64,000 bases of DNA from Clostridiales bacterium (GTDB lineage Bacteria > Bacillota > Clostridia > Peptostreptococcales > Acidaminobacteraceae). The position numbers and the translations under genes are program-made. The stretch is from NCBI GenBank assembly GCA_016342415.1, contig JAEIOD010000002.1:248001-312000 (forward strand), in the 5' to 3' direction. Shown here piece by piece: positions 1-64,000 of this stretch; positions within the stretch are counted from its first letter, which is position 1, and every line of letters starts with the position of its first letter. The notes below the pieces were generated by a model that did no database searches, had not been told where the DNA came from, and was given only the letters and a program-made list of their open reading frames with translations.

Positions 1-1208
1 TGTGATACTGGCTCGAAGAATGTAAGCTTAAAAGTATAATCATCTAATGCTTCAAATCCCACATCTTCCCAAGCAACATCTTTCATGTTACCATCATCAT
101 CTTTAATTTGAGTACTAGTAAAGTACTCATAAGAATTAACTAATGGTGCACCACTTTTGTTTTCTTCAGTCTTGTAGAAAATATTTGCACGTTTGTTATT
201 TAACACAGGATCAATAAACTGCTTAAGTGTATATCCATAATCAGCAGTAGTTATAGGTGTACCATCTTCAAATTTTAAATCATCTCTAATACTTATTGTC
301 CACTCTGTATCCTTTATAGCAGAAGCACCTTCACGGTCATATTTACCTTCCGCAGTTAAATGCTCACTACCTTCAGAGTCAATTGGGAATTTGACTGCAC
401 CAATTAAAATAATCTTGTAATCTAGTGCTTCAATTGAATACTCTTGTGATTCAAACTTTGAGAAATCACCAGGGAAATCTGCAATCCCCTCTTCAATAGC
501 CTTGTCCCAGTCAACTTCTATAGAGTCACTAGACGAAGAATATAATGCCGTAGACATTAAATCAATTAAATCGTCTTCGTTGCTCCATTGATAAATTAAT
601 GGGTTAAGAATTAATGAAGTACTATCATCAAAAGCTGATGTATATGTAACTTCTGGGCTATAATCAACAGATTTTGAGTCAAGCGGCTCCCAATATGCAT
701 ATAACGTAGTAGATTCCGATACATTGTAAGGGAACTCTAAAGGTTGTTCTAACCAAGTAAACCCTCTCTTAGATGTAAACCATCCTCCAAATCTGTAACC
801 TTCACGAGTTGGATCAGCAGGTGCTTCAACGTCGCCACCCTCTTCTCCTACTAGAACTGTTTCAACAGTACCTGTTCTAGTATCAAAACTAACAACAGTA
901 CTGACAGTCCATTGTGCATACAATGTTAAATCATTTTCCACAATCGCTGAAAAATCATATACATTGTTTCCCTCTGGATCAGTTGTCCAGTTGACAAAAC
1001 TACTTGCCTTACCTTCAACAGCATCCTTTGTTGGTACTGCAGGTTCAGAAGCAAATTGACCCTCTTCAACTGTAACACTTTCAATTGCACCTCCACCATG
1101 GGTGTCAAATATTACGGTGTACTCACTTGGCGAGCAACCGGCAAATGATGCAATTACCAGTATCAGTACTAACATTAATCCCATAGGTCTGAAAAGTTTA
1201 TTTCTCAT
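1..1208 (-). CDS. Peptide/nickel-type ABC transporter substrate-binding lipoprotein with InlB-type repeats (3' part lies beyond the window)
   Basis: The frame is open on the minus strand from an ATG at 1206-1208 to the window edge, so about 400 N-terminal residues are visible and the C-terminus is missing. It starts MRNKLFRPMGLMLVLILV and reaches a lipobox-like SFAGC at about residues 22-26, which predicts a lipoprotein anchored to the outer face of the membrane. Two InlB/Listeria-Bacteroides repeats follow (VIFDTHGGGAIESV...TLYAQW and VSFDTRTG...GYRFGGW...TLYAYW). After them comes sequence typical of the SBP_bac_5 (OppA/DppA) family, including LILNPLIYQWSNED and WTISIRDDLKFEDGTPITT followed by Y-x-x-x-L-K-Q. 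Known family members bind peptides or other solutes for an ABC importer. InlB repeats in front of an OppA-like domain are an unusual combination. No other transporter genes are visible. Confidence 0.8.
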   Translation of the reverse strand, partial: MRNKLFRPMGLMLVLILVIASFAGCSPSEYTVIFDTHGGGAIESVTVEEGQFASEPAVPTKDAVEGKASSFVNWTTDPEGNNVYDFSAIVENDLTLYAQWTVSTVVSFDTRTGTVETVLVGEEGGDVEAPADPTREGYRFGGWFTSKRGFTWLEQPLEFPYNVSESTTLYAYWEPLDSKSVDYSPEVTYTSAFDDSTSLILNPLIYQWSNEDDLIDLMSTALYSSSSDSIEVDWDKAIEEGIADFPGDFSKFESQEYSIEALDYKIILIGAVKFPIDSEGSEHLTAEGKYDREGASAIKDTEWTISIRDDLKFEDGTPITTADYGYTLKQFIDPVLNNKRANIFYKTEENKSGAPLVNSYEYFTSTQIKDDDGNMKDVAWEDVGFEALDDYTFKLTFFEPVS

Positions 1209-2555
1209 AAATTCATGCCCTGTATGATTCTAAGCCTTATCATACGTCCCTTTCTCTATTTAATATTTTTGTGAGTTACTCATATGAGCAATTCATTTTG
1301 TTGCATATATAAAGTTTTCAATGCTTGACTTTTATCAAGATTATTTAATCCTTATATACATTTAGAACTTTTACGATATTATAATTTAAAACCGGCTTAA
1401 AGAAACAAAGTTTCTGTTTAAATTACAACACAGTTCTTCATATTCACCATCATAAGACAATGAAATTAACATTTGCTTAAAGCTTTCTAAAAATCTTTAA
1501 GGCTTATACTAAATTGTCCTCATACCAAATAGTGAACTAAAGTATTAATTATCACTTAAGCTAATAAAATAGCTCTAATCAATATTATGTTATTCATCCA
1601 TTTTTATCATGTACGAATCCAATTGGTATACATAATTAAGAATTATAAGTGCTTCACTGTCATTTGCATTTCCATAAATCAAAATAACAAGCATATTAAC
1701 AAAAAAAACATTTGCAATACTAACTCATACTTTTAATTCCTTAAAGCTTGCCATGAAGACAAGAAAAAATATAACAAAATATCCCACTTTTTAGTAAAAT
1801 AGTGCCTTTTGTTATATTCAAGAAATTGTTTCATATATTTACCAATGTTCTATTTCATTTTATCAGATACTGTTATATAAAAATATTAACAAAACCTTAA
1901 CTATTGTTTTATTCAGACTTTTCCGAATGCTTTATTAACGATATTATACCTTCCCATACACTAACCATTGTGGTTAACCTATGTTTCTTATCGAAGGTTC
2001 ATAATATCCCGATTTTTACAACAAACCAATACATAGTTAAGCCTATACTAAAGTGAATTGAATTTATTTATACTTTTTTATTTTCTCTCATAATTTTATA
2101 CTGGTTTCGTATAATTTGTAGACAATAGTAACATAATGTAGATAAAGAAATATTATATTTCTAAAGAAAACTAAAAATAGTAAAACCGGTCGTAGTTACC
2201 TCTCTATTGTAGAAAGCATAGAAAGCTACAGGAATAAGGATTCCAACAAATCAAAAAAACAGAAACTAAAAATAGGGCTATTACATTACAATAATACGTA
2301 AAAAAACATACACTTAAAACCCACTATTACCAGTGTGTTCAAGTGTATGTTTCATCTATTCCCCGAAAAACTTAAGATCCAAACTAATGTATCTGATACA
2401 TCTTAGAATTAAATGAAGCTTTCCAACGTAAACTCTCTCTTTCACTCAATAAATGTTGATTAACATTCAGTGCTTTTAAGTAGTATTAAAAAAAGTGTAT
2501 CATTTTTCCATTCCACAAAACCTTATAATACTCAAAAGACTTATCACAGCAATAA
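1209..2555. other. 1.35-kb AT-rich gene-free stretch
   Basis: No convincing reading frame is seen on either strand. It holds the upstream region of the lipoprotein gene, which has no strong Shine-Dalgarno site, and the terminator at 2301-2352. The remainder is very AT-rich without obvious repeats. Confidence 0.5.
2301..2352 (-). terminator. Probable rho-independent terminator downstream of the membrane acetyltransferase gene
   Basis: A perfect 12-bp inverted repeat (AAACATACACTT at 2304-2315, AAGTGTATGTTT at 2341-2352) encloses a loop that can itself pair partly. Read on the minus strand the stem runs into six Ts. It lies about 200 bp past the stop of the minus-strand gene at 2556-3668. Confidence 0.5.
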
Positions 2556-3668
2556 TTATAATTTATTTGTATCTTTAACTAGTAAATAACTTAAATAATT
2601 CTCTCTATCTGCAAAATATTCATTAGTAAATATACCAGTCTTTTTGAAACCGTTATTTAAATGAAAATTTAAAGATGAAATATTTTCTAATGGTTCTATT
2701 GCAACATATGAACTTAGCAAATGTTTTGGATATGAGTCATTTAAATGAGTTACTATCGCTGATGCAATTCCGTTCTTCTCAAGTTGTTTCATAACTGCAA
2801 TTTGTTCAATATATACCAACTTATCAACCTTTAGCTTATTGTATAACCTATGAATAATCGGTTGTGTTTCTACCAAAATGTCTTCATCAATACAATAATC
2901 AATAGTTGCATAACCCAAAACAACATTCTCAAAATCTAATGCAACAAACAATCTACTCTCCTGTAATGCTTTGATTATTTCTAATTGGGAATATTTCTTC
3001 AATAATAACCCTTCAGACTCTTCACCAAAGTATGAGTGATTTATAGACAAAATACCATCTATATGCTCCAAATCTGCTAATACAACATTAGAAATATTTA
3101 CTTTATGTATTTGATTGAAACTTACCTTTCTTACAATTACAAATGCTAGAATGACCTCTGTTAATGTTATATATTCTACAATGCTATGAGAAATTAATTC
3201 ATCTGTATATTTCACTGCTATAATCAATAAAATATAAATACCAATCCCCATAAATTTTTCCGCTAACCATGTCTTAGTTCTTTTTCTTTGTTTTGTATCA
3301 CCTTTATACATCTTAGTCTCATGTAAATGGTTTAGAACCCAAAGCAAATCTAAAACTGCAGTAACCAAGAATATGTAAGCGATACTCTGCATTGAGGAAT
3401 AATATGCGAAAAGCATTTCTAGTACAATTAGAATGCCAAAATCTAATGCCATTTCTCTTTTAGAATTACTTACCTCTCCTTCTACATATTCTGTCCAATC
3501 CCACCAATAAGTCAAAACAATAGCAGTTACAAACAATAACGATAGAACAGACTTAAAATCTTGAAAGTTAAATTCTGATGCAAATAGAACATTACCGATA
3601 CCTATTCCTATTAGGATTGCATACATCTCATTCACAAATACTTTAATAAATTTATTTCTATAGCCCAT
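2556..3668 (-). CDS. Membrane protein with C-terminal GNAT acetyltransferase domain
   Basis: The protein has 370 residues. The first ~185 hold about five hydrophobic segments (for example YAILIGIGIGNVLF, LLFVTAIVLTYWW, FGILIVLEMLFAYY, IYILLIIAVKY), so it should sit in the cytoplasmic membrane. Residues ~190-365 look like a GNAT fold: the motif A region is VYIEQIAVMKQLEKNGIASAI, with NGIA in the acetyl-CoA pyrophosphate loop, and the motif B region is NISSLNFHLNNGF. GNAT enzymes transfer acyl groups from acyl-CoA; the substrate here is unknown. The ATG follows GGAGGACTC on the coding strand. It is a single gene with no operon partner. The family of the membrane half was not recognised. Confidence 0.75.
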   Translation of the reverse strand: MGYRNKFIKVFVNEMYAILIGIGIGNVLFASEFNFQDFKSVLSLLFVTAIVLTYWWDWTEYVEGEVSNSKREMALDFGILIVLEMLFAYYSSMQSIAYIFLVTAVLDLLWVLNHLHETKMYKGDTKQRKRTKTWLAEKFMGIGIYILLIIAVKYTDELISHSIVEYITLTEVILAFVIVRKVSFNQIHKVNISNVVLADLEHIDGILSINHSYFGEESEGLLLKKYSQLEIIKALQESRLFVALDFENVVLGYATIDYCIDEDILVETQPIIHRLYNKLKVDKLVYIEQIAVMKQLEKNGIASAIVTHLNDSYPKHLLSSYVAIEPLENISSLNFHLNNGFKKTGIFTNEYFADRENYLSYLLVKDTNKL

Positions 3669-3881
3669 GAGTCCTCCTTGTAATTATATAAACTTATTAT
3701 ACCAAACAATTCAAAATTATGTCATCTTAGTTTATTAATTGAATTAAGTCATAATGTGCTGATAAACCATTCTAGAATGAAAATAGCAAGTTCCGTTATT
3801 TTACCCTAAACGGAAGTTACTTCTGCAAGTAATTCATTTATACTAATATAGATGTCTATCCTGTTAAAACAGGAGATAAAC

Positions 3882-4390
3882 TATGTTAGATAAAACCAAA
3901 AGGAAAACACTTAACATATTTTGATAGATCATTTATAGAAGATGTTTTCTAATGGTAATCCTCTTAATTAAATTGCATAATACTTAGGCAAGGATTCTCG
4001 TACAATTGCAAATGAAGTAAAAAAAGGAACAGATCCTTTAGACAAAGTAAAACTGAGTTCAAATGTGGCTGTATTAACCGTAAATTCTGCCAAATAAAAC
4101 ATGTATATAGTGATGCTTTTAATAAATTATATAAAGACTGCATTGGCTTAAATTGCATGAGAAAGTGCAATGAGTTTAAATCTAAAGCCCGTAATATATA
4201 CTAAACAAGTTTTCCCATGTTTGTAATGGGTGTGAATCTAAGTATGTATGTAAACTGGATAAACACCTTTACAGTGCTAAACTTGCTGAAGCAAACTACA
4301 GAGAAAAATTAGAAACTTCAGGATAAGACATAAATATGACTTCGATGAAATTAGATGCCTTGGATAAACTGGTATCACCTCTGTTCTCCT
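3882..4390 (+). pseudogene. Decayed IS30-family transposase remnant
   Basis: Translating the plus strand and allowing several frame changes gives pieces matching the N-terminal part of IS30-type transposases: an opening LDKTKRKTL, then RSFIEDVF, then GKDSRTIANEVKKGTD (the helix-turn-helix), a cysteine-rich stretch with KDCIGLNCMRKCNEFKSKA, then YTKQVFPC, CNGCESKYVCKLDKH and AEANYREKLETS. At least three frameshifts and stops interrupt it, and the DDE catalytic half is absent. No terminal inverted repeats were identified. The remnant lies just outside the guaA-linked array. Confidence 0.75.
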
Positions 4391-4593
4391 AAGTTTCTCT
4401 TTACTATAATTAATCTTTAAAATCATCTCCTAATGATAAATATTCACTGCAACATCAGTTAAGGCTATTCATAATAAGTTTTACAATCTGTCAAATAAAT
4501 AATTTTCCAAAATGCTTTTTATAGCAATATATTTATAGTTTGCAGTATACTTATTTGATATAGTATGTTTGTAGCTACGAAGGATGTGAAAAT

Positions 4594-5811
4594 ATGAACA
4601 ATTTACAAATGTTAATCGATGACATTGAGGAACACCTATTTGAAGACATTTCATTAAATGTGTTAGCAACAAAAGCAAATTATTCTAAATACCACTTTAG
4701 TAGAGAATTTAACACTAAAGTAGGTATGTCTATAAGTCAATATATTCAAGAACGAAGATTTACCTATGCCGTTCAAATGCTAAGTGAAAATCAAAGAAAT
4801 ATCACTGAAATTGCTTTCAAGTGTGGTTTTAACTCATTGGCTTATTTTTCTAAGAAATTCAAAGAGAAGTATCAAATTACCCCTAAGCAATATGTAAACG
4901 GACAATTTTATATCAGTTTAGTAGATAGAATTACGTTAGGAGATGTTAAAATGTTTAAAACGATTGATGAAACAAACAAATATATTTATGACAACTTAAA
5001 TAACTATGAAAATCTAGTCCAGATTTTTAGCAGTTTAGAGAACATCCTCTTACACAAAGAAGAAGATGTGTATGTCTATTATTTTTCAATAACGGAGACA
5101 ATTGGCGAACAAGGTGAACATAATCAGATTTTATGGTACTGCAAACTAAATTTATTGACGGGTACAAGTGATAGTAAAATCATTAGAAATACCGCTTTCA
5201 TTCCTATGGTGGGTCTTGAGAAACTCTATAAAACTAATGACGGCTTCTATGTTGAGATCATTAACAAGAAATCTAAAACGAGAATGCAAGGTAAACTTGT
5301 AGCACAAAGGAAGCAATCCTATATGACTGATTTTTGTAGAATTAGAGAGAAATACCTAGTTCAAGCAACTGGTAACGATGAAGTAGAACTTACACAAAAC
5401 GAAAAAGATAGAATAGAACATGATATTTCTGAACTTATGAAAAATGGTAAAAACAATATCTCATTTAAAGCAACAATTGAATCTATTGAACATATTCAAA
5501 TTATGCGTATGCTTAGTGAAAAAGTTTTGATTAGTTATATATTAAATAGGGATGAAAACTTTTCAATTATTACAGCTTTATTGAATTTGAAAAATCAATC
5601 TTTCACTTATGAAAATGCCCATGGATTTAGAAATTTTGGTAAAAATACAACTATTCTAAGAAAAGGCAATGTATTCGAAGTTCAGTTAGACGGAGATCCT
5701 CTCGCAGATATACATCTTATTAAGGGAAATGATTTTGAACTTTACAATTCAGGTTATGTAATAGAACTTGAAAATGGTAATAAGGATATTCATACCATTG
5801 GTTATATTTAA
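4594..5811 (+). CDS. AraC-family transcriptional regulator with a long C-terminal domain
   Basis: The protein has 405 residues. Residues ~1-105 form the AraC DNA-binding domain, with the two helix-turn-helix units visible as VLATKANYSKYHFSREF and ITEIAFKCGFNSLAYFSKKFK followed by the family signature YQITPKQY. In most AraC proteins this domain is C-terminal; here it is N-terminal and followed by ~300 residues I do not recognise, probably an effector-sensing or interaction region. The ATG is preceded by AAGGATGTGAAAAT. A terminator follows at 5867-5894. The target genes are not evident: the upstream neighbour is a transposase relic and the downstream region is empty. Confidence 0.8.
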   Translation: MNNLQMLIDDIEEHLFEDISLNVLATKANYSKYHFSREFNTKVGMSISQYIQERRFTYAVQMLSENQRNITEIAFKCGFNSLAYFSKKFKEKYQITPKQYVNGQFYISLVDRITLGDVKMFKTIDETNKYIYDNLNNYENLVQIFSSLENILLHKEEDVYVYYFSITETIGEQGEHNQILWYCKLNLLTGTSDSKIIRNTAFIPMVGLEKLYKTNDGFYVEIINKKSKTRMQGKLVAQRKQSYMTDFCRIREKYLVQATGNDEVELTQNEKDRIEHDISELMKNGKNNISFKATIESIEHIQIMRMLSEKVLISYILNRDENFSIITALLNLKNQSFTYENAHGFRNFGKNTTILRKGNVFEVQLDGDPLADIHLIKGNDFELYNSGYVIELENGNKDIHTIGYI

Positions 5812-5866
5812 GAATTATGTAACTCATAATATGTTTTGATAATTTTACGATAAGGAAACAACTATA

Positions 5867-5894
5867 AAGACACGTATCGAATGATGCGTGTTTT
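5867..5894 (+). terminator. Rho-independent terminator of the araC-type gene
   Basis: A 9-bp stem (ACACGTATC at 5870-5878, GATGCGTGT at 5883-5891, one G-U pair) with a GAAT loop is flanked by A and T runs, 56 bp after the stop codon. Confidence 0.7.
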
Positions 5895-6387
5895 ATAATG
5901 CAACACTGAAGTGGTTTTACGAAAAAATGGCACTCCAAAATATTAGTAAACTAAATCTCACCTTCTACATCCATGATCCGAATGTGCTCAACTAGGATTG
6001 CCTGTAGATAATAAACAGTTAACTAGGATCCAGTTTTATAGACTGTTAAGATTGGATTTAAAAGACGTTTCAGAAGCTTTTTAAGCTCTTCATGGTATAG
6101 AAATATTTGATATATTCTTATGCAAGTCTACGAACGGGATATCAATCAACTTAATGTCAAATAGTCTTTTCCTTCTTTTGTGTCGATAGTAGTCTTTCTA
6201 CTGTGTTTTCTACCATCGTAACCATCTTCTGAATAAAAAAATGATAGGTTCTGTTTACCAGTTTATATAGCAAAATATTACCTATCACTTTGGTCTATCT
6301 TTCATTTTAAAAGGTTAAAGGCAATCAGTTTTCAACTAAAAATCTCCATACTACAGTAATATCAACATATACAGAGTTTGAACTTTC
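5895..6387. other. Gene-free stretch to the left of the outermost att-like site
   Basis: No reading frame with recognisable similarity was found on either strand. By its position it should be the original sequence downstream of guaA before the array was inserted. Confidence 0.4.
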
Positions 6388-6402
6388 TATTCCCACTCGA
6401 TA
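6388..6402 (-). other. att-like core (guaA 3'-end copy), outermost
   Basis: The plus-strand sequence CTATTCCCACTCGAT reads ATC GAG TGG GAA TAG on the minus strand, which is I-E-W-E-stop, exactly the C-terminus of GuaA (see 35430-35446). One base differs from the copies at 8295 and 23049. It marks the far end of the array of DNA integrated at guaA. Confidence 0.7.
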
Positions 6403-6533
6403 AGCCAATTCTTATTCTAAACTTATTTGTTTAGTGTTTTGTTTTGAAATGAATCTCTATTAGTTGTTTTATCTGTATCATTCTGGACTCTGGGCTTTTT
6501 TAATATCAAATTAATATCAAGCCTCCTATGAAG

Positions 6534-7247
6534 TTACTTACTTTTCAGATTTCCAGCTTTCCACATCGCCATGGGATGATTCGATATGCTTTCCAATATT
6601 TTCTTATCCTCAAACAATAGTGTTGGACAATACTCACCATTATTAAACCTACTAATGAATTCCCCTTCACTCTCTGTAATTATCATTAAATCATTAACAA
6701 ACTTTCTTACTACCTCTAATGAATCTTCTAAAACAAACACTTCACCTTTTTTTAGAACAGGTATCAACTCTCTTAATATACTGTGTTGATTTAATTTATT
6801 GGCAGCCTTTAAATCAAACTTTCCTGTTATCTTATCACTAGTCAGTACGTGATAAAATATGACAGATTTCCTTAACTGCTCCTTTGAATCCTTTAGCATT
6901 TCACTTTTTGCAAGTTTGTATACATCATAAAGATCTCTAACAGCTGCACGATTATTTAAAGCATTTATTTTGCTACCATAAATCTCAATACTATTAAGTG
7001 AGTTAATTGTACTCTCCATGGCAAATCCCTCTGGAATTACCAAACGTTTCTCTGTCTCATAAAGATGAGCTCTCATAACATAATTGATATCAAACTTAAC
7101 ATTATCTTTGTTACCACTAGAGTTGGTGTATGTAAAATAATAAGAATCCAGAATAAAAGAGTGTCTATCGCTCTTTCTTCTCAAATACCCTTGTTGGTCC
7201 ATAAACTTAAAAATCCTATCGCTTATTGCTTCACGATCTTTTTTCAT
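6534..7247 (-). CDS. AbiEii-like toxin, lacking the N-terminal nucleotidyltransferase motif (probably truncated)
   Basis: The 237-residue product resembles the C-terminal two thirds of AbiEii/AbiGii nucleotidyltransferase toxins: the segment VKFDINYVMR, a region like IYGSKINALNNRAAVRDLYDVYKLAK, and a helical C-terminus. Family members usually run to ~280-300 residues and begin with a GG[TS]-S-L-x-K ... RFSEDIDL active-site region. That region is missing here, and the protein seems to start just after it. The gene overlaps the antitoxin stop by 4 bp (ATGA), as in intact abiE pairs, so the truncated form may still be translated. Loss of the catalytic Gly-Ser/Asp motif predicts an inactive toxin, unless the unit is a variant family. 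Confidence 0.65.
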   Translation of the reverse strand: MKKDREAISDRIFKFMDQQGYLRRKSDRHSFILDSYYFTYTNSSGNKDNVKFDINYVMRAHLYETEKRLVIPEGFAMESTINSLNSIEIYGSKINALNNRAAVRDLYDVYKLAKSEMLKDSKEQLRKSVIFYHVLTSDKITGKFDLKAANKLNQHSILRELIPVLKKGEVFVLEDSLEVVRKFVNDLMIITESEGEFISRFNNGEYCPTLLFEDKKILESISNHPMAMWKAGNLKSK

Positions 7248-8011
7248 ATAAAATCATCAGGTTCTCCTTGGTCCTCATTTTTCATGATGTATTGTTCTGG
7301 TATTACCAAATTCCACTGATCATTGAACTTGCCTTCACACCCTTGAATCAAATAACGCACGCTATTTCCTGATTTCATTTTACATATTTCAAAAAAATTA
7401 TCTCCAAGCTTTTCACCAGAATAGAAATTCTCTAAAAAATATCCAATTTTTTGATAAAGAACTTTTTTATTATAATGTTTTAAATACTTTAAGAGCTTTT
7501 CCTTATCAAGTTCATTTAAACTTTCCGTAATATTAATGAGTTCCTCAACACCACCAATTTTGGAAACTAGATTTACACTATCAATATAACTTCTTTCTAA
7601 ATCAGTCACCTTAATTCCCTCTGTATTCTTGACATCAATAACGCCATCATCAAAACCAGACTTAACAAACTTATAAATAATCCCCATAAACTCGAATGTG
7701 TTAAATCTTTTGCTTGATGATACATACACTGTATTATAGACCTGATTTGCCATCCCATATAGCTCAAAAGCTGTATGAAATGATACATATGAAGTTTCAT
7801 TAATTGCTGAAGCAATCTGATATTTATTGGCTATTACATCACCAGTAGTTAAGTCTATACACGTATATAAATCTTTTCGAATCCTAACAACATAGTTCTT
7901 TTTAAGCCACCTACTGATTAAAGATGTAGAGGTACTTTTATTTCCTGTAATAGCAGTCACATCACTTAAAGAAAAAGTTATTTTTTTTGATAAACGTTCA
8001 TATTCTTTCAT
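7244..8011 (-). CDS. AbiEi-like antitoxin / transcriptional repressor
   Basis: The protein has 255 residues. Its N-terminus is a winged helix (ITFSLSDVTAITG...LISRWLKKNYVVRIRKDLY), followed by the AbiEi core with YQIASAINETSYVSFHTAFELYG, then TVYVSSSKRF and TDLERSYIDSV. AbiEi proteins are type IV antitoxins that repress their own promoter and neutralise the cognate nucleotidyltransferase. The gene lies first in a two-gene operon with the truncated toxin. Two near-identical palindromes and a good promoter directly upstream (8034-8114) fit autoregulation. Confidence 0.8.
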   Translation of the reverse strand: MKEYERLSKKITFSLSDVTAITGNKSTSTSLISRWLKKNYVVRIRKDLYTCIDLTTGDVIANKYQIASAINETSYVSFHTAFELYGMANQVYNTVYVSSSKRFNTFEFMGIIYKFVKSGFDDGVIDVKNTEGIKVTDLERSYIDSVNLVSKIGGVEELINITESLNELDKEKLLKYLKHYNKKVLYQKIGYFLENFYSGEKLGDNFFEICKMKSGNSVRYLIQGCEGKFNDQWNLVIPEQYIMKNEDQGEPDDFI

Positions 8012-8033
8012 TTTACTTTACTTCTTTCTTGAT

Positions 8034-8114
8034 ATTGCTTAATTTTAAGCATAAACTAACCATTTTTAAAGTTACTTTAATTATACGCCAATATTGCTTA
8101 TTTGCAAGCATGTA
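8034..8114 (-). promoter_or_regulatory. Promoter and paired operators of the AbiE-type operon
   Basis: On the minus strand a -35 TTGCAA (8102-8107) and a -10 TATAAT (8080-8085) are separated by 16 bp. Two imperfect palindromes sharing TTGCTTA and AAGCAT arms lie at 8034-8056 (downstream of the -10) and 8093-8114 (over the -35). An AAAGT-type repeat also recurs nearby (8010-8025, 8068-8080, 8122-8132). Paired inverted repeats at the promoter are the known binding pattern of AbiEi antitoxins. Confidence 0.65.
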
Positions 8115-8294
8115 CGTGTTAATTTTAAAGTAAACATCAAAAAAACTAGAATATCATAGAGATTAGTCTCAGATATTCTAGTTAAGTTGTCTGATATTAA
8201 AAAATTCTGTAAACTTAAGTATATTAAGTACTATGGATAATATAACTATTTGATAATGTTACGATTATCTTGTAATAATGGAAATGACTTTCTA

Positions 8295-8309
8295 CTATTC
8301 CCACTCAAT
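8295..8309 (-). other. att-like core (guaA 3'-end copy)
   Basis: CTATTCCCACTCAAT reads ATT GAG TGG GAA TAG on the minus strand (I-E-W-E-stop). It is identical over 15 bp to the copy at 23049-23063 and forms the left boundary of the integrase-bearing unit. Confidence 0.75.
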
Positions 8310-8405
8310 GTTGATAACTCTTCATAGCTTTCAATAAGTTGGAAATGCTACATTTATTTTATCTATTATTTACATTCTATAATCCATCTTGTGACTTCTT
8401 AGAAT

Positions 8406-8425
8406 ATTAGTATCGATTTAGTATC
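8406..8425. repeat. Arm-like direct repeat, left copy
   Basis: ATTAGTATCGATTTAGTATC occurs here, just past the subtilase stop, and identically at 22969-22988 in the same orientation. It contains an internal repeat of TTAGTATC at an 11-bp period. It is a candidate integrase arm-binding site. Confidence 0.65.
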
Positions 8426-8427
8426 AC

Positions 8428-10785
8428 TTAAATATGTTGTTCAACTTCACTACGTAGCTGTATGTTATTATGCCAGAACTGAAACTCATCTAGCTTCTGA
8501 GTGACTTTATCATAAACATCAACCTGTTCTTCTGGATCTTTAATTGTAATAATCAAACAGAAATCTTGACTCGCTATTCCTTCCTCACGTTCGACTTTAT
8601 CTTCGATAAATTCTCTATACAAACCCTCAAGTTTTAGATACCACTTTCGATCTGCACCTAACAACTTCACACGATTTGTCTCCGTCATATCTCCCAAGTT
8701 AGCTGTATATTTTTTTACAGGATAAAACTTATTATGGAATTTGATTTTCATTCTTTCTTCTAGTGCAAATTGACTTTTATCAGCATCCATTAATCTCTTG
8801 CTATAATTATCTGTATTTAATAAGTTCTTAGACGTTTTTGGTGCTCTTCCAACTGGGTTCAGTATAATATTCTTACTCGTATCTCTTTCCACTTTTCCAC
8901 CATAAGTACCTAGAGACACATCTATATTAGACTGACAATATTCCGCTTGTTGTGAAGGTTCTAACAATGGATTATAAACTAGGGTCGCCGTTATTTGACC
9001 TTTAAAATAACCATTCTCAATCAAATCTTCAGGCATTGGAAAATCCATTATATCAATGAACTCACCTTTTACCATAGTATCTCGCAAAATTAGAGTTACT
9101 TCAGAAGGATCATTATATAAGATATTTTCAACATCTTTCGGCTTCCCAAAACCCATTTGGTTAATACGTTCTTTTTCAGGGATAACTAATTCGCTTGAAT
9201 ATCTAGATGAGTGTATCATTAAAGCTTTAATCAGTAAAGGATCAAATTCTTCATTCATTTCATGATACAATCCTCCTGCAAGTGCTGTAACCCGAGGTGT
9301 TGAAAAACTTGTACCAACCGCAGACTTAACATTGCCATCTGCTCCATATGATTTAACACCATTTGCAACCATCTCTCCAACTGTATTTTTACCAGCATTC
9401 CCACCATAGTGAACAACCTCTGGCTTTATAATATATGATGGACCTCTCCCAACTCTACTAAAAGGTGATGGATTTTCCTTCACAGCATAATCATGACTAT
9501 TTTGTTTATGTGCTATCGATCCAACTACAATAGATCTAACTGAATCTGCACCTTCATATAATCTACCTTTCGGTAAGTTTTTTACAAAATTCTTGCAATT
9601 TCCTGCCGATTTGCATATTAATACATTGTAGGTGTCCTGTAAATCATCAAGCGCTATACCTAAATCAGAAAAGCAATGATCGTTAATTTCCAATCCCCAA
9701 CTTATTGATAAGTTCCAGATTTTCACTTCTTCATAGTGTCTACTTACCGCTTCTCTAATGTTATGGATAAGTTCAGCTTCACTCTGATTTTCAATTTTTA
9801 AGTTTGGAACAATATTTGCATCCAACAACTTGAATTTTGGAGATTTAACCCAATTCTCACCTTCTAGTTCGTCACCATATTGTACAATCCCTGCAACAAA
9901 AGTTCCATGTGACTTATCTCTTAGATGGTCAGGATACGGTGAGTACTCCTCATTATGTAACCACGGTGATAAATGTGGTATTCTCGAAATACCTGAATCC
10001 AGTACACCGATCATTGTATAATCTTCTTCACCACTTGGCTCTGCAATAGCAACTGCCTCATCATCTTCAAAGAAGTCTAAGCTAACAGTAAAATATGGCA
10101 TTGGTTCAAATGAGAAAATCGCTCTTGAAATATCATCATCTATAATTCCATTTAACACATCAAGTTCTGTTGATTGTATATGATAAACATCATAATTTGA
10201 AGCATAATGCTCCTTCGAATATTCTATATTGTGTTGTCTCAAATATATTTCTAAATGTCTTTGGATTGCAGTGTTGAATTCGTAATTTTGATAGTCAACA
10301 AGTTTTAGCTTATAACTTTTTGCATCCTCTTCAAAATCTACAGAAGGATGAAATGTTTGTATTCCATCAACTGCAGATATTGCATGCTTATACTTTTCAG
10401 TGCTGTTTACTCTAGATTCAATTTCGTCTAAATCTGCAATATTATTGATGTTGATTAGTAATTCATCGTCATTCCTTATACCTACAACAGAGTTATTTCC
10501 ACTAGCTTGGAACAACTCTTTTATCTTATTTCGATGAGTCTTTGCATGAGCCTTATTAGCTAACTTTGCTGACATCATAAATGGAACAAACGAATCCTCA
10601 GACGCATTATCATTCACATACTCTTTGAACCCTTCAATTGATTCAATAAGACTATCCCTACGTTCATATAATTCTTCACCACTCATAACGAATTGCGGTA
10701 GACTACTGCTACCACCACCTTCAGTTCTCATTTCATCTACTTTTCTTTTTCCAAAGAACTTAATTGGTAATTTCTCGTTTGGCAT
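8428..10785 (-). CDS. Cytoplasmic subtilisin-like serine protease (S8 family) paired with an AAA+ ATPase
   Basis: The protein has 785 residues. The peptidase S8 triad is visible: Asp263 in MIGVLDSGIS, His293 in KSHGTFVAGI, Ser493 in GTSFSTPRVTALAGG, with oxyanion Asn396 in CKSAGNCKNF. About 255 residues precede the catalytic domain and ~230 follow it, both unrecognised. There is no signal peptide, so the enzyme should act inside the cell. The start follows GAGGAGG with a good spacing. The gene begins 19 bp after the AAA+ gene and is surely in one operon with it. Such subtilase/AAA+ pairs recur in variable regions and may form a regulated protease; a role in defence is a hypothesis here, not shown by sequence. 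Confidence 0.85.
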   Translation of the reverse strand: MPNEKLPIKFFGKRKVDEMRTEGGGSSSLPQFVMSGEELYERRDSLIESIEGFKEYVNDNASEDSFVPFMMSAKLANKAHAKTHRNKIKELFQASGNNSVVGIRNDDELLININNIADLDEIESRVNSTEKYKHAISAVDGIQTFHPSVDFEEDAKSYKLKLVDYQNYEFNTAIQRHLEIYLRQHNIEYSKEHYASNYDVYHIQSTELDVLNGIIDDDISRAIFSFEPMPYFTVSLDFFEDDEAVAIAEPSGEEDYTMIGVLDSGISRIPHLSPWLHNEEYSPYPDHLRDKSHGTFVAGIVQYGDELEGENWVKSPKFKLLDANIVPNLKIENQSEAELIHNIREAVSRHYEEVKIWNLSISWGLEINDHCFSDLGIALDDLQDTYNVLICKSAGNCKNFVKNLPKGRLYEGADSVRSIVVGSIAHKQNSHDYAVKENPSPFSRVGRGPSYIIKPEVVHYGGNAGKNTVGEMVANGVKSYGADGNVKSAVGTSFSTPRVTALAGGLYHEMNEEFDPLLIKALMIHSSRYSSELVIPEKERINQMGFGKPKDVENILYNDPSEVTLILRDTMVKGEFIDIMDFPMPEDLIENGYFKGQITATLVYNPLLEPSQQAEYCQSNIDVSLGTYGGKVERDTSKNIILNPVGRAPKTSKNLLNTDNYSKRLMDADKSQFALEERMKIKFHNKFYPVKKYTANLGDMTETNRVKLLGADRKWYLKLEGLYREFIEDKVEREEGIASQDFCLIITIKDPEEQVDVYDKVTQKLDEFQFWHNNIQLRSEVEQHI

Positions 10786-10804
10786 ATTGATCCTCCTCTC
10801 TAAT

Positions 10805-11902
10805 CTAAACAGAAACTATTTTTGACACCTCACGAATTTTTCTCAAAGATATATTTAAGTTTTCACTAATCTCCCTCTGAGTAACTCCATGATTTTGCAT
10901 AAATTTAATAAGATCACCTTCATCACTAATTGTGTGATGAATAAACAAATATACTTCTTTCAAAACTTCCCAATGATATACTTTTTCATTACTATAAAGT
11001 ATACTTTTACGAATACTATTTGTAATTATCGTATTAACATTTGAATGACTTAAACCTTTCATAGAATCACAAACCAAGCTCAGTTTCTTGTCATTTTTGC
11101 AAAAATTATTATCTACACCTGCAAGTAACATTTCGATTAACACTTCAACTTCAGACACTTTGGGTAGATCCAACATAATAGTCCGAGTAAACCTTCTCCA
11201 AATTGCTGGATCTAAAAGTTTGTGATGATTTGTCGCTGCTATCATAATAACATCAGGACCTAAAGAATCTATATTTTGTATTAAGCTATTCACAACTCTT
11301 TTTAATTCTCCAAGTTCATGCTTGTCATCACGCATTTTTGCAACTACATCAAATTCATCTAGAAATAGTATACATTCACGGTTTTTTGCATAGTCAAATA
11401 CTTTACGAATATTCTTAGCTGTACTTCCTAATAATGAAGAAACGAGCGAATCTAATCTAACAGTTACTAATGGTAAACCCGTTCTATTAGATATTAATCT
11501 TGCCAAAGAAGTCTTTCCACAACCAGGGGGACCATAAAAAAGAATAGACGAATTCGAGTATACTCCTCTTTTCAATAACATATCTCTCTTACTATACTCT
11601 TTTATAAGCGCCTCAACTTCATCAAGAAGATAATGATTCATAATTAAATGTTGTTCATTTTCTTCAGGGTAGGATATATCAACCATTGCCATTCTGCTAT
11701 CTCTATCAACTGGAGTTGTAGCAAATTCATCCAGAGAGGTTAACCTCCCCTTCTTCTTATCCAAAATATCATATATTCTATCAGAAAGTTTTACTTCGTC
11801 ATCTTTCTTTAAATTTCCAGCTAACACTTGAGCGTAGTTATAAACTTTTTGCTTATCACCACTAATGCCACCTTCAATAATTTTAATCAGTTCTGTAAAC
11901 AT
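10805..11902 (-). CDS. AAA+ ATPase, partner of the downstream subtilase
   Basis: The protein has 365 residues from the chosen start. It has Walker A GPPGCGKT (about 124-131), Walker B ILFLDEFD (about 178-185), sensor-type IMIAATNHH and arginine finger region DPAIWRRFTRTI, the layout of classical AAA proteins. The C-terminus carries a small helix-turn-helix-like segment (VTQREISENLNISLRKIREVSK). I chose the ATG at 11900-11902, because GGAGGTG lies 7 bp upstream and inside the first five codons of the longer frame. AAA+ proteins remodel or feed substrates to partners; here the partner should be the protease encoded 19 bp downstream. This is the first gene of a two-gene operon. Confidence 0.85.
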   Translation of the reverse strand: MFTELIKIIEGGISGDKQKVYNYAQVLAGNLKKDDEVKLSDRIYDILDKKKGRLTSLDEFATTPVDRDSRMAMVDISYPEENEQHLIMNHYLLDEVEALIKEYSKRDMLLKRGVYSNSSILFYGPPGCGKTSLARLISNRTGLPLVTVRLDSLVSSLLGSTAKNIRKVFDYAKNRECILFLDEFDVVAKMRDDKHELGELKRVVNSLIQNIDSLGPDVIMIAATNHHKLLDPAIWRRFTRTIMLDLPKVSEVEVLIEMLLAGVDNNFCKNDKKLSLVCDSMKGLSHSNVNTIITNSIRKSILYSNEKVYHWEVLKEVYLFIHHTISDEGDLIKFMQNHGVTQREISENLNISLRKIREVSKIVSV

Positions 11903-12350
11903 TACATGCACCTCCATCTACACTATATATCAACTCGTTACAATTATCAATGTATATGTTACATTCTAACCATTTTCGTTACCATTTAAACATATTACGT
12001 TATATAGATACCGATAATCGTTCGTCGAACACTTCCTTTTTAAATATAAACTAGAGTATATATCTACAATATTTCTAACACAACGACACTCTGAATCCCT
12101 TGCAATTACAACACAACTCATTCACAAGAGATTCAAGCATCATCATGATTTATACCAATTCTGCAAACGTGGTACAGTGTAGCATGAACTTGTCTATGCC
12201 GAAGGCAGTTGTATACTTATCTCTGAGTAGCTTTCGATTTTGAGTACTAATAAACCTTCAGCTAAAACTGAGTTTATTCATGACATAGAAGCAACATCAA
12301 CATCCGCTAAACTTACACCAATGGTAGATGGTGTACATATAGGTAAAACA
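11903..12350. other. 450-bp stretch without a convincing gene
   Basis: It contains the promoter region of the AAA+/subtilase operon and a 7-bp inverted repeat, TACACCA/TGGTGTA (about 12312-12333), downstream of the HIRAN gene. A short plus-strand frame beginning at 12240 overlaps the HIRAN gene and has no ribosome-binding site, so I do not count it. Confidence 0.4.
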
Positions 12351-12824
12351 TCATCTGTGTATAGTAGAGATAACATATGTCAAATTAAGGCCAAGATTAC
12401 CCCTAGAATATTCTTGTCCTGTTACATGCGAATGTAGAATATGAACAACTCCACCTACTTTAATAAGCTGATTAGCAACTTCGGCAATGCTCTTTGATAA
12501 ATACCCCAACTTTAGATTATAAGTCTGTTCTCCAACAAATGCATTGGCAACAACAGCTATTGCATTAGGATCATAAGGATTAGAAGGTTCTCTTACAGCT
12601 TCTATTTTATATTCGTATGATTCGAGGCACAGCAATTCTTTTAGTGTCTTTTGATGATAAGAGATGCCTCTAACCTTTGTATGCTTTCGATATACTTTAC
12701 TACGCATTATTGCCCATGAAAGGCATAAGGCTTCTGAGAATGACTTCACATCTGATTCTCGGTAAAGCTTATGTGCATATTTCATGATGAAGCTCAGCTG
12801 CATATTGAATTGATTACGATTCAT
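12351..12824 (-). CDS. HIRAN-domain protein
   Basis: The protein has 157 residues. Residues ~50-145 match the HIRAN fold: VRGISYHQKTL, then YEYKIEAVREPSNPYDPNAIAVV and LGYLSKSIAEVANQLI. The EPxNPYDPNAI motif is the family's best marker. HIRAN domains bind DNA ends or damaged DNA and occur alone or fused to helicases and nucleases. The stand-alone form is common on plasmids and integrated elements. It lies just downstream of radC and the short recombinase on the same strand, suggesting a DNA-processing cassette. The ATG at 12822-12824 is preceded by AAAGGAAGGTAGTT. Confidence 0.8.
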   Translation of the reverse strand: MNRNQFNMQLSFIMKYAHKLYRESDVKSFSEALCLSWAIMRSKVYRKHTKVRGISYHQKTLKELLCLESYEYKIEAVREPSNPYDPNAIAVVANAFVGEQTYNLKLGYLSKSIAEVANQLIKVGGVVHILHSHVTGQEYSRGNLGLNLTYVISTIHR

Positions 12825-12845
12825 AACTACCTTCCTTTCTATTCA

Positions 12846-12890
12846 AAAACGACAAAAGCCCTCATTAACGTTATTACGTCAACAAAGGCT
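12846..12890 (-). terminator. Possible terminator after radC
   Basis: On the minus strand, AGCC...GGCT arms enclose a TTGACG/CGTTAA stem and are followed by a T-rich tail (TTTTGTCGTTTTT). The stem has bulges, so strength is uncertain. Confidence 0.4.
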
Positions 12891-13503
12891 ACAACAATTC
12901 ATTCTCTTTAAAGCTATAATAAGTATCACCAATTATGATATGATCGAGTACTTTTATTCCTATTAGTTTGCCAGCGTCAACAAGTCTTTTAGTAATACTT
13001 TCATCTTCTCTTGATGGTTTAACATCCATACTGGGGTGATTGTGGACACATATGATATTTGCTATTCCACCATGTCTAAGTACATATCCAAAAACTTCAC
13101 GAGGATGGACTATAGATGCATTCAACGAACCTTTAGAAACCATAAAAGTATCTACAACAACATTCTTTGTATCCAACAACAATATGTGAAACTCTTCATG
13201 CTTTAAGTAACCAATTACCGGTTTCATCATCTTATATACTTCATTAGGAGAGCTTATCTTTATCCTTTGAACATTGTAGTTGTTAATGACCAATCGTTTG
13301 ATTAACTCCTGTATAATTTGAATCTTATCTGCTGTTTTTGGACCTATACCAGCAACAGACATTAACTCACTCTGGGTTGTATTGTAAATGATATCTGGTA
13401 ATGATTTCTCATCAAACAAAGAATCTATTGTCGTTGCATTTGATTCTCTAACTAATAACCTCATTAATTCCTTATCTGATAGTGAAGTTGTATTTTGATA
13501 CAT
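12889..13503 (-). CDS. radC: RadC-family JAB1/MPN domain protein
   Basis: The product has 204 residues. An N-terminal helix-hairpin-helix segment (ELMSVAGIGPKTADKIQIIQ) precedes the JAMM metal-binding motif HNHPSMDVKPSREDESIT, typical of RadC/YeeS proteins; the upstream conserved Glu should lie in HEEFHILLLD. I chose the ATG at 13501-13503, which has GAAGGAGG 7 bp upstream; a longer frame starting 45 bp earlier lacks such a site. Despite the historical name, a repair function for RadC is not established. Copies on mobile elements are frequent. It sits between the HIRAN gene and a short recombinase gene, all on the minus strand. Confidence 0.85.
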   Translation of the reverse strand: MYQNTTSLSDKELMRLLVRESNATTIDSLFDEKSLPDIIYNTTQSELMSVAGIGPKTADKIQIIQELIKRLVINNYNVQRIKISSPNEVYKMMKPVIGYLKHEEFHILLLDTKNVVVDTFMVSKGSLNASIVHPREVFGYVLRHGGIANIICVHNHPSMDVKPSREDESITKRLVDAGKLIGIKVLDHIIIGDTYYSFKENELL

Positions 13504-13576
13504 AACTGTTCCTCCTTCATTATTATCAGCAGCGTCCATTTGCCACATGATTTACTTATTGCACATTTTCATTTAC

Positions 13577-14122
13577 TTACAATGTAAATTCCTCCATAGC
13601 ATCATCCATCATATCTTGGGTTATACCAATGTACTTTAATGTCACACTAGGACTTGAATGATTGAATAACTTCTGTAGAAGCGCTATATCTTTAGTTTTC
13701 TGATAGAAGTGATAACCAAAAGTCTTCCTCAGCGTATGCGTGCCTATCTCCGAAAGCCCAACAGAAGCAGCAACAGAATTCAGTATCCTGTATGCCTGCA
13801 CTCGACTTATTGGTTTACCTGTATGATGACGTGATGTGAATAGATGCTCTTCAACGTCCATCCAACTAGTATATGTTTTAAACTCATGCTGAAGATTACT
13901 GTTCACAAGAAATCTCTTACGCTTACCAGTCTTAGTTTCAACAACTGTTATATGACTGACGTTAGCAACATCACATACTCTAAGTTTCAATATGTCTGAT
14001 ATTCTTAAACCAGTATTGATTCCAACAACGAATAAGAGGTAGTCTCTTAAACTTCTTTTGTGTAACTCAACTTTCATAACTTCAATCATATGAAGCTCTC
14101 TAATTGGCTGTACATAGTTCAT
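13577..14122 (-). CDS. Short tyrosine recombinase (XerC/D-like catalytic domain only)
   Basis: The product has 181 residues, about the catalytic domain alone. Active-site residues are present: Arg in NTGLRISDIL, Lys in TKTGKRKRFL, HTLRKTFG (His-x-x-Arg), His in LFNHSSPSVTLKYIG and the Tyr of that same motif. The N-terminal core-binding (SAM-like) domain of full integrases is missing. The chosen ATG (14120-14122) has AAAGGAGG 5 bp upstream. Such short recombinases are typical of plasmids and integrated elements and may resolve multimers. It is distinct from the element's integrase at 21897-22973. Confidence 0.85.
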   Translation of the reverse strand: MNYVQPIRELHMIEVMKVELHKRSLRDYLLFVVGINTGLRISDILKLRVCDVANVSHITVVETKTGKRKRFLVNSNLQHEFKTYTSWMDVEEHLFTSRHHTGKPISRVQAYRILNSVAASVGLSEIGTHTLRKTFGYHFYQKTKDIALLQKLFNHSSPSVTLKYIGITQDMMDDAMEEFTL

Positions 14123-14284
14123 GTTTGCCTCCTTTATTTTCATCTGTTATGTTACATGGAAAGTAAAAGCCACAACCGATATGTTACACTCAGTCATGGC
14201 TCGATTTGCAAGTGGGACTATTGCTTGATTACGGGATTAATGACAAGTAACAAAATGTGTATTGTGTTACATTCATCACTCAGT

Positions 14285-14781
14285 CTACTTATCAAACAAC
14301 TTAAACAATCCCTTCAATGAATCACCACCTTTATCAATGACAGTTTCACCTGATGTTCTTACAGCACGCGAAGTATACGATGTAACATCACGGATGCCTT
14401 TAAGACCCACTTTAATGATTGTTGCACTTGTATCAACAACGCATACACCTAGAGATTCAATAAACTCCCCTGATTGTTCTACAGCAGATGCACCTACATC
14501 AACAGCAGACTTGCTCGTCTTAATTAAACACCATCAATTACTTTCTCCTGACCATAGTTACTAACCTTTTCAAGTACACTTTTGGATCCAACTTGACTAG
14601 TATTCTCGGATATTTTATCAAGCTGTTGTTGATACATCTTCAACAAGGTTTCGTCACCAGTTGTATCTAGTCCTAACTTTGTAGAGAGTTCTACCCTAGC
14701 CTTTAAAGCTTCTAGTTTTGAAATCAAATCTTCTGCTTTCTTGATTCTTTTTACTGCCTTCTGTTCTTTAAAACTTTTCAT
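14285..14781 (-). pseudogene. Frameshifted small coiled-coil protein gene
   Basis: A good start (AGGAGGATACGAAA-ATG) opens an 85-codon frame rich in charged, helical sequence (KEQKAVKRIKKAEDLISKLEALKAR). It ends at a TAA at 14524-14526. Directly after, in the -1 frame, an equally well-formed sequence continues for ~80 codons (TSKSAVDVGASAVEQSGEF ... SLKGLFKLFDK) to a TAG at 14285-14287 without a start codon of its own. The simplest reading is one ~165-residue gene broken by a single indel. No classical slippery heptamer sits at the junction, so programmed frameshifting is unlikely. The function was not recognised. Confidence 0.6.
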
Positions 14782-14900
14782 TTTCGTATCCTCCTAATTG
14801 TTGTGTAGCTTCCTAATTAACTCAATACCAATCAATTATTAACATCCATAATTACCACATCCTTTCAACGATCTAGTTCATTCACCTTACTTTTAGACGT

Positions 14901-14967
14901 AAAAAAGAGCAGTAGTCATAACAACTCTGCTCACATAGGAGGGTCGGGCATCAAACGCCAACTCTCC
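14901..14967 (-). terminator. Terminator preceded by a GC-rich hairpin (possible small RNA 3' end)
   Basis: Minus strand: a GAGCAG/CTGCTC stem (14907-14912 with 14927-14932) is followed by six Ts (14901-14906), a standard terminator. Just upstream of it in transcription order is a second, stronger hairpin, GGAGAGTTGGC with GCCCGACCCTCC (14938-14967), loop about 7 nt. The two lie ~120 bp downstream of the broken gene at 15087-15757, so they may end its transcript or form a short non-coding RNA. Confidence 0.5.
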
Positions 14968-15086
14968 ATCATATTAATATACTTAGTACTGGTAGGATTT
15001 ATATCCCATTTTACCGTTCTATAGGTTTTCTGATACTCTAATCCCTATATATATCTGTGTATTTTTATGCTCTATATAAGTAATCC

Positions 15087-15757
15087 CTAGTTATCTGAAG
15101 ATGCATCTGCCTTTAATTTACTAAGACCTGATTCATCAATACTTACTACCGATATCTTTAAAGCACTGTCAACAATAAACAACTTATCAATGCAATTCAG
15201 TATAATCTTATCAAAGCTCCTTTTGTCATCTGCAAACCATTCAGTTGATCTTTCTTTGATATCATCAACATTAAGTATTGAAGTGTGAATGAAAACATAT
15301 AACCAATTGGCATTAAATACTTCATATAAACTATTCAGTTTCACAGTTTTTTCACGAATACTTATTGCAGCCATATCTAAGTACCTACTTGTATTAGTCA
15401 TCCCATCGTACTCTCTGTATTATGTAAAACCATCACGGACTTTTATTCTGCCTTCAATTCTTTTACCAAATCGCTTTTCTGCTTCCTCTTTAATTATTGC
15501 TCCATCAAGTCCTTTACCAAAATATTCATTGATGATGAACCTTTGCTCTCCGTACTTAGAAGTAATTGCTCTCCGTACTTAGAAGTAATTGCTTCAGTTA
15601 CTTCTATTCCAACACCTAAGTCTCGTGACTGAAAATCAGGTTTTTCATAACTCTTTTCGTCTGTTAACATCACCTTAAGATTACTATCATAGAATCTAAC
15701 TAAACTTAGAATTGCATACTTTTCAAAGAAATCTTTCGAGTACATAATCAACCTCAC
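15087..15757 (-). pseudogene. Broken gene for a ~220-residue protein with a PD-(D/E)XK-like motif
   Basis: Two frames (15494-15757 and 15087-15401) are pieces of one gene. The first begins MRLIMYSKDFFEKYAIL and contains EKPDFQSRDLGVGIEVTEAI, a spacing reminiscent of PD-(D/E)XK nuclease cores. A perfect 23-bp tandem duplication at 15545-15590 then throws it out of frame. Removing one unit restores RFIINEYFGKGLDGAII...RIEGRIKVRDGFT, which reaches an in-frame TAA at 15420-15422. Seven codons later the same frame continues as the second piece (SRYLDMAAISIREKTVKLNSLYEVF ... FDKIILNCIDKLFIVD). So there are two lesions, a duplication and a nonsense codon. The nuclease reading is tentative. Confidence 0.65.
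15545..15590. repeat. Perfect 23-bp tandem duplication
   Basis: Two identical adjacent 23-bp units (15545-15567 and 15568-15590), beginning GCTCTCCGTACTTAGAAG, lie inside a coding sequence. Because 23 is not a multiple of three, it shifts the frame. Confidence 0.9.
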
Positions 15758-15971
15758 TACTTTTAATTATACATATGGAATCCCTGAAAGCTCCATCTTC
15801 ATTCCATAGATTTTAAGTCACTCACGATATTTTCCTTAATCATTCATAATATAGCTCATTCAGTACCAAAAGTCTTTAAATGGTTCATATAGAATACTTT
15901 CTGTAGGAGCATACCAACTTTTCTACCGATTTCACTTCAACATATTTGACTCTATATCAAATAAGATTATG

Positions 15972-18062
15972 CTATTTTAATAATTGCAGTATTCCTTGAG
16001 GCAATTGATTACTCTGAGCCATCATTGCATTTACAGCTTCCTCAAGTATTTTAAACTTGGATAATGACATCATCTCCTTAGCCATATCAACATCAGCAAT
16101 ACGGCTCTCAGCAGCTGAAAGTTGTTCTGATGCATTGTTAACATTTCTTATAACATGCTCTAGTGCATTTTGTTGTGCACCAAACTTTGATCTCTGCGAG
16201 CTTATTCTGTTTAGTACTTGATCTGTAAGTGTAAGTGATACACCTGCCATTTCAATTGGATTAACTCTAGGCATATCATCAACATATCCCAGCGCTTCAG
16301 GTCTCATATCATCAATAGATATAGTCATTGTTTGCCCTGTATTTGCACCAATTTGTAAGGTTATACCACCTGATTGACTGGTTTCATCCTGAACATTTGT
16401 AGTCTTAACATTAACCTTACTTATCCATACATCAATACCACCATTTATAGTGGGAGCATCTCCATCAAGTGACTGAGTTTCGAATGCTATAATTAAATCA
16501 CCATCGCTGTTAACATATGAACTCCTAGAAACTTCTTGTCCACTACCTCCAAATGAAGTTATGTTTTGAATAACTCCACTTGTATCTACTTTCACCAATG
16601 CTAAGTCTGTATTACCATTATTAGCTGGAAAATCTCCATCATTAGAATCAGAATCTAAAAGAAGTACATAACCATCATCTACTTCTTTTATACCACCTAA
16701 AGGAACATCCCCTTGACTGCCTCCAATTAATACATCCCATTCTTTGTTACCATCAACATCAGTTTTTACAAGCCATACATCTTGATTCCCATTTGGTACA
16801 TCACTTACATCTCCATCAGTAGAAGTTGTATCCACTGTAAAGATATATCCTCCATCAGAAGTATTGAGTAATTGGGTATTATTTAGATTAATAGGTTCAG
16901 AATTAGAGCCCCCTAAGTTCTTCTGCCAAACCGTATTTAAACCAATATCTAACTTCCAGAGTAGAACATCTGATCCACCATTAACACCTGTTAGATCTTG
17001 CCCCAAAACCGTATAGCTACCATCAACATTCTTCACTACATCATTTATTTCTAAGCTTGTATCACCATTCCAAAGATTAAGTCCCAATGCTCCATTAGAA
17101 TCTATTTCAAGAATACTAGGGGAATCCCAAAATGGGGCACTTGATTTAGCACCAACAATCAAGTAGTTCCCTGGTGTACTTTCTATTATTTTATTGCCCC
17201 AGTCACCATCAGCACCACCATATGTTTCTTCCCATACAATATTACCAGAGTTATCAATCTTAACAGCCCATACATCACTATCACCATTATTAGACGATAC
17301 ATCTTGATTACTTGAATATGTACCACCTACAAGAATATAACCATCTGAAACAGCTATAGAAGAGTTAAATGTATCATGACCACTACCGCCATAATTCTTC
17401 GTCCATACTTTATTACCATCACTATCAAGCTTAGTAACGAAAGCATCATTAGATCCATATATAGTTGGAATATCTCCATCAGCTGATGAAGTTGTTCCAA
17501 ATGCAATTGTACCTCCATCATTTGATGCAATTACACCATTTACATTATCTCCATTTGAACCACCAATATTAGTGCGCCATATAGCTTCACCAAAGTTAAG
17601 ATTCACAGGGCTACTTGAAGTACTTTCTGAAGAAACTCCCTTAGCACTTCCATCTAAGAGCTTTCTAGTATTAAACTCAGTTGTTGAGGCAATATTATGC
17701 ATTTCTGACTTTAATGAATCTAACTCAGACTGTATTTTGTCTCTATCATCATCCATGAGTGTTCCATTAGCTCCTTGAACACATAACTCTCGTATTCTTT
17801 GGGTTATCTCTCCCATTTCTCCCAATGCACCTTCAGCGGTCTGTATAAGTGATATACCATCTTGTGCATTACGACTAGCTTGATTAAGACCACGGATTTG
17901 AGCTCTCATCTTCTGACTTATTGCCAATCCAGCAGCATCATCAGCAGCTTTATTTATACGTAAACCAGACGATAGTTTTTCTATCGCCTTAGAAGAATTC
18001 TTTCTATTAATCTTTTCTCTATTTAAAACATTCAACGACTGAATATTATTAGCGATTCGCAT
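15972..18062 (-). CDS. Flagellin with a ~400-residue seven-repeat, propeller-like insertion
   Basis: The product has 696 residues. Residues 1-~150 are a canonical flagellin D0/D1 N-terminus (MRIANNIQSLNVLN, KLSSGLRINKAADDAAGLAIS, NAQDGISLIQTAEGALGE). The last ~130 are the matching C-terminus (QNALEHVIRNVNNASEQLSAAESRI ... SNQLPQGILQLL). Between them, ~162-557 hold seven degenerate ~56-residue repeats of the form W-x4-GGS-x-D ... DGG-Y-x-x-x-G-T-x-S-x-DGD ... D-x-W-L-V-K-x-D-x-x-G-N, as expected for a seven-bladed beta-propeller replacing the surface-exposed D2/D3 region. The ATG at 18060-18062 has GAGGTGG upstream; a longer frame adds nine codons. A consensus sigma-D promoter precedes it. Flagellin is exported by the flagellar type III system. 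The gene lies inside a mobile unit with no other flagellar genes. Confidence 0.9.
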   Translation of the reverse strand: MRIANNIQSLNVLNREKINRKNSSKAIEKLSSGLRINKAADDAAGLAISQKMRAQIRGLNQASRNAQDGISLIQTAEGALGEMGEITQRIRELCVQGANGTLMDDDRDKIQSELDSLKSEMHNIASTTEFNTRKLLDGSAKGVSSESTSSSPVNLNFGEAIWRTNIGGSNGDNVNGVIASNDGGTIAFGTTSSADGDIPTIYGSNDAFVTKLDSDGNKVWTKNYGGSGHDTFNSSIAVSDGYILVGGTYSSNQDVSSNNGDSDVWAVKIDNSGNIVWEETYGGADGDWGNKIIESTPGNYLIVGAKSSAPFWDSPSILEIDSNGALGLNLWNGDTSLEINDVVKNVDGSYTVLGQDLTGVNGGSDVLLWKLDIGLNTVWQKNLGGSNSEPINLNNTQLLNTSDGGYIFTVDTTSTDGDVSDVPNGNQDVWLVKTDVDGNKEWDVLIGGSQGDVPLGGIKEVDDGYVLLLDSDSNDGDFPANNGNTDLALVKVDTSGVIQNITSFGGSGQEVSRSSYVNSDGDLIIAFETQSLDGDAPTINGGIDVWISKVNVKTTNVQDETSQSGGITLQIGANTGQTMTISIDDMRPEALGYVDDMPRVNPIEMAGVSLTLTDQVLNRISSQRSKFGAQQNALEHVIRNVNNASEQLSAAESRIADVDMAKEMMSLSKFKILEEAVNAMMAQSNQLPQGILQLLK
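16392..17579 (-). repeat. Seven in-frame ~170-bp repeats encoding the propeller-like domain of flagellin
   Basis: At the protein level successive units open WRTNIGGSNGD, WTKNYGGSGHD, WEETYGGADGD, NLWNGDTSLE, WQKNLGGSNSE, WDVLIGGSQGD and NITSFGGSGQE. Five of them contain Asp-Gly-Asp or a similar turn plus a DxW/DxA-x-VK strand. Units 3 and 4 are the most divergent. The DNA is not highly repetitive, so the repeats are old. Confidence 0.75.
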
Positions 18063-18093
18063 ATGCCACCACCTCATCACTCTTACCACTTAT

Positions 18094-18120
18094 ATATCGG
18101 CAAGTTGATTAACTTTTTTA
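18094..18120 (-). promoter_or_regulatory. Sigma-D (sigma-28) flagellar promoter of the flagellin gene
   Basis: On the minus strand TAAA (18117-18120) and GCCGATAT (18094-18101) are separated by exactly 15 bp, a full match to the TAAA-N15-GCCGATAT consensus of FliA/SigD. It lies ~32 bp upstream of the start codon, so the gene should be expressed with the host's late flagellar regulon. Confidence 0.85.
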
Positions 18121-18800
18121 ACAATTATTTGAATTTATATTGTATATCATAGTAATAATCGTGTTTATATATTAATGAATCACAATCATTTATTTGTTTA
18201 AATTCTCCATTAAGCGAAAAAGACCAACAACAGCTGACATTCCAACTGCCGAAGGCCTTTCTTTAATATCTGGCTACACCCAGCACCAATGTTTAAGAGT
18301 GGGTGTAACAAATGGTGTAGTAGCCCTATTAACTCTATCAACACCTGTTAACTCAAGTAGACAACAGCTAGGTTATTTAACAACTCCAGAGTACTGCATC
18401 AACACCATTTAACTCCTTGATTAGATTTAACGTATAAACAATAATAGCTCCTCACAAAGTTTTACCTTGCAAGAAACTATAAATGACTACTTCATTTTTA
18501 AACTGTGTATTAAGCATTACAATGGAAACTAATTTGCTTACCATTACTTATGATAAACGAATCACAAACTCAAGACATATACCTTATATAAAGTAACATT
18601 CATCTACACAAGCATAATCTTATCAAATCCAATTATAATAGCAATTCTAATCACCAAACACCGACTAGAGAGGCAGAAAAAGTAATAGAACAGAAAATCG
18701 ACTTATGTTCAATTTTGAATTAAACTGCAATTATTCAATAGTGTTTATCAAAAATAAGCACCAATTACTATATAAATATTATATATATAAAGATTCATGC
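18121..18800. other. 680-bp stretch without a convincing gene; contains a possible structured RNA
   Basis: The sequence is AT-rich except at ~18230-18370. There, nested complementary segments GGCTAC (18272-18277)/GTAGCC (18320-18325) and CACCA (18284-18288)/TGGTG (18313-18317) could fold, and a small GCCGAAGGC hairpin lies at ~18248-18256. A 72-codon plus-strand frame at 18194-18412 has no ribosome-binding site and overlaps these structures. The region separates the flagellin and helicase genes; a replication origin of the element is possible but not shown. Confidence 0.35.
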
Positions 18801-20798
18801 TTACTTTTCTAGTTTCACTGGTTTTATAATCTTTTGACCCTCAGCAACGATGCCATTTCTACTTATAAAATCAACAACATTTGCATTTCTAAGAATCCTA
18901 GTTAAGTCGGATGAATGAGATAAACCTAACCTATGCCTAATATCAGACTTCTTATGAGTCCCAGAATCTAACTCTTGCAACAGCTGAATAAACCTTGTAG
19001 CCGCTGATGTAGTTCGTCGAGTTAAATTGTCGTAATCTTTTCTTTGTTTGTGGAATTCAATATCAAAGTCATATAGTAGTTGAGCACCTGGTAACGCTTC
19101 TACAACTTTATTAATAACAGCATCATTAGAATTCATTATGTACACATCTGAAGGGTGCGTACCATCTCTATTAATCCTCAATATTGCTTGAACAAGATCA
19201 TCCGCTATTTGTCTCACTTTATAATCTTCGAGATCATCGAACACATACTTAAGGCTTTTATGCACTTTTGTCATCTTAAGTGGTATATCATCTCTTAAAT
19301 CAAACTGAGTCGGCTCGTCATACAAATTTACAATTGTCAGACTTATAGCATCCAATTGATCATTAGACATCTTAGTTGCTGGAAACAGATTAGTTTTTAA
19401 TACAGAGTTTTGCTTAAACGATGGTAAATCTGCAACTAAAGGAACCCTATTGTAAAGATCCATCATCGATTTTGAAAATGCAGCTGTCGCCTCTTCACTA
19501 ATTTGACCTGTAATCAAAACTCGATTGTAATTAGTTGTTATCCTGACTTTCATATCTTTGTTAATATAATACTGATAATTCAAAAGTGTTGCTTCACCAT
19601 TGATATTAGGAGTTCCAAATATAAATAGCTTATTGCAATCCTCATATGCATTGGTGCCGACGAGTTTATGAACTTTATCAAAGTTAATGCTATTTGCAAT
19701 AGTTAGATCAGTAGCTGCAGCAAGTTTATCTAGTTTGTTCATATATGAAAGCACTAAAACATCATCCCTGATAGAAATATTTTCCTTAACATAGTTCATT
19801 GCTGTCTTTTCAAAATCCTTGAGGTTGTTAATTGATTGTTTTGAGCTACTTCTATTACACACATGAATTTTAAACTGACTGTAATTCCTAGCCTTTGGTG
19901 TTCTAATTATGTTATAGAACTCTGATTCATATTGTTTGCTTATCGATGCAGATGCGTCAATCATTAAATTGTGTTCAGCAATGCTTGGAATCACTCTTGA
20001 ATCAAATGTATATACTTTATTAATACCAGTCCTATGATCCTTATTAATGAATATCCTCTTGTTGTAGAACTCTTTAATTTGTAAAATCCTATCTTTTAGT
20101 GTCGATTTGCTTAGTTTAATTGATTCATCTACGCTCAGTTCCCTCTTATACTCTTCAGTATATGTTGCTTCAACTACATTAATAATATCAGACAAACTAT
20201 CATCAAGACCTATTGGCTCATCTAAATCCAACAATGACGGTTTTCCAATATCATTGGCAAGGGCATCACGTATCACACCTGTAAGTGTCCTGAACGTCAT
20301 ATCGATAGGCTTTGGCATCAGTAACTCTAAATCATTTAAATTTCTATTCGTAAGATAAATAGGTTCAACATAATTGACAGTTTCATCTATGATATGTAGC
20401 CTACCATCCCCTAGTACCTTTAATTGGTGAGGATTCTTACCAAAATCTTTAAATCGTTTGCTTGTAATCACTACTACAGGATACTGTTCAGCCAGTGATT
20501 TCATCATCTTTGCGTTTTTGCTATCAACCCCTACTGCTATACTCTTTCCAGCAGCACGATTAAGTGCATCCACTATAAATTCACCTCTTGTCTTTTCTCT
20601 TGTAAATGGTGTTACTATCAACACTTTATTATCTGGATTAATAGCAATAAAATGGGGAACAGCATCAATAATCGCAGTTGTTTTTCCAACACCTGGCTCA
20701 GCATCTATCACATCAAATTTACCATCAACATTGTTGTTAAACATAACTTTATGCCGTATTCCACTTTGTATCTGCTGTCTCTTCTTATTATCAAACAT
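18801..20798 (-). CDS. Plasmid/phage-type superfamily 2-like helicase with C-terminal HTH-like segment
   Basis: The product has 665 residues. Near the N-terminus is Walker A in VIDAEPGVGKTTAIIDAVP, followed by motif Ia-like KVLIVTPFTREK and a Walker B HIIDETVN (DE-box type). Later segments such as DVLVLSYMN, then LFIFGTPNINGEATLLNYQYY and VRQIADDLVQAILRINRDGTHPSDVYI, resemble the second RecA-like domain (motifs V/VI, QAxxRxxR-like). The last ~80 residues are helical with SDIRHRLGLSHSSDLTRILRNA, a possible winged helix. It may serve replication of the excised element. The start has AGGAGGAATAGG upstream. The exact subfamily was not recognised. Confidence 0.7.
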   Translation of the reverse strand: MFDNKKRQQIQSGIRHKVMFNNNVDGKFDVIDAEPGVGKTTAIIDAVPHFIAINPDNKVLIVTPFTREKTRGEFIVDALNRAAGKSIAVGVDSKNAKMMKSLAEQYPVVVITSKRFKDFGKNPHQLKVLGDGRLHIIDETVNYVEPIYLTNRNLNDLELLMPKPIDMTFRTLTGVIRDALANDIGKPSLLDLDEPIGLDDSLSDIINVVEATYTEEYKRELSVDESIKLSKSTLKDRILQIKEFYNKRIFINKDHRTGINKVYTFDSRVIPSIAEHNLMIDASASISKQYESEFYNIIRTPKARNYSQFKIHVCNRSSSKQSINNLKDFEKTAMNYVKENISIRDDVLVLSYMNKLDKLAAATDLTIANSINFDKVHKLVGTNAYEDCNKLFIFGTPNINGEATLLNYQYYINKDMKVRITTNYNRVLITGQISEEATAAFSKSMMDLYNRVPLVADLPSFKQNSVLKTNLFPATKMSNDQLDAISLTIVNLYDEPTQFDLRDDIPLKMTKVHKSLKYVFDDLEDYKVRQIADDLVQAILRINRDGTHPSDVYIMNSNDAVINKVVEALPGAQLLYDFDIEFHKQRKDYDNLTRRTTSAATRFIQLLQELDSGTHKKSDIRHRLGLSHSSDLTRILRNANVVDFISRNGIVAEGQKIIKPVKLEK

Positions 20799-20894
20799 CC
20801 TATTCCTCCTAAATAGGAATACTTACTCCTATATTTATTAAATATTATAACTCAAGACTATATAGTACTTCTTCTAGTATACAAGTCTAGATAA

Positions 20895-21080
20895 CTACAT
20901 CATCACTTTTGATTCAAAATATCTACGACTAATCTTACCTGATACTGTATAATATCCATCTTTATTTAATTCTTTATTTAAATCACGTATAATCTGATAC
21001 GCTTTAGACATTGAAATATCCAGTGTATTTGCTACATCATTTGCAGTTAGAAATCTGCTTTTCGTTTCTTTTACATCCAT
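20895..21080 (-). CDS. Small helix-turn-helix protein (excisionase-like)
   Basis: The 61-residue product is almost all one DNA-binding domain: FLTANDVANTLDISMSKAYQIIRDLNKEL, then GYYTVSGKISRRYFESK, as in small excisionase/ICE regulators of Firmicutes (HTH_17-like). The start has GGTAGGTGATATT upstream. It is transcribed away from the XRE repressor gene, with a shared 156-bp control region, an arrangement typical of the switch region of integrative elements. A role as recombination directionality factor or as regulator of the helicase gene is inferred from this position. Confidence 0.7.
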   Translation of the reverse strand: MDVKETKSRFLTANDVANTLDISMSKAYQIIRDLNKELNKDGYYTVSGKISRRYFESKVMM

Positions 21081-21176
21081 AATATCACCTACCTTTCACA
21101 TGCAATTTCATCATTTCTTAATCATATGATAAATCAAGACGAGACAGAATGCAATATGTTTTTGCTTAACCATAGT

Positions 21177-21213
21177 ATTGACTTTGTGGTTTTCTACTGT
21201 TAAACTATAGTTA
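21177..21213 (+). promoter_or_regulatory. Promoter and candidate operator in the divergent switch region
   Basis: Plus strand TTGACT, a 17-bp spacer and TAAACT precede the XRE gene. The palindrome AACTATAGTT overlaps the -10 end and is a candidate repressor operator. AAGGAGGTG follows as the ribosome-binding site of the XRE gene. Confidence 0.5.
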
Positions 21214-21236
21214 GATTAAACGTAAGGAGGTGTAAA

Positions 21237-21737
21237 ATGGAAATTGAAAAACAGATAGGACAGTACTTACATGAACAAAGAACGATGAGACATCATACAC
21301 AAGCTATGGTGGCAAAGGCCTTAGGAATCAACCAGTCTACATATGCTAACTATGAATCTGGGAGTCGATTATTCCCTGCTAAGTATGTTTCACGACTATC
21401 AACAAGACTTAATTTTGATATAGACAGGATCGTCGAGCTACATCCGAAAATTGATCCAAACTTTTTTCTAGTTGATTATGATGAGGAGCCAATTGTAATT
21501 CAGGGCAAAGGAATCGCTGTTGCAGTTCCTATCGATTCACAACTAAGGGTTAATCCTGTCATTTCATACATGGCAACGGAAGGATACAATATCTCAATTC
21601 AAGAGTCTGTCGATGAGTATGTTGTTATCAAAACAGATTCATACGAGATGTCGCTTAGTCAAAAGGAATTACAAAAGCTTAATAAGAATGTAACTGATTT
21701 CATAGAGTTTGAACTCTACAAGAAAAGAAACCAATAA
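21237..21737 (+). CDS. XRE-family (Cro/CI-like) transcriptional repressor
   Basis: The product has 166 residues. The HTH_3 domain covers residues ~7-65 (LHEQRTMRHHTQAMVAKALGI, then NQSTYANYESGSRLFPAKYVSRLSTRL). The C-terminal ~100 residues are unrecognised; they lack an obvious LexA-type Ser/Lys protease or an ImmA-like HExxH motif. The start follows AAGGAGGTGTAAA. It is divergent from the small HTH gene and upstream of the integrase on the same strand, as expected for the repressor that keeps the element quiescent. Confidence 0.85.
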   Translation: MEIEKQIGQYLHEQRTMRHHTQAMVAKALGINQSTYANYESGSRLFPAKYVSRLSTRLNFDIDRIVELHPKIDPNFFLVDYDEEPIVIQGKGIAVAVPIDSQLRVNPVISYMATEGYNISIQESVDEYVVIKTDSYEMSLSQKELQKLNKNVTDFIEFELYKKRNQ

Positions 21738-21741
21738 GAAA

Positions 21742-21775
21742 ACAACCCCAGTGCTGGTAACACCGAGGTTGTATG
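21742..21775. terminator. Hairpin after the XRE gene
   Basis: ACAACC...GGTTGT arms with an inner GTG/CAC pair form a strong stem just after the XRE stop. A short T-run follows only on the minus strand, so terminator activity is uncertain. Confidence 0.4.
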
Positions 21776-21896
21776 CCACAGAATTATATGGATCAAGTCC
21801 AATATAATAGCTATGTCGCAATACTATTATAACAACAAAGGACAACATCTTCAATTCTTGGTTTTCTTATTATACATTTAGAAAGGAAGTGAAGAT

Positions 21897-22973
21897 ATGC
21901 CTGCATACAACGACAAAATAACAGGAAAATGGTACGCCAAATTTTACTATAAAGATTGGCAGGGTAATAGTAAGCAAAAGATGAAGAAAGGTTTTAAATA
22001 CAAACGCGAAGCACAGCAGTTCGAAAGAGAATTTCTAGATAAAGCACACGCTGATTGTACAATGACCTTTCAAAGTCTCTATGATCTTTATATGGAAGAC
22101 GCCAAAGTTAAACGTAAACCAACAACTTATGAAAACAAAAGAGTGCTCATCGAACTAAAGATTCTACCTTATTTTAAGGATCAGCAAATCAACAATATTA
22201 CACCCGCACAGGTCAGACAATGGCAAAATAAGTTGATATCACAGAACTACAAGCCAACTTACCTTAAGACCATTCACAATCAGCTTACTGCTATGTTTAA
22301 CTATGCAGTAAAGTTTTATAAGCTGCAAGAGAACCCTGCGAAAATCTGTGGAAGTATGGGAGAAAAGAACGCTGACTCAATGGATATTTGGACTGTAGAC
22401 GAGTTCAATACATTTATAGAAGCATTTAACGACAAACCATTAACGAGAGTTGCATTTGAACTTCTCTTCTACTCAGGAATGCGTTCAGGCGAACTGCTAG
22501 CACTAACATATAATGACTTTGATTTTGAGAATAAGAAGGTAAGCATCAATAAGAACTTTGCAATAGTTAAGAGAGAACACTTGATACTACCACCGAAAAC
22601 ACCTAAAAGTAAACGAGTTGTAAATTTACCTGATTTTCTTGTTGAAGATATCGAATGGTTAATTAAACAATTCTACGATTTTAATGATTCTGATAGAATC
22701 TTTGATTTCACTAAATCTCATTTAAACACCCAGATGAAACGAGGTTCTAAGATTGCTGGCGTAAAGAAGATTAGAGTCCACGATATTCGCCACTCACATG
22801 CCTCCCTGTTAGTTGAACTTGGATTCTCTCCATTACTAATTGCTGAACGCTTGGGTCATGAGAAAGTACAGACAACCATGGAAACCTATTCACACCTTTA
22901 CCCAAACAAGCAAAACGAGGTAACAGCGAAGCTTCAGGAGCTGGTTGAGGAATCTTATAGGAACATGAATTAG
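21897..22973 (+). CDS. int: Tyrosine integrase of the guaA-linked element
   Basis: The product has 358 residues, normal for phage/ICE integrases. An arm-binding N-terminus (YNDKITGKWYAKFYYKDWQG ... GFKYKREAQQFE) is followed by a SAM-like core-binding domain (~60-150). The catalytic domain has Arg in SGMRSGELLALTY, HDIRHSHASLL (His-x-x-Arg), His in ERLGHEKVQTTMETYSHLY and the Tyr of that motif. The ribosome-binding site is AAAGGAAGTGAAGAT. The stop codon lies within the 20-bp arm-like repeat and the gene points at the right boundary core 75 bp away, the usual placement for an integrase next to its att site. Its likely target is the 3' end of guaA. Confidence 0.9.
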   Translation: MPAYNDKITGKWYAKFYYKDWQGNSKQKMKKGFKYKREAQQFEREFLDKAHADCTMTFQSLYDLYMEDAKVKRKPTTYENKRVLIELKILPYFKDQQINNITPAQVRQWQNKLISQNYKPTYLKTIHNQLTAMFNYAVKFYKLQENPAKICGSMGEKNADSMDIWTVDEFNTFIEAFNDKPLTRVAFELLFYSGMRSGELLALTYNDFDFENKKVSINKNFAIVKREHLILPPKTPKSKRVVNLPDFLVEDIEWLIKQFYDFNDSDRIFDFTKSHLNTQMKRGSKIAGVKKIRVHDIRHSHASLLVELGFSPLLIAERLGHEKVQTTMETYSHLYPNKQNEVTAKLQELVEESYRNMN

Positions 22974-22988
22974 TATCGATTTAGTATC
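22969..22988. repeat. Arm-like direct repeat, right copy
   Basis: ATTAGTATCGATTTAGTATC is identical to 8406-8425 and overlaps the integrase stop codon. The pair lies just inside the two boundary cores of the element. Confidence 0.65.
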
Positions 22989-23000
22989 GCAAGACATAAA

Positions 23001-23045
23001 GAAACCCTACGAACCTTGTATTATTAAGGTCTGTAGGGTTTTGTT
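23001..23045 (+). terminator. Rho-independent terminator of the integrase gene
   Basis: AAACCCTAC (23002-23010) pairs with GTAGGGTTT (23033-23041), with an inner ACCTT/AAGGT stem, followed by a T-rich tail. It lies between the arm-like repeat and the boundary core. Confidence 0.85.
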
Positions 23046-23048
23046 ATT

Positions 23049-23065
23049 CTATTCCCACTCAATTG
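23049..23065 (-). other. att-like core (guaA 3'-end copy)
   Basis: CTATTCCCACTCAATTG reads CA ATT GAG TGG GAA TAG on the minus strand (I-E-W-E-stop), the same C-terminus as GuaA. It forms the right boundary of the integrase-bearing unit and the left boundary of the unit next to guaA. Confidence 0.8.
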
Positions 23066-23098
23066 CTGGAATTTGACTCCTATTAGTTTGTAGTATTT

Positions 23099-23418
23099 TC
23101 AGTGGTTTCTATTATCATCATTATTAGCATTATTCATATTATTTATCCAATAATGCTTCAACACAGTCAAAAGGCAGTCACAACAATCACTATCAACGAT
23201 ATTTATGTGTTCTTGGTTATCAAATTCTCTGTTAACTATATTTTCAACGATATCGTTATTGCATTTAGGATTATGTGACTTATATTTAGCTACAATATAG
23301 TTAGATACCAGCCCTTCTCCTTTTATGATTCGACCAATGCACCTTCTAGAAATAAAATTGCTTGTACCTTAAAGTTCATTTTGCATCTCCCAGTTTTCGT
23401 ATCCCTAATTGCTTTCAT
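23099..23418 (-). pseudogene. Small frameshifted gene of unknown function
   Basis: An ATG at 23416-23418 with AGAGGTGG upstream opens MKAIRDTKTGRCKMNFKVQAI, then the frame closes. In another frame the sequence continues well formed as NFISRRCIGRIIKGEGLVSN ... DCCDCLLTVLKHYWINN to a TGA at 23099-23101. One indel near 23365 would join the two into a ~105-residue protein. No family was recognised. It is convergent with the integrase across the att-like core. Confidence 0.5.
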
Positions 23419-23491
23419 AAAATGCCACCTCTTTTAATCACTTCAACATTATTATTCTCTATAATTTACAAGGGTATTATCTTACATTTTC

Positions 23492-23530
23492 AAAAAAACT
23501 AAAGGGAGCGAATTGCCCCCTTCATTTTTT
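23492..23530 (-). terminator. Bidirectional rho-independent terminator of the giant surface-protein gene
   Basis: Minus strand: AAGGGGGC, loop AATT, CGCTCCCTT, followed by TAGTTTTTTT; A/T runs flank both sides. It lies directly after the stop codon. Confidence 0.85.
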
Positions 23531-23536
23531 AATGGT

Positions 23537-26500
23537 TTATTTATTTATTAAATAATCAATCAACAATGATTTCTGTAAAAACTTTCTAATAGCTGTGACT
23601 GATTCAGATCTTGTTATACTGTCAATAGGAGAAATATTCATATCTCTTCCAATTATAATTTCAAGTGATAGACTATTCTTAACTGCTGAGATAGCCCAAT
23701 CACTGACAGTACTGTGATCACTATATTTTTTAAGAAGTGATATACTTACATCATCAGATGCAACTAAGTTTAATTTCGTAATTTGGCGAGCATTGTTAAT
23801 GATAGCCATCGCTTCTTCACGTGTTATTTGACCTTGAGGTTTAAAGGTCCCATCTGGATAACCATTAATGATGCCATTCTCAGTTGCTACCATTATGACA
23901 TCATAATACCATGCTTCACTACTAATATCACTAAATGGATTTTTAGTTGTGTAATCATTGGTATAACCTAATGCACGAACAACTAAAGATGTAAATTCTG
24001 CTCTAGTTATACTTGCACCTGGTCTAAACAATTTATCAGTATAACCTTCAACTATAACTCTACCACTCATATTCTCTACATGTTCTTGACTCCAATGAGA
24101 TTCAGTATCATCGTATGATACTTGTTCCCATATTACAGCAAACACACCTGTGTAGCGAGTGTTAATCTTCGCGCTGTACTCATTGTCATTTATCATGATA
24201 AATGATGGTTGATGATAAATACTATCATCAGTTATAAGTATACCTGTTGTTATTTTGTTATTAATTCCTTGTAATTCAATTTCGTAAGTATCTAATAATT
24301 CTGCTTCTATGGACATACCTTCATAGGATGCTGTTATTGTTAATCTAAACGGCTCTACAATTGTATCTAGATCCCGTTTGATTATTTGTTCTTTAGCAAC
24401 TTTGATCTCATTATCTGATAAAGGCTTTTTAGTTACAGTAACAATTATCTTTGACGGATCTATTGTTTTACCGATTTTTTCTTGTATCTTCTTGGTATCA
24501 ATAGAAGTTGAAGGAATCGTAATTTTGGTTTTTTCAAAATCAACAATTATTTTTTTGCTTGTTTTCTTGAACTCATCAACATCTTTGAGTGTAAATTTCT
24601 TTTCTTCTTTCCCAATATCATCAGAAGGTGTTGGCACTTGAGTAGGTGTGTTATTTCCACCATTATTGTTTGGTTGTACAATTTTATCACTCTTTGAAAT
24701 GATTTGGAATGTTGAAAACTTGTTTATCGTAAATCTCAAGTTTACAGGCTCACCATCGTTATCATATTCGATCGTTGGTGTATAAACTTTAAACTCACCA
24801 TCTGAATGTTCAACAAACACAAGCAGGTTGTTCAAGTACTCTTCTCTATCTGCATTATTAGTGGTTGGAATAGCACCAGTTAACTCACTTAAAGGCAGTG
24901 TAATAATGGTATTAATACCAGTGTAATTTGTTTCAATTTTAATTGGTGTACTGACTGCTTCTATTTTTTCGTCAGAAGCCAACTCATCTTTTACAACCTG
25001 TTGGTTATTTACTTTATTTTCTATGACCGCTTGATCATCACCGTCTACTATTGGCACCATTCTAAGATACAAGTCAGTTCCAGAATTTGCGATTTCATCT
25101 AAACTTGCCTCTGTTAACTCAATACCTGCGACATTTGAACTTATCTCTAGAATAGCATTTCTATTTGAAAGTGTGAACAGTGATTCAGCATGCAATTCAA
25201 AAGCATATTCATCAGGTAAATCATTGGTAGGTGCTGCCATTGTAATATTCACAGTACGTTCTTCGTCAACAGTACTTTGTGGATTGATATTATCTGCAAG
25301 TGTATCAATATCAGATGTATCAACAACTATTGTATCAATCAAATCTCCTGTATTCATTTCCGTTCTATAAATCGTTGATGTTGTTGTGCTATCAACGCCA
25401 TCTTTCTCAACTGCTAAATCTGCTTCTCTTGTTGTATCTTGACGAACATCAGCTGTTTCTTTGGTAACTGTACTTCCTTTAACAACTAATAGGTATTTCT
25501 TTTTAGTAAATTCAGCATTTCTTGTAAAGGTTGCTGTTAAAATAACGTTTGTATCTGCTGCCTGTCTAATTACGTTACCAACAAGATCACCTGCATCTTC
25601 TACAATTTCTACGACACTTACCGTATCAGATTCCCATGTTACAGATGTACCAAAAATACTGTCTTCAATCACTAAGAAGTCCTCAGTGACACCTTCCCAT
25701 ATATCACCTAATTCAAAAGTTGCTACAACACCTATTGTTGCTTTTCTAGCCGCTTCTTCAGTAGCTTCCTTGTCGGTCAATTTTATAACAGTTAGATCGA
25801 AATCTTTAGTTGTTGTATTACCAGGATTTCCTGGTTCTGCTATTGTAGCTGTTAACCTAACAATAACATCAGAATCATCAGGTCCAGGTCTTGTAACTCT
25901 ACCAGAGTCTGTAATAACACCAATGTTATCACTTGTCCATGTAACTAGCCCACCTGTCGTACCAATATCTGTTAAGTAAACATTCTTTTTGACCGAATTA
26001 AATGTATCACCTTCAGCATACACAACATCAACATCGCCGTTATCAGTTGGCATATCAAATGTTGATGTTCCTTTTACTGTCAAGATAAACTCTCGAACTC
26101 TAAAGTATCCGTTCAACTCAATCGTTACTGTCAGTTTTACTTTTTCATCAATCAAAGGTCTTACAACTGTACCATCATTAGAAATGATATCAGTCTTGTT
26201 ACTCACCCAAGTAAAGTCAGATAAATGTATCCCTTGAAGTGGTAATATAACATGATCAGTAACTGAATCAATATGATCACCTATTACATAAGTAATTTCG
26301 ACAGAGTCAACAACCTCATCTAGTTTAGTATTTGTTGTATCACCTGGTTCTGTTGTATCAGGATTGGTTGTTGGATACCGAGGATCTTTAGGATAAGGAT
26401 CTTCAGTGTCTGGGATTCCATCATCATCATCATCTGGATCTTCTGTATCCGGTATACCATCTCCATCATCATCGTCGTCATCTTTGTCTGGTATGCCATC

Positions 26501-29500
26501 TTCATCTAAATCAGTTGAAGGCACATTCGGATTTTTGGGATCACGATCTTCCTCATCATTTATGCCATCGTTGTCATCATCTGGATCATCGATATCAACA
26601 ATACCATCATTGTCATCATCATCGTCTAATTCGTTTCTAATACCATCATTGTCCTGATCTCTGTATGGGAAGTTAGGATTCGTTGGTTCTATATCATCAA
26701 CGTCTAACACGCCATCATTGTCATCATCTGGATCTTCTGTATCTGGTATACCATCGTTATCATCATCTAAATCTTTGTAATCCGGTATACTGTCTCTATC
26801 TCCATCGTAATACGGTAAATCTTTATTGCTAGGATGTGAATCATCAACATCTAAAACACCATCGTTATCATCGTCTGGATCATCAACATCTAAAACACCA
26901 TCGTTGTCATCATCATCATCAATGCCATCGTGAAGGCCATCTTTGTCTCCATCTGGATTTGGCAAATTTACATCTAAAGGATGAGAATCATCTACATCTA
27001 AAATTCCATCGTTGTCATCATCATCGTCTAAATCATCTGGAATTCCACCTTCATCAGTGTCGATAAATTCGATTATGTTAACAATTACATCTGCAGCAGC
27101 TGTATATCCTTCTGAGTCCATTGCCTCTATTGTAATGGTTGCAAGACCACGTTTTACAATACCACCGATCATTTTTAAAGTATAAGATAATATATTAGTA
27201 TCAACATCAAATGAAATCGTTTCAAATAAAGCTTCATTTGAGTTGTACGTGAGTTTATACGTTAAAGGGTCTGCATTGTTTTGACCGACAAAGAATTCTG
27301 TTACGTCAGCTATTTTTTCTCCAACAGTTACTGCTGAAACTTCGTTTCTTGTTAAACCAGCAGCATCCACTTTGGGTTGAATAACAAGTGGGGGATCTCC
27401 TAAATCAGCTACTGTGGCTACCAAATTAATCGTAATTGTTGCAAAATCGGAATAAGATTTTCCATCAAATACTCTATAAGTAAAACTGTCTAACCCCAGT
27501 TCACTACTTGGATCATAAGTAAATTCTATACCACTAATACTAATTGTATTATTGCTTTCTTTTAAAGGATCTGTAATTATTTCAATGGTTAATGTATCAT
27601 TATCTGCATCAGAAATAAGAAGATCTCTTGTAATACTCCCTAATTCGACAGCATGTGAGATCGTTTCACCTCTTGCTTCAGGTGGATTGTTTACAACAAT
27701 CTCTCTGTATATATCATCCACAACACTGCCGTCATAATAAAGATCAAAAATGACTTCTCTTGTGCCTGAGGTTGCTTCTATACTAGTGTTACTGTATCTA
27801 ATTGATTTAAGTATATCGTTAAAGTCTTTTGCAACTGCACCTACTTGTCCGGTTAATATCAATTTACCTATACTGTCATTGTATGTTGCAGTTACCTTTG
27901 AACCACTTGGAACACTATATAGCAATTCATCTTCAGAACTAAAAGATTCCGAATCAAAATAAATCTCGATTTTTTCTGCACCATTAACACGCACACTTTC
28001 ATCCACTGATACAGAAGTTAACTCTTTACCTGAATCAAAAGTGACTGTAGAAGGACCAGAAGCTGTGATATATGCTGCTTCTCTATAAATGTTTAACTTA
28101 TATGTTTTTGTGGTTGTTGTGTCTTCAGAAGTCACCACAACATTTTTTATATTCTCTTCAAAAGCCAATGCCGTAACACCGTCACCAGATACCGTCGCAT
28201 TAGGGTTAACCTTTGTTGCAACAATTGTTCCTGTGCTAGCCTCTACTGGTACTGTGATAAAGTATTCTAATGTTTCGTTATCAAATGTGTAAGTCCATGT
28301 ACCAAGAGGATTTGCAGAACTGTCCACTAAACTCAGTCCAATTAAATCCGCATTAGAGGATTCATAAACATTGATACTGATGTTGGTATCATTTGTAAAT
28401 CCTAAAGTATCTTCTGCTTCAAAAGAAATTGTAGCAGTACCAAGAGGTGACAGTCCTCCGGATTCATTAATTTTGTAGGTTAATTCTTGAGCGTTTGCAT
28501 CATAAGTAAACACTTCAAACAATGACGTGTTACTGTTTCCAGTGATCCTAATGTTTAGTGGATCTGAATTATTTCTACCTACAAAGAACTCAGACACATC
28601 AATTACAACCGTTCCTAAAACACCCGCTTCATCATTTGGCCCTGAATATTTAGCCGCATCTACTTTGGATTGAATGACATCTGGTCGATAACCAGCAATA
28701 CCAGTCAAAGCAATTGAGTACTCAGCATTTTCAATATCATTTGATGTCACTTTTAATACTCCCGTTTTAACACCAGGTGAATCTGCTTCAAATACTATTG
28801 AAAATGTTGTATAAGAATTAGGTGCTACTTTAAGGGTATTCGTTAACATGGTTCTTGAACTTCCACTTCCAGAGAATTTATAGTTTGCATCATCATCACC
28901 TTCAAACCACATCGTGTCGATTTCAAGTGTGATATCTCCTCTATTGTAGATTGTTATTTCTGAACTTTTATATTCATCTACATAGTTAATACCAAAATCA
29001 ATTCCCTCAGAATCGATTTTTGCATCTGATGATCCCAAACCTAATTTTGGTCCGTTGAAGGCAATTTCATAGATTTCATCGCCGAGTTCGCTTCTTGTAT
29101 CAGTATACTTAAAAATCAATTGATCTTTAAAATTAAGGACAGGGTTTTCCCCGCGTCCGTTTGCCCCTTCTGCATTATCAGAAATTGAAGCACTATCACC
29201 TAATGTGATGGCTGTAGAAGAAATAGAACCAATGAATTTTTTTGTATTAGAATTGGTCTCAGTTAATGTAATGGTTTCTTCTTCTCCACTCGTCAAGTTT
29301 TTATACAACACTGTGATTGATTCACTTATTGTACTGTCTAGATTTGCACTTTCATCTTCGACCATAAAGTACAAGGTTTCACCAAACTCAAATATATGCG
29401 GATAAACATCACCATTTATATCTACAATATTCATACCTATTGTTTTTCTAGAAAACTTAGATGTTCCATCCAAGATTACCTTACCATTGAATGTATAATC

Positions 29501-32500
29501 ATATGCATCTCTTACATCTATTTGTGTATTCGTTAATGTTAAAGTTGAATTCGAACCAATATTCATTGACGAATTAACCACATCTTTTATTTTTATACTA
29601 CCATTACTGATAGTTGCACTTGCCGAATTATTAATTAAAAAATCATTCAAAATGATTTCTTTACCTTGTAAATCAATATCGGAACCATTAGAAACTCTAA
29701 AATCAAAATTGTCACCAATAAAATCCAAGGTACCTGTCGAAAGAATTGTTGTACCATTGAAATATATAATTGGGATTGAATTACCATTGTCCTTATTACC
29801 AACTGAAAAATAACCATAGTTTCCTACTGTTACATCTCCTTGTATCGTTAGACTACCTGTTCCTTTGGTATTTTCTAACATCTTTCCAGAGTTAATAGTC
29901 ACATTTCCGTATAAATCAGTATGGCCATAAGACTCAAAGGTTCCACCATTCATGATCAAAACACCAAGATCACCATTATCACCTGTGTTTTTAATGATAA
30001 ATTTACCACTATTAATCGTGAGTAAATCATCTGATCCAAAGTCTATACTTGAATTTACGATTATTTCACCTGTATTTAATGTTGCTGTATCATACTGATA
30101 AAAATACGAAGCTGTTAGTGAACCCTTGTCCATAACAAACGTACCACTATTGTTAAATGTTGAAAGATTTAACACACCATCAACAATGTGAGCAGCTTTC
30201 CCACTTGAAACTTCTAAGCTCCCACTGATAAAAGTACCATCAAAGGTAAAATTCCCCATGCTGTTGTAACTTTGAGCTAAAGATACTGTAGAATCTGTGA
30301 TTGTTGTATCACCAACTGTGTTTATTGTATAAAAATCAACATTACTATTTGAGCTAAAATCAGCATTACCAATCACTGAGAAAGTAGTTGAATATAGAGT
30401 ATCAATCACAGCATTTGAGACTACTAAGTTACCATTAATCCAGATGTTTTTACCACTTGAATCTGCATCTGATAAGGTTCCACCATTTAGTATCATATTA
30501 CCAGTCAATGTTAAGCTGCCTTCTTGTCTCGTTAGAACACCTGTAAAATCAGAGGCCAGTGTTAAATTTCTTATAGTTGTTATGTCAGTAATATTAATCG
30601 TTTCCGATGAGTTTTCAATTAAGACAGAATCAAAGTTTAAAGGTACTACACCTTCATTCCAGTTTGCTGGGTTGTACCAATCTGAATCTCCTGCAGTACC
30701 AGTCCAAATTTTGTCTGGACGTTTGTACTTAATTGTTCGACCATCATACAAGACACCTAAATTATCATCAACATCACCGCCAGGTATTATTACAGAAAAT
30801 ATACCTGAATGTGTATCCGTTTCAGTCAATGTATAGGCACCAGCTGTAATTGTTTCTTGAGCAGATGATGTGTTTTGATCATGATCTGTTATATAAAGGT
30901 ACAAGTCACCACTTACGTTAGTCGTGAAATCCTCATTTACATCTCCAAAGTACCCTATTCCTTGGGTGACAAAACTACCAGAATTAATGTAAGTCATATC
31001 CCCATTTTGTTCTACCATATCAATCATAATGCCACTTGCATTAATATGAGTATTGTCAAGTATCAAAGTTGCTCCACCATTATTATAGAACTGTGCATAT
31101 TCATCTCTCGGTATTAAAATATCGATATTTCGAATAGTTGAGTTTGAACTCGCAGCATTATCCATATAAATCATCTCTAGTGAAGTACCAAGTGGAAACT
31201 CAACTTCAGTATCATCCAAATACATAGCGATATCACCACCACCCGATACAGTTCCTGTAAAAATAGTTCTACCACCATAGAAGTAAACATCCGATGTTGA
31301 CCCATTAGAATTATTGGGATTTGCAGTAATTGTAGTGTCTGCTGTGATTGTCGTATCACCATAGAACTCGTTCGATGTGCCAAATGTCAATACTGGTACA
31401 TCCACTGTTACAACTGCAGTTGAAGTTACTGTGATATTGGAATAGTTGACGGAATCCGAGTAATTCAAATCTGTAAGCCCATTAAAAGTGACATTTGCAA
31501 AATTACCAACTGTTCCATTAAACGTTACATCGTCAAACGTTACAGCATATGGACTCCCAACTGTCGTAGTTTGAGAAGCTGCATTTTCTGTGATTACACT
31601 TGCTCCGTTAAATACTGCTCCAGAAATATTCAGATTAGTTGTATCTGATATAGTAGAAGTAGAATTAAAATTACTGTATATCAATGTTACATCTGATGTA
31701 TTTGCAATATCTACATGGTTATTGTAGACAACACTTCCATCATAATATGACGAGTTGTTACTAATAGTGTTAGATGCACCATTCAGAGTCAAACTAGAGA
31801 ATGATACACTCCCATTATTTTGAACATCGATACTATCAGTTACTGTTGTATAATTAGAATTGATTGATCCTGCTACATTTTTGATGATCATGCCACCATC
31901 AATAATCAATGGATTACCTGATTGCCCATATATGCTTAAGTTGTTAGAGATAGTGTCAACATTTAAGTGCCCTTTTATATTAGAACCGTTATAACCATTT
32001 ATAGATACAGTTCCCATATCATTTATGATGACATCATTCTCTACAGTTAATTTACTACTGATTGTCAAATTACCACCATTAGCAGTAATAGATGACATAG
32101 TTGTTTCACTTCCTTGTAAATGAACAGCTCCAGTAAATGCTGAATCTATCTCAAATTTCAAAACTTCTATCGTGGTTGTAACACTTGGACCAGTTGATCC
32201 TGTTATCCTAACATTATCAGTTGAATTAGGTACAACACCCAATACCCAGTTGTCTGTATCATACCAGTCTGTTGATACGGAACCATCCCACACAACAAAG
32301 GGTTTAATCAATTGAATGACCACATTCTCAGAACCATCTGTATAAGTTGCTGTGATATTTTCATCTTTACTATCAATCGATAATGTATTATTATCGTGTG
32401 CATCTGCTGCTTGTATCGATACATTCAATTGCGTTGTGTTTATAAATATACCTGAATTAGCACTCGTCTCTGTTAATGTTAATGTTTCTCTATCACCAGT

Positions 32501-34075
32501 GGTACTAGTAACTATCACTGATATTGTATCTGCGGAGTTGTTCAAACTTTTATTTTTATCATCTACTGTCACGTATAATGCTGTGCCAGTATCTATTGAA
32601 TCAATGATATTTTGAGAGCCATCCGAAAATTTTCCAACAGCTTCAACTAAATACTCACCTGAATTTGCAAAAGTAATCGCATGATTTGATAGATTTATTT
32701 GATTATTCAATAGAACTGTAGCATCTAAACTCGAATTGTCTAAAATTAAACCATTATTAATATTTAATCTAGAGCCATCGTGTCGGTAAAAATTAAAATC
32801 AGAATTACTAATTGTTGTACCATTAGTAGTTAGTTGATAAATTTCAAGCGGTGAACCTGAAGTATTTAAGTCAACAACACTTGAGCCAAATGTCATTGTG
32901 TTATAACTGTTCGCGGTTATTAATCCTGACTGAGTAACATTGGCCCCAAATGATAAAGTATTATAACCTGTTAAAGTCAAGGGTCCTGCATTACTATATA
33001 TGCCTGTAAATGTTGATGTTTGAACACTTTGAAGATCTATACTAGAATCAACATCTAGTGTTGTATCCCCTGCAACACTTATTGAAGGACTAATGATAAT
33101 ATCACCATCAGTCGCACTAAGGTTAGCTAATAAAGTCAAATAAGCCTGAGTAGATTCAAGTTTACCTCCAGCTTCAAGTATTACATCACCTGTAATAGAT
33201 GCACTAAAAAGACTTGAATTTGTGTAAATCAAATCTGAGTTGTTAACTGTTACATTACCTCCTAATGTTCCAATATAACCTGTTAAGACTGAAGAATTGG
33301 TTAAACTAACTATGCCATCGATAGGACCAGCATTTGCAACCGTAACATTACTACTTGAAGAAGTGTAATTTCCATCTACATTTCTCAAATCAGAAATTGT
33401 ACTATCAGTAACAATAAGATCACCAAGGACAGTATAAATTCTACTAATTATGCTGGTATTGGTCATCGTAAGATCTGTCGTTGTATAGAATTCGCCTGTT
33501 GATTGACTGTTATTTAATACCGAATTACCTGTAACGGTTGCATCAACAATTGATGAACCTGTCAAATCCATATTTCCATTAACTGTTACATCACCTGTAG
33601 TCGTAGATGTCATGACTAAATTACCCGAAACATCTAAGGTTATGCCAGCAGATAGCGTAGAATTACTAATTGTTAGATTACCACTATAAGGACTTCCACC
33701 ACGTTCTCCAACAATAATTGTTCCATTACCCGTAAAGGTTACATTATCAAATGATGCATCTCGATTTATTGTAATCGTTGGATTATTAGACAAATTGATT
33801 GTAACACCAGTTGATGCACTCGTAATATTAAAATTATATATTGTTGTGTGCTCTGTTATATTAATGACTTTGTTAGTTACAGAGTCGTTAATTACGACAT
33901 CTACTGTGGATTGTGGTGTACCTGCATCCCAATTATTGGTATCACTCCATTCCGATGACGTATCTCCTATCCATGTAGTCGTTGTTCCTGCAGTTTCCCC
34001 AAATGACACTAAGATTGATAAAACTATACATATCATTAGTGAAATCACACCAACACTTTTTCTTTTTATACTCAT
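23537..34075 (-). CDS. Giant (3512-residue) multidomain S-layer-anchored surface protein
   Basis: A signal peptide (VGVISLMICIVLSILVSFGET) opens the protein. Three similar modules follow, each starting W-x-G-x3-S-x-W-x4-N-W-x2-G-x2-P (about residues 35, 595 and 1125), leading into long Asn/Thr/Ser/Gly-rich sequence typical of right-handed beta-helix adhesins and ending in LTET...SGIF segments. About residue 1690 there is an ASPM/Hydin-like choice-of-anchor domain (IDFGINYVDEYKSSEITIYN), then a cadherin-like beta-sandwich (~1880) and other Ig-like stretches. A thrombospondin type 3-like Ca-binding region follows at ~2340-2565. The C-terminal ~190 residues are three SLH repeats (AEFTSLVVRALGY, FSDISSEAWYYDVIMVATENG, then ITREEAMAII), which bind cell-wall polymers. 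It probably acts in adhesion or cell envelope structure. GGGAGG precedes the ATG; the MerR gene ends 16 bp upstream. Confidence 0.88.
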   Translation of the reverse strand: MSIKRKSVGVISLMICIVLSILVSFGETAGTTTTWIGDTSSEWSDTNNWDAGTPQSTVDVVINDSVTNKVINITEHTTIYNFNITSASTGVTINLSNNPTITINRDASFDNVTFTGNGTIIVGERGGSPYSGNLTISNSTLSAGITLDVSGNLVMTSTTTGDVTVNGNMDLTGSSIVDATVTGNSVLNNSQSTGEFYTTTDLTMTNTSIISRIYTVLGDLIVTDSTISDLRNVDGNYTSSSSNVTVANAGPIDGIVSLTNSSVLTGYIGTLGGNVTVNNSDLIYTNSSLFSASITGDVILEAGGKLESTQAYLTLLANLSATDGDIIISPSISVAGDTTLDVDSSIDLQSVQTSTFTGIYSNAGPLTLTGYNTLSFGANVTQSGLITANSYNTMTFGSSVVDLNTSGSPLEIYQLTTNGTTISNSDFNFYRHDGSRLNINNGLILDNSSLDATVLLNNQINLSNHAITFANSGEYLVEAVGKFSDGSQNIIDSIDTGTALYVTVDDKNKSLNNSADTISVIVTSTTGDRETLTLTETSANSGIFINTTQLNVSIQAADAHDNNTLSIDSKDENITATYTDGSENVVIQLIKPFVVWDGSVSTDWYDTDNWVLGVVPNSTDNVRITGSTGPSVTTTIEVLKFEIDSAFTGAVHLQGSETTMSSITANGGNLTISSKLTVENDVIINDMGTVSINGYNGSNIKGHLNVDTISNNLSIYGQSGNPLIIDGGMIIKNVAGSINSNYTTVTDSIDVQNNGSVSFSSLTLNGASNTISNNSSYYDGSVVYNNHVDIANTSDVTLIYSNFNSTSTISDTTNLNISGAVFNGASVITENAASQTTTVGSPYAVTFDDVTFNGTVGNFANVTFNGLTDLNYSDSVNYSNITVTSTAVVTVDVPVLTFGTSNEFYGDTTITADTTITANPNNSNGSTSDVYFYGGRTIFTGTVSGGGDIAMYLDDTEVEFPLGTSLEMIYMDNAASSNSTIRNIDILIPRDEYAQFYNNGGATLILDNTHINASGIMIDMVEQNGDMTYINSGSFVTQGIGYFGDVNEDFTTNVSGDLYLYITDHDQNTSSAQETITAGAYTLTETDTHSGIFSVIIPGGDVDDNLGVLYDGRTIKYKRPDKIWTGTAGDSDWYNPANWNEGVVPLNFDSVLIENSSETINITDITTIRNLTLASDFTGVLTRQEGSLTLTGNMILNGGTLSDADSSGKNIWINGNLVVSNAVIDTLYSTTFSVIGNADFSSNSNVDFYTINTVGDTTITDSTVSLAQSYNSMGNFTFDGTFISGSLEVSSGKAAHIVDGVLNLSTFNNSGTFVMDKGSLTASYFYQYDTATLNTGEIIVNSSIDFGSDDLLTINSGKFIIKNTGDNGDLGVLIMNGGTFESYGHTDLYGNVTINSGKMLENTKGTGSLTIQGDVTVGNYGYFSVGNKDNGNSIPIIYFNGTTILSTGTLDFIGDNFDFRVSNGSDIDLQGKEIILNDFLINNSASATISNGSIKIKDVVNSSMNIGSNSTLTLTNTQIDVRDAYDYTFNGKVILDGTSKFSRKTIGMNIVDINGDVYPHIFEFGETLYFMVEDESANLDSTISESITVLYKNLTSGEEETITLTETNSNTKKFIGSISSTAITLGDSASISDNAEGANGRGENPVLNFKDQLIFKYTDTRSELGDEIYEIAFNGPKLGLGSSDAKIDSEGIDFGINYVDEYKSSEITIYNRGDITLEIDTMWFEGDDDANYKFSGSGSSRTMLTNTLKVAPNSYTTFSIVFEADSPGVKTGVLKVTSNDIENAEYSIALTGIAGYRPDVIQSKVDAAKYSGPNDEAGVLGTVVIDVSEFFVGRNNSDPLNIRITGNSNTSLFEVFTYDANAQELTYKINESGGLSPLGTATISFEAEDTLGFTNDTNISINVYESSNADLIGLSLVDSSANPLGTWTYTFDNETLEYFITVPVEASTGTIVATKVNPNATVSGDGVTALAFEENIKNVVVTSEDTTTTKTYKLNIYREAAYITASGPSTVTFDSGKELTSVSVDESVRVNGAEKIEIYFDSESFSSEDELLYSVPSGSKVTATYNDSIGKLILTGQVGAVAKDFNDILKSIRYSNTSIEATSGTREVIFDLYYDGSVVDDIYREIVVNNPPEARGETISHAVELGSITRDLLISDADNDTLTIEIITDPLKESNNTISISGIEFTYDPSSELGLDSFTYRVFDGKSYSDFATITINLVATVADLGDPPLVIQPKVDAAGLTRNEVSAVTVGEKIADVTEFFVGQNNADPLTYKLTYNSNEALFETISFDVDTNILSYTLKMIGGIVKRGLATITIEAMDSEGYTAAADVIVNIIEFIDTDEGGIPDDLDDDDDNDGILDVDDSHPLDVNLPNPDGDKDGLHDGIDDDDDNDGVLDVDDPDDDNDGVLDVDDSHPSNKDLPYYDGDRDSIPDYKDLDDDNDGIPDTEDPDDDNDGVLDVDDIEPTNPNFPYRDQDNDGIRNELDDDDDNDGIVDIDDPDDDNDGINDEEDRDPKNPNVPSTDLDEDGIPDKDDDDDDGDGIPDTEDPDDDDDGIPDTEDPYPKDPRYPTTNPDTTEPGDTTNTKLDEVVDSVEITYVIGDHIDSVTDHVILPLQGIHLSDFTWVSNKTDIISNDGTVVRPLIDEKVKLTVTIELNGYFRVREFILTVKGTSTFDMPTDNGDVDVVYAEGDTFNSVKKNVYLTDIGTTGGLVTWTSDNIGVITDSGRVTRPGPDDSDVIVRLTATIAEPGNPGNTTTKDFDLTVIKLTDKEATEEAARKATIGVVATFELGDIWEGVTEDFLVIEDSIFGTSVTWESDTVSVVEIVEDAGDLVGNVIRQAADTNVILTATFTRNAEFTKKKYLLVVKGSTVTKETADVRQDTTREADLAVEKDGVDSTTTSTIYRTEMNTGDLIDTIVVDTSDIDTLADNINPQSTVDEERTVNITMAAPTNDLPDEYAFELHAESLFTLSNRNAILEISSNVAGIELTEASLDEIANSGTDLYLRMVPIVDGDDQAVIENKVNNQQVVKDELASDEKIEAVSTPIKIETNYTGINTIITLPLSELTGAIPTTNNADREEYLNNLLVFVEHSDGEFKVYTPTIEYDNDGEPVNLRFTINKFSTFQIISKSDKIVQPNNNGGNNTPTQVPTPSDDIGKEEKKFTLKDVDEFKKTSKKIIVDFEKTKITIPSTSIDTKKIQEKIGKTIDPSKIIVTVTKKPLSDNEIKVAKEQIIKRDLDTIVEPFRLTITASYEGMSIEAELLDTYEIELQGINNKITTGILITDDSIYHQPSFIMINDNEYSAKINTRYTGVFAVIWEQVSYDDTESHWSQEHVENMSGRVIVEGYTDKLFRPGASITRAEFTSLVVRALGYTNDYTTKNPFSDISSEAWYYDVIMVATENGIINGYPDGTFKPQGQITREEAMAIINNARQITKLNLVASDDVSISLLKKYSDHSTVSDWAISAVKNSLSLEIIIGRDMNISPIDSITRSESVTAIRKFLQKSLLIDYLINK
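26380..27060 (-). repeat. Asp-rich Ca-binding (TSP type 3-like) repeat tract
   Basis: Within the giant surface protein about 225 residues consist of repeats such as DGIPDTEDPDDDNDGVLDVDD, giving a GATGATGAT-rich coding strand. Long spurious frames on the opposite strand (Ser- or His-rich) arise from this composition. The tract should be stiff and calcium dependent. Confidence 0.85.
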
Positions 34076-34091
34076 AATTACCTCCCATTTT

Positions 34092-34805
34092 TTAATGCTT
34101 ATTCAATAAAAATAGATTTAATATCTCGCTTTTATGATTACTATTCAATAGGCTTTCCGAAAAATTATCTTCTTCGACGACTAAGAACATGTTCTCCACT
34201 AGTTTATATACTATATAATCATCTAGCTTATGAATTATGTAACGACTTTTAATCCTACTGACATATTTTTTTATCTCCAATTGATCTGTAGAGCCTATCA
34301 ATCTATCTATATTAAGAATATCCTCTAAAGTAGCACTATATAATTCACATGAACCTTTTCTAATTATCATATTTTCAACAAGTGTCATTTGGTCCTTACT
34401 TAACTCTTGCCTAAGCCATTTTAATTCATCATGTTCATCTATATGGTTCACAACACTTTTATGATTTGGATTATTCGTAGAAATTATTTTTTCAATAACT
34501 TGCTTCCGTCTTCTTAAAGCCTTCATTGTACAGTGAGTTTCAATGTAACTCTTTTCAATATCAGTCGATAAGTCCTCAAAATTATTATCTATATTTTCTT
34601 TGATTTCATCTAATGAGAGCCCCAACTCTTTTAACTTAATAATCAATATTAACTTATCAAATGCCAATTGGTTATAATACCAATAACCATTACTATCAAA
34701 ATGTGATGGTACTATTAAATCAATTTCTTTATAATGTCTCAACGTCTTACGAGATACTGATAGCAATTCAGATATCACCTTTGATGTATATATTTTCTCA
34801 TTCAT
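34092..34805 (-). CDS. MerR-family transcriptional regulator
   Basis: The product has 237 residues. The MerR DNA-binding domain covers residues 1-70 (YTSKVISELLSVSRKTLRHY, IDLIVPSHFDSNGYWYYN, then KLKELGLSLDEIKENI), followed by a coiled-coil dimerisation helix (~80-115) and ~120 residues of unrecognised, possibly effector-binding sequence. The start at 34803-34805 has GAAGGAGGTGTAAAA directly before it; a longer frame starting 102 bp earlier is rejected. The promoter has the overlong 19-bp spacer and central dyad typical of MerR activation. The gene ends 16 bp before the giant surface-protein gene, so it probably controls itself and that gene. Confidence 0.85.
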   Translation of the reverse strand: MNEKIYTSKVISELLSVSRKTLRHYKEIDLIVPSHFDSNGYWYYNQLAFDKLILIIKLKELGLSLDEIKENIDNNFEDLSTDIEKSYIETHCTMKALRRRKQVIEKIISTNNPNHKSVVNHIDEHDELKWLRQELSKDQMTLVENMIIRKGSCELYSATLEDILNIDRLIGSTDQLEIKKYVSRIKSRYIIHKLDDYIVYKLVENMFLVVEEDNFSESLLNSNHKSEILNLFLLNKH

Positions 34806-34824
34806 TTTTACACCTCCTTCATTT

Positions 34825-34855
34825 ATTTTACAGTTGGACCTCAGGGCCAAGTCAA
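34825..34855 (-). promoter_or_regulatory. MerR-type promoter with dyad in a 19-bp spacer
   Basis: Minus strand: -35 TTGACT (34850-34855), -10 TAAAAT (34825-34830), spacer exactly 19 bp. Spacer and -35 edge contain the dyad TTGGCCCTGAGGTCCAA (34834-34850; arms TTGG.CCT/AGG.CCAA). This is the classical architecture for MerR regulators that untwist DNA to activate transcription. Confidence 0.75.
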
Positions 34856-35429
34856 GTAATAGATAATTACCTTCAAAGAAGCATATAATTATTATTAGAA
34901 GAGGCAATTATGAGTTCAATATTCAGTTTTCAATATACAAGTTTAATTAATTATACATTTTTTATTGATCAATCATATTATACATAAATAAATTTGATAA
35001 TATTTCATGAAAATTTCATAAGCGGAGTCTTCCTCTGGACAAACACATAAGAATCATAAACGAAAGAAATTATAAGTATTAATTGGATATTCATTTATTA
35101 ATCTTGAACGGGAAAAATAACAATGTTCTATGGATGGGTAGAAAGACACAAATACTTGATTATATGCCTAAATGTAAGAATCAAAAATTGTCGCGGTTTC
35201 ATTATAATCAAAGATTGGAAGTTAATTTTAATCTTTCGTATATCCAAAAAAAAGAATCTCCAAAAGGAGACCCTTAAATGTTCAATATATTAAGTAATTT
35301 TCTGAACATAATGCTATAGTATATTTCTAAAACACCAAGCATATAAACATCAAAATTGGTCAAAGGCAGTCACGCCAATCCAGCCGATCTCTACAAATCA
35401 GTGTTTGCAACGTTCTCAGAAGCCACTCC
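34856..35429. other. 570-bp stretch with no convincing gene
   Basis: AT-rich sequence between the MerR promoter and the guaA stop. A short TCTCC-AAAA-GGAGA hairpin (about 35257-35270) lies inside it. A 64-codon plus-strand frame at 35083-35277 has no ribosome-binding site or recognisable similarity. Confidence 0.4.
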
Positions 35430-35446
35430 TTACTCCCACTCAATTG
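35430..35446 (-). other. att-like core at the end of guaA
   Basis: TTACTCCCACTCAATTG is the reverse complement of CA ATT GAG TGG GAG TAA, the last codons of guaA. The three distal copies encode the same residues but with GAA TAG. guaA 3' ends are known integration targets for genomic islands and integrative conjugative elements. Confidence 0.75.
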
Positions 35447-36965
35447 TACTTGGTGGCTTAGATGTAATGTCATATAATATTCTATTTACATTAGGTACTT
35501 CATTTACAATTCTAGAAGAAATCTTATCTAGTACTTCATAAGGCAGTCTTGCCCAATCTGAAGTCATACCATCAATTGATGTTACTGCTCTAATGCCAAT
35601 TGCATGTGTATGTGTTCTTTCATCACCCATAACACCAACAGTTTTTACATTAGGTAGTGCTGTAAAGTATTGCCATACATCTTTTTCTAGACCAGCATTC
35701 TTTATCTCTTCTCTTAATATTGCATCTGATTCTCTTACAAGGAATAATGCTTCTTCATTCACTTCACCCATAATTCGAATCGCAAGGCCTGGACCTGGGA
35801 AAGGTTGTCTCCAAATTAATTCTGGATGTATGCCTAACTCAAGACCTGTTTGTCTTACTTCGTCTTTAAATAAGTCTCTTAAAGGTTCACATAATTCAAA
35901 ATCTATATCATCTGGTAAACCACCAACATTATGATGCGATTTAATCACTTCAGCAGTATCAGTACCTGATTCAATGACATCTGGATAAATTGTACCTTGA
36001 ACTAAGAATTTAACACCTTCAAGTTTATTTGATTCTTCTTCAAATACTCTGATGAATTCTTCACCGATTATTTTTCTTTTTTTCTCTGGATCAGTTACAC
36101 CTTTAAGTCTTGCAAGGAATCTGTCTTTACAATTAACTCTCACCAAGTTCATGTTAAACTCTCTACCGAAAGTCTCTTCTACCTGATCACCTTCATCTTT
36201 TCTCATTAGACCATGGTCAACGAAAATAGCTGTTAAGTTCTCTCCAATTGCCTTTTGTACCAATATTGCGGCAACAGATGAATCAACACCACCAGAAAGA
36301 CCAATAATAGCTTTATTATCTCCGATTTGATCTTTAATTTTTTGTACCGATTCTTCAACAAAGTTTGCTGTTGTCCATTCGCCTGTACAACCACATACTT
36401 CATATAAGAAGTTATTAATTAAAGTTCTTCCAAAAGGAGTATGCTCTACTTCTGCATGGAACTGTACACCATAAAGATGTTTCTCTTTATTTCTCATAGC
36501 AGCAACCGGTGTTGAAGTTGTAGATGCTGTTATTTCAAAACCTTTCGGCGCCTTATCAATAAAGTCAAAATGACTCATCCAACATGTAGAACCCGTCTCT
36601 ACACCCTTAAATAACTGATTGTTATCTTTTATTTCAAGCTCAATTTTACCATACTCACGTTGATCAGCATTTCTTACTTCGCCACCTAACACATGTGCCA
36701 TTAGTTGTGCACCATAACAAATACCTAATACAGGAATACCCAACTCAAATACTTCTTTTTCAATACTCGGAGCACCTTCTTCATAAACTGAATTTGGTCC
36801 ACCCGTGAAAATAACACCCGTTGGCTTTTTTTCCTTTATAGCTTTAAGGGCATTTTTATAAGAATAAACTTCCGAATAAACTTTCGCTTCTCTTACACGT
36901 CTTGCAATTAATTGATTGTATTGTCCACCGAAGTCAACAACAATGATCATCTCTTTGTTCTCCAT
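35430..36965 (-). CDS. guaA: GMP synthase (glutamine-hydrolysing)
   Basis: The product has 511 residues, the standard length. It converts XMP to GMP with ATP and glutamine, in the cytoplasm. The class I glutamine amidotransferase domain (1-~195) has nucleophile Cys83 in [10 protein letters not shown] and the His/Glu pair in [10 protein letters not shown]. The ATP-pyrophosphatase domain has the PP-loop [12 protein letters not shown], and the dimerisation domain ends in the universal [17 protein letters not shown]. The gene lies 11 bp downstream of guaB in the same direction, so guaBA form one operon. The last codons double as the integration core of the downstream array but remain intact. Confidence 0.98.
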
Positions 36966-36976
36966 GAAAGTCTCCT

Positions 36977-38458
<1,482 letters not shown>

Positions 38459-38532
38459 TTACACACCATTAAACTAACATTTCGTCAAGTCAATTATGAT
38501 TGTTTTATTATCCCTTTGTATATATTTCATAT

Positions 38533-38561
38533 AATATACCCTTTTAAACCACCCTTGTCAA
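38533..38561 (-). promoter_or_regulatory. Sigma-A promoter of guaBA
   Basis: Minus strand TTGACA (38556-38561), 17-bp spacer, TATATT (38533-38538), about 95 bp before the guaB start. No purine-riboswitch core was found in the leader. Confidence 0.75.
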
Positions 38562-38675
38562 CCTATCCTTTAATATATTTATCCTAAAATTTCTTAATTT
38601 TTAAAAGAATTCATACTTATTAGTACAATTGCATATTTATACTCAGCTTGCTTAATGATTAAGGTGTTAAAGTCT

Positions 38676-38731
38676 ATTATATGTGTAGACACTCGAAATA
38701 TTATCCTATAAAATAGAAGAGCACATATAAT
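38676..38731 (+). promoter_or_regulatory. Inverted repeat and possible leader peptide before the ABC exporter operon
   Basis: ATTATATGTG (38676-38685) and CACATATAAT (38722-38731) are perfect reverse complements 36 nt apart, ending 2 nt before the AAGGGAGG ribosome-binding site. An 11-codon frame, ATG TGT AGA CAC TCG AAA TAT TAT ..., runs from 38681 to a TAG at 38714-38716 between the arms. B. subtilis bmrCD is controlled by the leader peptide BmrB; a similar translation-coupled control here is a hypothesis. The leader frame has no close ribosome-binding site. Confidence 0.35.
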
Positions 38732-38743
38732 AAGGGAGGTTTT

Positions 38744-40489
38744 ATGTTATTCAGACACTTAAAGGAGATCATGTTAAAGTATAAGTTTCAATATTTTTTC
38801 GGGATCTTATTTATCATCACATGTGATGCATTACAACTCTATACTCCTGGAGTTCTAGGTAGACTTACATATGATATTAGTAACAATTCTTTAACACAAG
38901 AAAAAATATACAATTACATGTTCTTAGTGATGGCACTCGCCATCGGAGTTGCTTTGTTCAGATACTTATGGCGTAAACTGGTTGTTACGACATCAAGGAA
39001 GATTGAGTATGATTTAAGAAAGAATTTCTTTTCGCAACTAGAAAAATTATCTACTAACTATTACCATCATAATACCACAGGTAGTTTGATGGCTCATGCA
39101 ACAAACGACATCAACTCAGTAAGAATGAGTTTTGGTATGGGTATTGTTATGATTGTTGATTCAAGTTTCTTAACTTTGTTTACAATCTATAGAATGCTTA
39201 AGTATACCGATGTCAAGTTAACGCTACTGGCTTTAATTCCAATGCCTTTTATTGCATTAACAACTCTTATCATGGGTGGTATTATCCAAGGCAGATTTAA
39301 AAATGTTCAGGAAGCATTTGAAGATCTAACAACCAAGGTGCAAGAAGCCTTCTCAGGCATAAGAGTCATAAAAGCATTTACTCAAGAGGATAATGAGAAC
39401 ATATCGTTTGCAAAAGCCAATGAAAACAACTTACAAGCCAATATGAAATTGGTAAGAATCTTTGGTATCATGTTCCCTATTATCATGTTTATTTCAACAC
39501 TGAGTCTAATCGCTGCCATCAGTATAGGTGGTATCATGGTTATTAACAATGAGATGGACTTTGGCAAGTATGTAGAGTTTATGTTATATCTTGGTTTATT
39601 GACGTGGCCTATTCTTGCAATTGGTTGGGTTGTAAATGTTTTACAAAGGGGTATTGCTTCATTAAAAAGAATCAATGCAATTATGGATGAAGTCCCAGAG
39701 ATTGTAGATCATGAAGAGGCTGTTCATATTGAAAACTTAACACCATCTATAGAAATCAATAACTTAAGCTTTATCTACCCTAATACAGATGTTGATGTTT
39801 TGAGAGATATTAATGTGACTGTTGAAGCGGGTAAAACATTAGCTATTGTTGGTAGAACCGGTTCAGGTAAAACGACTCTTGCTAATTTATTGTTAAGACT
39901 ATATGAAACAGATGATGATTCAATTAAAATTGGTGGTCATAGCATCAACAAAATGACTTTAGAGCAAGTTAGAGAAACTATCGGATATGTACCTCAAGAC
40001 AACTTCTTGTTCTCAACAAAGATTAGAGACAATATAGCATTTTCTAATCCTTCAATGACACAAGAAAAAATTGAAGAAGCGGCAAGAGTTGCACATGTAC
40101 ACGATGAAATACTATCATTCCCTAAGGGATACGATACCATGCTTGGTGAAAAAGGTATCAACTTATCTGGTGGTCAAAAACAAAGGATCTCTATTGCAAG
40201 AGCCATTGCTAAAAATCCTGATATAGTTATCTTTGATGATTCACTTTCAGCAGTTGATACAAAAACCGAAGACAGTATTCTAAAATATCTAAAACATGAA
40301 ATATCCGAGAAGACAGTGATTATCATAGCACACCGTATTTCTACGATAAAAGACGCTGATGAGATTATAGTCATCGATGATACTAGAATTACAGAACGTG
40401 GTACTCATGATGAGTTGGTCGCACTAGATGGCTTGTACAATGACATCTACAAGAAACAACTTCTTGAAGATAAAGTCAACAGAGATTAG
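38744..40489 (+). CDS. Heterodimeric ABC multidrug exporter, degenerate-site half (BmrC-like)
   Basis: The product has 581 residues. Six transmembrane helices occupy ~15-310, then an ATPase domain with Walker A VGRTGSGKTTL (~368), signature LSGGQKQR (~475) and Walker B IVIFDDSLSAVD (~495). The catalytic Glu after Walker B is Asp (DD instead of DE), as in the degenerate-site subunits of heterodimeric exporters such as BmrC. It should pair with the next gene, whose start lies 14 bp after this stop. Together they export drugs or lipids across the cytoplasmic membrane using ATP. GGGAGG precedes the ATG. The gene is divergent from guaBA. Confidence 0.88.
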   Translation: MLFRHLKEIMLKYKFQYFFGILFIITCDALQLYTPGVLGRLTYDISNNSLTQEKIYNYMFLVMALAIGVALFRYLWRKLVVTTSRKIEYDLRKNFFSQLEKLSTNYYHHNTTGSLMAHATNDINSVRMSFGMGIVMIVDSSFLTLFTIYRMLKYTDVKLTLLALIPMPFIALTTLIMGGIIQGRFKNVQEAFEDLTTKVQEAFSGIRVIKAFTQEDNENISFAKANENNLQANMKLVRIFGIMFPIIMFISTLSLIAAISIGGIMVINNEMDFGKYVEFMLYLGLLTWPILAIGWVVNVLQRGIASLKRINAIMDEVPEIVDHEEAVHIENLTPSIEINNLSFIYPNTDVDVLRDINVTVEAGKTLAIVGRTGSGKTTLANLLLRLYETDDDSIKIGGHSINKMTLEQVRETIGYVPQDNFLFSTKIRDNIAFSNPSMTQEKIEEAARVAHVHDEILSFPKGYDTMLGEKGINLSGGQKQRISIARAIAKNPDIVIFDDSLSAVDTKTEDSILKYLKHEISEKTVIIIAHRISTIKDADEIIVIDDTRITERGTHDELVALDGLYNDIYKKQLLEDKVNRD

Positions 40490-40502
40490 AAAGGAGGCGT
40501 AT

Positions 40503-42605
40503 ATGGATCATTTTGAAGAAAAAAAACTGAATAAAATAGTAGATTTCAAACTATTAAAAAGACTCCACAAGTATACAAAACCTTTCTACTGGATATTGGT
40601 TATCAGTATTTTGGCAGTATTTTTATCATCCGCTGCAGATCTGCTCAGACCATATTTAACGAAAGTCATCATTGATGATTACGTATCAGGGTACAAAGAT
40701 GAAATGCTTGTTTCGGATAAACCTTTTGATTCTGATTACAATATAGAATTTGAGGGATATAACTATATTAGAGAGAAGTATTATCTTGAACTGGACACTT
40801 CACCAGTTATATTAGATACCAAACAACTCCTTAAAACAGAAGAAAGTTATTTGCTAGTTGATGGCTTTATCGCTACACAGATAGGCGATACCGATTTTGA
40901 TCTAAAAACATCCGGAGATAACTTCACATTAACAATAAAGGAGAGTTCTGAACTGTATGGTAATAACAATACCTACAAAGGCAGACTATTAACGCATGAG
41001 GAGTATAAAGTATTTAGAGAAAATGATGTCTCTGGAATTATCAAAATTACCATCATCCTACTTCTTACTCTGGTACTTGCATTCGCATTTAGTTATATTC
41101 AAACCATATCACTGAATTATGTCGGACAGAAAGTCATCTACAACATGAGAGAAGACCTTTTCAATCATATACAACACCTTTCAATGTCCTATTATGAAAA
41201 GAATCCAATCGGACGTTTGGTGACAAGGGTCACTAATGATATGAACAACATCAATGAGATGTATGCCAATGTTGTTGTAGGATTTATAAAGGACTTTGTT
41301 ATACTATTCGGTACCATGGTGATTATGGTACGAATGGACTGGAAGTTATCATTATTATGTTTTAGTACACTTCCAATTGTAATATTTGTATCCTTCTTAT
41401 TCAGAAAATATATTCGAGCTGTACAGAGAGTCATCAAACTAAAGATTGCAGAAATAAATGCTACACTCAGTGAAAATATCTCAGGTATGAAGATCATTCA
41501 ATTATTCAACAAAGAAAAACATATGGGTGAAACCTTTGACGACGTCAACACCGATCATCTAAACGCATGGTTAAGAGAAGTCAATATTTACGCTGTTTTT
41601 AGACCCTCGATGAATTTAATTTACTCTATGACACTGGTGCTACTGATCTTCTTTGGTGGTAACAATTTCTTAAAAGGTGCCGTTGAACTGGGTGTTATGG
41701 TAGCATTTATAACATATATCCAACAATACTTCAGACCTATATTTGATTTGAGTGAAAAATTCAATATCATGCAAGCTGCCATGGCTTCACTTGAAAGAAT
41801 CCTTATGATTCTTGATGACGATGAAAAAATTGAAAATGATCCTACTATTTTATTGGATGTACCTTTTAAAGGTGATATAGAATTCGAGCATGTTAATTTT
41901 TCTTATAACTCCGATGAACAGATCTTAAAGGATGTCAGTTTTAAAATCAATGCTGGGGAAACCGTGGCTATTGTTGGGGCAACAGGTTCAGGTAAAACAA
42001 CCATCACCAGTTTGATTGGTAGATTCTATGATATTCAAAGCGGCTGTATAAAAATAGATGGTCATCCAATAAAAGAAACGGATCTACAGTTTTTAAGAAG
42101 TCAAATTGCAGTGGTTCTACAAGATGTATTCTTATTTGCGGGATCTATAAGAGACAATATTACTCTTGGTGAGGACATGTCTGATGAACAAGTTAAAGAT
42201 GTTGCCACATTTGTAAATGCCAGTCACTTTATTGACAAGTTTGATGAAACATATGATTATATACTGACTGAAAAAGGTTCTACTTTATCAGCAGGACAAA
42301 GACAATTGCTTTCATTTGCACGAGCTCTGGCTTTTGATCCGTCGATCTTGATCTTGGATGAAGCAACATCAAACATAGATACCGAAACCGAACTGCTGAT
42401 TCAGGACGCAATTACAAAGTTGATTAGAAATAGAACAACAATTATCATTGCACATAGATTGTCCACCATACAACATGCCAATAAAATTATTGTGATGCAT
42501 AAAGGTGAAATCTGTGAAATGGGTACACATCAAGAACTTCTTGAACATAAAGGCCGTTATTACGATTTATACCTTTTACAGTATCAAGACGAACAAGTAT
42601 CGTAA
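40503..42605 (+). CDS. Heterodimeric ABC multidrug exporter, canonical-site half (BmrD-like)
   Basis: The product has 700 residues. After the first transmembrane helix there is an extracellular insertion of ~120 residues (~60-180, from KVIIDDYVSG to ENDVSGIIK), as in BmrD/YheH. The rest of the membrane domain follows, then an ATPase domain with Walker A GATGSGKTTI (~491), signature LSAGQRQL (~597) and Walker B ILILDEATSNID (~614) with the catalytic Glu intact. The start at 40503 has AAAGGAGGCGTAT upstream; a frame extended 75 bp into the previous gene is rejected. It forms the active partner of the upstream subunit. Confidence 0.88.
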   Translation: MDHFEEKKLNKIVDFKLLKRLHKYTKPFYWILVISILAVFLSSAADLLRPYLTKVIIDDYVSGYKDEMLVSDKPFDSDYNIEFEGYNYIREKYYLELDTSPVILDTKQLLKTEESYLLVDGFIATQIGDTDFDLKTSGDNFTLTIKESSELYGNNNTYKGRLLTHEEYKVFRENDVSGIIKITIILLLTLVLAFAFSYIQTISLNYVGQKVIYNMREDLFNHIQHLSMSYYEKNPIGRLVTRVTNDMNNINEMYANVVVGFIKDFVILFGTMVIMVRMDWKLSLLCFSTLPIVIFVSFLFRKYIRAVQRVIKLKIAEINATLSENISGMKIIQLFNKEKHMGETFDDVNTDHLNAWLREVNIYAVFRPSMNLIYSMTLVLLIFFGGNNFLKGAVELGVMVAFITYIQQYFRPIFDLSEKFNIMQAAMASLERILMILDDDEKIENDPTILLDVPFKGDIEFEHVNFSYNSDEQILKDVSFKINAGETVAIVGATGSGKTTITSLIGRFYDIQSGCIKIDGHPIKETDLQFLRSQIAVVLQDVFLFAGSIRDNITLGEDMSDEQVKDVATFVNASHFIDKFDETYDYILTEKGSTLSAGQRQLLSFARALAFDPSILILDEATSNIDTETELLIQDAITKLIRNRTTIIIAHRLSTIQHANKIIVMHKGEICEMGTHQELLEHKGRYYDLYLLQYQDEQVS

Positions 42606-42607
42606 AA

Positions 42608-42642
42608 AAATGCTCCATTGCTATTTGCAATGGAGCATTTAT
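42608..42642 (+). terminator. Terminator of the ABC exporter operon
   Basis: ATGCTCCATTG and CAATGGAGCAT arms (11 bp) around a 7-nt loop, flanked by A and T runs, 2 bp after the stop; it may also serve the convergent thiT gene. Confidence 0.85.
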
Positions 42643-42649
42643 TTCATTA

Positions 42650-43219
42650 TTAAGCTTCTTTAGCCATATACACTGTCATGATAGGTTTCATCAATAACGA
42701 TAACACCACTATTGTAATAGCAAGTTCTGCCACCAAGAAACCACCGTTGTACGCAATTGACGCTGTCCATGCTGCTGGTGTTGTGAATGTAGCACCTTCT
42801 GGAGCAAAGAAAATCACACCACTTAAAACATGGGCCATCATTCTAAATATAATTGCTATAACCGTAGCACCTGTTGTGACAACAATACCTTTGACTGCAT
42901 CTGAATTAACAACTTGCTGTACGCTGTTTTTTGCAAATCCTGCAAAACCCAAACAACCGAACGCAATTGGATAATCTAACATAGCCTGCATTGGATGAAT
43001 AACATATCCTCCCAAAACCATTTGGAAAAGACCGTAAACCACGCCTACAAAACAACCTTGCTTCCAACCCCATCTCATGGCGAAAATGAGAATTGGAATC
43101 ATACTACCAGGTGTTACAGAACCACCAGCTGGCATTCTAAAAATTTTAAACTGTGATAATATCGTTGCCAAAGCTATCATCAATCCTGCTTCAACAATCA
43201 TTTGTGTTTTATTGTTCAT
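42650..43219 (-). CDS. thiT: ECF-type thiamine transporter S component ThiT
   Basis: The product has 189 residues with about six hydrophobic helices. It shows ThiT features: KIFRMPAGGSVTPGSMIPI near the N-terminus, FAMRWGWKQGCFVGVVYG and GYVIHPMQAMLDYPIAFGCLG, which include the aromatic and acidic residues that bind thiamine. S components capture thiamine in the membrane and work with the shared ECF AAT module, which is not in this window. The start at 43217-43219 has AGGAGGGG upstream; longer starts lie in the riboswitch terminator. Regulation by the TPP riboswitch just upstream fits the assignment. Confidence 0.93.
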   Translation of the reverse strand: MNNKTQMIVEAGLMIALATILSQFKIFRMPAGGSVTPGSMIPILIFAMRWGWKQGCFVGVVYGLFQMVLGGYVIHPMQAMLDYPIAFGCLGFAGFAKNSVQQVVNSDAVKGIVVTTGATVIAIIFRMMAHVLSGVIFFAPEGATFTTPAAWTASIAYNGGFLVAELAITIVVLSLLMKPIMTVYMAKEA

Positions 43220-43235
43220 AATACCCCTCCTAATA

Positions 43236-43264
43236 CAAAAAACCATACACAAAAGTGTATGGTT
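43236..43264 (-). terminator. Riboswitch-controlled terminator before thiT
   Basis: Minus strand: AACCATACAC, loop TTTT, GTGTATGGTT, then five to six Ts. It lies between the TPP aptamer and the ribosome-binding site, so TPP binding should end transcription early. Confidence 0.85.
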
Positions 43265-43280
43265 TAAGATCATAAAATAC

Positions 43281-43358
43281 ACTTTCCTACGCTGGTGTTA
43301 GCCAGATCAGGTTCAAAGGGTCATACTTTCGTATTCTCAGCTTGCGCTCCCCTAGTGT
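43281..43358 (-). promoter_or_regulatory. TPP riboswitch (THI box)
   Basis: Minus strand carries the conserved core: CTAGGGGAGCG, GCTGAGA, GACCCTTTGAACCTGAT, then CTGGCTAACACCAGCG and AGGAAAGTG. All conserved TPP aptamer segments are in order. It controls thiT, repressing it when thiamine pyrophosphate is plentiful. Confidence 0.95.
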
Positions 43359-43408
43359 TACTATTAAATTCAATCATATCATAACAGATTTTTATCCATT
43401 AATCAAGA

Positions 43409-45420
<2,012 letters not shown>

Positions 45421-45475
45421 GTCATTTATTAATTTTTAATAGATATAAGAAAATAGTATGCAAAATGCATACTAT

Positions 45476-46690
45476 CTAAGTCATTTCTTCAATGATATTA
45501 ACCCAATCAATGGCTTCTAAATAAAAAGTTGATATGGCTAGAAAGTCCAAATCATATGCCTCTAACAGTTGCTTTACCTGCTTCCATTCACCGTGTTCAT
45601 ACAATTGGATCATTTTTAAAATTCCTAAAAATGTGCTCTCCTCGTTGTAAAGTGCTGCTATGATATCTGGCTCAAGTGGTAGATCATCAATGATTTCTAC
45701 CATTCTTCTATCTAAGATCACATCAATCATTGAGAACAACCCAAGCAAAAAACCTTCAGAAGCTCTTTTTTTGTAAACGGTTGATTTTATCAACGATTCT
45801 GCAAGTCTTGCTCTGATCAAAGACATACGAATCAATTCTTTTGGTTGATCTTGTCCCGCATCCCTAACCATCATCAACGAAAACCATTTCCTCAGTTCTT
45901 TAAATCCTATCATGGTTAGAGCGTGTTTTATCGATGTAATCCTATTTCTTGAGTAGAAAGCAGCTGAATTGACCAATTTTAATAATTTAAAAGTAATCGA
46001 AAAATCTTTTTTGATTATCCCTTCTAAAACATCATAACTCGGTTCCGGATTATTCAGTTCTGTCAGAATTAAAGCATAAGCACTATTAAATGTTTTAAAA
46101 TCATTACCTGAGACCAATATTGGTTTTGAGAAAAAGAAACCTTGAAAATAATCATACCCCATGTTTTTGGCTTCATTAAACTCTTCTATGGATTCTACTT
46201 TTTCCGCTAAAAATCTCACATGATTATTTTTATATTTTTTTACTAAAATGCGTCTTTCATCCTGAGTGGTCAACATAAAATCTACTTTGATGATGTCCAC
46301 CATCTTAACAACTTCCTCATAGGCATACGAGCTATCAAAATCGTCTAATGCAAGCAAATAGCCATTACTCTTCAACCTTTGGCATTGATTAATAAAAAGA
46401 TCGTCAGGTATGATATCTTCAAGAAGTTCAACAACAAGTATCTTATTTGAAAACATTTCAGGTAGTTTATTATTAATTGTTTCCTTTGTAAAATTGATGA
46501 ACGCTTTGCAACCACTAAGCATTGCATCTAATCCCATTGTAACCAACGTATTAAACACAACTTCACTGGTTTTGTAATCGCCATCCGTAGCCAGTTCGCT
46601 AACTCCTTCTCCAGAACGGTATAACAACTCATAGGCGTAAACATTCATATCTTTATCAAATATCGGTTGTCTAGCTATATGTACATTCAT
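45476..46690 (-). CDS. EAL/HDOD-domain signalling protein (YuxH/CdgJ type)
   Basis: The product has 404 residues. Residues ~1-200 form an EAL-like domain beginning VHIARQPIFDKDMNVYAYELLYR; the EAL triplet is ELL and the usual catalytic acidic cluster is reduced to LALDDFDSSYA, so c-di-GMP hydrolysis is doubtful. Later KNMGYDYFQGFFFSKP marks the end of the barrel. Residues ~205-400 form an HDOD domain (ITFKLLKLVNSAAFYSR, then ITSIKHALTMIGFKELRKW). Such proteins act as signalling adaptors, often linked to motility. A decayed HD-GYP gene lies upstream on the same strand. It is a single gene. Confidence 0.87.
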   Translation of the reverse strand: MNVHIARQPIFDKDMNVYAYELLYRSGEGVSELATDGDYKTSEVVFNTLVTMGLDAMLSGCKAFINFTKETINNKLPEMFSNKILVVELLEDIIPDDLFINQCQRLKSNGYLLALDDFDSSYAYEEVVKMVDIIKVDFMLTTQDERRILVKKYKNNHVRFLAEKVESIEEFNEAKNMGYDYFQGFFFSKPILVSGNDFKTFNSAYALILTELNNPEPSYDVLEGIIKKDFSITFKLLKLVNSAAFYSRNRITSIKHALTMIGFKELRKWFSLMMVRDAGQDQPKELIRMSLIRARLAESLIKSTVYKKRASEGFLLGLFSMIDVILDRRMVEIIDDLPLEPDIIAALYNEESTFLGILKMIQLYEHGEWKQVKQLLEAYDLDFLAISTFYLEAIDWVNIIEEMT

Positions 46691-46830
46691 AAACCCTCAC
46701 TTTATATTAGGCAAGATTCTGGTATTTCTTAAGCCACATTTTCTATTAAGAGATGATGTTCCTTCAAAAAAATCTCTTGTATATAATTCCACTTTTCAAA
46801 CAATTTGCTTAACTATTTTAATTCTGGGTC

Positions 46831-47752
46831 TTAATGGAAATGCCAAATCAATTTCTTCAACCACACAACTTCGCCACTGGTCAGTCGGACTACCGTACCG
46901 ACTGGATATGGAATAATTATTTTTACACACTCACTGACCAATTCTGCATCTAAAGGTTCAATACTCGCTACCATCATCCGTACATCGGCTTCTTGTGGCT
47001 CAAAAGCCTCTCGATGAGGTCTGTCACAAGTCTGCGCATCATAGACATCACAGATAGCAACTGTTTTAGCGCATTCGGAAATTTCCTTGTCTTTTATACC
47101 TTGGGGATATCCTTTACCATCGATCCATTCATGATGTTTTAAACTATAAGTTTAACAAGTGCACTGATATCCATATTGTCATTTTTATAGTTATAACCTT
47201 CTTGTGGATGGGCAAGTGTCATTTGATTTGCTTCTGCATCAATATACTCTCTATTTCCTGACATATCATAATCCTACAAAATATAACCGATATCATGAAG
47301 TAAACCACCTGCTGACAGGATTTCCAATTTATTTTGGTTCAATCCCAATTTTAGACCTAGAATAAGACTAATACAGCAACGTTAACAGAGTGATGATACA
47401 GATAGCCTTCTGTATTCTTGATATCCACCATATGAATTTCCTAGTATTTTTTCTTAAAGTTCTGAAAACAAACCCATTGCAACTTATGATATTTTTGCTG
47501 TACTTTCATATTCTTGACTTTTGATTTCTTTAACGGATGCAACTCTTAGTCCTGGTGATGTCATAACCTCAATAATATCACCACTTAAAACATCTGTTCT
47601 ATAAACAGAGTAAAAAACAATTGATTCAATCTTGTTCTTTTATGAGTACCTAAATCGCTTTCTTGGCTTAGAAGAATCTTCCCCTCACTATTGTAGAGAC
47701 TATTACCATGTTTGGTGTCATTTTGACTTTTATCTATGGGGACTCTTCTCAT
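46831..47752 (-). pseudogene. Decayed HD-GYP c-di-GMP phosphodiesterase gene
   Basis: Translating across several frames on the minus strand gives a typical clostridial HD-GYP protein: start MRRVPIDKSQNDTKHGNSLY, then NSEGKILLSQ, later HHSVNVAVL, then LEILSAGGLLHDIGYI (the HD region), MTLAHPQEGY, the signature HHEWIDGKGYPQGIKDKEIS and AKTVAICDVYDAQTCDRPHRE, ending LTSGEVVWLKKL and a TAA at 46831-46833. At least four frameshifts or stops break it. The HHE-x3-DGKGYP motif is still intact, so decay is fairly recent. Confidence 0.85.
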
Positions 47753-47784
47753 ATGAACTCCTTTTGAACATATACCCATTCTAG

Positions 47785-47820
47785 TCAAAAAAAACCCAAA
47801 TCAATCAGATTTGGGTGTCT
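47785..47820 (-). terminator. Terminator of the PucR-type gene
   Basis: Minus strand ACCCAAATC, loop TGATT, GATTTGGGT followed by seven Ts, directly after the stop codon. Confidence 0.85.
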
Positions 47821-47825
47821 TTAAC

Positions 47826-49490
47826 TTATTTTTTATTAATGCCGTACATCTCCATGATTTTTATTGCAGTCTGTAAGCTATAACGTTGTTTTTCATTTTC
47901 TAAATTACAACCTGTTATCTCTTGAATACGATTCACACGATACAACACTGTATTGTAATGTGTGAATAATTTCTCTGACATTTTTTTTAAATTTCCATTG
48001 GATTCATAATAAACTTTTAATGTTTTAACCAATTCTGTATCTTTTTTATTGTCATATTTAACAAGTACTTCTATGGTTTTAGAATAGAAATCCATTAACT
48101 CTTCTTTTAAATCACCATTACAAAAAATCTTATAAATTCCTAATGAATCAAATTCTATAATTCTTTGAGAGATATAATTTTCAGAAGCTAAAACAGCTTT
48201 TTGTGAATCTTTCAAACTCTTATACATGTTATCAATGCCGTTGTAGACTCTACCAACGCCAATAGTAAACTGCAGATTAATCATTTTTTGTATAATCATC
48301 TCTTCAATCTGCTGACTAAGTTGTCTTACTTCTTCAATTGGATTTTTCTTATCTTTTAACATCACCACAACATTGATTTGTGCTTTTCTATTCGCTACTA
48401 AGAAGACCAATTCCTTACCGATACAGAACGAGTCCACTAAATACATAACTTTAGAAATATCTCTGTTTAAAGATTCTAGAGTATCTATAGACTGCTCGTC
48501 ATTCGTAATAGCTATAGTAAACGTACAATAATCTGCTTCTTTATCAAATTTATAATAGTTAGATCGTTCAATGGCTTTTGTTTTTCTAATTTTATCACTA
48601 GAAATCAAATCATCAAAGAACTCTACTTTATATTTATTTTCTATCTCTTGAATAGAGATTTTCTTAAGCAGTTCCAAAGCAATAATTGAAGAAGCAGATT
48701 CTAAAACTTGTACATCAGTCAGTTTAATTTCACTGTTAATATTTGCCAAGAAAATATTCCCATAAACTGTATTACGAGCAATTATTGGAATTGCGTAAAC
48801 ATCTCTCTCTTGATTTTCTATTGTAATTTTAAATTTTGTTGTTCTAGTGTTTTTAGTCGTAATACCATGTTTCTTAAAGTATTGATCAATAACACCTTCT
48901 CTTCTTTGACTGATATCATAATTCTCTAACGGGCAGATAATTTCATCAAAGTAATAATCTTTTACAATGATATTATTGCCTACTTTTTCACTTAAATCTT
49001 TAGTGACATCCAAGATTGATCCACCTTTTAATAAAAGTTCCATCATATCATTATGAATAGCCTCTACTCTTCGAATTACTTTTGATTGTTTATCAAATAT
49101 CTCTTTTAGAATCGGTTCCATAACATCTGCAAATGAAATACTATAATCCAATTGTATAATTGGCAATCCAATATCATCTGCTAGATCTAACAAATCTTGA
49201 TCTAAGTTTGTTAAATAAGGTTTAACTTTAATTGCTACAGCTTCAACACCTTTTGCTTTCATGCCATTTATTAAATCCATTTGCTCTGTAAGAGAAATAT
49301 TTCCAAAATGAACAGCTGTTGTCAATAAAAATTCCCCTTCTTCTATCCAATTCAGTATTTCTAAATCCGCCATTATATTAACACGCGTAATAATGTTATC
49401 TAAATTCTTTTCGCCTGCAATCACCTGACACGATTTTAAAGGTTCTAACTTTAAAGCTTCCGCCAAAGAAATTCCTGTTTCCTTAATCAA
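47826..49490 (-). CDS. PucR-family transcriptional regulator
   Basis: The product has 554 residues. The N-terminal PucR domain (~1-130: SLAEALKLEPLKSCQVIAGE, LEILNWIEEGEFLLTTA, KVKPYLTNL) is followed by a GAF-like middle and the C-terminal PucR HTH_30 domain (YYESNGNLKKMSEKLFTHYN, then TVLYRVNRIQEITG). Such regulators usually control purine or amino-acid catabolism. I place the start at a TTG (49488-49490) preceded by AGAGGTGACAAA, because the longer frame up to 49631 begins with unrelated hydrophobic sequence and has no ribosome-binding site. It lies downstream of cobT on the same strand, separated by a terminator. Confidence 0.85.
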   Translation of the reverse strand: MIKETGISLAEALKLEPLKSCQVIAGEKNLDNIITRVNIMADLEILNWIEEGEFLLTTAVHFGNISLTEQMDLINGMKAKGVEAVAIKVKPYLTNLDQDLLDLADDIGLPIIQLDYSISFADVMEPILKEIFDKQSKVIRRVEAIHNDMMELLLKGGSILDVTKDLSEKVGNNIIVKDYYFDEIICPLENYDISQRREGVIDQYFKKHGITTKNTRTTKFKITIENQERDVYAIPIIARNTVYGNIFLANINSEIKLTDVQVLESASSIIALELLKKISIQEIENKYKVEFFDDLISSDKIRKTKAIERSNYYKFDKEADYCTFTIAITNDEQSIDTLESLNRDISKVMYLVDSFCIGKELVFLVANRKAQINVVVMLKDKKNPIEEVRQLSQQIEEMIIQKMINLQFTIGVGRVYNGIDNMYKSLKDSQKAVLASENYISQRIIEFDSLGIYKIFCNGDLKEELMDFYSKTIEVLVKYDNKKDTELVKTLKVYYESNGNLKKMSEKLFTHYNTVLYRVNRIQEITGCNLENEKQRYSLQTAIKIMEMYGINKK

Positions 49491-49614
49491 TTTGTCACCT
49501 CTTCTATTTGGTATACTATAATATGTACCCCTCAAATTTGAATACTTTGTTATTATATTATAAACCATAATAAAAAAAAAGTAAAAACACACATCTTTTT
49601 TGTGCAAAAAGTAC

Positions 49615-49655
49615 AAAAACATTGATTTCAACCCATTTTGTTGAAATCAATGTAA
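49615..49655 (-). terminator. Terminator of cobT
   Basis: Minus strand ACATTGATTTCAAC, loop, GTTGAAATCAATGT (14 bp perfect), followed by TTTTTG. Confidence 0.85.
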
Positions 49656-49661
49656 AATTTG

Positions 49662-50711
49662 TTAGTCTACTATAAATCCAGCTTCTTCAAAAGTGATCAT
49701 AACATCATTCATATATGTTGCTGCTTCAATAAGATTAAACATTAGAACAGCACCTGTCCCTTCACCTAATCTCATATTCATATCAAGTGATGTACTGAGT
49801 CCTAAAAGTTCAGTAGCTTTTGAAGCTCCCAACTCTAAAGAACTATGTGATGCAAATAAATAATCTTTTACTTTAGGTTCAATTGTAGTTGCAATAATTG
49901 CCGCTGCCGTACATATGAAGCCATCCACAACTACAGGAACTCTATTTGCAGCTCCTGCTATCATCACACCCGCCATACCTGCGATTTCAAGCCCGCCAAC
50001 TTTTGAAAGCACATCAATGCCGTCTTTCGGATTAGGCTGATTCAATTCAATGCCTTTCCTAATAACATCTGCTTTATGTTTTACTTTTTCCTGAGGTAAA
50101 TTTGCACCTACACCTGTTACTACAGAAGGATCAAATCCACCTATTACTGAAACAATAGCTGAACTTGGTGTTGTGTTACCAATACCCATTTCACCAGTCG
50201 CTAACAGGGTCACACCCTTTTTAATAAGCATTTCAGCAACATCAATACCTGCTTCTAAAGCCTGTATGGCTTCTTCTCTAGACATGGCAGGACCTTTAGA
50301 AAAATTATCAGCTCCATATTTCACTTTTCTATTGATTATAGAACAGTCAGGCACCTCATTGTCTATACCAACATCCACAACTACCACTTCAGCGCCTACA
50401 TGTTTTGCTAACGCACAGACCCCTGTTAAGCCACGTGTCATATTAACTGACTGAATCAAAGTAATTTCTTTTTCGGAAGTTGCAACACCTTCTTCAATAA
50501 TTTTATGATCTCCAGCACAGACTATCACAGCTTTTTTTTCTACTTTTGGATGTATATTTTTTTGAATGCCTGCTAATTTTATAACAATATCTTCTAGTTT
50601 ACCCAAACTGCCTTTGGGTTTGATCAAAAGGTCAACTCGTTCTCGACATTTTTTTTCGTAGCTTACGTCTTTTGGTTCAATATTATTTAATGTTTCAAGT
50701 AATCTGCTCAT
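49662..50711 (-). CDS. cobT: Nicotinate-nucleotide--dimethylbenzimidazole phosphoribosyltransferase
   Basis: The product has 349 residues. It makes alpha-ribazole phosphate for the lower ligand of cobalamin. LIKPKGSLGKLEDIVIKLAGIQ, AGDHKIIEEGVATSEKEIT, GEMGIGNTTPSSAI and the C-terminal LGEGTGAVLMFNLIEAA (catalytic Glu in GEGTGA) match the family. GTGGGGGTT precedes two ATGs; the second (50709-50711) has the better spacing. No other cobalamin gene is nearby, suggesting a stand-alone salvage or ligand-remodelling step. No cobalamin riboswitch was seen in the short leader. Confidence 0.95.
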   Translation of the reverse strand: MSRLLETLNNIEPKDVSYEKKCRERVDLLIKPKGSLGKLEDIVIKLAGIQKNIHPKVEKKAVIVCAGDHKIIEEGVATSEKEITLIQSVNMTRGLTGVCALAKHVGAEVVVVDVGIDNEVPDCSIINRKVKYGADNFSKGPAMSREEAIQALEAGIDVAEMLIKKGVTLLATGEMGIGNTTPSSAIVSVIGGFDPSVVTGVGANLPQEKVKHKADVIRKGIELNQPNPKDGIDVLSKVGGLEIAGMAGVMIAGAANRVPVVVDGFICTAAAIIATTIEPKVKDYLFASHSSLELGASKATELLGLSTSLDMNMRLGEGTGAVLMFNLIEAATYMNDVMITFEEAGFIVD

Positions 50712-50750
50712 CATAACCCCCACTTAAAAGCCTAATCCATAATTTAGATG

Positions 50751-50785
50751 AAAAAAAGATTCATGTATTAAACATGAATCTTTAT
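50751..50785 (-). terminator. Terminator of gdhA
   Basis: AAAGATTCATGT and ACATGAATCTTT (12 bp perfect) around a 5-nt loop; read on the minus strand it is followed by a run of Ts. Confidence 0.85.
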
Positions 50786-50818
50786 AGTCATTCTAGCACA
50801 GGTTTAAATCTGTGTAAA

Positions 50819-52159
50819 TTAGTAGTTACCTTGAGCATGCATAGCTTCAGCAACTTTTACGAAACCAGCGATATTAGCACCAGCAACTAAGTCATAACCG
50901 AATCCATACTCTTCAGCAGCTTTTTTAGCATTGTCATGAATATTCTTCATGATTGCTTGTAATTTATTATCTACTTCTTCTTCAGTCCATGATAATCTCA
51001 TTGAGTTTTGAGACATTTCAAGAGCAGATGTAGCAACACCACCAGCATTCGCAGCCTTAGCTGGTCCTACTTGTACGTTGTTGTCTTGTAAGTATTTTAA
51101 TGCTTCATTAGTTGTAGGCATGTTTGAACCTTCACAAACTATAGCTACACCATTTGCTACCATTTTCTTAGCATCATCTAAATGAATTTCATTTTGAGTT
51201 GCACATGGAATGGCAATATCAACTTTAACGCCCCAAGGCTTTTCACCAGCGAAGAATTCTGCGCCAAACTTGTCAGCATAATCTTGAACTCTATCATTTC
51301 CGCTAGCTCTCATTTCTAATAAGTAATCTATTTTATCTCCAGATACACCATCAGCATCGTAAACATATCCGTCTGGACCTGAAAGTGTTACTACTTTTCC
51401 ACCTAATTCAGTGATCTTAATAGCAGCACCCCATGTAACATTACCAAATCCTGATAATGCAACAGTTTTACCTGCAAATGTATCGTTTGAAGTTGCTAAC
51501 ATTTCTCTTGTGAAGTATGTCACACCGAAACCAGTTGCTTCTGGTCTGATTAAAGATCCACCGTAAGTTAATCCTTTACCAGTTAAAACGCCATTCTCAA
51601 ATGCACCTTTAACTCTTCTGTATTGGCCGTATAAGTATCCGATTTCTCTTCCACCAACACCAATATCTCCAGCAGGAACATCTACATCTGGACCAATATG
51701 TCTGTAAAGCTCAGTCATGAAAGATTGACAGAATCTCATAACTTCTCCGTCTGATTTACCATAAGAGTTGAAATCAGATCCACCTTTACCGCCACCAATT
51801 GGTAAGCCAGTTAAAGAGTTCTTGAAAATTTGCTCAAAACCTAAGAATTTAATGATTCCTAAATATACAGACTTGTGGAATCTTAAGCCACCTTTGTAAG
51901 GTCCTATAGCTCCGTTAAACTGCACTCTGAAACCACGGTTAACTTGTAAATCACCATTATCATCTACCCAAGGTACTCTGAAAATGATTTGTCTTTCCGG
52001 TTCAGAAATTCTTTCTAATATATTAGCATCAACCCATTGAGGATTTTTCTCTAATACTGGTGCTAAAGAATGAAATACTTCTTCAACTGCTTGTAAGAAT
52101 TCTGGTTCTGCACTGTTTCTAGCTTTAATTCGTTCAAATACTTCGTTAATGTAATTCAT
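50819..52159 (-). CDS. gdhA: NADP-type glutamate dehydrogenase
   Basis: The product has 446 residues, normal for the hexameric bacterial enzyme. It interconverts 2-oxoglutarate plus ammonia and glutamate. Substrate-site sequences are present: GPYKGGLRFHKSVYLGIIKFLGFEQ, then LPIGGGKGGSDF with the catalytic-region Lys, and PAGDIGVGGREIGYLYGQYRR; the dinucleotide fold has ALSGFGNVTWGAA. The start at 52157-52159 has AAGGGAGATGTTAAT upstream; nine extra codons are rejected. The leader (52160-52474) has two inverted repeats. In this organism it may serve ammonia assimilation or glutamate fermentation. Confidence 0.97.
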   Translation of the reverse strand: MNYINEVFERIKARNSAEPEFLQAVEEVFHSLAPVLEKNPQWVDANILERISEPERQIIFRVPWVDDNGDLQVNRGFRVQFNGAIGPYKGGLRFHKSVYLGIIKFLGFEQIFKNSLTGLPIGGGKGGSDFNSYGKSDGEVMRFCQSFMTELYRHIGPDVDVPAGDIGVGGREIGYLYGQYRRVKGAFENGVLTGKGLTYGGSLIRPEATGFGVTYFTREMLATSNDTFAGKTVALSGFGNVTWGAAIKITELGGKVVTLSGPDGYVYDADGVSGDKIDYLLEMRASGNDRVQDYADKFGAEFFAGEKPWGVKVDIAIPCATQNEIHLDDAKKMVANGVAIVCEGSNMPTTNEALKYLQDNNVQVGPAKAANAGGVATSALEMSQNSMRLSWTEEEVDNKLQAIMKNIHDNAKKAAEEYGFGYDLVAGANIAGFVKVAEAMHAQGNY

Positions 52160-52474
52160 ATTAACATCTCCCTTTGTAATAAGCATTTAATTTATATAAA
52201 GATTGATAATCTTTTATCAATCCGTACAACCTAAATGAATCCAAAAAGCCTTTAATTACAGTTTTCAAAAGCCCCCCATTGATGTCAAGCACATTTTCTT
52301 GACACAAACTGTAAGGAAAAGGTTTTCCTGCCTTGCTTATGATGACATTTGATTGTTAAAAGTTTATTCTTCTTTCAACTGAATAGTAGCACACTACAAA
52401 AAAATTGTAAACAGCTTTTTTCAATCTTTTTTTATACATAAAATTCAGAATTTTCAGACATTCTTCTGTTTCCA
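52160..52474. promoter_or_regulatory. gdhA upstream region with two inverted repeats
   Basis: GATTGATAA-N4-TTATCAATC (52201-52222) lies in the leader and TGTCAAG-N8-CTTGACA (52283-52304) further upstream, where its minus-strand arm supplies a TTGACA that could be a -35 box. AGGAAAA-GG-TTTTCCT (about 52313-52328) is a further short hairpin. No gene is present. The repeats could be operators; the regulator is unknown. Confidence 0.4.
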
Positions 52475-53293
52475 TTAAAACTCTTCCAAATACACGCTTT
52501 TAACCACAATGTGAATATCTATAACATTCATTTGTGTCATCATTTCAAGGTACTTTTTAACCTGATTTATTGCATTTTGACTAACTTTATGTACATTAAA
52601 GCCATATTTAATCACTAGATCTATTTCAACAATGATACCCTCAGGCTTCTTATTCAATCGTATTTTAGTGTATTTTTCTACACCTTCAGTTAAATTGATA
52701 CTGTGGCCTACAATTTGTATCAATGTTTTATTCGCTATGGTAAATTGACCAATTTGACTGAAAGTTGGCCTAACAACAGATTTTTCAATAATTTTGTCAC
52801 TTCTACCAAACACACGACTAAAAATTCTTAAAGAGTCTAAAAAGTATCCAGAAAAGTCTTTTCTAACTTCAAGCGTTGGTAAAGGAATAACATGTTTACC
52901 ATAATGCAAACGATGAAACTTTGCGGTCTCAATTTCTGCTTCCGTTGAGACGTCTTCAATAAAAATCAGTTCATCTATGGGATCTATACCCAGATTACTA
53001 GCAATCTGATTGACCATTTTTACAGAAGTACCGATGATCATTAATTCATCAGGCATAATCTCTTCAAGTTTATCTTTCATCTCATCACGATGAATATCAT
53101 GATGAAAAATAGCTCTTTTTACAGCAGCGATTTTTGTATGTTCTCTCTTGGCAGAACTACCAATTATTTTTCTTTGTCCTGAGATCAAAATACCGTCATC
53201 AATTAAGTATTTGATATGTCTCTCTCTTGCAACACTCATCGCTTTATAGCTTTTGCCTGTACCGCTCTTTCCTACTAATGCATAGACTTTCAT
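52475..53293 (-). CDS. P-loop ATPase domain fused to an Asp23/Gls24-like domain
   Basis: The product has 272 residues. Residues 1-~170 open with a P-loop, YALVGKSGTGKSYKAMSVA (Walker A GKSGTGKS at 8-15), followed by KYLIDDGILISGQRKI and an acidic strand DELIFIEDVSTEAE. Residues ~185-270 resemble Asp23/Gls24 envelope-stress proteins (IANKTLIQIVGHSINLTEGV, then IIVEIDLVIKYGFNVHKVSQ and NVIDIHIVVKSVY). The biochemical role is unknown. It is a single gene; the start codon has TGAGGTTAT upstream, a modest ribosome-binding site. Confidence 0.75.
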   Translation of the reverse strand: MKVYALVGKSGTGKSYKAMSVARERHIKYLIDDGILISGQRKIIGSSAKREHTKIAAVKRAIFHHDIHRDEMKDKLEEIMPDELMIIGTSVKMVNQIASNLGIDPIDELIFIEDVSTEAEIETAKFHRLHYGKHVIPLPTLEVRKDFSGYFLDSLRIFSRVFGRSDKIIEKSVVRPTFSQIGQFTIANKTLIQIVGHSINLTEGVEKYTKIRLNKKPEGIIVEIDLVIKYGFNVHKVSQNAINQVKKYLEMMTQMNVIDIHIVVKSVYLEEF

Positions 53294-53459
53294 ATAACCT
53301 CACAATCATAAGCACCTAAAGTTTATTACCATGGGGGCAAAAAGTCAACCTGTACAAGAGGATTTGACATTAAATTAAGAAGTTAAAACACTAATTCGCT
53401 AATAAATAATGATTCTCATTTTACTTTGCTGTATTTTGATGTTTTTTATATAAATATCG

Positions 53460-53488
53460 TTGTGAATCATATTCTATTCTAATATAAT
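53460..53488 (+). promoter_or_regulatory. Promoter of the ferredoxin gene
   Basis: TTGTGA (53460-53465), 17-bp spacer, TATAAT (53483-53488), 41 bp before the ATG. Confidence 0.7.
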
Positions 53489-53529
53489 CAAATAGAAAAT
53501 TAATTAATAAATCTAATAGGAGGTATATC

Positions 53530-53700
53530 ATGGCTTATAAAATTACAGATGCATGTATTTCATGTGGCGCTTGTGAAGGCGAATGTCCAGTTAGCTGTAT
53601 CGCAGCTGGTGAAGCTACTTACGTAATCGACGCAGACGCTTGTGTAGATTGTGGTGCTTGTGTTGGTTCTTGTCCAGTTGACGCTATCATTCAAGGATAA
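53530..53700 (+). CDS. 2[4Fe-4S] clostridial-type ferredoxin
   Basis: The product has 56 residues, the standard clostridial size. Two cluster motifs are intact: ISCGACEGECPVSC (C-x2-C-x2-C-x3-C-P plus partner) and VDCGACVGSCPVDA (C-x2-C-x2-C-x3-C-P). It carries low-potential electrons in anaerobic metabolism, for example with pyruvate:ferredoxin oxidoreductase or hydrogenase. TAGGAGGTATATC precedes the ATG. It has its own promoter and terminator, so it is a highly expressed single gene. Confidence 0.97.
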   Translation: MAYKITDACISCGACEGECPVSCIAAGEATYVIDADACVDCGACVGSCPVDAIIQG

Positions 53701-53709
53701 TAACAACTA

Positions 53710-53735
53710 AGGAGTTGCTTGCAACTCTTTTTTTA
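53710..53735 (+). terminator. Terminator of the ferredoxin gene
   Basis: GAGTTG (53712-53717), loop CTTG, CAACTC (53722-53727), then seven Ts. Confidence 0.9.
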
Positions 53736-53738
53736 TAC

Positions 53739-53763
53739 AAAAAAAGCGATGTTGCCATCGCTA
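53739..53763 (-). terminator. Terminator of the thl-marR operon
   Basis: AGCGAT and ATCGCT arms with a 6-nt loop, followed on the minus strand by seven Ts; it overlaps the marR stop codon. Confidence 0.85.
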
Positions 53764-54195
53764 TTTCATATATTTTGTTTGTTGTATCTTACTTAAAAAC
53801 TTAACAATCGTCTTTTCCTCATTGATTGTCATCTCTTTTAAAACAAAATCTAGAAAAATCTGTTCATGTTTATCATACTCAGATAGTATGTCTGTACCTT
53901 TAGGACCCAATTCAATATAACTAGAACGTTTGTCTTTTAAATTTTCACTACGAACCAAATAACCATAATCAATCATTTTCTTAATGATACTCAACAACTT
54001 ACTTCTCTTTAAGTCCAATAAATCCAAAAGGTCATGCTGGGTTACATGTTCATGTGATCCAACATATTCTAGTAGAGTTAGTTCTATAGCACTAAATCTC
54101 TCAAGTTTCCGTTCTTTATTAAGTACAATTCTTGTTTCATAAGTGAGCATCAGATATTTCATGATGCGCACAATATCCTTCTGATAAACTGACAT
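53761..54195 (-). CDS. MarR-family transcriptional regulator
   Basis: The product has 144 residues. A winged helix is clear: ERFSAIELTLLEYVGSHEHV, then TQHDLLDLLDLKRSKLLSII and MIDYGYLVRSENLKDKRSSY with the wing KDKRSSYIELGPKG. It begins 7 bp after the thiolase stop, so the two genes form an operon and the regulator may act on it or on fatty-acid/acyl-CoA genes. The ligand is unknown. Its ribosome-binding site is GATAGGAGAGTC, within the intergenic gap. Confidence 0.87.
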   Translation of the reverse strand: MSVYQKDIVRIMKYLMLTYETRIVLNKERKLERFSAIELTLLEYVGSHEHVTQHDLLDLLDLKRSKLLSIIKKMIDYGYLVRSENLKDKRSSYIELGPKGTDILSEYDKHEQIFLDFVLKEMTINEEKTIVKFLSKIQQTKYMK

Positions 54196-54202
54196 GACTC
54201 TC

Positions 54203-55381
54203 CTATCTCTTTACGATAACAGCTTCACCCATACCACCACCGATACACAGTGTAGCCAAACCATAGTTAGATTCTCTTTTTTTCATTTCATGAAGTAGAG
54301 TGACCAAAATTCTAGCACCACTTGCTCCAATTGGATGACCAAGTGCTATTGCACCTCCATTTACATTAACAATATCAGTATTTAACTTTAAATCTGTTAT
54401 AACTGATAAAGCTTGAGCAGCAAATGCTTCATTCGCTTCTATTAAATCTAAGTCTTCAATCGTTAAGTTGGCTTTCTTTAAAGCTTTTTGCGTTGCAGGA
54501 ATTGGACCAGTTCCCATAATCTCAGGTGCAACACCTGCTGATGCATAAGAAACGATTGTTGCTAGTGGTGTAATACCTAATTCCTCTGCTTTTTCCTTTG
54601 TCATAATCACTAAAGCAGCAGCACCGTCGTTGATACCCGATGCATTGGCAGCCGTTACTGAACCATCTTTTTTAAATGCAGGTCTAAGTTTAGCTAGTCC
54701 TTCAACTGTAGCACCTTTTCTAATATATTCATCTTGATCAAATACAATAGGATCTTTTCTTCTTTGCGGAATCACGACTGGCACGATTTCGTCTTTGAAT
54801 TTGCCTTCAGCTTGAGCTTTTTCAGCTCTATTTTGTGAATTAGTTGCCAATTCATCTTGTGCTTCTCTTGTAAAACCATACTGTTCTACAATATTTTCAG
54901 CTGTTTGTCCCATGTGATAATCATTAAATGCATCCCATAGACCATCGTTTACCATCATATCGTACAATTTACCATCACCCATTTTTTGTCCCCAACGTGC
55001 ATTAGGCATTAAATAAGGTGCTTGTGACATATTTTCAGTACCACCAGCAACAACGATCTCATTATCACCCGCTAAAATGGTTTGCACTGCCAGTGAAACA
55101 GTTTTTAGTCCTGAACCGCAAATCATATTGATTGTTGTTGCAGGCGTGTGGTTTGATAAACCTGATTTTAAAGCAACCTGTCTAGCAACTCCTTGCCCTT
55201 GACCACCTTGTAATACACAACCAAAGAACATTTCATTCACTGAATCAGGTGCTACATTCGCTCTTGAAAGGGCTTCTTTAACGACGATTTGACCCAAAGT
55301 CACAGCGTTTACTGATTTAAGCGCACCACCAAAACTACCTATTGGTGTTCTTACCGCACTTGCTATTACGATTTCTTTCAT
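54203..55381 (-). CDS. thlA: Acetyl-CoA C-acetyltransferase (thiolase)
   Basis: The product has 392 residues, typical. It condenses two acetyl-CoA to acetoacetyl-CoA, the entry to butyrate or related pathways, or works in reverse in degradation. Catalytic residues are present: Cys88 in [11 protein letters not shown], His in [16 protein letters not shown] and the second Cys in [24 protein letters not shown] precedes the ATG. First gene of a two-gene operon with marR. No other butyrate genes are adjacent. Confidence 0.96.
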
Positions 55382-55443
55382 ACTTTCCTCCTTAATAACT
55401 ATATCCTCGAATCTATTATATACAACCCACTCGGTTTTTAAAA

Positions 55444-55474
55444 GAAAAAAACCAATACTTTAAAGTATTGGTTA
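55444..55474 (-). terminator. Terminator of rex
   Basis: ACCAATACT/AGTATTGGT arms (55451-55459, 55464-55472) followed on the minus strand by a T-run; it overlaps the rex stop codon. Confidence 0.8.
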
Positions 55475-56101
55475 ATCATTCTGATTTAAGAAATATGATA
55501 ATGTAAATAAATTTTCGATTAAATGAATGTTTTCAGCAACAACACCCTCTTTTAAAACCAAGTCCACTGGTGTGAAGTTCCAAATTGCTTTGATACCATT
55601 ATCGCATAATATATCTGCAATTTCTTGTGCTGAACTTCTTCTCGTACAGACATACGCAATATCAATCTCGTTTTCTTTTACATAGTCACCTAACAGATCG
55701 ATATCTCTTACCTCTACGTCGTTAATTTTTAATCCTATGAGTCTTGGGTTGATATCAAACATCGCTTGAAGTTTGTATCCAAATCTACCGAAATTAGTAT
55801 AATTAGCAAGGGCTTGACCTAGGTTACCAGCTCCTACTATTACTGTTTTGTATTCTCTATCCAATCCAAGAATTTTTCCAATCTCTTTGTACAGTGCTTC
55901 TACATTGTATCCGTAACCTTGTTGACCAAATCCCCCAAAATTATTCAAATCCTGTCTGATTTGCGATGCTGAAAAACCAATTATTTTGCTTAATTCTTTA
56001 GAAGAAATTCTATTGATATCTCTATCAATTAGTTGACCTAGATATCTGTGATATTTTGGTAATCTTCTAATAACCGCCATTGATATTTTATTATCTTTCA
56101 T
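55472..56101 (-). CDS. rex: Redox-sensing transcriptional repressor Rex
   Basis: The product has 209 residues. The N-terminal winged helix (MAVIRRLPKYHRYLGQLID, then SSKELSKIIGFSASQIRQDLN) is followed by the Rossmann domain with VIVGAGNLGQALANY (90-95 region) and the domain-swapped C-terminal helix (ENLFTLSYFLNQ). Rex senses the NADH/NAD+ ratio and represses fermentation genes. It lies upstream of thlA on the same strand but with its own terminator, and is divergent from the ABC-F gene. Confidence 0.96.
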   Translation of the reverse strand: MKDNKISMAVIRRLPKYHRYLGQLIDRDINRISSKELSKIIGFSASQIRQDLNNFGGFGQQGYGYNVEALYKEIGKILGLDREYKTVIVGAGNLGQALANYTNFGRFGYKLQAMFDINPRLIGLKINDVEVRDIDLLGDYVKENEIDIAYVCTRRSSAQEIADILCDNGIKAIWNFTPVDLVLKEGVVAENIHLIENLFTLSYFLNQND

Positions 56102-56236
56102 ACACTCACCTTTACAATTTAGTCTATACTTCTTAAAATTATATCAAGATAAATTATTTTTGTCAATCTAATCACAATCCTTGTTCACATGAATTGCTAA
56201 GTATGATAGAATGAAATGAACTATTTAGGAGGAATT

Positions 56237-58144
56237 ATGGTTATTTTATCATGTACAGATCTAGACAAATCTTATGGGACCATACCCATTTTAAAAAATA
56301 TCTCATTTTCAATAAATGCTGGAGAAAAAATTGGTCTTATTGGCAAAAATGGCGCTGGAAAGTCAACCTTATTCAAAATACTCACTGGCGATTTAGAATA
56401 TGAAACAGGTCATATCTATCATCATAAAGATGCTTCTTTAGGGTATTTAAAGCAAAATATATCATATGAGGACTCTATTACACTATATGATTTTTGCCTG
56501 GAAGAATTCAAAGATGTCATTGAACTTGAACAACAACTCAGACATTACGAAAACGAAATTTCTCGTCACGCTGACGAACCAGATAAACTTGAATCTATCA
56601 TGAATGTCTATTCTCAATTAACCGATGAATTTGATGATATCAATGGATATGCTTATAAAAGCGAGGTCAGAGGCGTTCTCTTCGGACTCGGATTTAACGA
56701 AAGTGATTTTTCCAGACCCATTCATCAATTCAGTGGTGGACAACAGTCAAGAATCAGTATCGCTAAATTACTTTTAAAAAGCCCCAATATACTTTTGTTA
56801 GATGAGCCTACAAATCATTTAGACATTGAAGCGGTTAAGTGGCTAGAAGGTTATTTAAAGAATTACCCAGGTACTATTATACTGATTTCTCATGATCGTT
56901 ATTTTTTAGATCAAGTGGTCACCAAGATGTTTGAAATCAACAACCATCAGTTGTTATCAAATCCAGGAAACTATTCTGAGTTTGTCAGGTTTAAGAAAGT
57001 CCATTATCAAGCATTGATGAAACAATTTGAAAATCAGCAAAAACACATCAAAGAACAAGAGATACTCATTTCTAAATTTAAAGAACGTGGTACTGAAAAA
57101 CTTGCTAAACGTGCAAAAAGTCGCGAAAAAAGACTGGATATGATTGATGAACTAGAGCGACCAATCGATTTGGAAGAACGTGCCAAACTCTCTTTTTCAC
57201 CACAAATAAACAGTGGTACTGATGTCTTATTCGTGAAATCATTAAAAAAGCAATTTGGAGAAACTGTCATTTTCCAAAATGTTGATTTCAATATTTATAA
57301 AGGAGAGAAAATTGGTTTAATCGGTAGAAATGGTGTTGGAAAAACCACTTTATTCAAAACCATTTTAGATGAATCGTTTAAAACAGATGGAAAAATTACT
57401 TATGGGCACAATGTCCATATAGGTTATTTTAGTCAAGATCAAATGGAGTATAATCCTGACAATAATCTGATACAGGAAATTTCTGATGCCAATCCTCTTT
57501 TAACCGAAACAACAATCAGAACACTTCTTGGTTCTTTCTTATTCAAAGGCGATGATGTTTTTAAGTTAATGGACAATTTAAGTGGTGGCGAGAAAAGTCG
57601 TATGAGTTTACTCAAACTGATGTTGTCCAAGGCAAATCTACTTCTGTTAGATGAACCGACCAATCATTTGGATATTATTTCTAAAGAAGCACTAGAAGAT
57701 GCTTTAGAAAGTTATGATGGTACCATACTCTCAATTTCTCATGATAGATACTATCTGAATAAAATATCTACAAAAATTATTGAGTTAACACCTGATGGTA
57801 CTAATGAGTATCTAGGGAATTATGATTATTATCAAAGTAAAAAAGAACTGCAGTCTTCATTAGATCAACCGTTTGAAGAAGAAAAACTGACAAAAACACA
57901 AATTAGAGATTCTAGAAAAAAAGAAAAAGAAGAACAACGACAAATCAAAATTAGGAAACAAGCTTTTGCACTTTTAGAAAAATCAATACACGAACTAGAA
58001 GAAAAAATTGAAGTAAATGAAGCACTCATGTGTGAAGAATCTGTTTATTCTGATCCTATAAAATCAAAAGCATTGCATAATGAGATAAATACTCTTAAAA
58101 TAGAGTTAGAACAAAAATATGAGGAATGGGAAACATTCGTTTAA
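56237..58144 (+). CDS. ABC-F family ATPase (translation factor type, YdiF-like)
   Basis: The product has 635 residues. Two soluble ATPase domains lack membrane helices: first Walker A IGKNGAGKSTL, signature FSGGQQSR, Walker B ILLLDEPTNHLD; second IGRNGVGKTTL, LSGGEKSR, LLLLDEPTNHLD. Between them is the linker (P-site tRNA interaction motif) with RFKKVHYQALMKQFENQQKH. The C-terminus is a charged coiled coil. ABC-F proteins act on the ribosome, some giving antibiotic resistance. The start at 56237 follows TTTAGGAGGAATT; the earlier ATG at 56216 lies before that site and is rejected. Confidence 0.9.
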   Translation: MVILSCTDLDKSYGTIPILKNISFSINAGEKIGLIGKNGAGKSTLFKILTGDLEYETGHIYHHKDASLGYLKQNISYEDSITLYDFCLEEFKDVIELEQQLRHYENEISRHADEPDKLESIMNVYSQLTDEFDDINGYAYKSEVRGVLFGLGFNESDFSRPIHQFSGGQQSRISIAKLLLKSPNILLLDEPTNHLDIEAVKWLEGYLKNYPGTIILISHDRYFLDQVVTKMFEINNHQLLSNPGNYSEFVRFKKVHYQALMKQFENQQKHIKEQEILISKFKERGTEKLAKRAKSREKRLDMIDELERPIDLEERAKLSFSPQINSGTDVLFVKSLKKQFGETVIFQNVDFNIYKGEKIGLIGRNGVGKTTLFKTILDESFKTDGKITYGHNVHIGYFSQDQMEYNPDNNLIQEISDANPLLTETTIRTLLGSFLFKGDDVFKLMDNLSGGEKSRMSLLKLMLSKANLLLLDEPTNHLDIISKEALEDALESYDGTILSISHDRYYLNKISTKIIELTPDGTNEYLGNYDYYQSKKELQSSLDQPFEEEKLTKTQIRDSRKKEKEEQRQIKIRKQAFALLEKSIHELEEKIEVNEALMCEESVYSDPIKSKALHNEINTLKIELEQKYEEWETFV

Positions 58145-58155
58145 AGGAGAAAATA

Positions 58156-58386
58156 ATGTTTGAAAAAGTAAAGCAAATTGTTGAGTATCAACTAGATTTA
58201 AAAGACACATCAGTTATTACTAGAGAAACTAGATTAAGAGAAGACTTAAAAGTAGATTCTTTAGATGCTGCTGAGATCATTCTAGCAATCGAAGATCAAC
58301 TCAATGTGGAAATTCCTGACGAGTTAATGATGAATGCAAAAACTATTGGTGAAATCATATCTTATCTAGAAGAAAACTATGCATAA
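58156..58386 (+). CDS. acpP: Acyl carrier protein
   Basis: The product has 76 residues. The phosphopantetheine site is Ser35 in LKVDSLDAAEIILAIEDQLN, the canonical D-S-L. It carries acyl chains in fatty-acid synthesis. TAAAGGAGAAAATA precedes the ATG, 11 bp after the ABC-F stop. It stands apart from any fab genes, so it could be the main or an accessory ACP. A terminator follows at once. Confidence 0.92.
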   Translation: MFEKVKQIVEYQLDLKDTSVITRETRLREDLKVDSLDAAEIILAIEDQLNVEIPDELMMNAKTIGEIISYLEENYA

Positions 58387-58413
58387 TAAAAAGTCCTAAC
58401 GGACTTTTTTTTA
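58387..58413 (+). terminator. Terminator of the ABC-F/acp unit
   Basis: AAAGTCC, loop TAAC, GGACTTT followed by eight Ts. Confidence 0.9.
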
Positions 58414-58548
58414 TTGATTTATTTATAGTTATTCCATGCATAAATAAAAGAATAAATGGCTTTTTAAAACTCACAGAATATTCATTCCCACAATTTTATG
58501 TATACCATATATTTTTAACTTTTAAACATATTTTATCAAAAAAATAGG

Positions 58549-58653
58549 TTTTCCACAGAAAAAACGTTTCATACACAAACTTATCCACAAGGTCTTTGTT
58601 GAATTATTAACTTGTTATAAAAGTTATCCACATTATCCACAGTTTTATCCCCA
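58549..58653 (+). promoter_or_regulatory. Cluster of five DnaA boxes
   Basis: Three perfect TTATCCACA boxes (58581-58589, 58624-58632, 58633-58641; the last two abut) and two near matches (TTTTCCACA 58549-58557, TTATCCCCA 58645-58653) lie in 105 bp, all in the same orientation, in AT-rich DNA between convergent genes. dnaA, dnaN and rpmH are not nearby, so this is more likely a DnaA-titration or regulatory cluster than oriC, but an origin cannot be excluded. Confidence 0.75.
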
Positions 58654-58707
58654 CAAATATAGTTAAGTATCTCAAGCAAAATCTGCGCAATTTTGGTTTA
58701 CATAATA

Positions 58708-59724
58708 TTATTCACCCAGTTTTAAATTAGATATTGCGTTCAAAGTCTGATCCGCAAAACGTGAATTTTTATACTCGAAATATCCAGCACTACCGATCAT
58801 TGCTGCGTTATCTGTACACAAAATTATCGGCGGATATAGAAAATTGATATCTGAATTTTTAAGTTGTTCTTCAAACTCTAAACGTAGACCTGAATTGGCT
58901 GCAACACCACCTGCTAATACAATTGTCTTAACACCGACTTGCTCTGCTGCTCGAATCACTTTCTTTGCAATAACTTCCACAACAGATTTTTGGAACGAAG
59001 CAGCAACATCTTTTGGAATGATTTCCAGATTCTTTTGTTTCTGTTGATTCAAATAATTAAGGACAGCAGATTTAATGCCACTGAAACTAAAATCCAAACT
59101 ATCTTTTTCAAGATGGACTCTTGGAAAATCAATTGCCTCTGGATTGCCTTCTTTGGCCAACTTGTCGATTAAAGGACCTCCAGGATAACCTAATCCCATT
59201 GATCTTGCCACTTTATCAAATGCTTCTCCAGCTGCATCATCTCTTGTTTTACCTAGGATTTCATATACGCCATAATCTTTTACATAAACAATATGGGTAT
59301 GTCCTCCAGAAACAACCAAACTGATGAATGGCGGTTCTAATTCTTTGTGAGCTATGAAATTAGCACAAATATGACCTTCAATGTGATTCACAGGAATCAA
59401 AGGTTTATCAAGTGTGTAACACAATCCCTTGGCATAAGAAACACCAACCAATAATGCTCCAACTAATCCAGGTCCATAAGTTACTGCGATTCCATCTATA
59501 TCATCAAACGTCATATTCGCTTCATCTAAAGCTTCGTCTACAACTTGACTGATCTTTTCAACGTGATTTCTTGAAGCGACTTCAGGCACAACGCCACCAA
59601 ATTTTTTATGAATGTCAATCTGCGAGTAAATCATATTACTACGTACATCACGTCCGTTTATTACAACTGCAGCTGACGTTTCATCACAACTTGTTTCTAT
59701 ACTCAATATCGTTACATCTTTCAT
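58708..59724 (-). CDS. tsaD: tRNA N6-adenosine threonylcarbamoyltransferase subunit TsaD
   Basis: The product has 338 residues. It transfers threonylcarbamoyl to A37 of tRNAs reading ANN codons, together with TsaB and TsaE. It opens [16 protein letters not shown] and contains the metal-binding H-x3-H in [34 protein letters not shown] and [14 protein letters not shown]-type sequence ([14 protein letters not shown]). The start at 59722-59724 has GAAGGTG upstream; nine extra codons are rejected. rimI, often clustered with tsaD, lies 4 kb away beyond an inserted efflux operon. Confidence 0.97.
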
Positions 59725-59949
59725 TCTACACCTTCTTTCTAACAGAGTCATTATATCACTTATTATTCAAAAAAGGAATAAACCTAGCAATTACGCTAGG
59801 TCTAGAGATGTTTTATGTTGATACAGTCATATTAGAACATCATAATTTTTGACTGCTACATCCAAAGGTCCATCTTGAGTCTTGAAATAGGCTATATAGA
59901 TCACTTCAATTAGACAGTTAAATGTATTGTACTTATCAAAAAAACTGTA
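59725..59949. other. Short gap upstream of tsaD
   Basis: Holds the tsaD leader and a 7-bp hairpin ACCTAGC/GCTAGGT (59779-59797) without a clear T-run. No gene seen. Confidence 0.35.
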
Positions 59950-60290
59950 CCTAGGTCATTTTAACTAGTGATCGAACAATGTCTTTTGCCCAGTAATTCA
60001 CTGCATCATAAACGTTAGAAACAGTTGCGGTTGAATCATCTAAATCAGTCATCAACAGATGTAAACTCCCAACAGATGTTCCTAATCTTCTTCTAATTCC
60101 TTTATCCGCTATAATAGAGTCGATATCATATGTTTCATAGTCGACTCTCTCTTTTACAACTCTATAGTGATCTTCTACCTCAAAATAACACTCACCTAAT
60201 TTATTCTATTTAAACTGAGTTGTTAAGATACCTGCACGTGTTCTTCTAAATACAATAAACTGTCGTTAATAAATTAATATCATTCATGAA
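59950..60290 (-). pseudogene. Degenerate small gene of unknown function
   Basis: One minus-strand frame reads NKLGECYFEVEDHYRVVKER ... RRRLGTSVGSLHLLMTDLDD and ends DIVRSLVKMT at a stop at 59950-59952. It has protein-like composition but no start codon: upstream in the same frame it is cut by a TAG, beyond which TRAGILTTQFK continues. It looks like the remains of a ~110-residue gene. No family was recognised. Confidence 0.45.
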
Positions 60291-60351
60291 TTCTTCCTTT
60301 CAGTACTGACTACAGTTTATCATGATTGCTTTTCAAAAACATTTCCAAAAT

Positions 60352-60383
60352 GCTAAAAAGACTGTGATTGCTCACAGTCTTAA
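60352..60383 (-). terminator. Terminator of the MacAB-like efflux operon
   Basis: AAGACTGTGA, loop 4 nt, TCACAGTCTT (10 bp perfect), followed on the minus strand by five Ts. Confidence 0.88.
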
Positions 60384-60409
60384 TACTCTTCATATCTTAT
60401 ACATCAATA

Positions 60410-61630
60410 CTACTCATATCTTAGTGCATCAATCGGATTCAATTTAGCCGCTTTATTAGCAGGCAACAATCCAAATACAACTCCAACAGTAGCAGAGAAC
60501 ATCCAGGCAATTGCAATAGTTTTCAAATCAGCTGAAGCTTGAAGATTCGCAAACTTCGAAATGATATTGGCGATACCAATCCCAAATAAAGTACCAATCA
60601 TACCACCAATTAAAGAGATAATAACTGCCTCTATTAAAAACTGGGACATAATCTCTTTATGAGTTGCTCCAAGTGCTTTTCTTATACCAATTTCTCTTGT
60701 TCTTTCTGTAACGGATACCAACATTATATTCATCACGCCAATCCCCCCTACAAGAAGAGATATACCGGCTATAGCACTGATAACCGCTGTTAAGATACCC
60801 ATAACCTTATTGATGGATTCCAGCTCATTCTCAGGCAAATAACTGTTGTATTTTTCTTGTCCAACATTGTTATGTCTTCTTTCAATAAAGGTAATCAACT
60901 TATCCAGAAGTGCTTTAGAATCTACATCATTAGCAATACTGCCTTGAATGGTATAAACATAATCACCATAATTACCCAATATTTCTGCATAAGTATAAGG
61001 TATGTAAACATCAAATGAGGATTCTCCAAAACCACTTAACATCGACGATTTTTTCTCGAAAATACCTACAATATTGAAATCAACCATTTGACCATTCGTT
61101 TCGATCGATACCAGTTCCCCAATAACATTTTTTCGACCAAAAACTTCTAATGCCATCTTATCACTGATAACGATACTGGTTCGTTTTGCATCTACTTCGT
61201 TTTTTAATAAAAACCGTCCCTCTATCATGTCTATCGATTCGATAATCGGATAATCATCGTCTACTCCATGGATAGAAACATTTGAACGTTTATTTTTATT
61301 GTTGTTGGCTATAACAGAACCCGACTCATCTACTGTGATACTCAGTGCAGCAAGTTCATCTTTAAAAGTATCATCTAGAGCATCAACATCATCATGGTTA
61401 AAAATATCTCTTGATAAGATATCCTCACCCCAGTTCATATAAATAATAACTCGATTGACTCCAAAGCTCTCAAACTCTTTACCGATTGCATTTTCTGTAC
61501 CATTCCCTAAAGCAACTACTGCAATAACCGATGATATCCCAATAATAATTCCCAACATGGTTAATAACGATCTTAATTTATTTACCCAAATGGCATTGAG
61601 GGCAGTTATAACACTTTCAAAAAAATTCAT
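60410..61630 (-). CDS. MacB/FtsX-family ABC transporter permease
   Basis: The product has 406 residues. One N-terminal membrane helix (NKLRSLLTMLGIIIGISSV), a large extracytoplasmic MacB_PCD domain (~45-270, e.g. VIIYMNWGED and IEGRFLLKNEVDAKRTSIVI), then the FtsX domain with three helices (ISAIAGISLLVGGIGVMNIM, SVTERTREIGIRKALGA, then FLIEAVIISLIGGMIG and GLLPANKAAKLNPIDALRYE). It should pair with the ATPase 8 bp upstream and the adaptor before that to expel drugs, peptides or lipoproteins. AGGAGGGCAT precedes the ATG. Third gene of the operon. Confidence 0.92.
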   Translation of the reverse strand: MNFFESVITALNAIWVNKLRSLLTMLGIIIGISSVIAVVALGNGTENAIGKEFESFGVNRVIIYMNWGEDILSRDIFNHDDVDALDDTFKDELAALSITVDESGSVIANNNKNKRSNVSIHGVDDDYPIIESIDMIEGRFLLKNEVDAKRTSIVISDKMALEVFGRKNVIGELVSIETNGQMVDFNIVGIFEKKSSMLSGFGESSFDVYIPYTYAEILGNYGDYVYTIQGSIANDVDSKALLDKLITFIERRHNNVGQEKYNSYLPENELESINKVMGILTAVISAIAGISLLVGGIGVMNIMLVSVTERTREIGIRKALGATHKEIMSQFLIEAVIISLIGGMIGTLFGIGIANIISKFANLQASADLKTIAIAWMFSATVGVVFGLLPANKAAKLNPIDALRYE

Positions 61631-61638
61631 ATGCCCTC

Positions 61639-62319
61639 CTATTCATTTATCCTAACATCACTAACTATCCTACCATCCATAAATTTAACGATACGTTTGG
61701 TTTGAGCAGCTATATCATCTTCATGGGTGACAATGATAACAGTTGCTCCTTCTTTATTTAACTTTTTAAAGATTTCCATAATCTCTTGAGTTGAGACAGA
61801 ATCCAAATTACCCGTCGGTTCATCAGCTAAAATGATTGCAGGATTTGTCACTAATGCTCTCGCGATAGCAACTCGTTGTTTTTGTCCACCCGACAACTCA
61901 TTTGATTTATGATGCGTTCTATCACCAAGACCTACTTTTTCAAGCGCCTCTCGCGCCATATTTTTTCTCTTTTCACCTTTTATCTTGCCGTATATTAAAG
62001 GGATTTCCACATTGTGTATCGAGGGTACTCTAGACAACAAATTAAACGATTGAAACACAAATCCTATCTTTTGATTTCTTATTCGTGCCAATTTCATATC
62101 ATCCAGTTCTTCAACATTAATACTGTCTAATGAATAAGATCCTTTCGAAGCTTGATCCAAGCACCCAAGAATATTCATCAATGTTGACTTTCCAGACCCA
62201 GAAGGACCTATAATAGAAACAAACTCACCCTTTTTTATATGAAGATCAATACCTTGAAGCGCCTTGACCTGTATGGCTCCAGTATCGTATATTTTCCATA
62301 AGTTTTCAATTTTTATCAT
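61639..62319 (-). CDS. MacB/LolD-family ABC transporter ATPase
   Basis: The product has 226 residues. Walker [13 protein letters not shown]-loop FVFQSFNLL, signature LSGGQKQR, Walker [14 protein letters not shown] and H-loop IIVTHEDD are all present. It energises the FtsX-type permease encoded next. Its start codon overlaps the stop of the adaptor gene by one base (TAATG), indicating translational coupling. Confidence 0.94.
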
Positions 62320-63560
62320 TATTTCACTTCCGTTTCAACCACAGTCTTATCTAATGTGATTTCTTCATTCGGATTTAAAATCACATGATCATCTGCTTGA
62401 ATCGTCTCCGTAATTGCTTGGAATTTGAACATACCTTCAACACCACGTTCAATAACATGTTCTGTTATTTTACCCTCAAAGACAGTGAATACTTTTTTAT
62501 TACCATCTTTATCAATATAAACTGCTTCATATGGTAAAACTAGAACATCCTCAACATGTGCTGTTTCTATTTCTGCTTTTACAGAATAATTAGGTCTTAA
62601 GCTGGTGTCTTCTGATGTAATATTGATTTTTACTTCAATAACCATTTCCTGACTAGATCTCAAAACTTTACTGACAGCTCTTGAGCCAATCGAAGCAATT
62701 TCACCATCAAACTCTATATCTTCAATACCTTCAGCTTTTATAACAACAGGTTGTCCAATTTTTAATTTATGAATATCATATTGACTGACATTAACATCAA
62801 CCACCATTTGATCTAGATCTTCTACTTTATAAATAGGTGATCCAGGACTGATATAAGAAAGCAGTTTAACATTTTCAAAAGTGATGACACCGTTAATCGG
62901 ACTCTTTATTTTCATATCTTCCAATTGAGTTTTTTGATTAGACAGTGAATTCTCTAGAGATTTAATTCTTAGCTCTTGAATCTTAATATCCGATGCTGAA
63001 TTCTCATTGTTGTATTTACTTCTTGTTTCTTCAAATGAATTCAAAGCTTGCTTGTATGTATTATAAGCTAAATCAACTGTTGATTGACTGTTCACACCAG
63101 CTTCTTGTAATTTTTTTGCATCGTCATAAGCCTTTAAAGCTGAATCTTTTGCTAATAAAGCATTCTTATAAGCTGATTTATAATTATTTGAACCTTGGTT
63201 TATAACCTGAACTAAATTTTCTTTAGCAATTTCAAGTTGAATTTCCGTTTCCGTTATTTGATTTAAAATACCTATTTGATCTAATTCACATAATACTTGA
63301 CCTTCTTTTACCACATCGCCTTCTTTTACATAAATGGCTGCAACTTCACCAGTTACTTTTGACGAGATGTCAAATGATGTCTTCGAAGACACAACACCAG
63401 TTGTTTTTACATGTGATGTAATCGATTCTTTTGTAACACTTGACGTGGTTACAAACAACGTTTCTTGATCATTACCTTTATTCCCGAATACGACAGCGGC
63501 TCCGATAAATACAATGATTACTACAGCCAATACCAGTAGGACTATTCTCTTCTTTTTCAT
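62319..63560 (-). CDS. HlyD/MacA-type membrane fusion (adaptor) protein
   Basis: The product has 413 residues. One N-terminal membrane anchor (IVLLVLAVVIIVFIGAAVVF), a lipoyl-like domain split around a coiled-coil hairpin (VTGEVAAIYVKEGDVVKEGQ ... IKSPINGVITFENV), then beta-barrel sequence (VVDVNVSQYDIHKLKIGQPV) and a C-terminal permuted domain. It connects the MacB-like permease to its substrate outside the membrane. The start at 63558-63560 has AAAGGAGCTTGAA upstream; nine extra codons are rejected. It is the first gene of the three-gene efflux operon and lies 16 bp after rimI, so rimI may be co-transcribed. Confidence 0.93.
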   Translation of the reverse strand: MKKKRIVLLVLAVVIIVFIGAAVVFGNKGNDQETLFVTTSSVTKESITSHVKTTGVVSSKTSFDISSKVTGEVAAIYVKEGDVVKEGQVLCELDQIGILNQITETEIQLEIAKENLVQVINQGSNNYKSAYKNALLAKDSALKAYDDAKKLQEAGVNSQSTVDLAYNTYKQALNSFEETRSKYNNENSASDIKIQELRIKSLENSLSNQKTQLEDMKIKSPINGVITFENVKLLSYISPGSPIYKVEDLDQMVVDVNVSQYDIHKLKIGQPVVIKAEGIEDIEFDGEIASIGSRAVSKVLRSSQEMVIEVKINITSEDTSLRPNYSVKAEIETAHVEDVLVLPYEAVYIDKDGNKKVFTVFEGKITEHVIERGVEGMFKFQAITETIQADDHVILNPNEEITLDKTVVETEVK

Positions 63561-63576
63561 TTCAAGCTCCTTTAAT

Positions 63577-63999
63577 TTACAATTCAACCCACATAATTAA
63601 AGCATCTTCATTATTGTCTGTATAATACTTTGGTCTTACACCAGCCACTTCAAATCCCATATGTTCATAAAGTGCAATCGCTGCTACATTGCTCTTACGA
63701 ACTTCTAGTGTCATATGATTTATTTCGTGCGAAATAGCAGCATCAATCATGCCTTGAACCAACTTTTTACCTAGACCTTTTTTCCGATGCTCTGGATGAA
63801 TTGCCACATTTGTAATATGCCCTTCGTCCATAATGTACCAAACACCACCATATCCAATAATCTCATTATCTTCCTCTATAACGATATAGTGTGCCAATTG
63901 ATTCTTTAGCAGTTCCGATTCAAAAGCCTCTTTTGTCCATGGTACAGAAAAACAGGCTAGTTCCAATAACATAACCTGATCTAGATCTCCAACAGTCAT
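63577..63999 (-). CDS. rimI: Ribosomal-protein-S18-alanine N-acetyltransferase-like GNAT (5' end may lie beyond the window)
   Basis: The visible 140 residues are a GNAT domain with RimI features: VMLLELACFSVPWTKEAFESEL, then ITNVAIHPEHRKKGLGKKLV (acetyl-CoA motif R-x-x-G-x-G) and LEVRKSNVAAIALYEHMGFE with VRPKYY near the end. The family usually starts with a few residues such as IRxMT, so the ATG at 63997-63999 may be internal and the true start outside the window. RimI acetylates the N-terminus of protein S18 and is commonly encoded next to tsaB/tsaD, which fits the nearby tsaD. Confidence 0.9.
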   Translation of the reverse strand: MTVGDLDQVMLLELACFSVPWTKEAFESELLKNQLAHYIVIEEDNEIIGYGGVWYIMDEGHITNVAIHPEHRKKGLGKKLVQGMIDAAISHEINHMTLEVRKSNVAAIALYEHMGFEVAGVRPKYYTDNNEDALIMWVEL

Positions 64000-64000
64000 C

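Follow-up and report, generated by a model that had tools for sequence, protein, structure and literature searches.

An apparent integrative element at the 3' end of guaA carries a flagellin of its own, the outer domain of which is predicted to be a seven-bladed beta-propeller. The element was identified in a 64-kb stretch of DNA, hereafter the window, and its features are listed in Table 1. We consider it probable that this cargo flagellin is expressed with the late flagellar genes, likely free of CsrA control, and mixed into the filament, where it would display the propeller as a binding head. The element could thereby give flagella a new surface, bearing a display domain of a predicted fold that is widely used for binding. 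It would also extend the recently proposed remodelling of host flagella by mobile elements to a case without TldR, in a host that appears from its gene content to be Gram-positive. Two testable points are raised: the presence of the element's own protein in the filament, and avoidance of FliW-CsrA as a means.

Table 1 Features of the flagellin element and its integration site (positions in the window)
Feature	Coordinates	Strand	Basis
Left guaA 3'-end motif, putative att core	8295..8309	+	exact copy
20-bp exact direct repeat, left	8406..8425	+	repeat search
IetS subtilase, defence	8428..10785	-	PADLOC, 1034 bits for IetS
IetA AAA ATPase, defence	10805..11917	-	PADLOC, 436 bits for IetA
HIRAN protein, common to G011 locus	12351..12824	-	domain scan, sequence comparison
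RadC-like protein, common to G011 locus	12889..13548	-	domain scan, sequence comparison
Mobile propeller flagellin	15972..18062	-	696 aa, intact frame; both flagellin end domains over cut-off
C-terminal D1/D0 part, residues 569-696	15975..16358	-	Flagellin_C; 86.7% identity to G011 sister
Seven-bladed propeller insert (predicted), about residues 157-552	16407..17594	-	model, fold match, repeats, blade HMM
N-terminal D0/D1 part, residues 1-141	17640..18062	-	Flagellin_N; 85.1% identity to G011 sister
Short leader, SD AGGTGG, without GGA (no CsrA-like site)	18063..18093	-	leader comparison
Sigma-D promoter, TAAA-N16-CCGATAT	18094..18120	-	single match in window
DEAD-like ATPase	18801..20798	-	Pfam DEAD below cut-off; PHROG of unknown function
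XRE-type regulator	21237..21737	+	domain and PHROG scans
Tyrosine integrase	21897..22973	+	domain and PHROG scans
20-bp exact direct repeat, right	22969..22988	+	repeat search; overlaps integrase stop
Right guaA 3'-end motif, putative att core	23049..23063	+	exact copy
guaA (GMP synthase), 3' end the apparent integration site	35430..36965	-	motif comparison

The flagellin and its predicted propeller insert

The flagellin gene starts with an ATG at 18062 and encodes a protein that begins MRIANNIQSLN. The feature had originally been drawn as 15972-18120, which takes in the whole gene but overruns it, since the start codon is at 18062 and the promoter begins at 18120. The D0/D1 ends were intact, as had been claimed, and both Pfam end domains scored far above their cut-offs. 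Flagellin_N matched residues 4-141 (E 2e-44, 151 bits, cut-off 26.6) and Flagellin_C matched residues 612-696 (E 9e-22, 78 bits, cut-off 23), in a numbering that includes one leading residue.

The original prediction placed seven repeats of about 56 residues between these ends. With units cut at the GG turn, seven repeats of 48-63 residues each were found within residues 166-552, starting at residues 166, 224, 281, 331, 383, 446 and 504. Pairwise identity among the repeats averaged 35% (22-44%), and the mean pairwise alignment score was 55, compared to 6 ± 1.9 in 300 shuffles. A one-blade HMM, built from 23 blades that all came from non-flagellin relatives, gave 7 matches in the window flagellin (E 7e-19 to 1.5e-3, the weakest being blades 3 and 4) and none in host FliC or the host flagellinolysin, the two host flagellins tested. 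The W-x4-GGS signature ascribed to the repeats was only partly upheld: it is exact ahead of repeats 1, 2, 5 and 6 (4/7), but reads GGA before repeat 3, lacks the W before repeat 7 and is gone entirely before repeat 4. An EAIW segment N-terminal of repeat 1 provides the W segment that repeat 7 is without, an arrangement that matches the usual circular closure of propellers.

Structure prediction, which had been proposed as a check, was run with AlphaFold2 on residues 140-585 together with six relatives, so that the insert model was built on no more than 7 sequences. The model was a propeller (pTM 0.77, mean pLDDT 73) with 28 strands, which by strand order form seven sets of four. The first strand, at model residues 21-26, completes the last blade (blade 7) and closes the circle. 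The full-length model was weak (pTM 0.49); long helices at both ends surround the strands, and blades 3-4 and the linkers were badly modelled. When the insert was compared with solved structures by Foldseek and VIA-align, the propeller of CylK came first (Z 42.8, rmsd 2.6, 372 aligned, 24% identity), followed by E. coli YncE, another propeller (Z 30). The 50 entries listed ranged over Z 27-43 with propellers at their head, and included Photorhabdus PLL lectins at Z about 27.

A search against HMM families, likewise proposed, succeeded in part. A profile of 12 relatives matched CylK by sequence at E 3e-44, but the insert matched no Pfam family over cut-off. Pfam holds no model for the family, and its members weakly match unrelated family names. 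The same profile gave weaker matches to entries under the names Bagel and cell surface protein, taken here to be designed propellers; the literature searched contained nothing relevant on the source of the Bagel designs. The insert is thus predicted to be a seven-bladed beta-propeller on the combined strength of its seven repeats, four strands in each and circular closure, as the repeat count had suggested.

An apparent integrative element at guaA and its sister locus

The flagellin element occupies 8295-23063 (14.8 kb). That the gene lies inside a mobile element was borne out by the integrase, the copies of the guaA motif, the 20-bp direct repeats and a different insert at the same site in a second genome of the genus (G002); to judge from these sequence features, the locus is an integrative element with a tyrosine recombinase. 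Exact copies of the 15-base guaA 3'-end motif, CTATTCCCACTCAAT, start at 8295 and 23049, against none in 20 shuffles; a copy with a single mismatch is at 6387, and guaA's own end at 35430 carries a slightly different one. The G002 insert after guaA measures 3.4 kb and has the 20-bp repeat of the window element near both ends, one copy with a mismatch. In G001, also of this genus, the 11.7 kb read near guaA contained no listed flagellin, and an AbiE region lies near guaA that is the same DNA as the AbiE unit of the window. In the window this AbiEi/AbiEii pair (PADLOC) forms a unit of its own, 6387-8309, with a copy of the guaA 3'-end motif on either side. A further unit, 23049-35430, encodes a MerR regulator and a giant SLH/aBig_2 surface protein of 3512 aa, and lies between a guaA-end copy and guaA. 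We read the AbiE unit, the flagellin element and, apparently, the SLH/MerR unit as a tandem integrative array at guaA. The assembly is listed with 9% contamination; by reading, the order of guaA and guaB is the same as in G002, which argues against contamination.

The element also encodes adjacent IetS and IetA, the arrangement that defines the IetAS defence pair. An integrase fragment of 188 aa lies at 13577-14143 inside the element and perhaps stems from an older insertion, and a stretch of about 23 bases is tandemly duplicated at 15544-15590, within a small frame beside the flagellin. Elsewhere in the window, an ordinary TPP riboswitch precedes a thiamine transporter gene (43267-43363).

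A sister flagellin of 822 aa was found in G011, which belongs to another genus of the same family (L109 2307-4775). It is followed by RadC, HIRAN, a protein without a Pfam match, an XRE regulator and a large serine recombinase, and the nearby recombinase suggests that this flagellin is mobile as well. The locus adjoins a ychF-like gene, named by reading. In G005, the left flank of the window element, together with a motif resembling the guaA end, is found downstream of a ychF-like gene (L053 9448-9579), the kind of gene that also adjoins the G011 locus.

Sequence identity between the window and G011 flagellins is high at both ends (Table 1) and 30.8% in the insert. The core of the window flagellin is 61.7% and 48.4% identical to host FliC. 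DNA similarity between the two loci is confined to three blocks: the N-terminal flagellin end (79%, in a block that takes in about 97 upstream bases), the C-terminal end (84%) and RadC/HIRAN (69%), the last two proteins being 49.5% and 58.6% identical, respectively. The core ends are under purifying selection (NG86; N end, dN 0.11, dS 1.37, dN/dS 0.08; C end, dN 0.08, dS 0.85, dN/dS 0.09-0.10). Among the core matches listed for the order sample, all others reached at most 66%, except the partial G026 (73%) and G043 (70%). In a core tree of 32 rows, which included the 25 of 28 loci (L114-L141) that satisfied the start filter, the window, G011 and G026 flagellins formed a clade apart from host FliC (96/89, bootstrap not fully settled). 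Because G712, G414 and the host flagellinolysin are long branches, we do not conclude that all propeller flagellins arose once (91/91).

An insert that is far more diverged than its core is what would be expected of a surface recognised by phages. The element might re-coat the filament so that flagellum-binding phages lose recognition, an extra defence beside IetAS and the neighbouring AbiE pair, and the presence of both defence systems fits such a role. We consider this explanation unlikely. We know of no flagellum-binding phage of this host, which counts against it. In the closest experimental case, more than 1,100 phages were screened and none was of this kind, and resistance was judged unlikely to be the main driver, according to the part of the report available (PMC13418256).

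Relatives of the insert

Relatives of the insert were found in 12 of 148 related genomes, its own included. Among the relatives listed from this set, most frames begin with a signal-like segment and only the window frame was flagged as a flagellin, G011 having been recognised by a separate search. Six non-flagellin relatives, L011 and L012 among them, had seven repeats each when scanned with the blade HMM, which was seeded from these six. The family also occurs in two Bacteroidota genomes, on 24 plasmid records, haloarchaeal ones included, and in a few viral contigs (two frames of L080, L082 on the same contig, L099 and L070). The viral members were found from a degenerate DGGY pattern that matched 47 stretches. 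IMG/VR contained no relative of the insert itself, nor of the L009 region, and a flagellin query against viral contigs returned five flagellins, all without the repeats by reading. Matches were obtained in 15 phage records, none covering 80% of the query; record H5 matched the insert alone at 30%, and H12 is annotated as a beta-propeller repeat protein. The insert thus appears, from these sequence matches, to have been borrowed from a common family whose members are mostly secreted.

The search of other flagellins for the same insert, also called for in the original prediction, yielded propeller-type inserts in four more flagellins within the phylum, those of G011, G712, G414 and G026. In overlapping genome samples, hits to the 12-row profile were obtained in 22 of 393 genomes from the order, in 44 of 398 from the phylum (E 1e-8 for both) and, at E 1e-10, in 20 of 398 from the class to which G414 belongs. 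Flagellin_N was sought in 84 repeat-bearing genomes (the own genome plus 21, 43 and 19), and shared a frame with the repeats in four of them: the own genome, G011 (822 aa), G712 (1497 aa) and G414 (635 aa). The 19 other repeat-bearing genomes of the class of G414 held no further fusion. The fifth case, G026, was recognised by reading; its insert falls outside the profile genome list and was matched by a direct scan at E 3e-16. Blade HMM hits, with those at E 0.01 or better in brackets, numbered 21 (20) in G712, 8 (6) in G414, 6 (2) in G011 and 7 (1) in G026. The G011 insert is thus weakly repeat-like by the blade HMM, and the longer profile finds it at E 3e-28; the G026 insert is weaker still. 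The G026 flagellin (L142 10184-12349) is of a diverged propeller type, belongs to the same clade and has a broken 5' end. The 21 hits in G712 (L110 7871-12364) are three times seven, which suggests that the head can be multiplied within one flagellin; by reading, this gene lies near other flagellar genes.

The insert might alternatively act through bulk, a large head merely thickening or stiffening the filament and altering swimming. Giant flagellins form thick filaments, according to the available part of PMC6248924, and the phage flagellin FliC_P raises motility via outer-domain contacts, as described in the portion of PMC13418256 at hand. The occurrence of the insert family in non-flagellin proteins, however, points to a function of its own, and we regard a mechanical role as somewhat less probable even than a phage-related one. 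Under the preferred explanation of a binding head, every copy of the flagellin would show a seven-bladed propeller of a widespread, mostly secreted family, most likely for adhesion or ligand capture.

Promoter, leader and known systems

The promoter had been described as a perfect sigma-D promoter, and the canonical pattern TAAA-N16-CCGATAT indeed has one match in the 64 kb, with 0.22 expected. A match to the sigma-D pattern also lies before the G011 sister gene. The exact pattern is absent from 19.9 kb around host fliC, and a weaker CCGATAA was found by eye upstream of that gene. With its own sigma-D promoter, the mobile flagellin would be transcribed together with the late flagellar genes of the host.

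A GGA is present in the last 20 nt of 27/27 other flagellin leaders compared to 0/2 leaders of mobile flagellins (window and G011), and 21 of the 27 carry a further hairpin-borne GGA upstream as well. The window, G011 and G414 leaders have neither a GGA near the ribosome site nor an upstream hairpin GGA. The 27 leaders, from 25 of 28 loci plus host FliC and the host flagellinolysin, are best core matches and not a random sample; L117, L127 and L140 were omitted for want of an identifiable start or of enough upstream sequence, and where a locus had two starts the last found was kept. The loss of GGA is suggestive only, since 10 of 24 ATG frames picked from the window are also without a GGA within 20 nt (14/24 have one), and the window and G011 leaders, being homologous, count as one event. 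The missing GGA could reflect chance or drift. In the host, fliC (L006) is immediately preceded by fliW and csrA. In C. difficile R20291, two such sites are predicted in the fliC leader and FliW antagonises CsrA, as reported in the part of PMC8523840 available. We infer that the mobile flagellin probably escapes the FliW-CsrA brake, its short leader being without the CsrA-like sites present in the leader of host fliC. A broader reading is more tentative, and we hold it to be possible but not favoured: RadC/HIRAN-linked mobile flagellins may cross genera on unrelated tyrosine- and serine-recombinase elements, with their ends fixed, their heads diversifying rapidly and their CsrA sites lost, thereby overriding host flagellin homeostasis and re-coating the filament with a changing binding head.

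The mobile flagellin might also be a silent passenger that is unexpressed or unassembled. It lies on a different contig from the flagellar cluster, and its G026 relative has a broken 5' end. Against this stand its intact frame, its canonical promoter, purifying selection on both ends and the recurrence of the RadC/HIRAN neighbourhood in a second genome, and we consider silence improbable. The cargo flagellin, with its D0/D1 ends retained, would instead leave the cell through the host export apparatus and join host FliC and the host flagellinolysin in the filament.

The statement that no propeller insertion had been described held in part. Among the matches listed in the literature searched, which left subscription journals mostly outside, there was no paper on a propeller flagellin. 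Sialidases are propellers, and propeller-class domains in flagellins are not wholly unprecedented. Sialidase (10) and vWFA (21) are among the 61 domains listed for flagellin hypervariable regions in the available part of Eckhard et al. 2017 (PMC5595980), the main text of which does not contain the word propeller.

In the TldR-FliC_P prophages of Enterobacter, a mobile element likewise supplies a flagellin whose main departure from that of the host is in the outer domain, and the RNA-guided TldR represses the host flagellin; the part of that report available calls the prophage flagellin the first known example (PMC13418256). Unlike FliC_P, the window flagellin is carried on a small, apparently integrative element at guaA, its outer domain is a predicted propeller, and no TldR-like gene was found in the frames scanned. 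No TnpB-like gene was detected among 12 element frames (9 scanned with Pfam, 9 with PHROGs and some with PADLOC), a set that left out two frames on the other strand (100 and 127 aa) and shorter ones. The element has no exact match of at least 13 nt to the 350 nt around the host fliC start, a threshold that shorter guides would fall below.

By sequence and fold, the insert belongs to the same repeat family as the C-terminal propeller of CylK, and by sequence to that of the W-GGS/DGG repeat proteins found in Bacteroidota, in related genomes and on haloarchaeal plasmids. Apart from G011, G712, G414 and G026, the relatives seen are not flagellins. CylK is an enzyme and has, in addition to its propeller, an N-terminal domain, whereas the window propeller is flanked only by flagellin ends. 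A head with CylK-like enzymatic activity, as the nearest solved fold and sequence might suggest, is therefore highly improbable, as the CylK active site lies between the N-terminal Ca2+ domain (Arg105) and the propeller (available part of PMC8916777) and this domain is absent from the window flagellin.

Flagellinolysins and other domain-bearing flagellins likewise hold a whole foreign domain in the hypervariable region between intact ends. Unlike flagellinolysins, the window flagellin has no metallopeptidase: the NCBIfam model NF033876 gave 48 bits against a cut-off of 205, with its best stretch C-terminal. The host carries a separate flagellinolysin (L006 13064-14821, 328 bits) and may thus have three kinds of flagellin.
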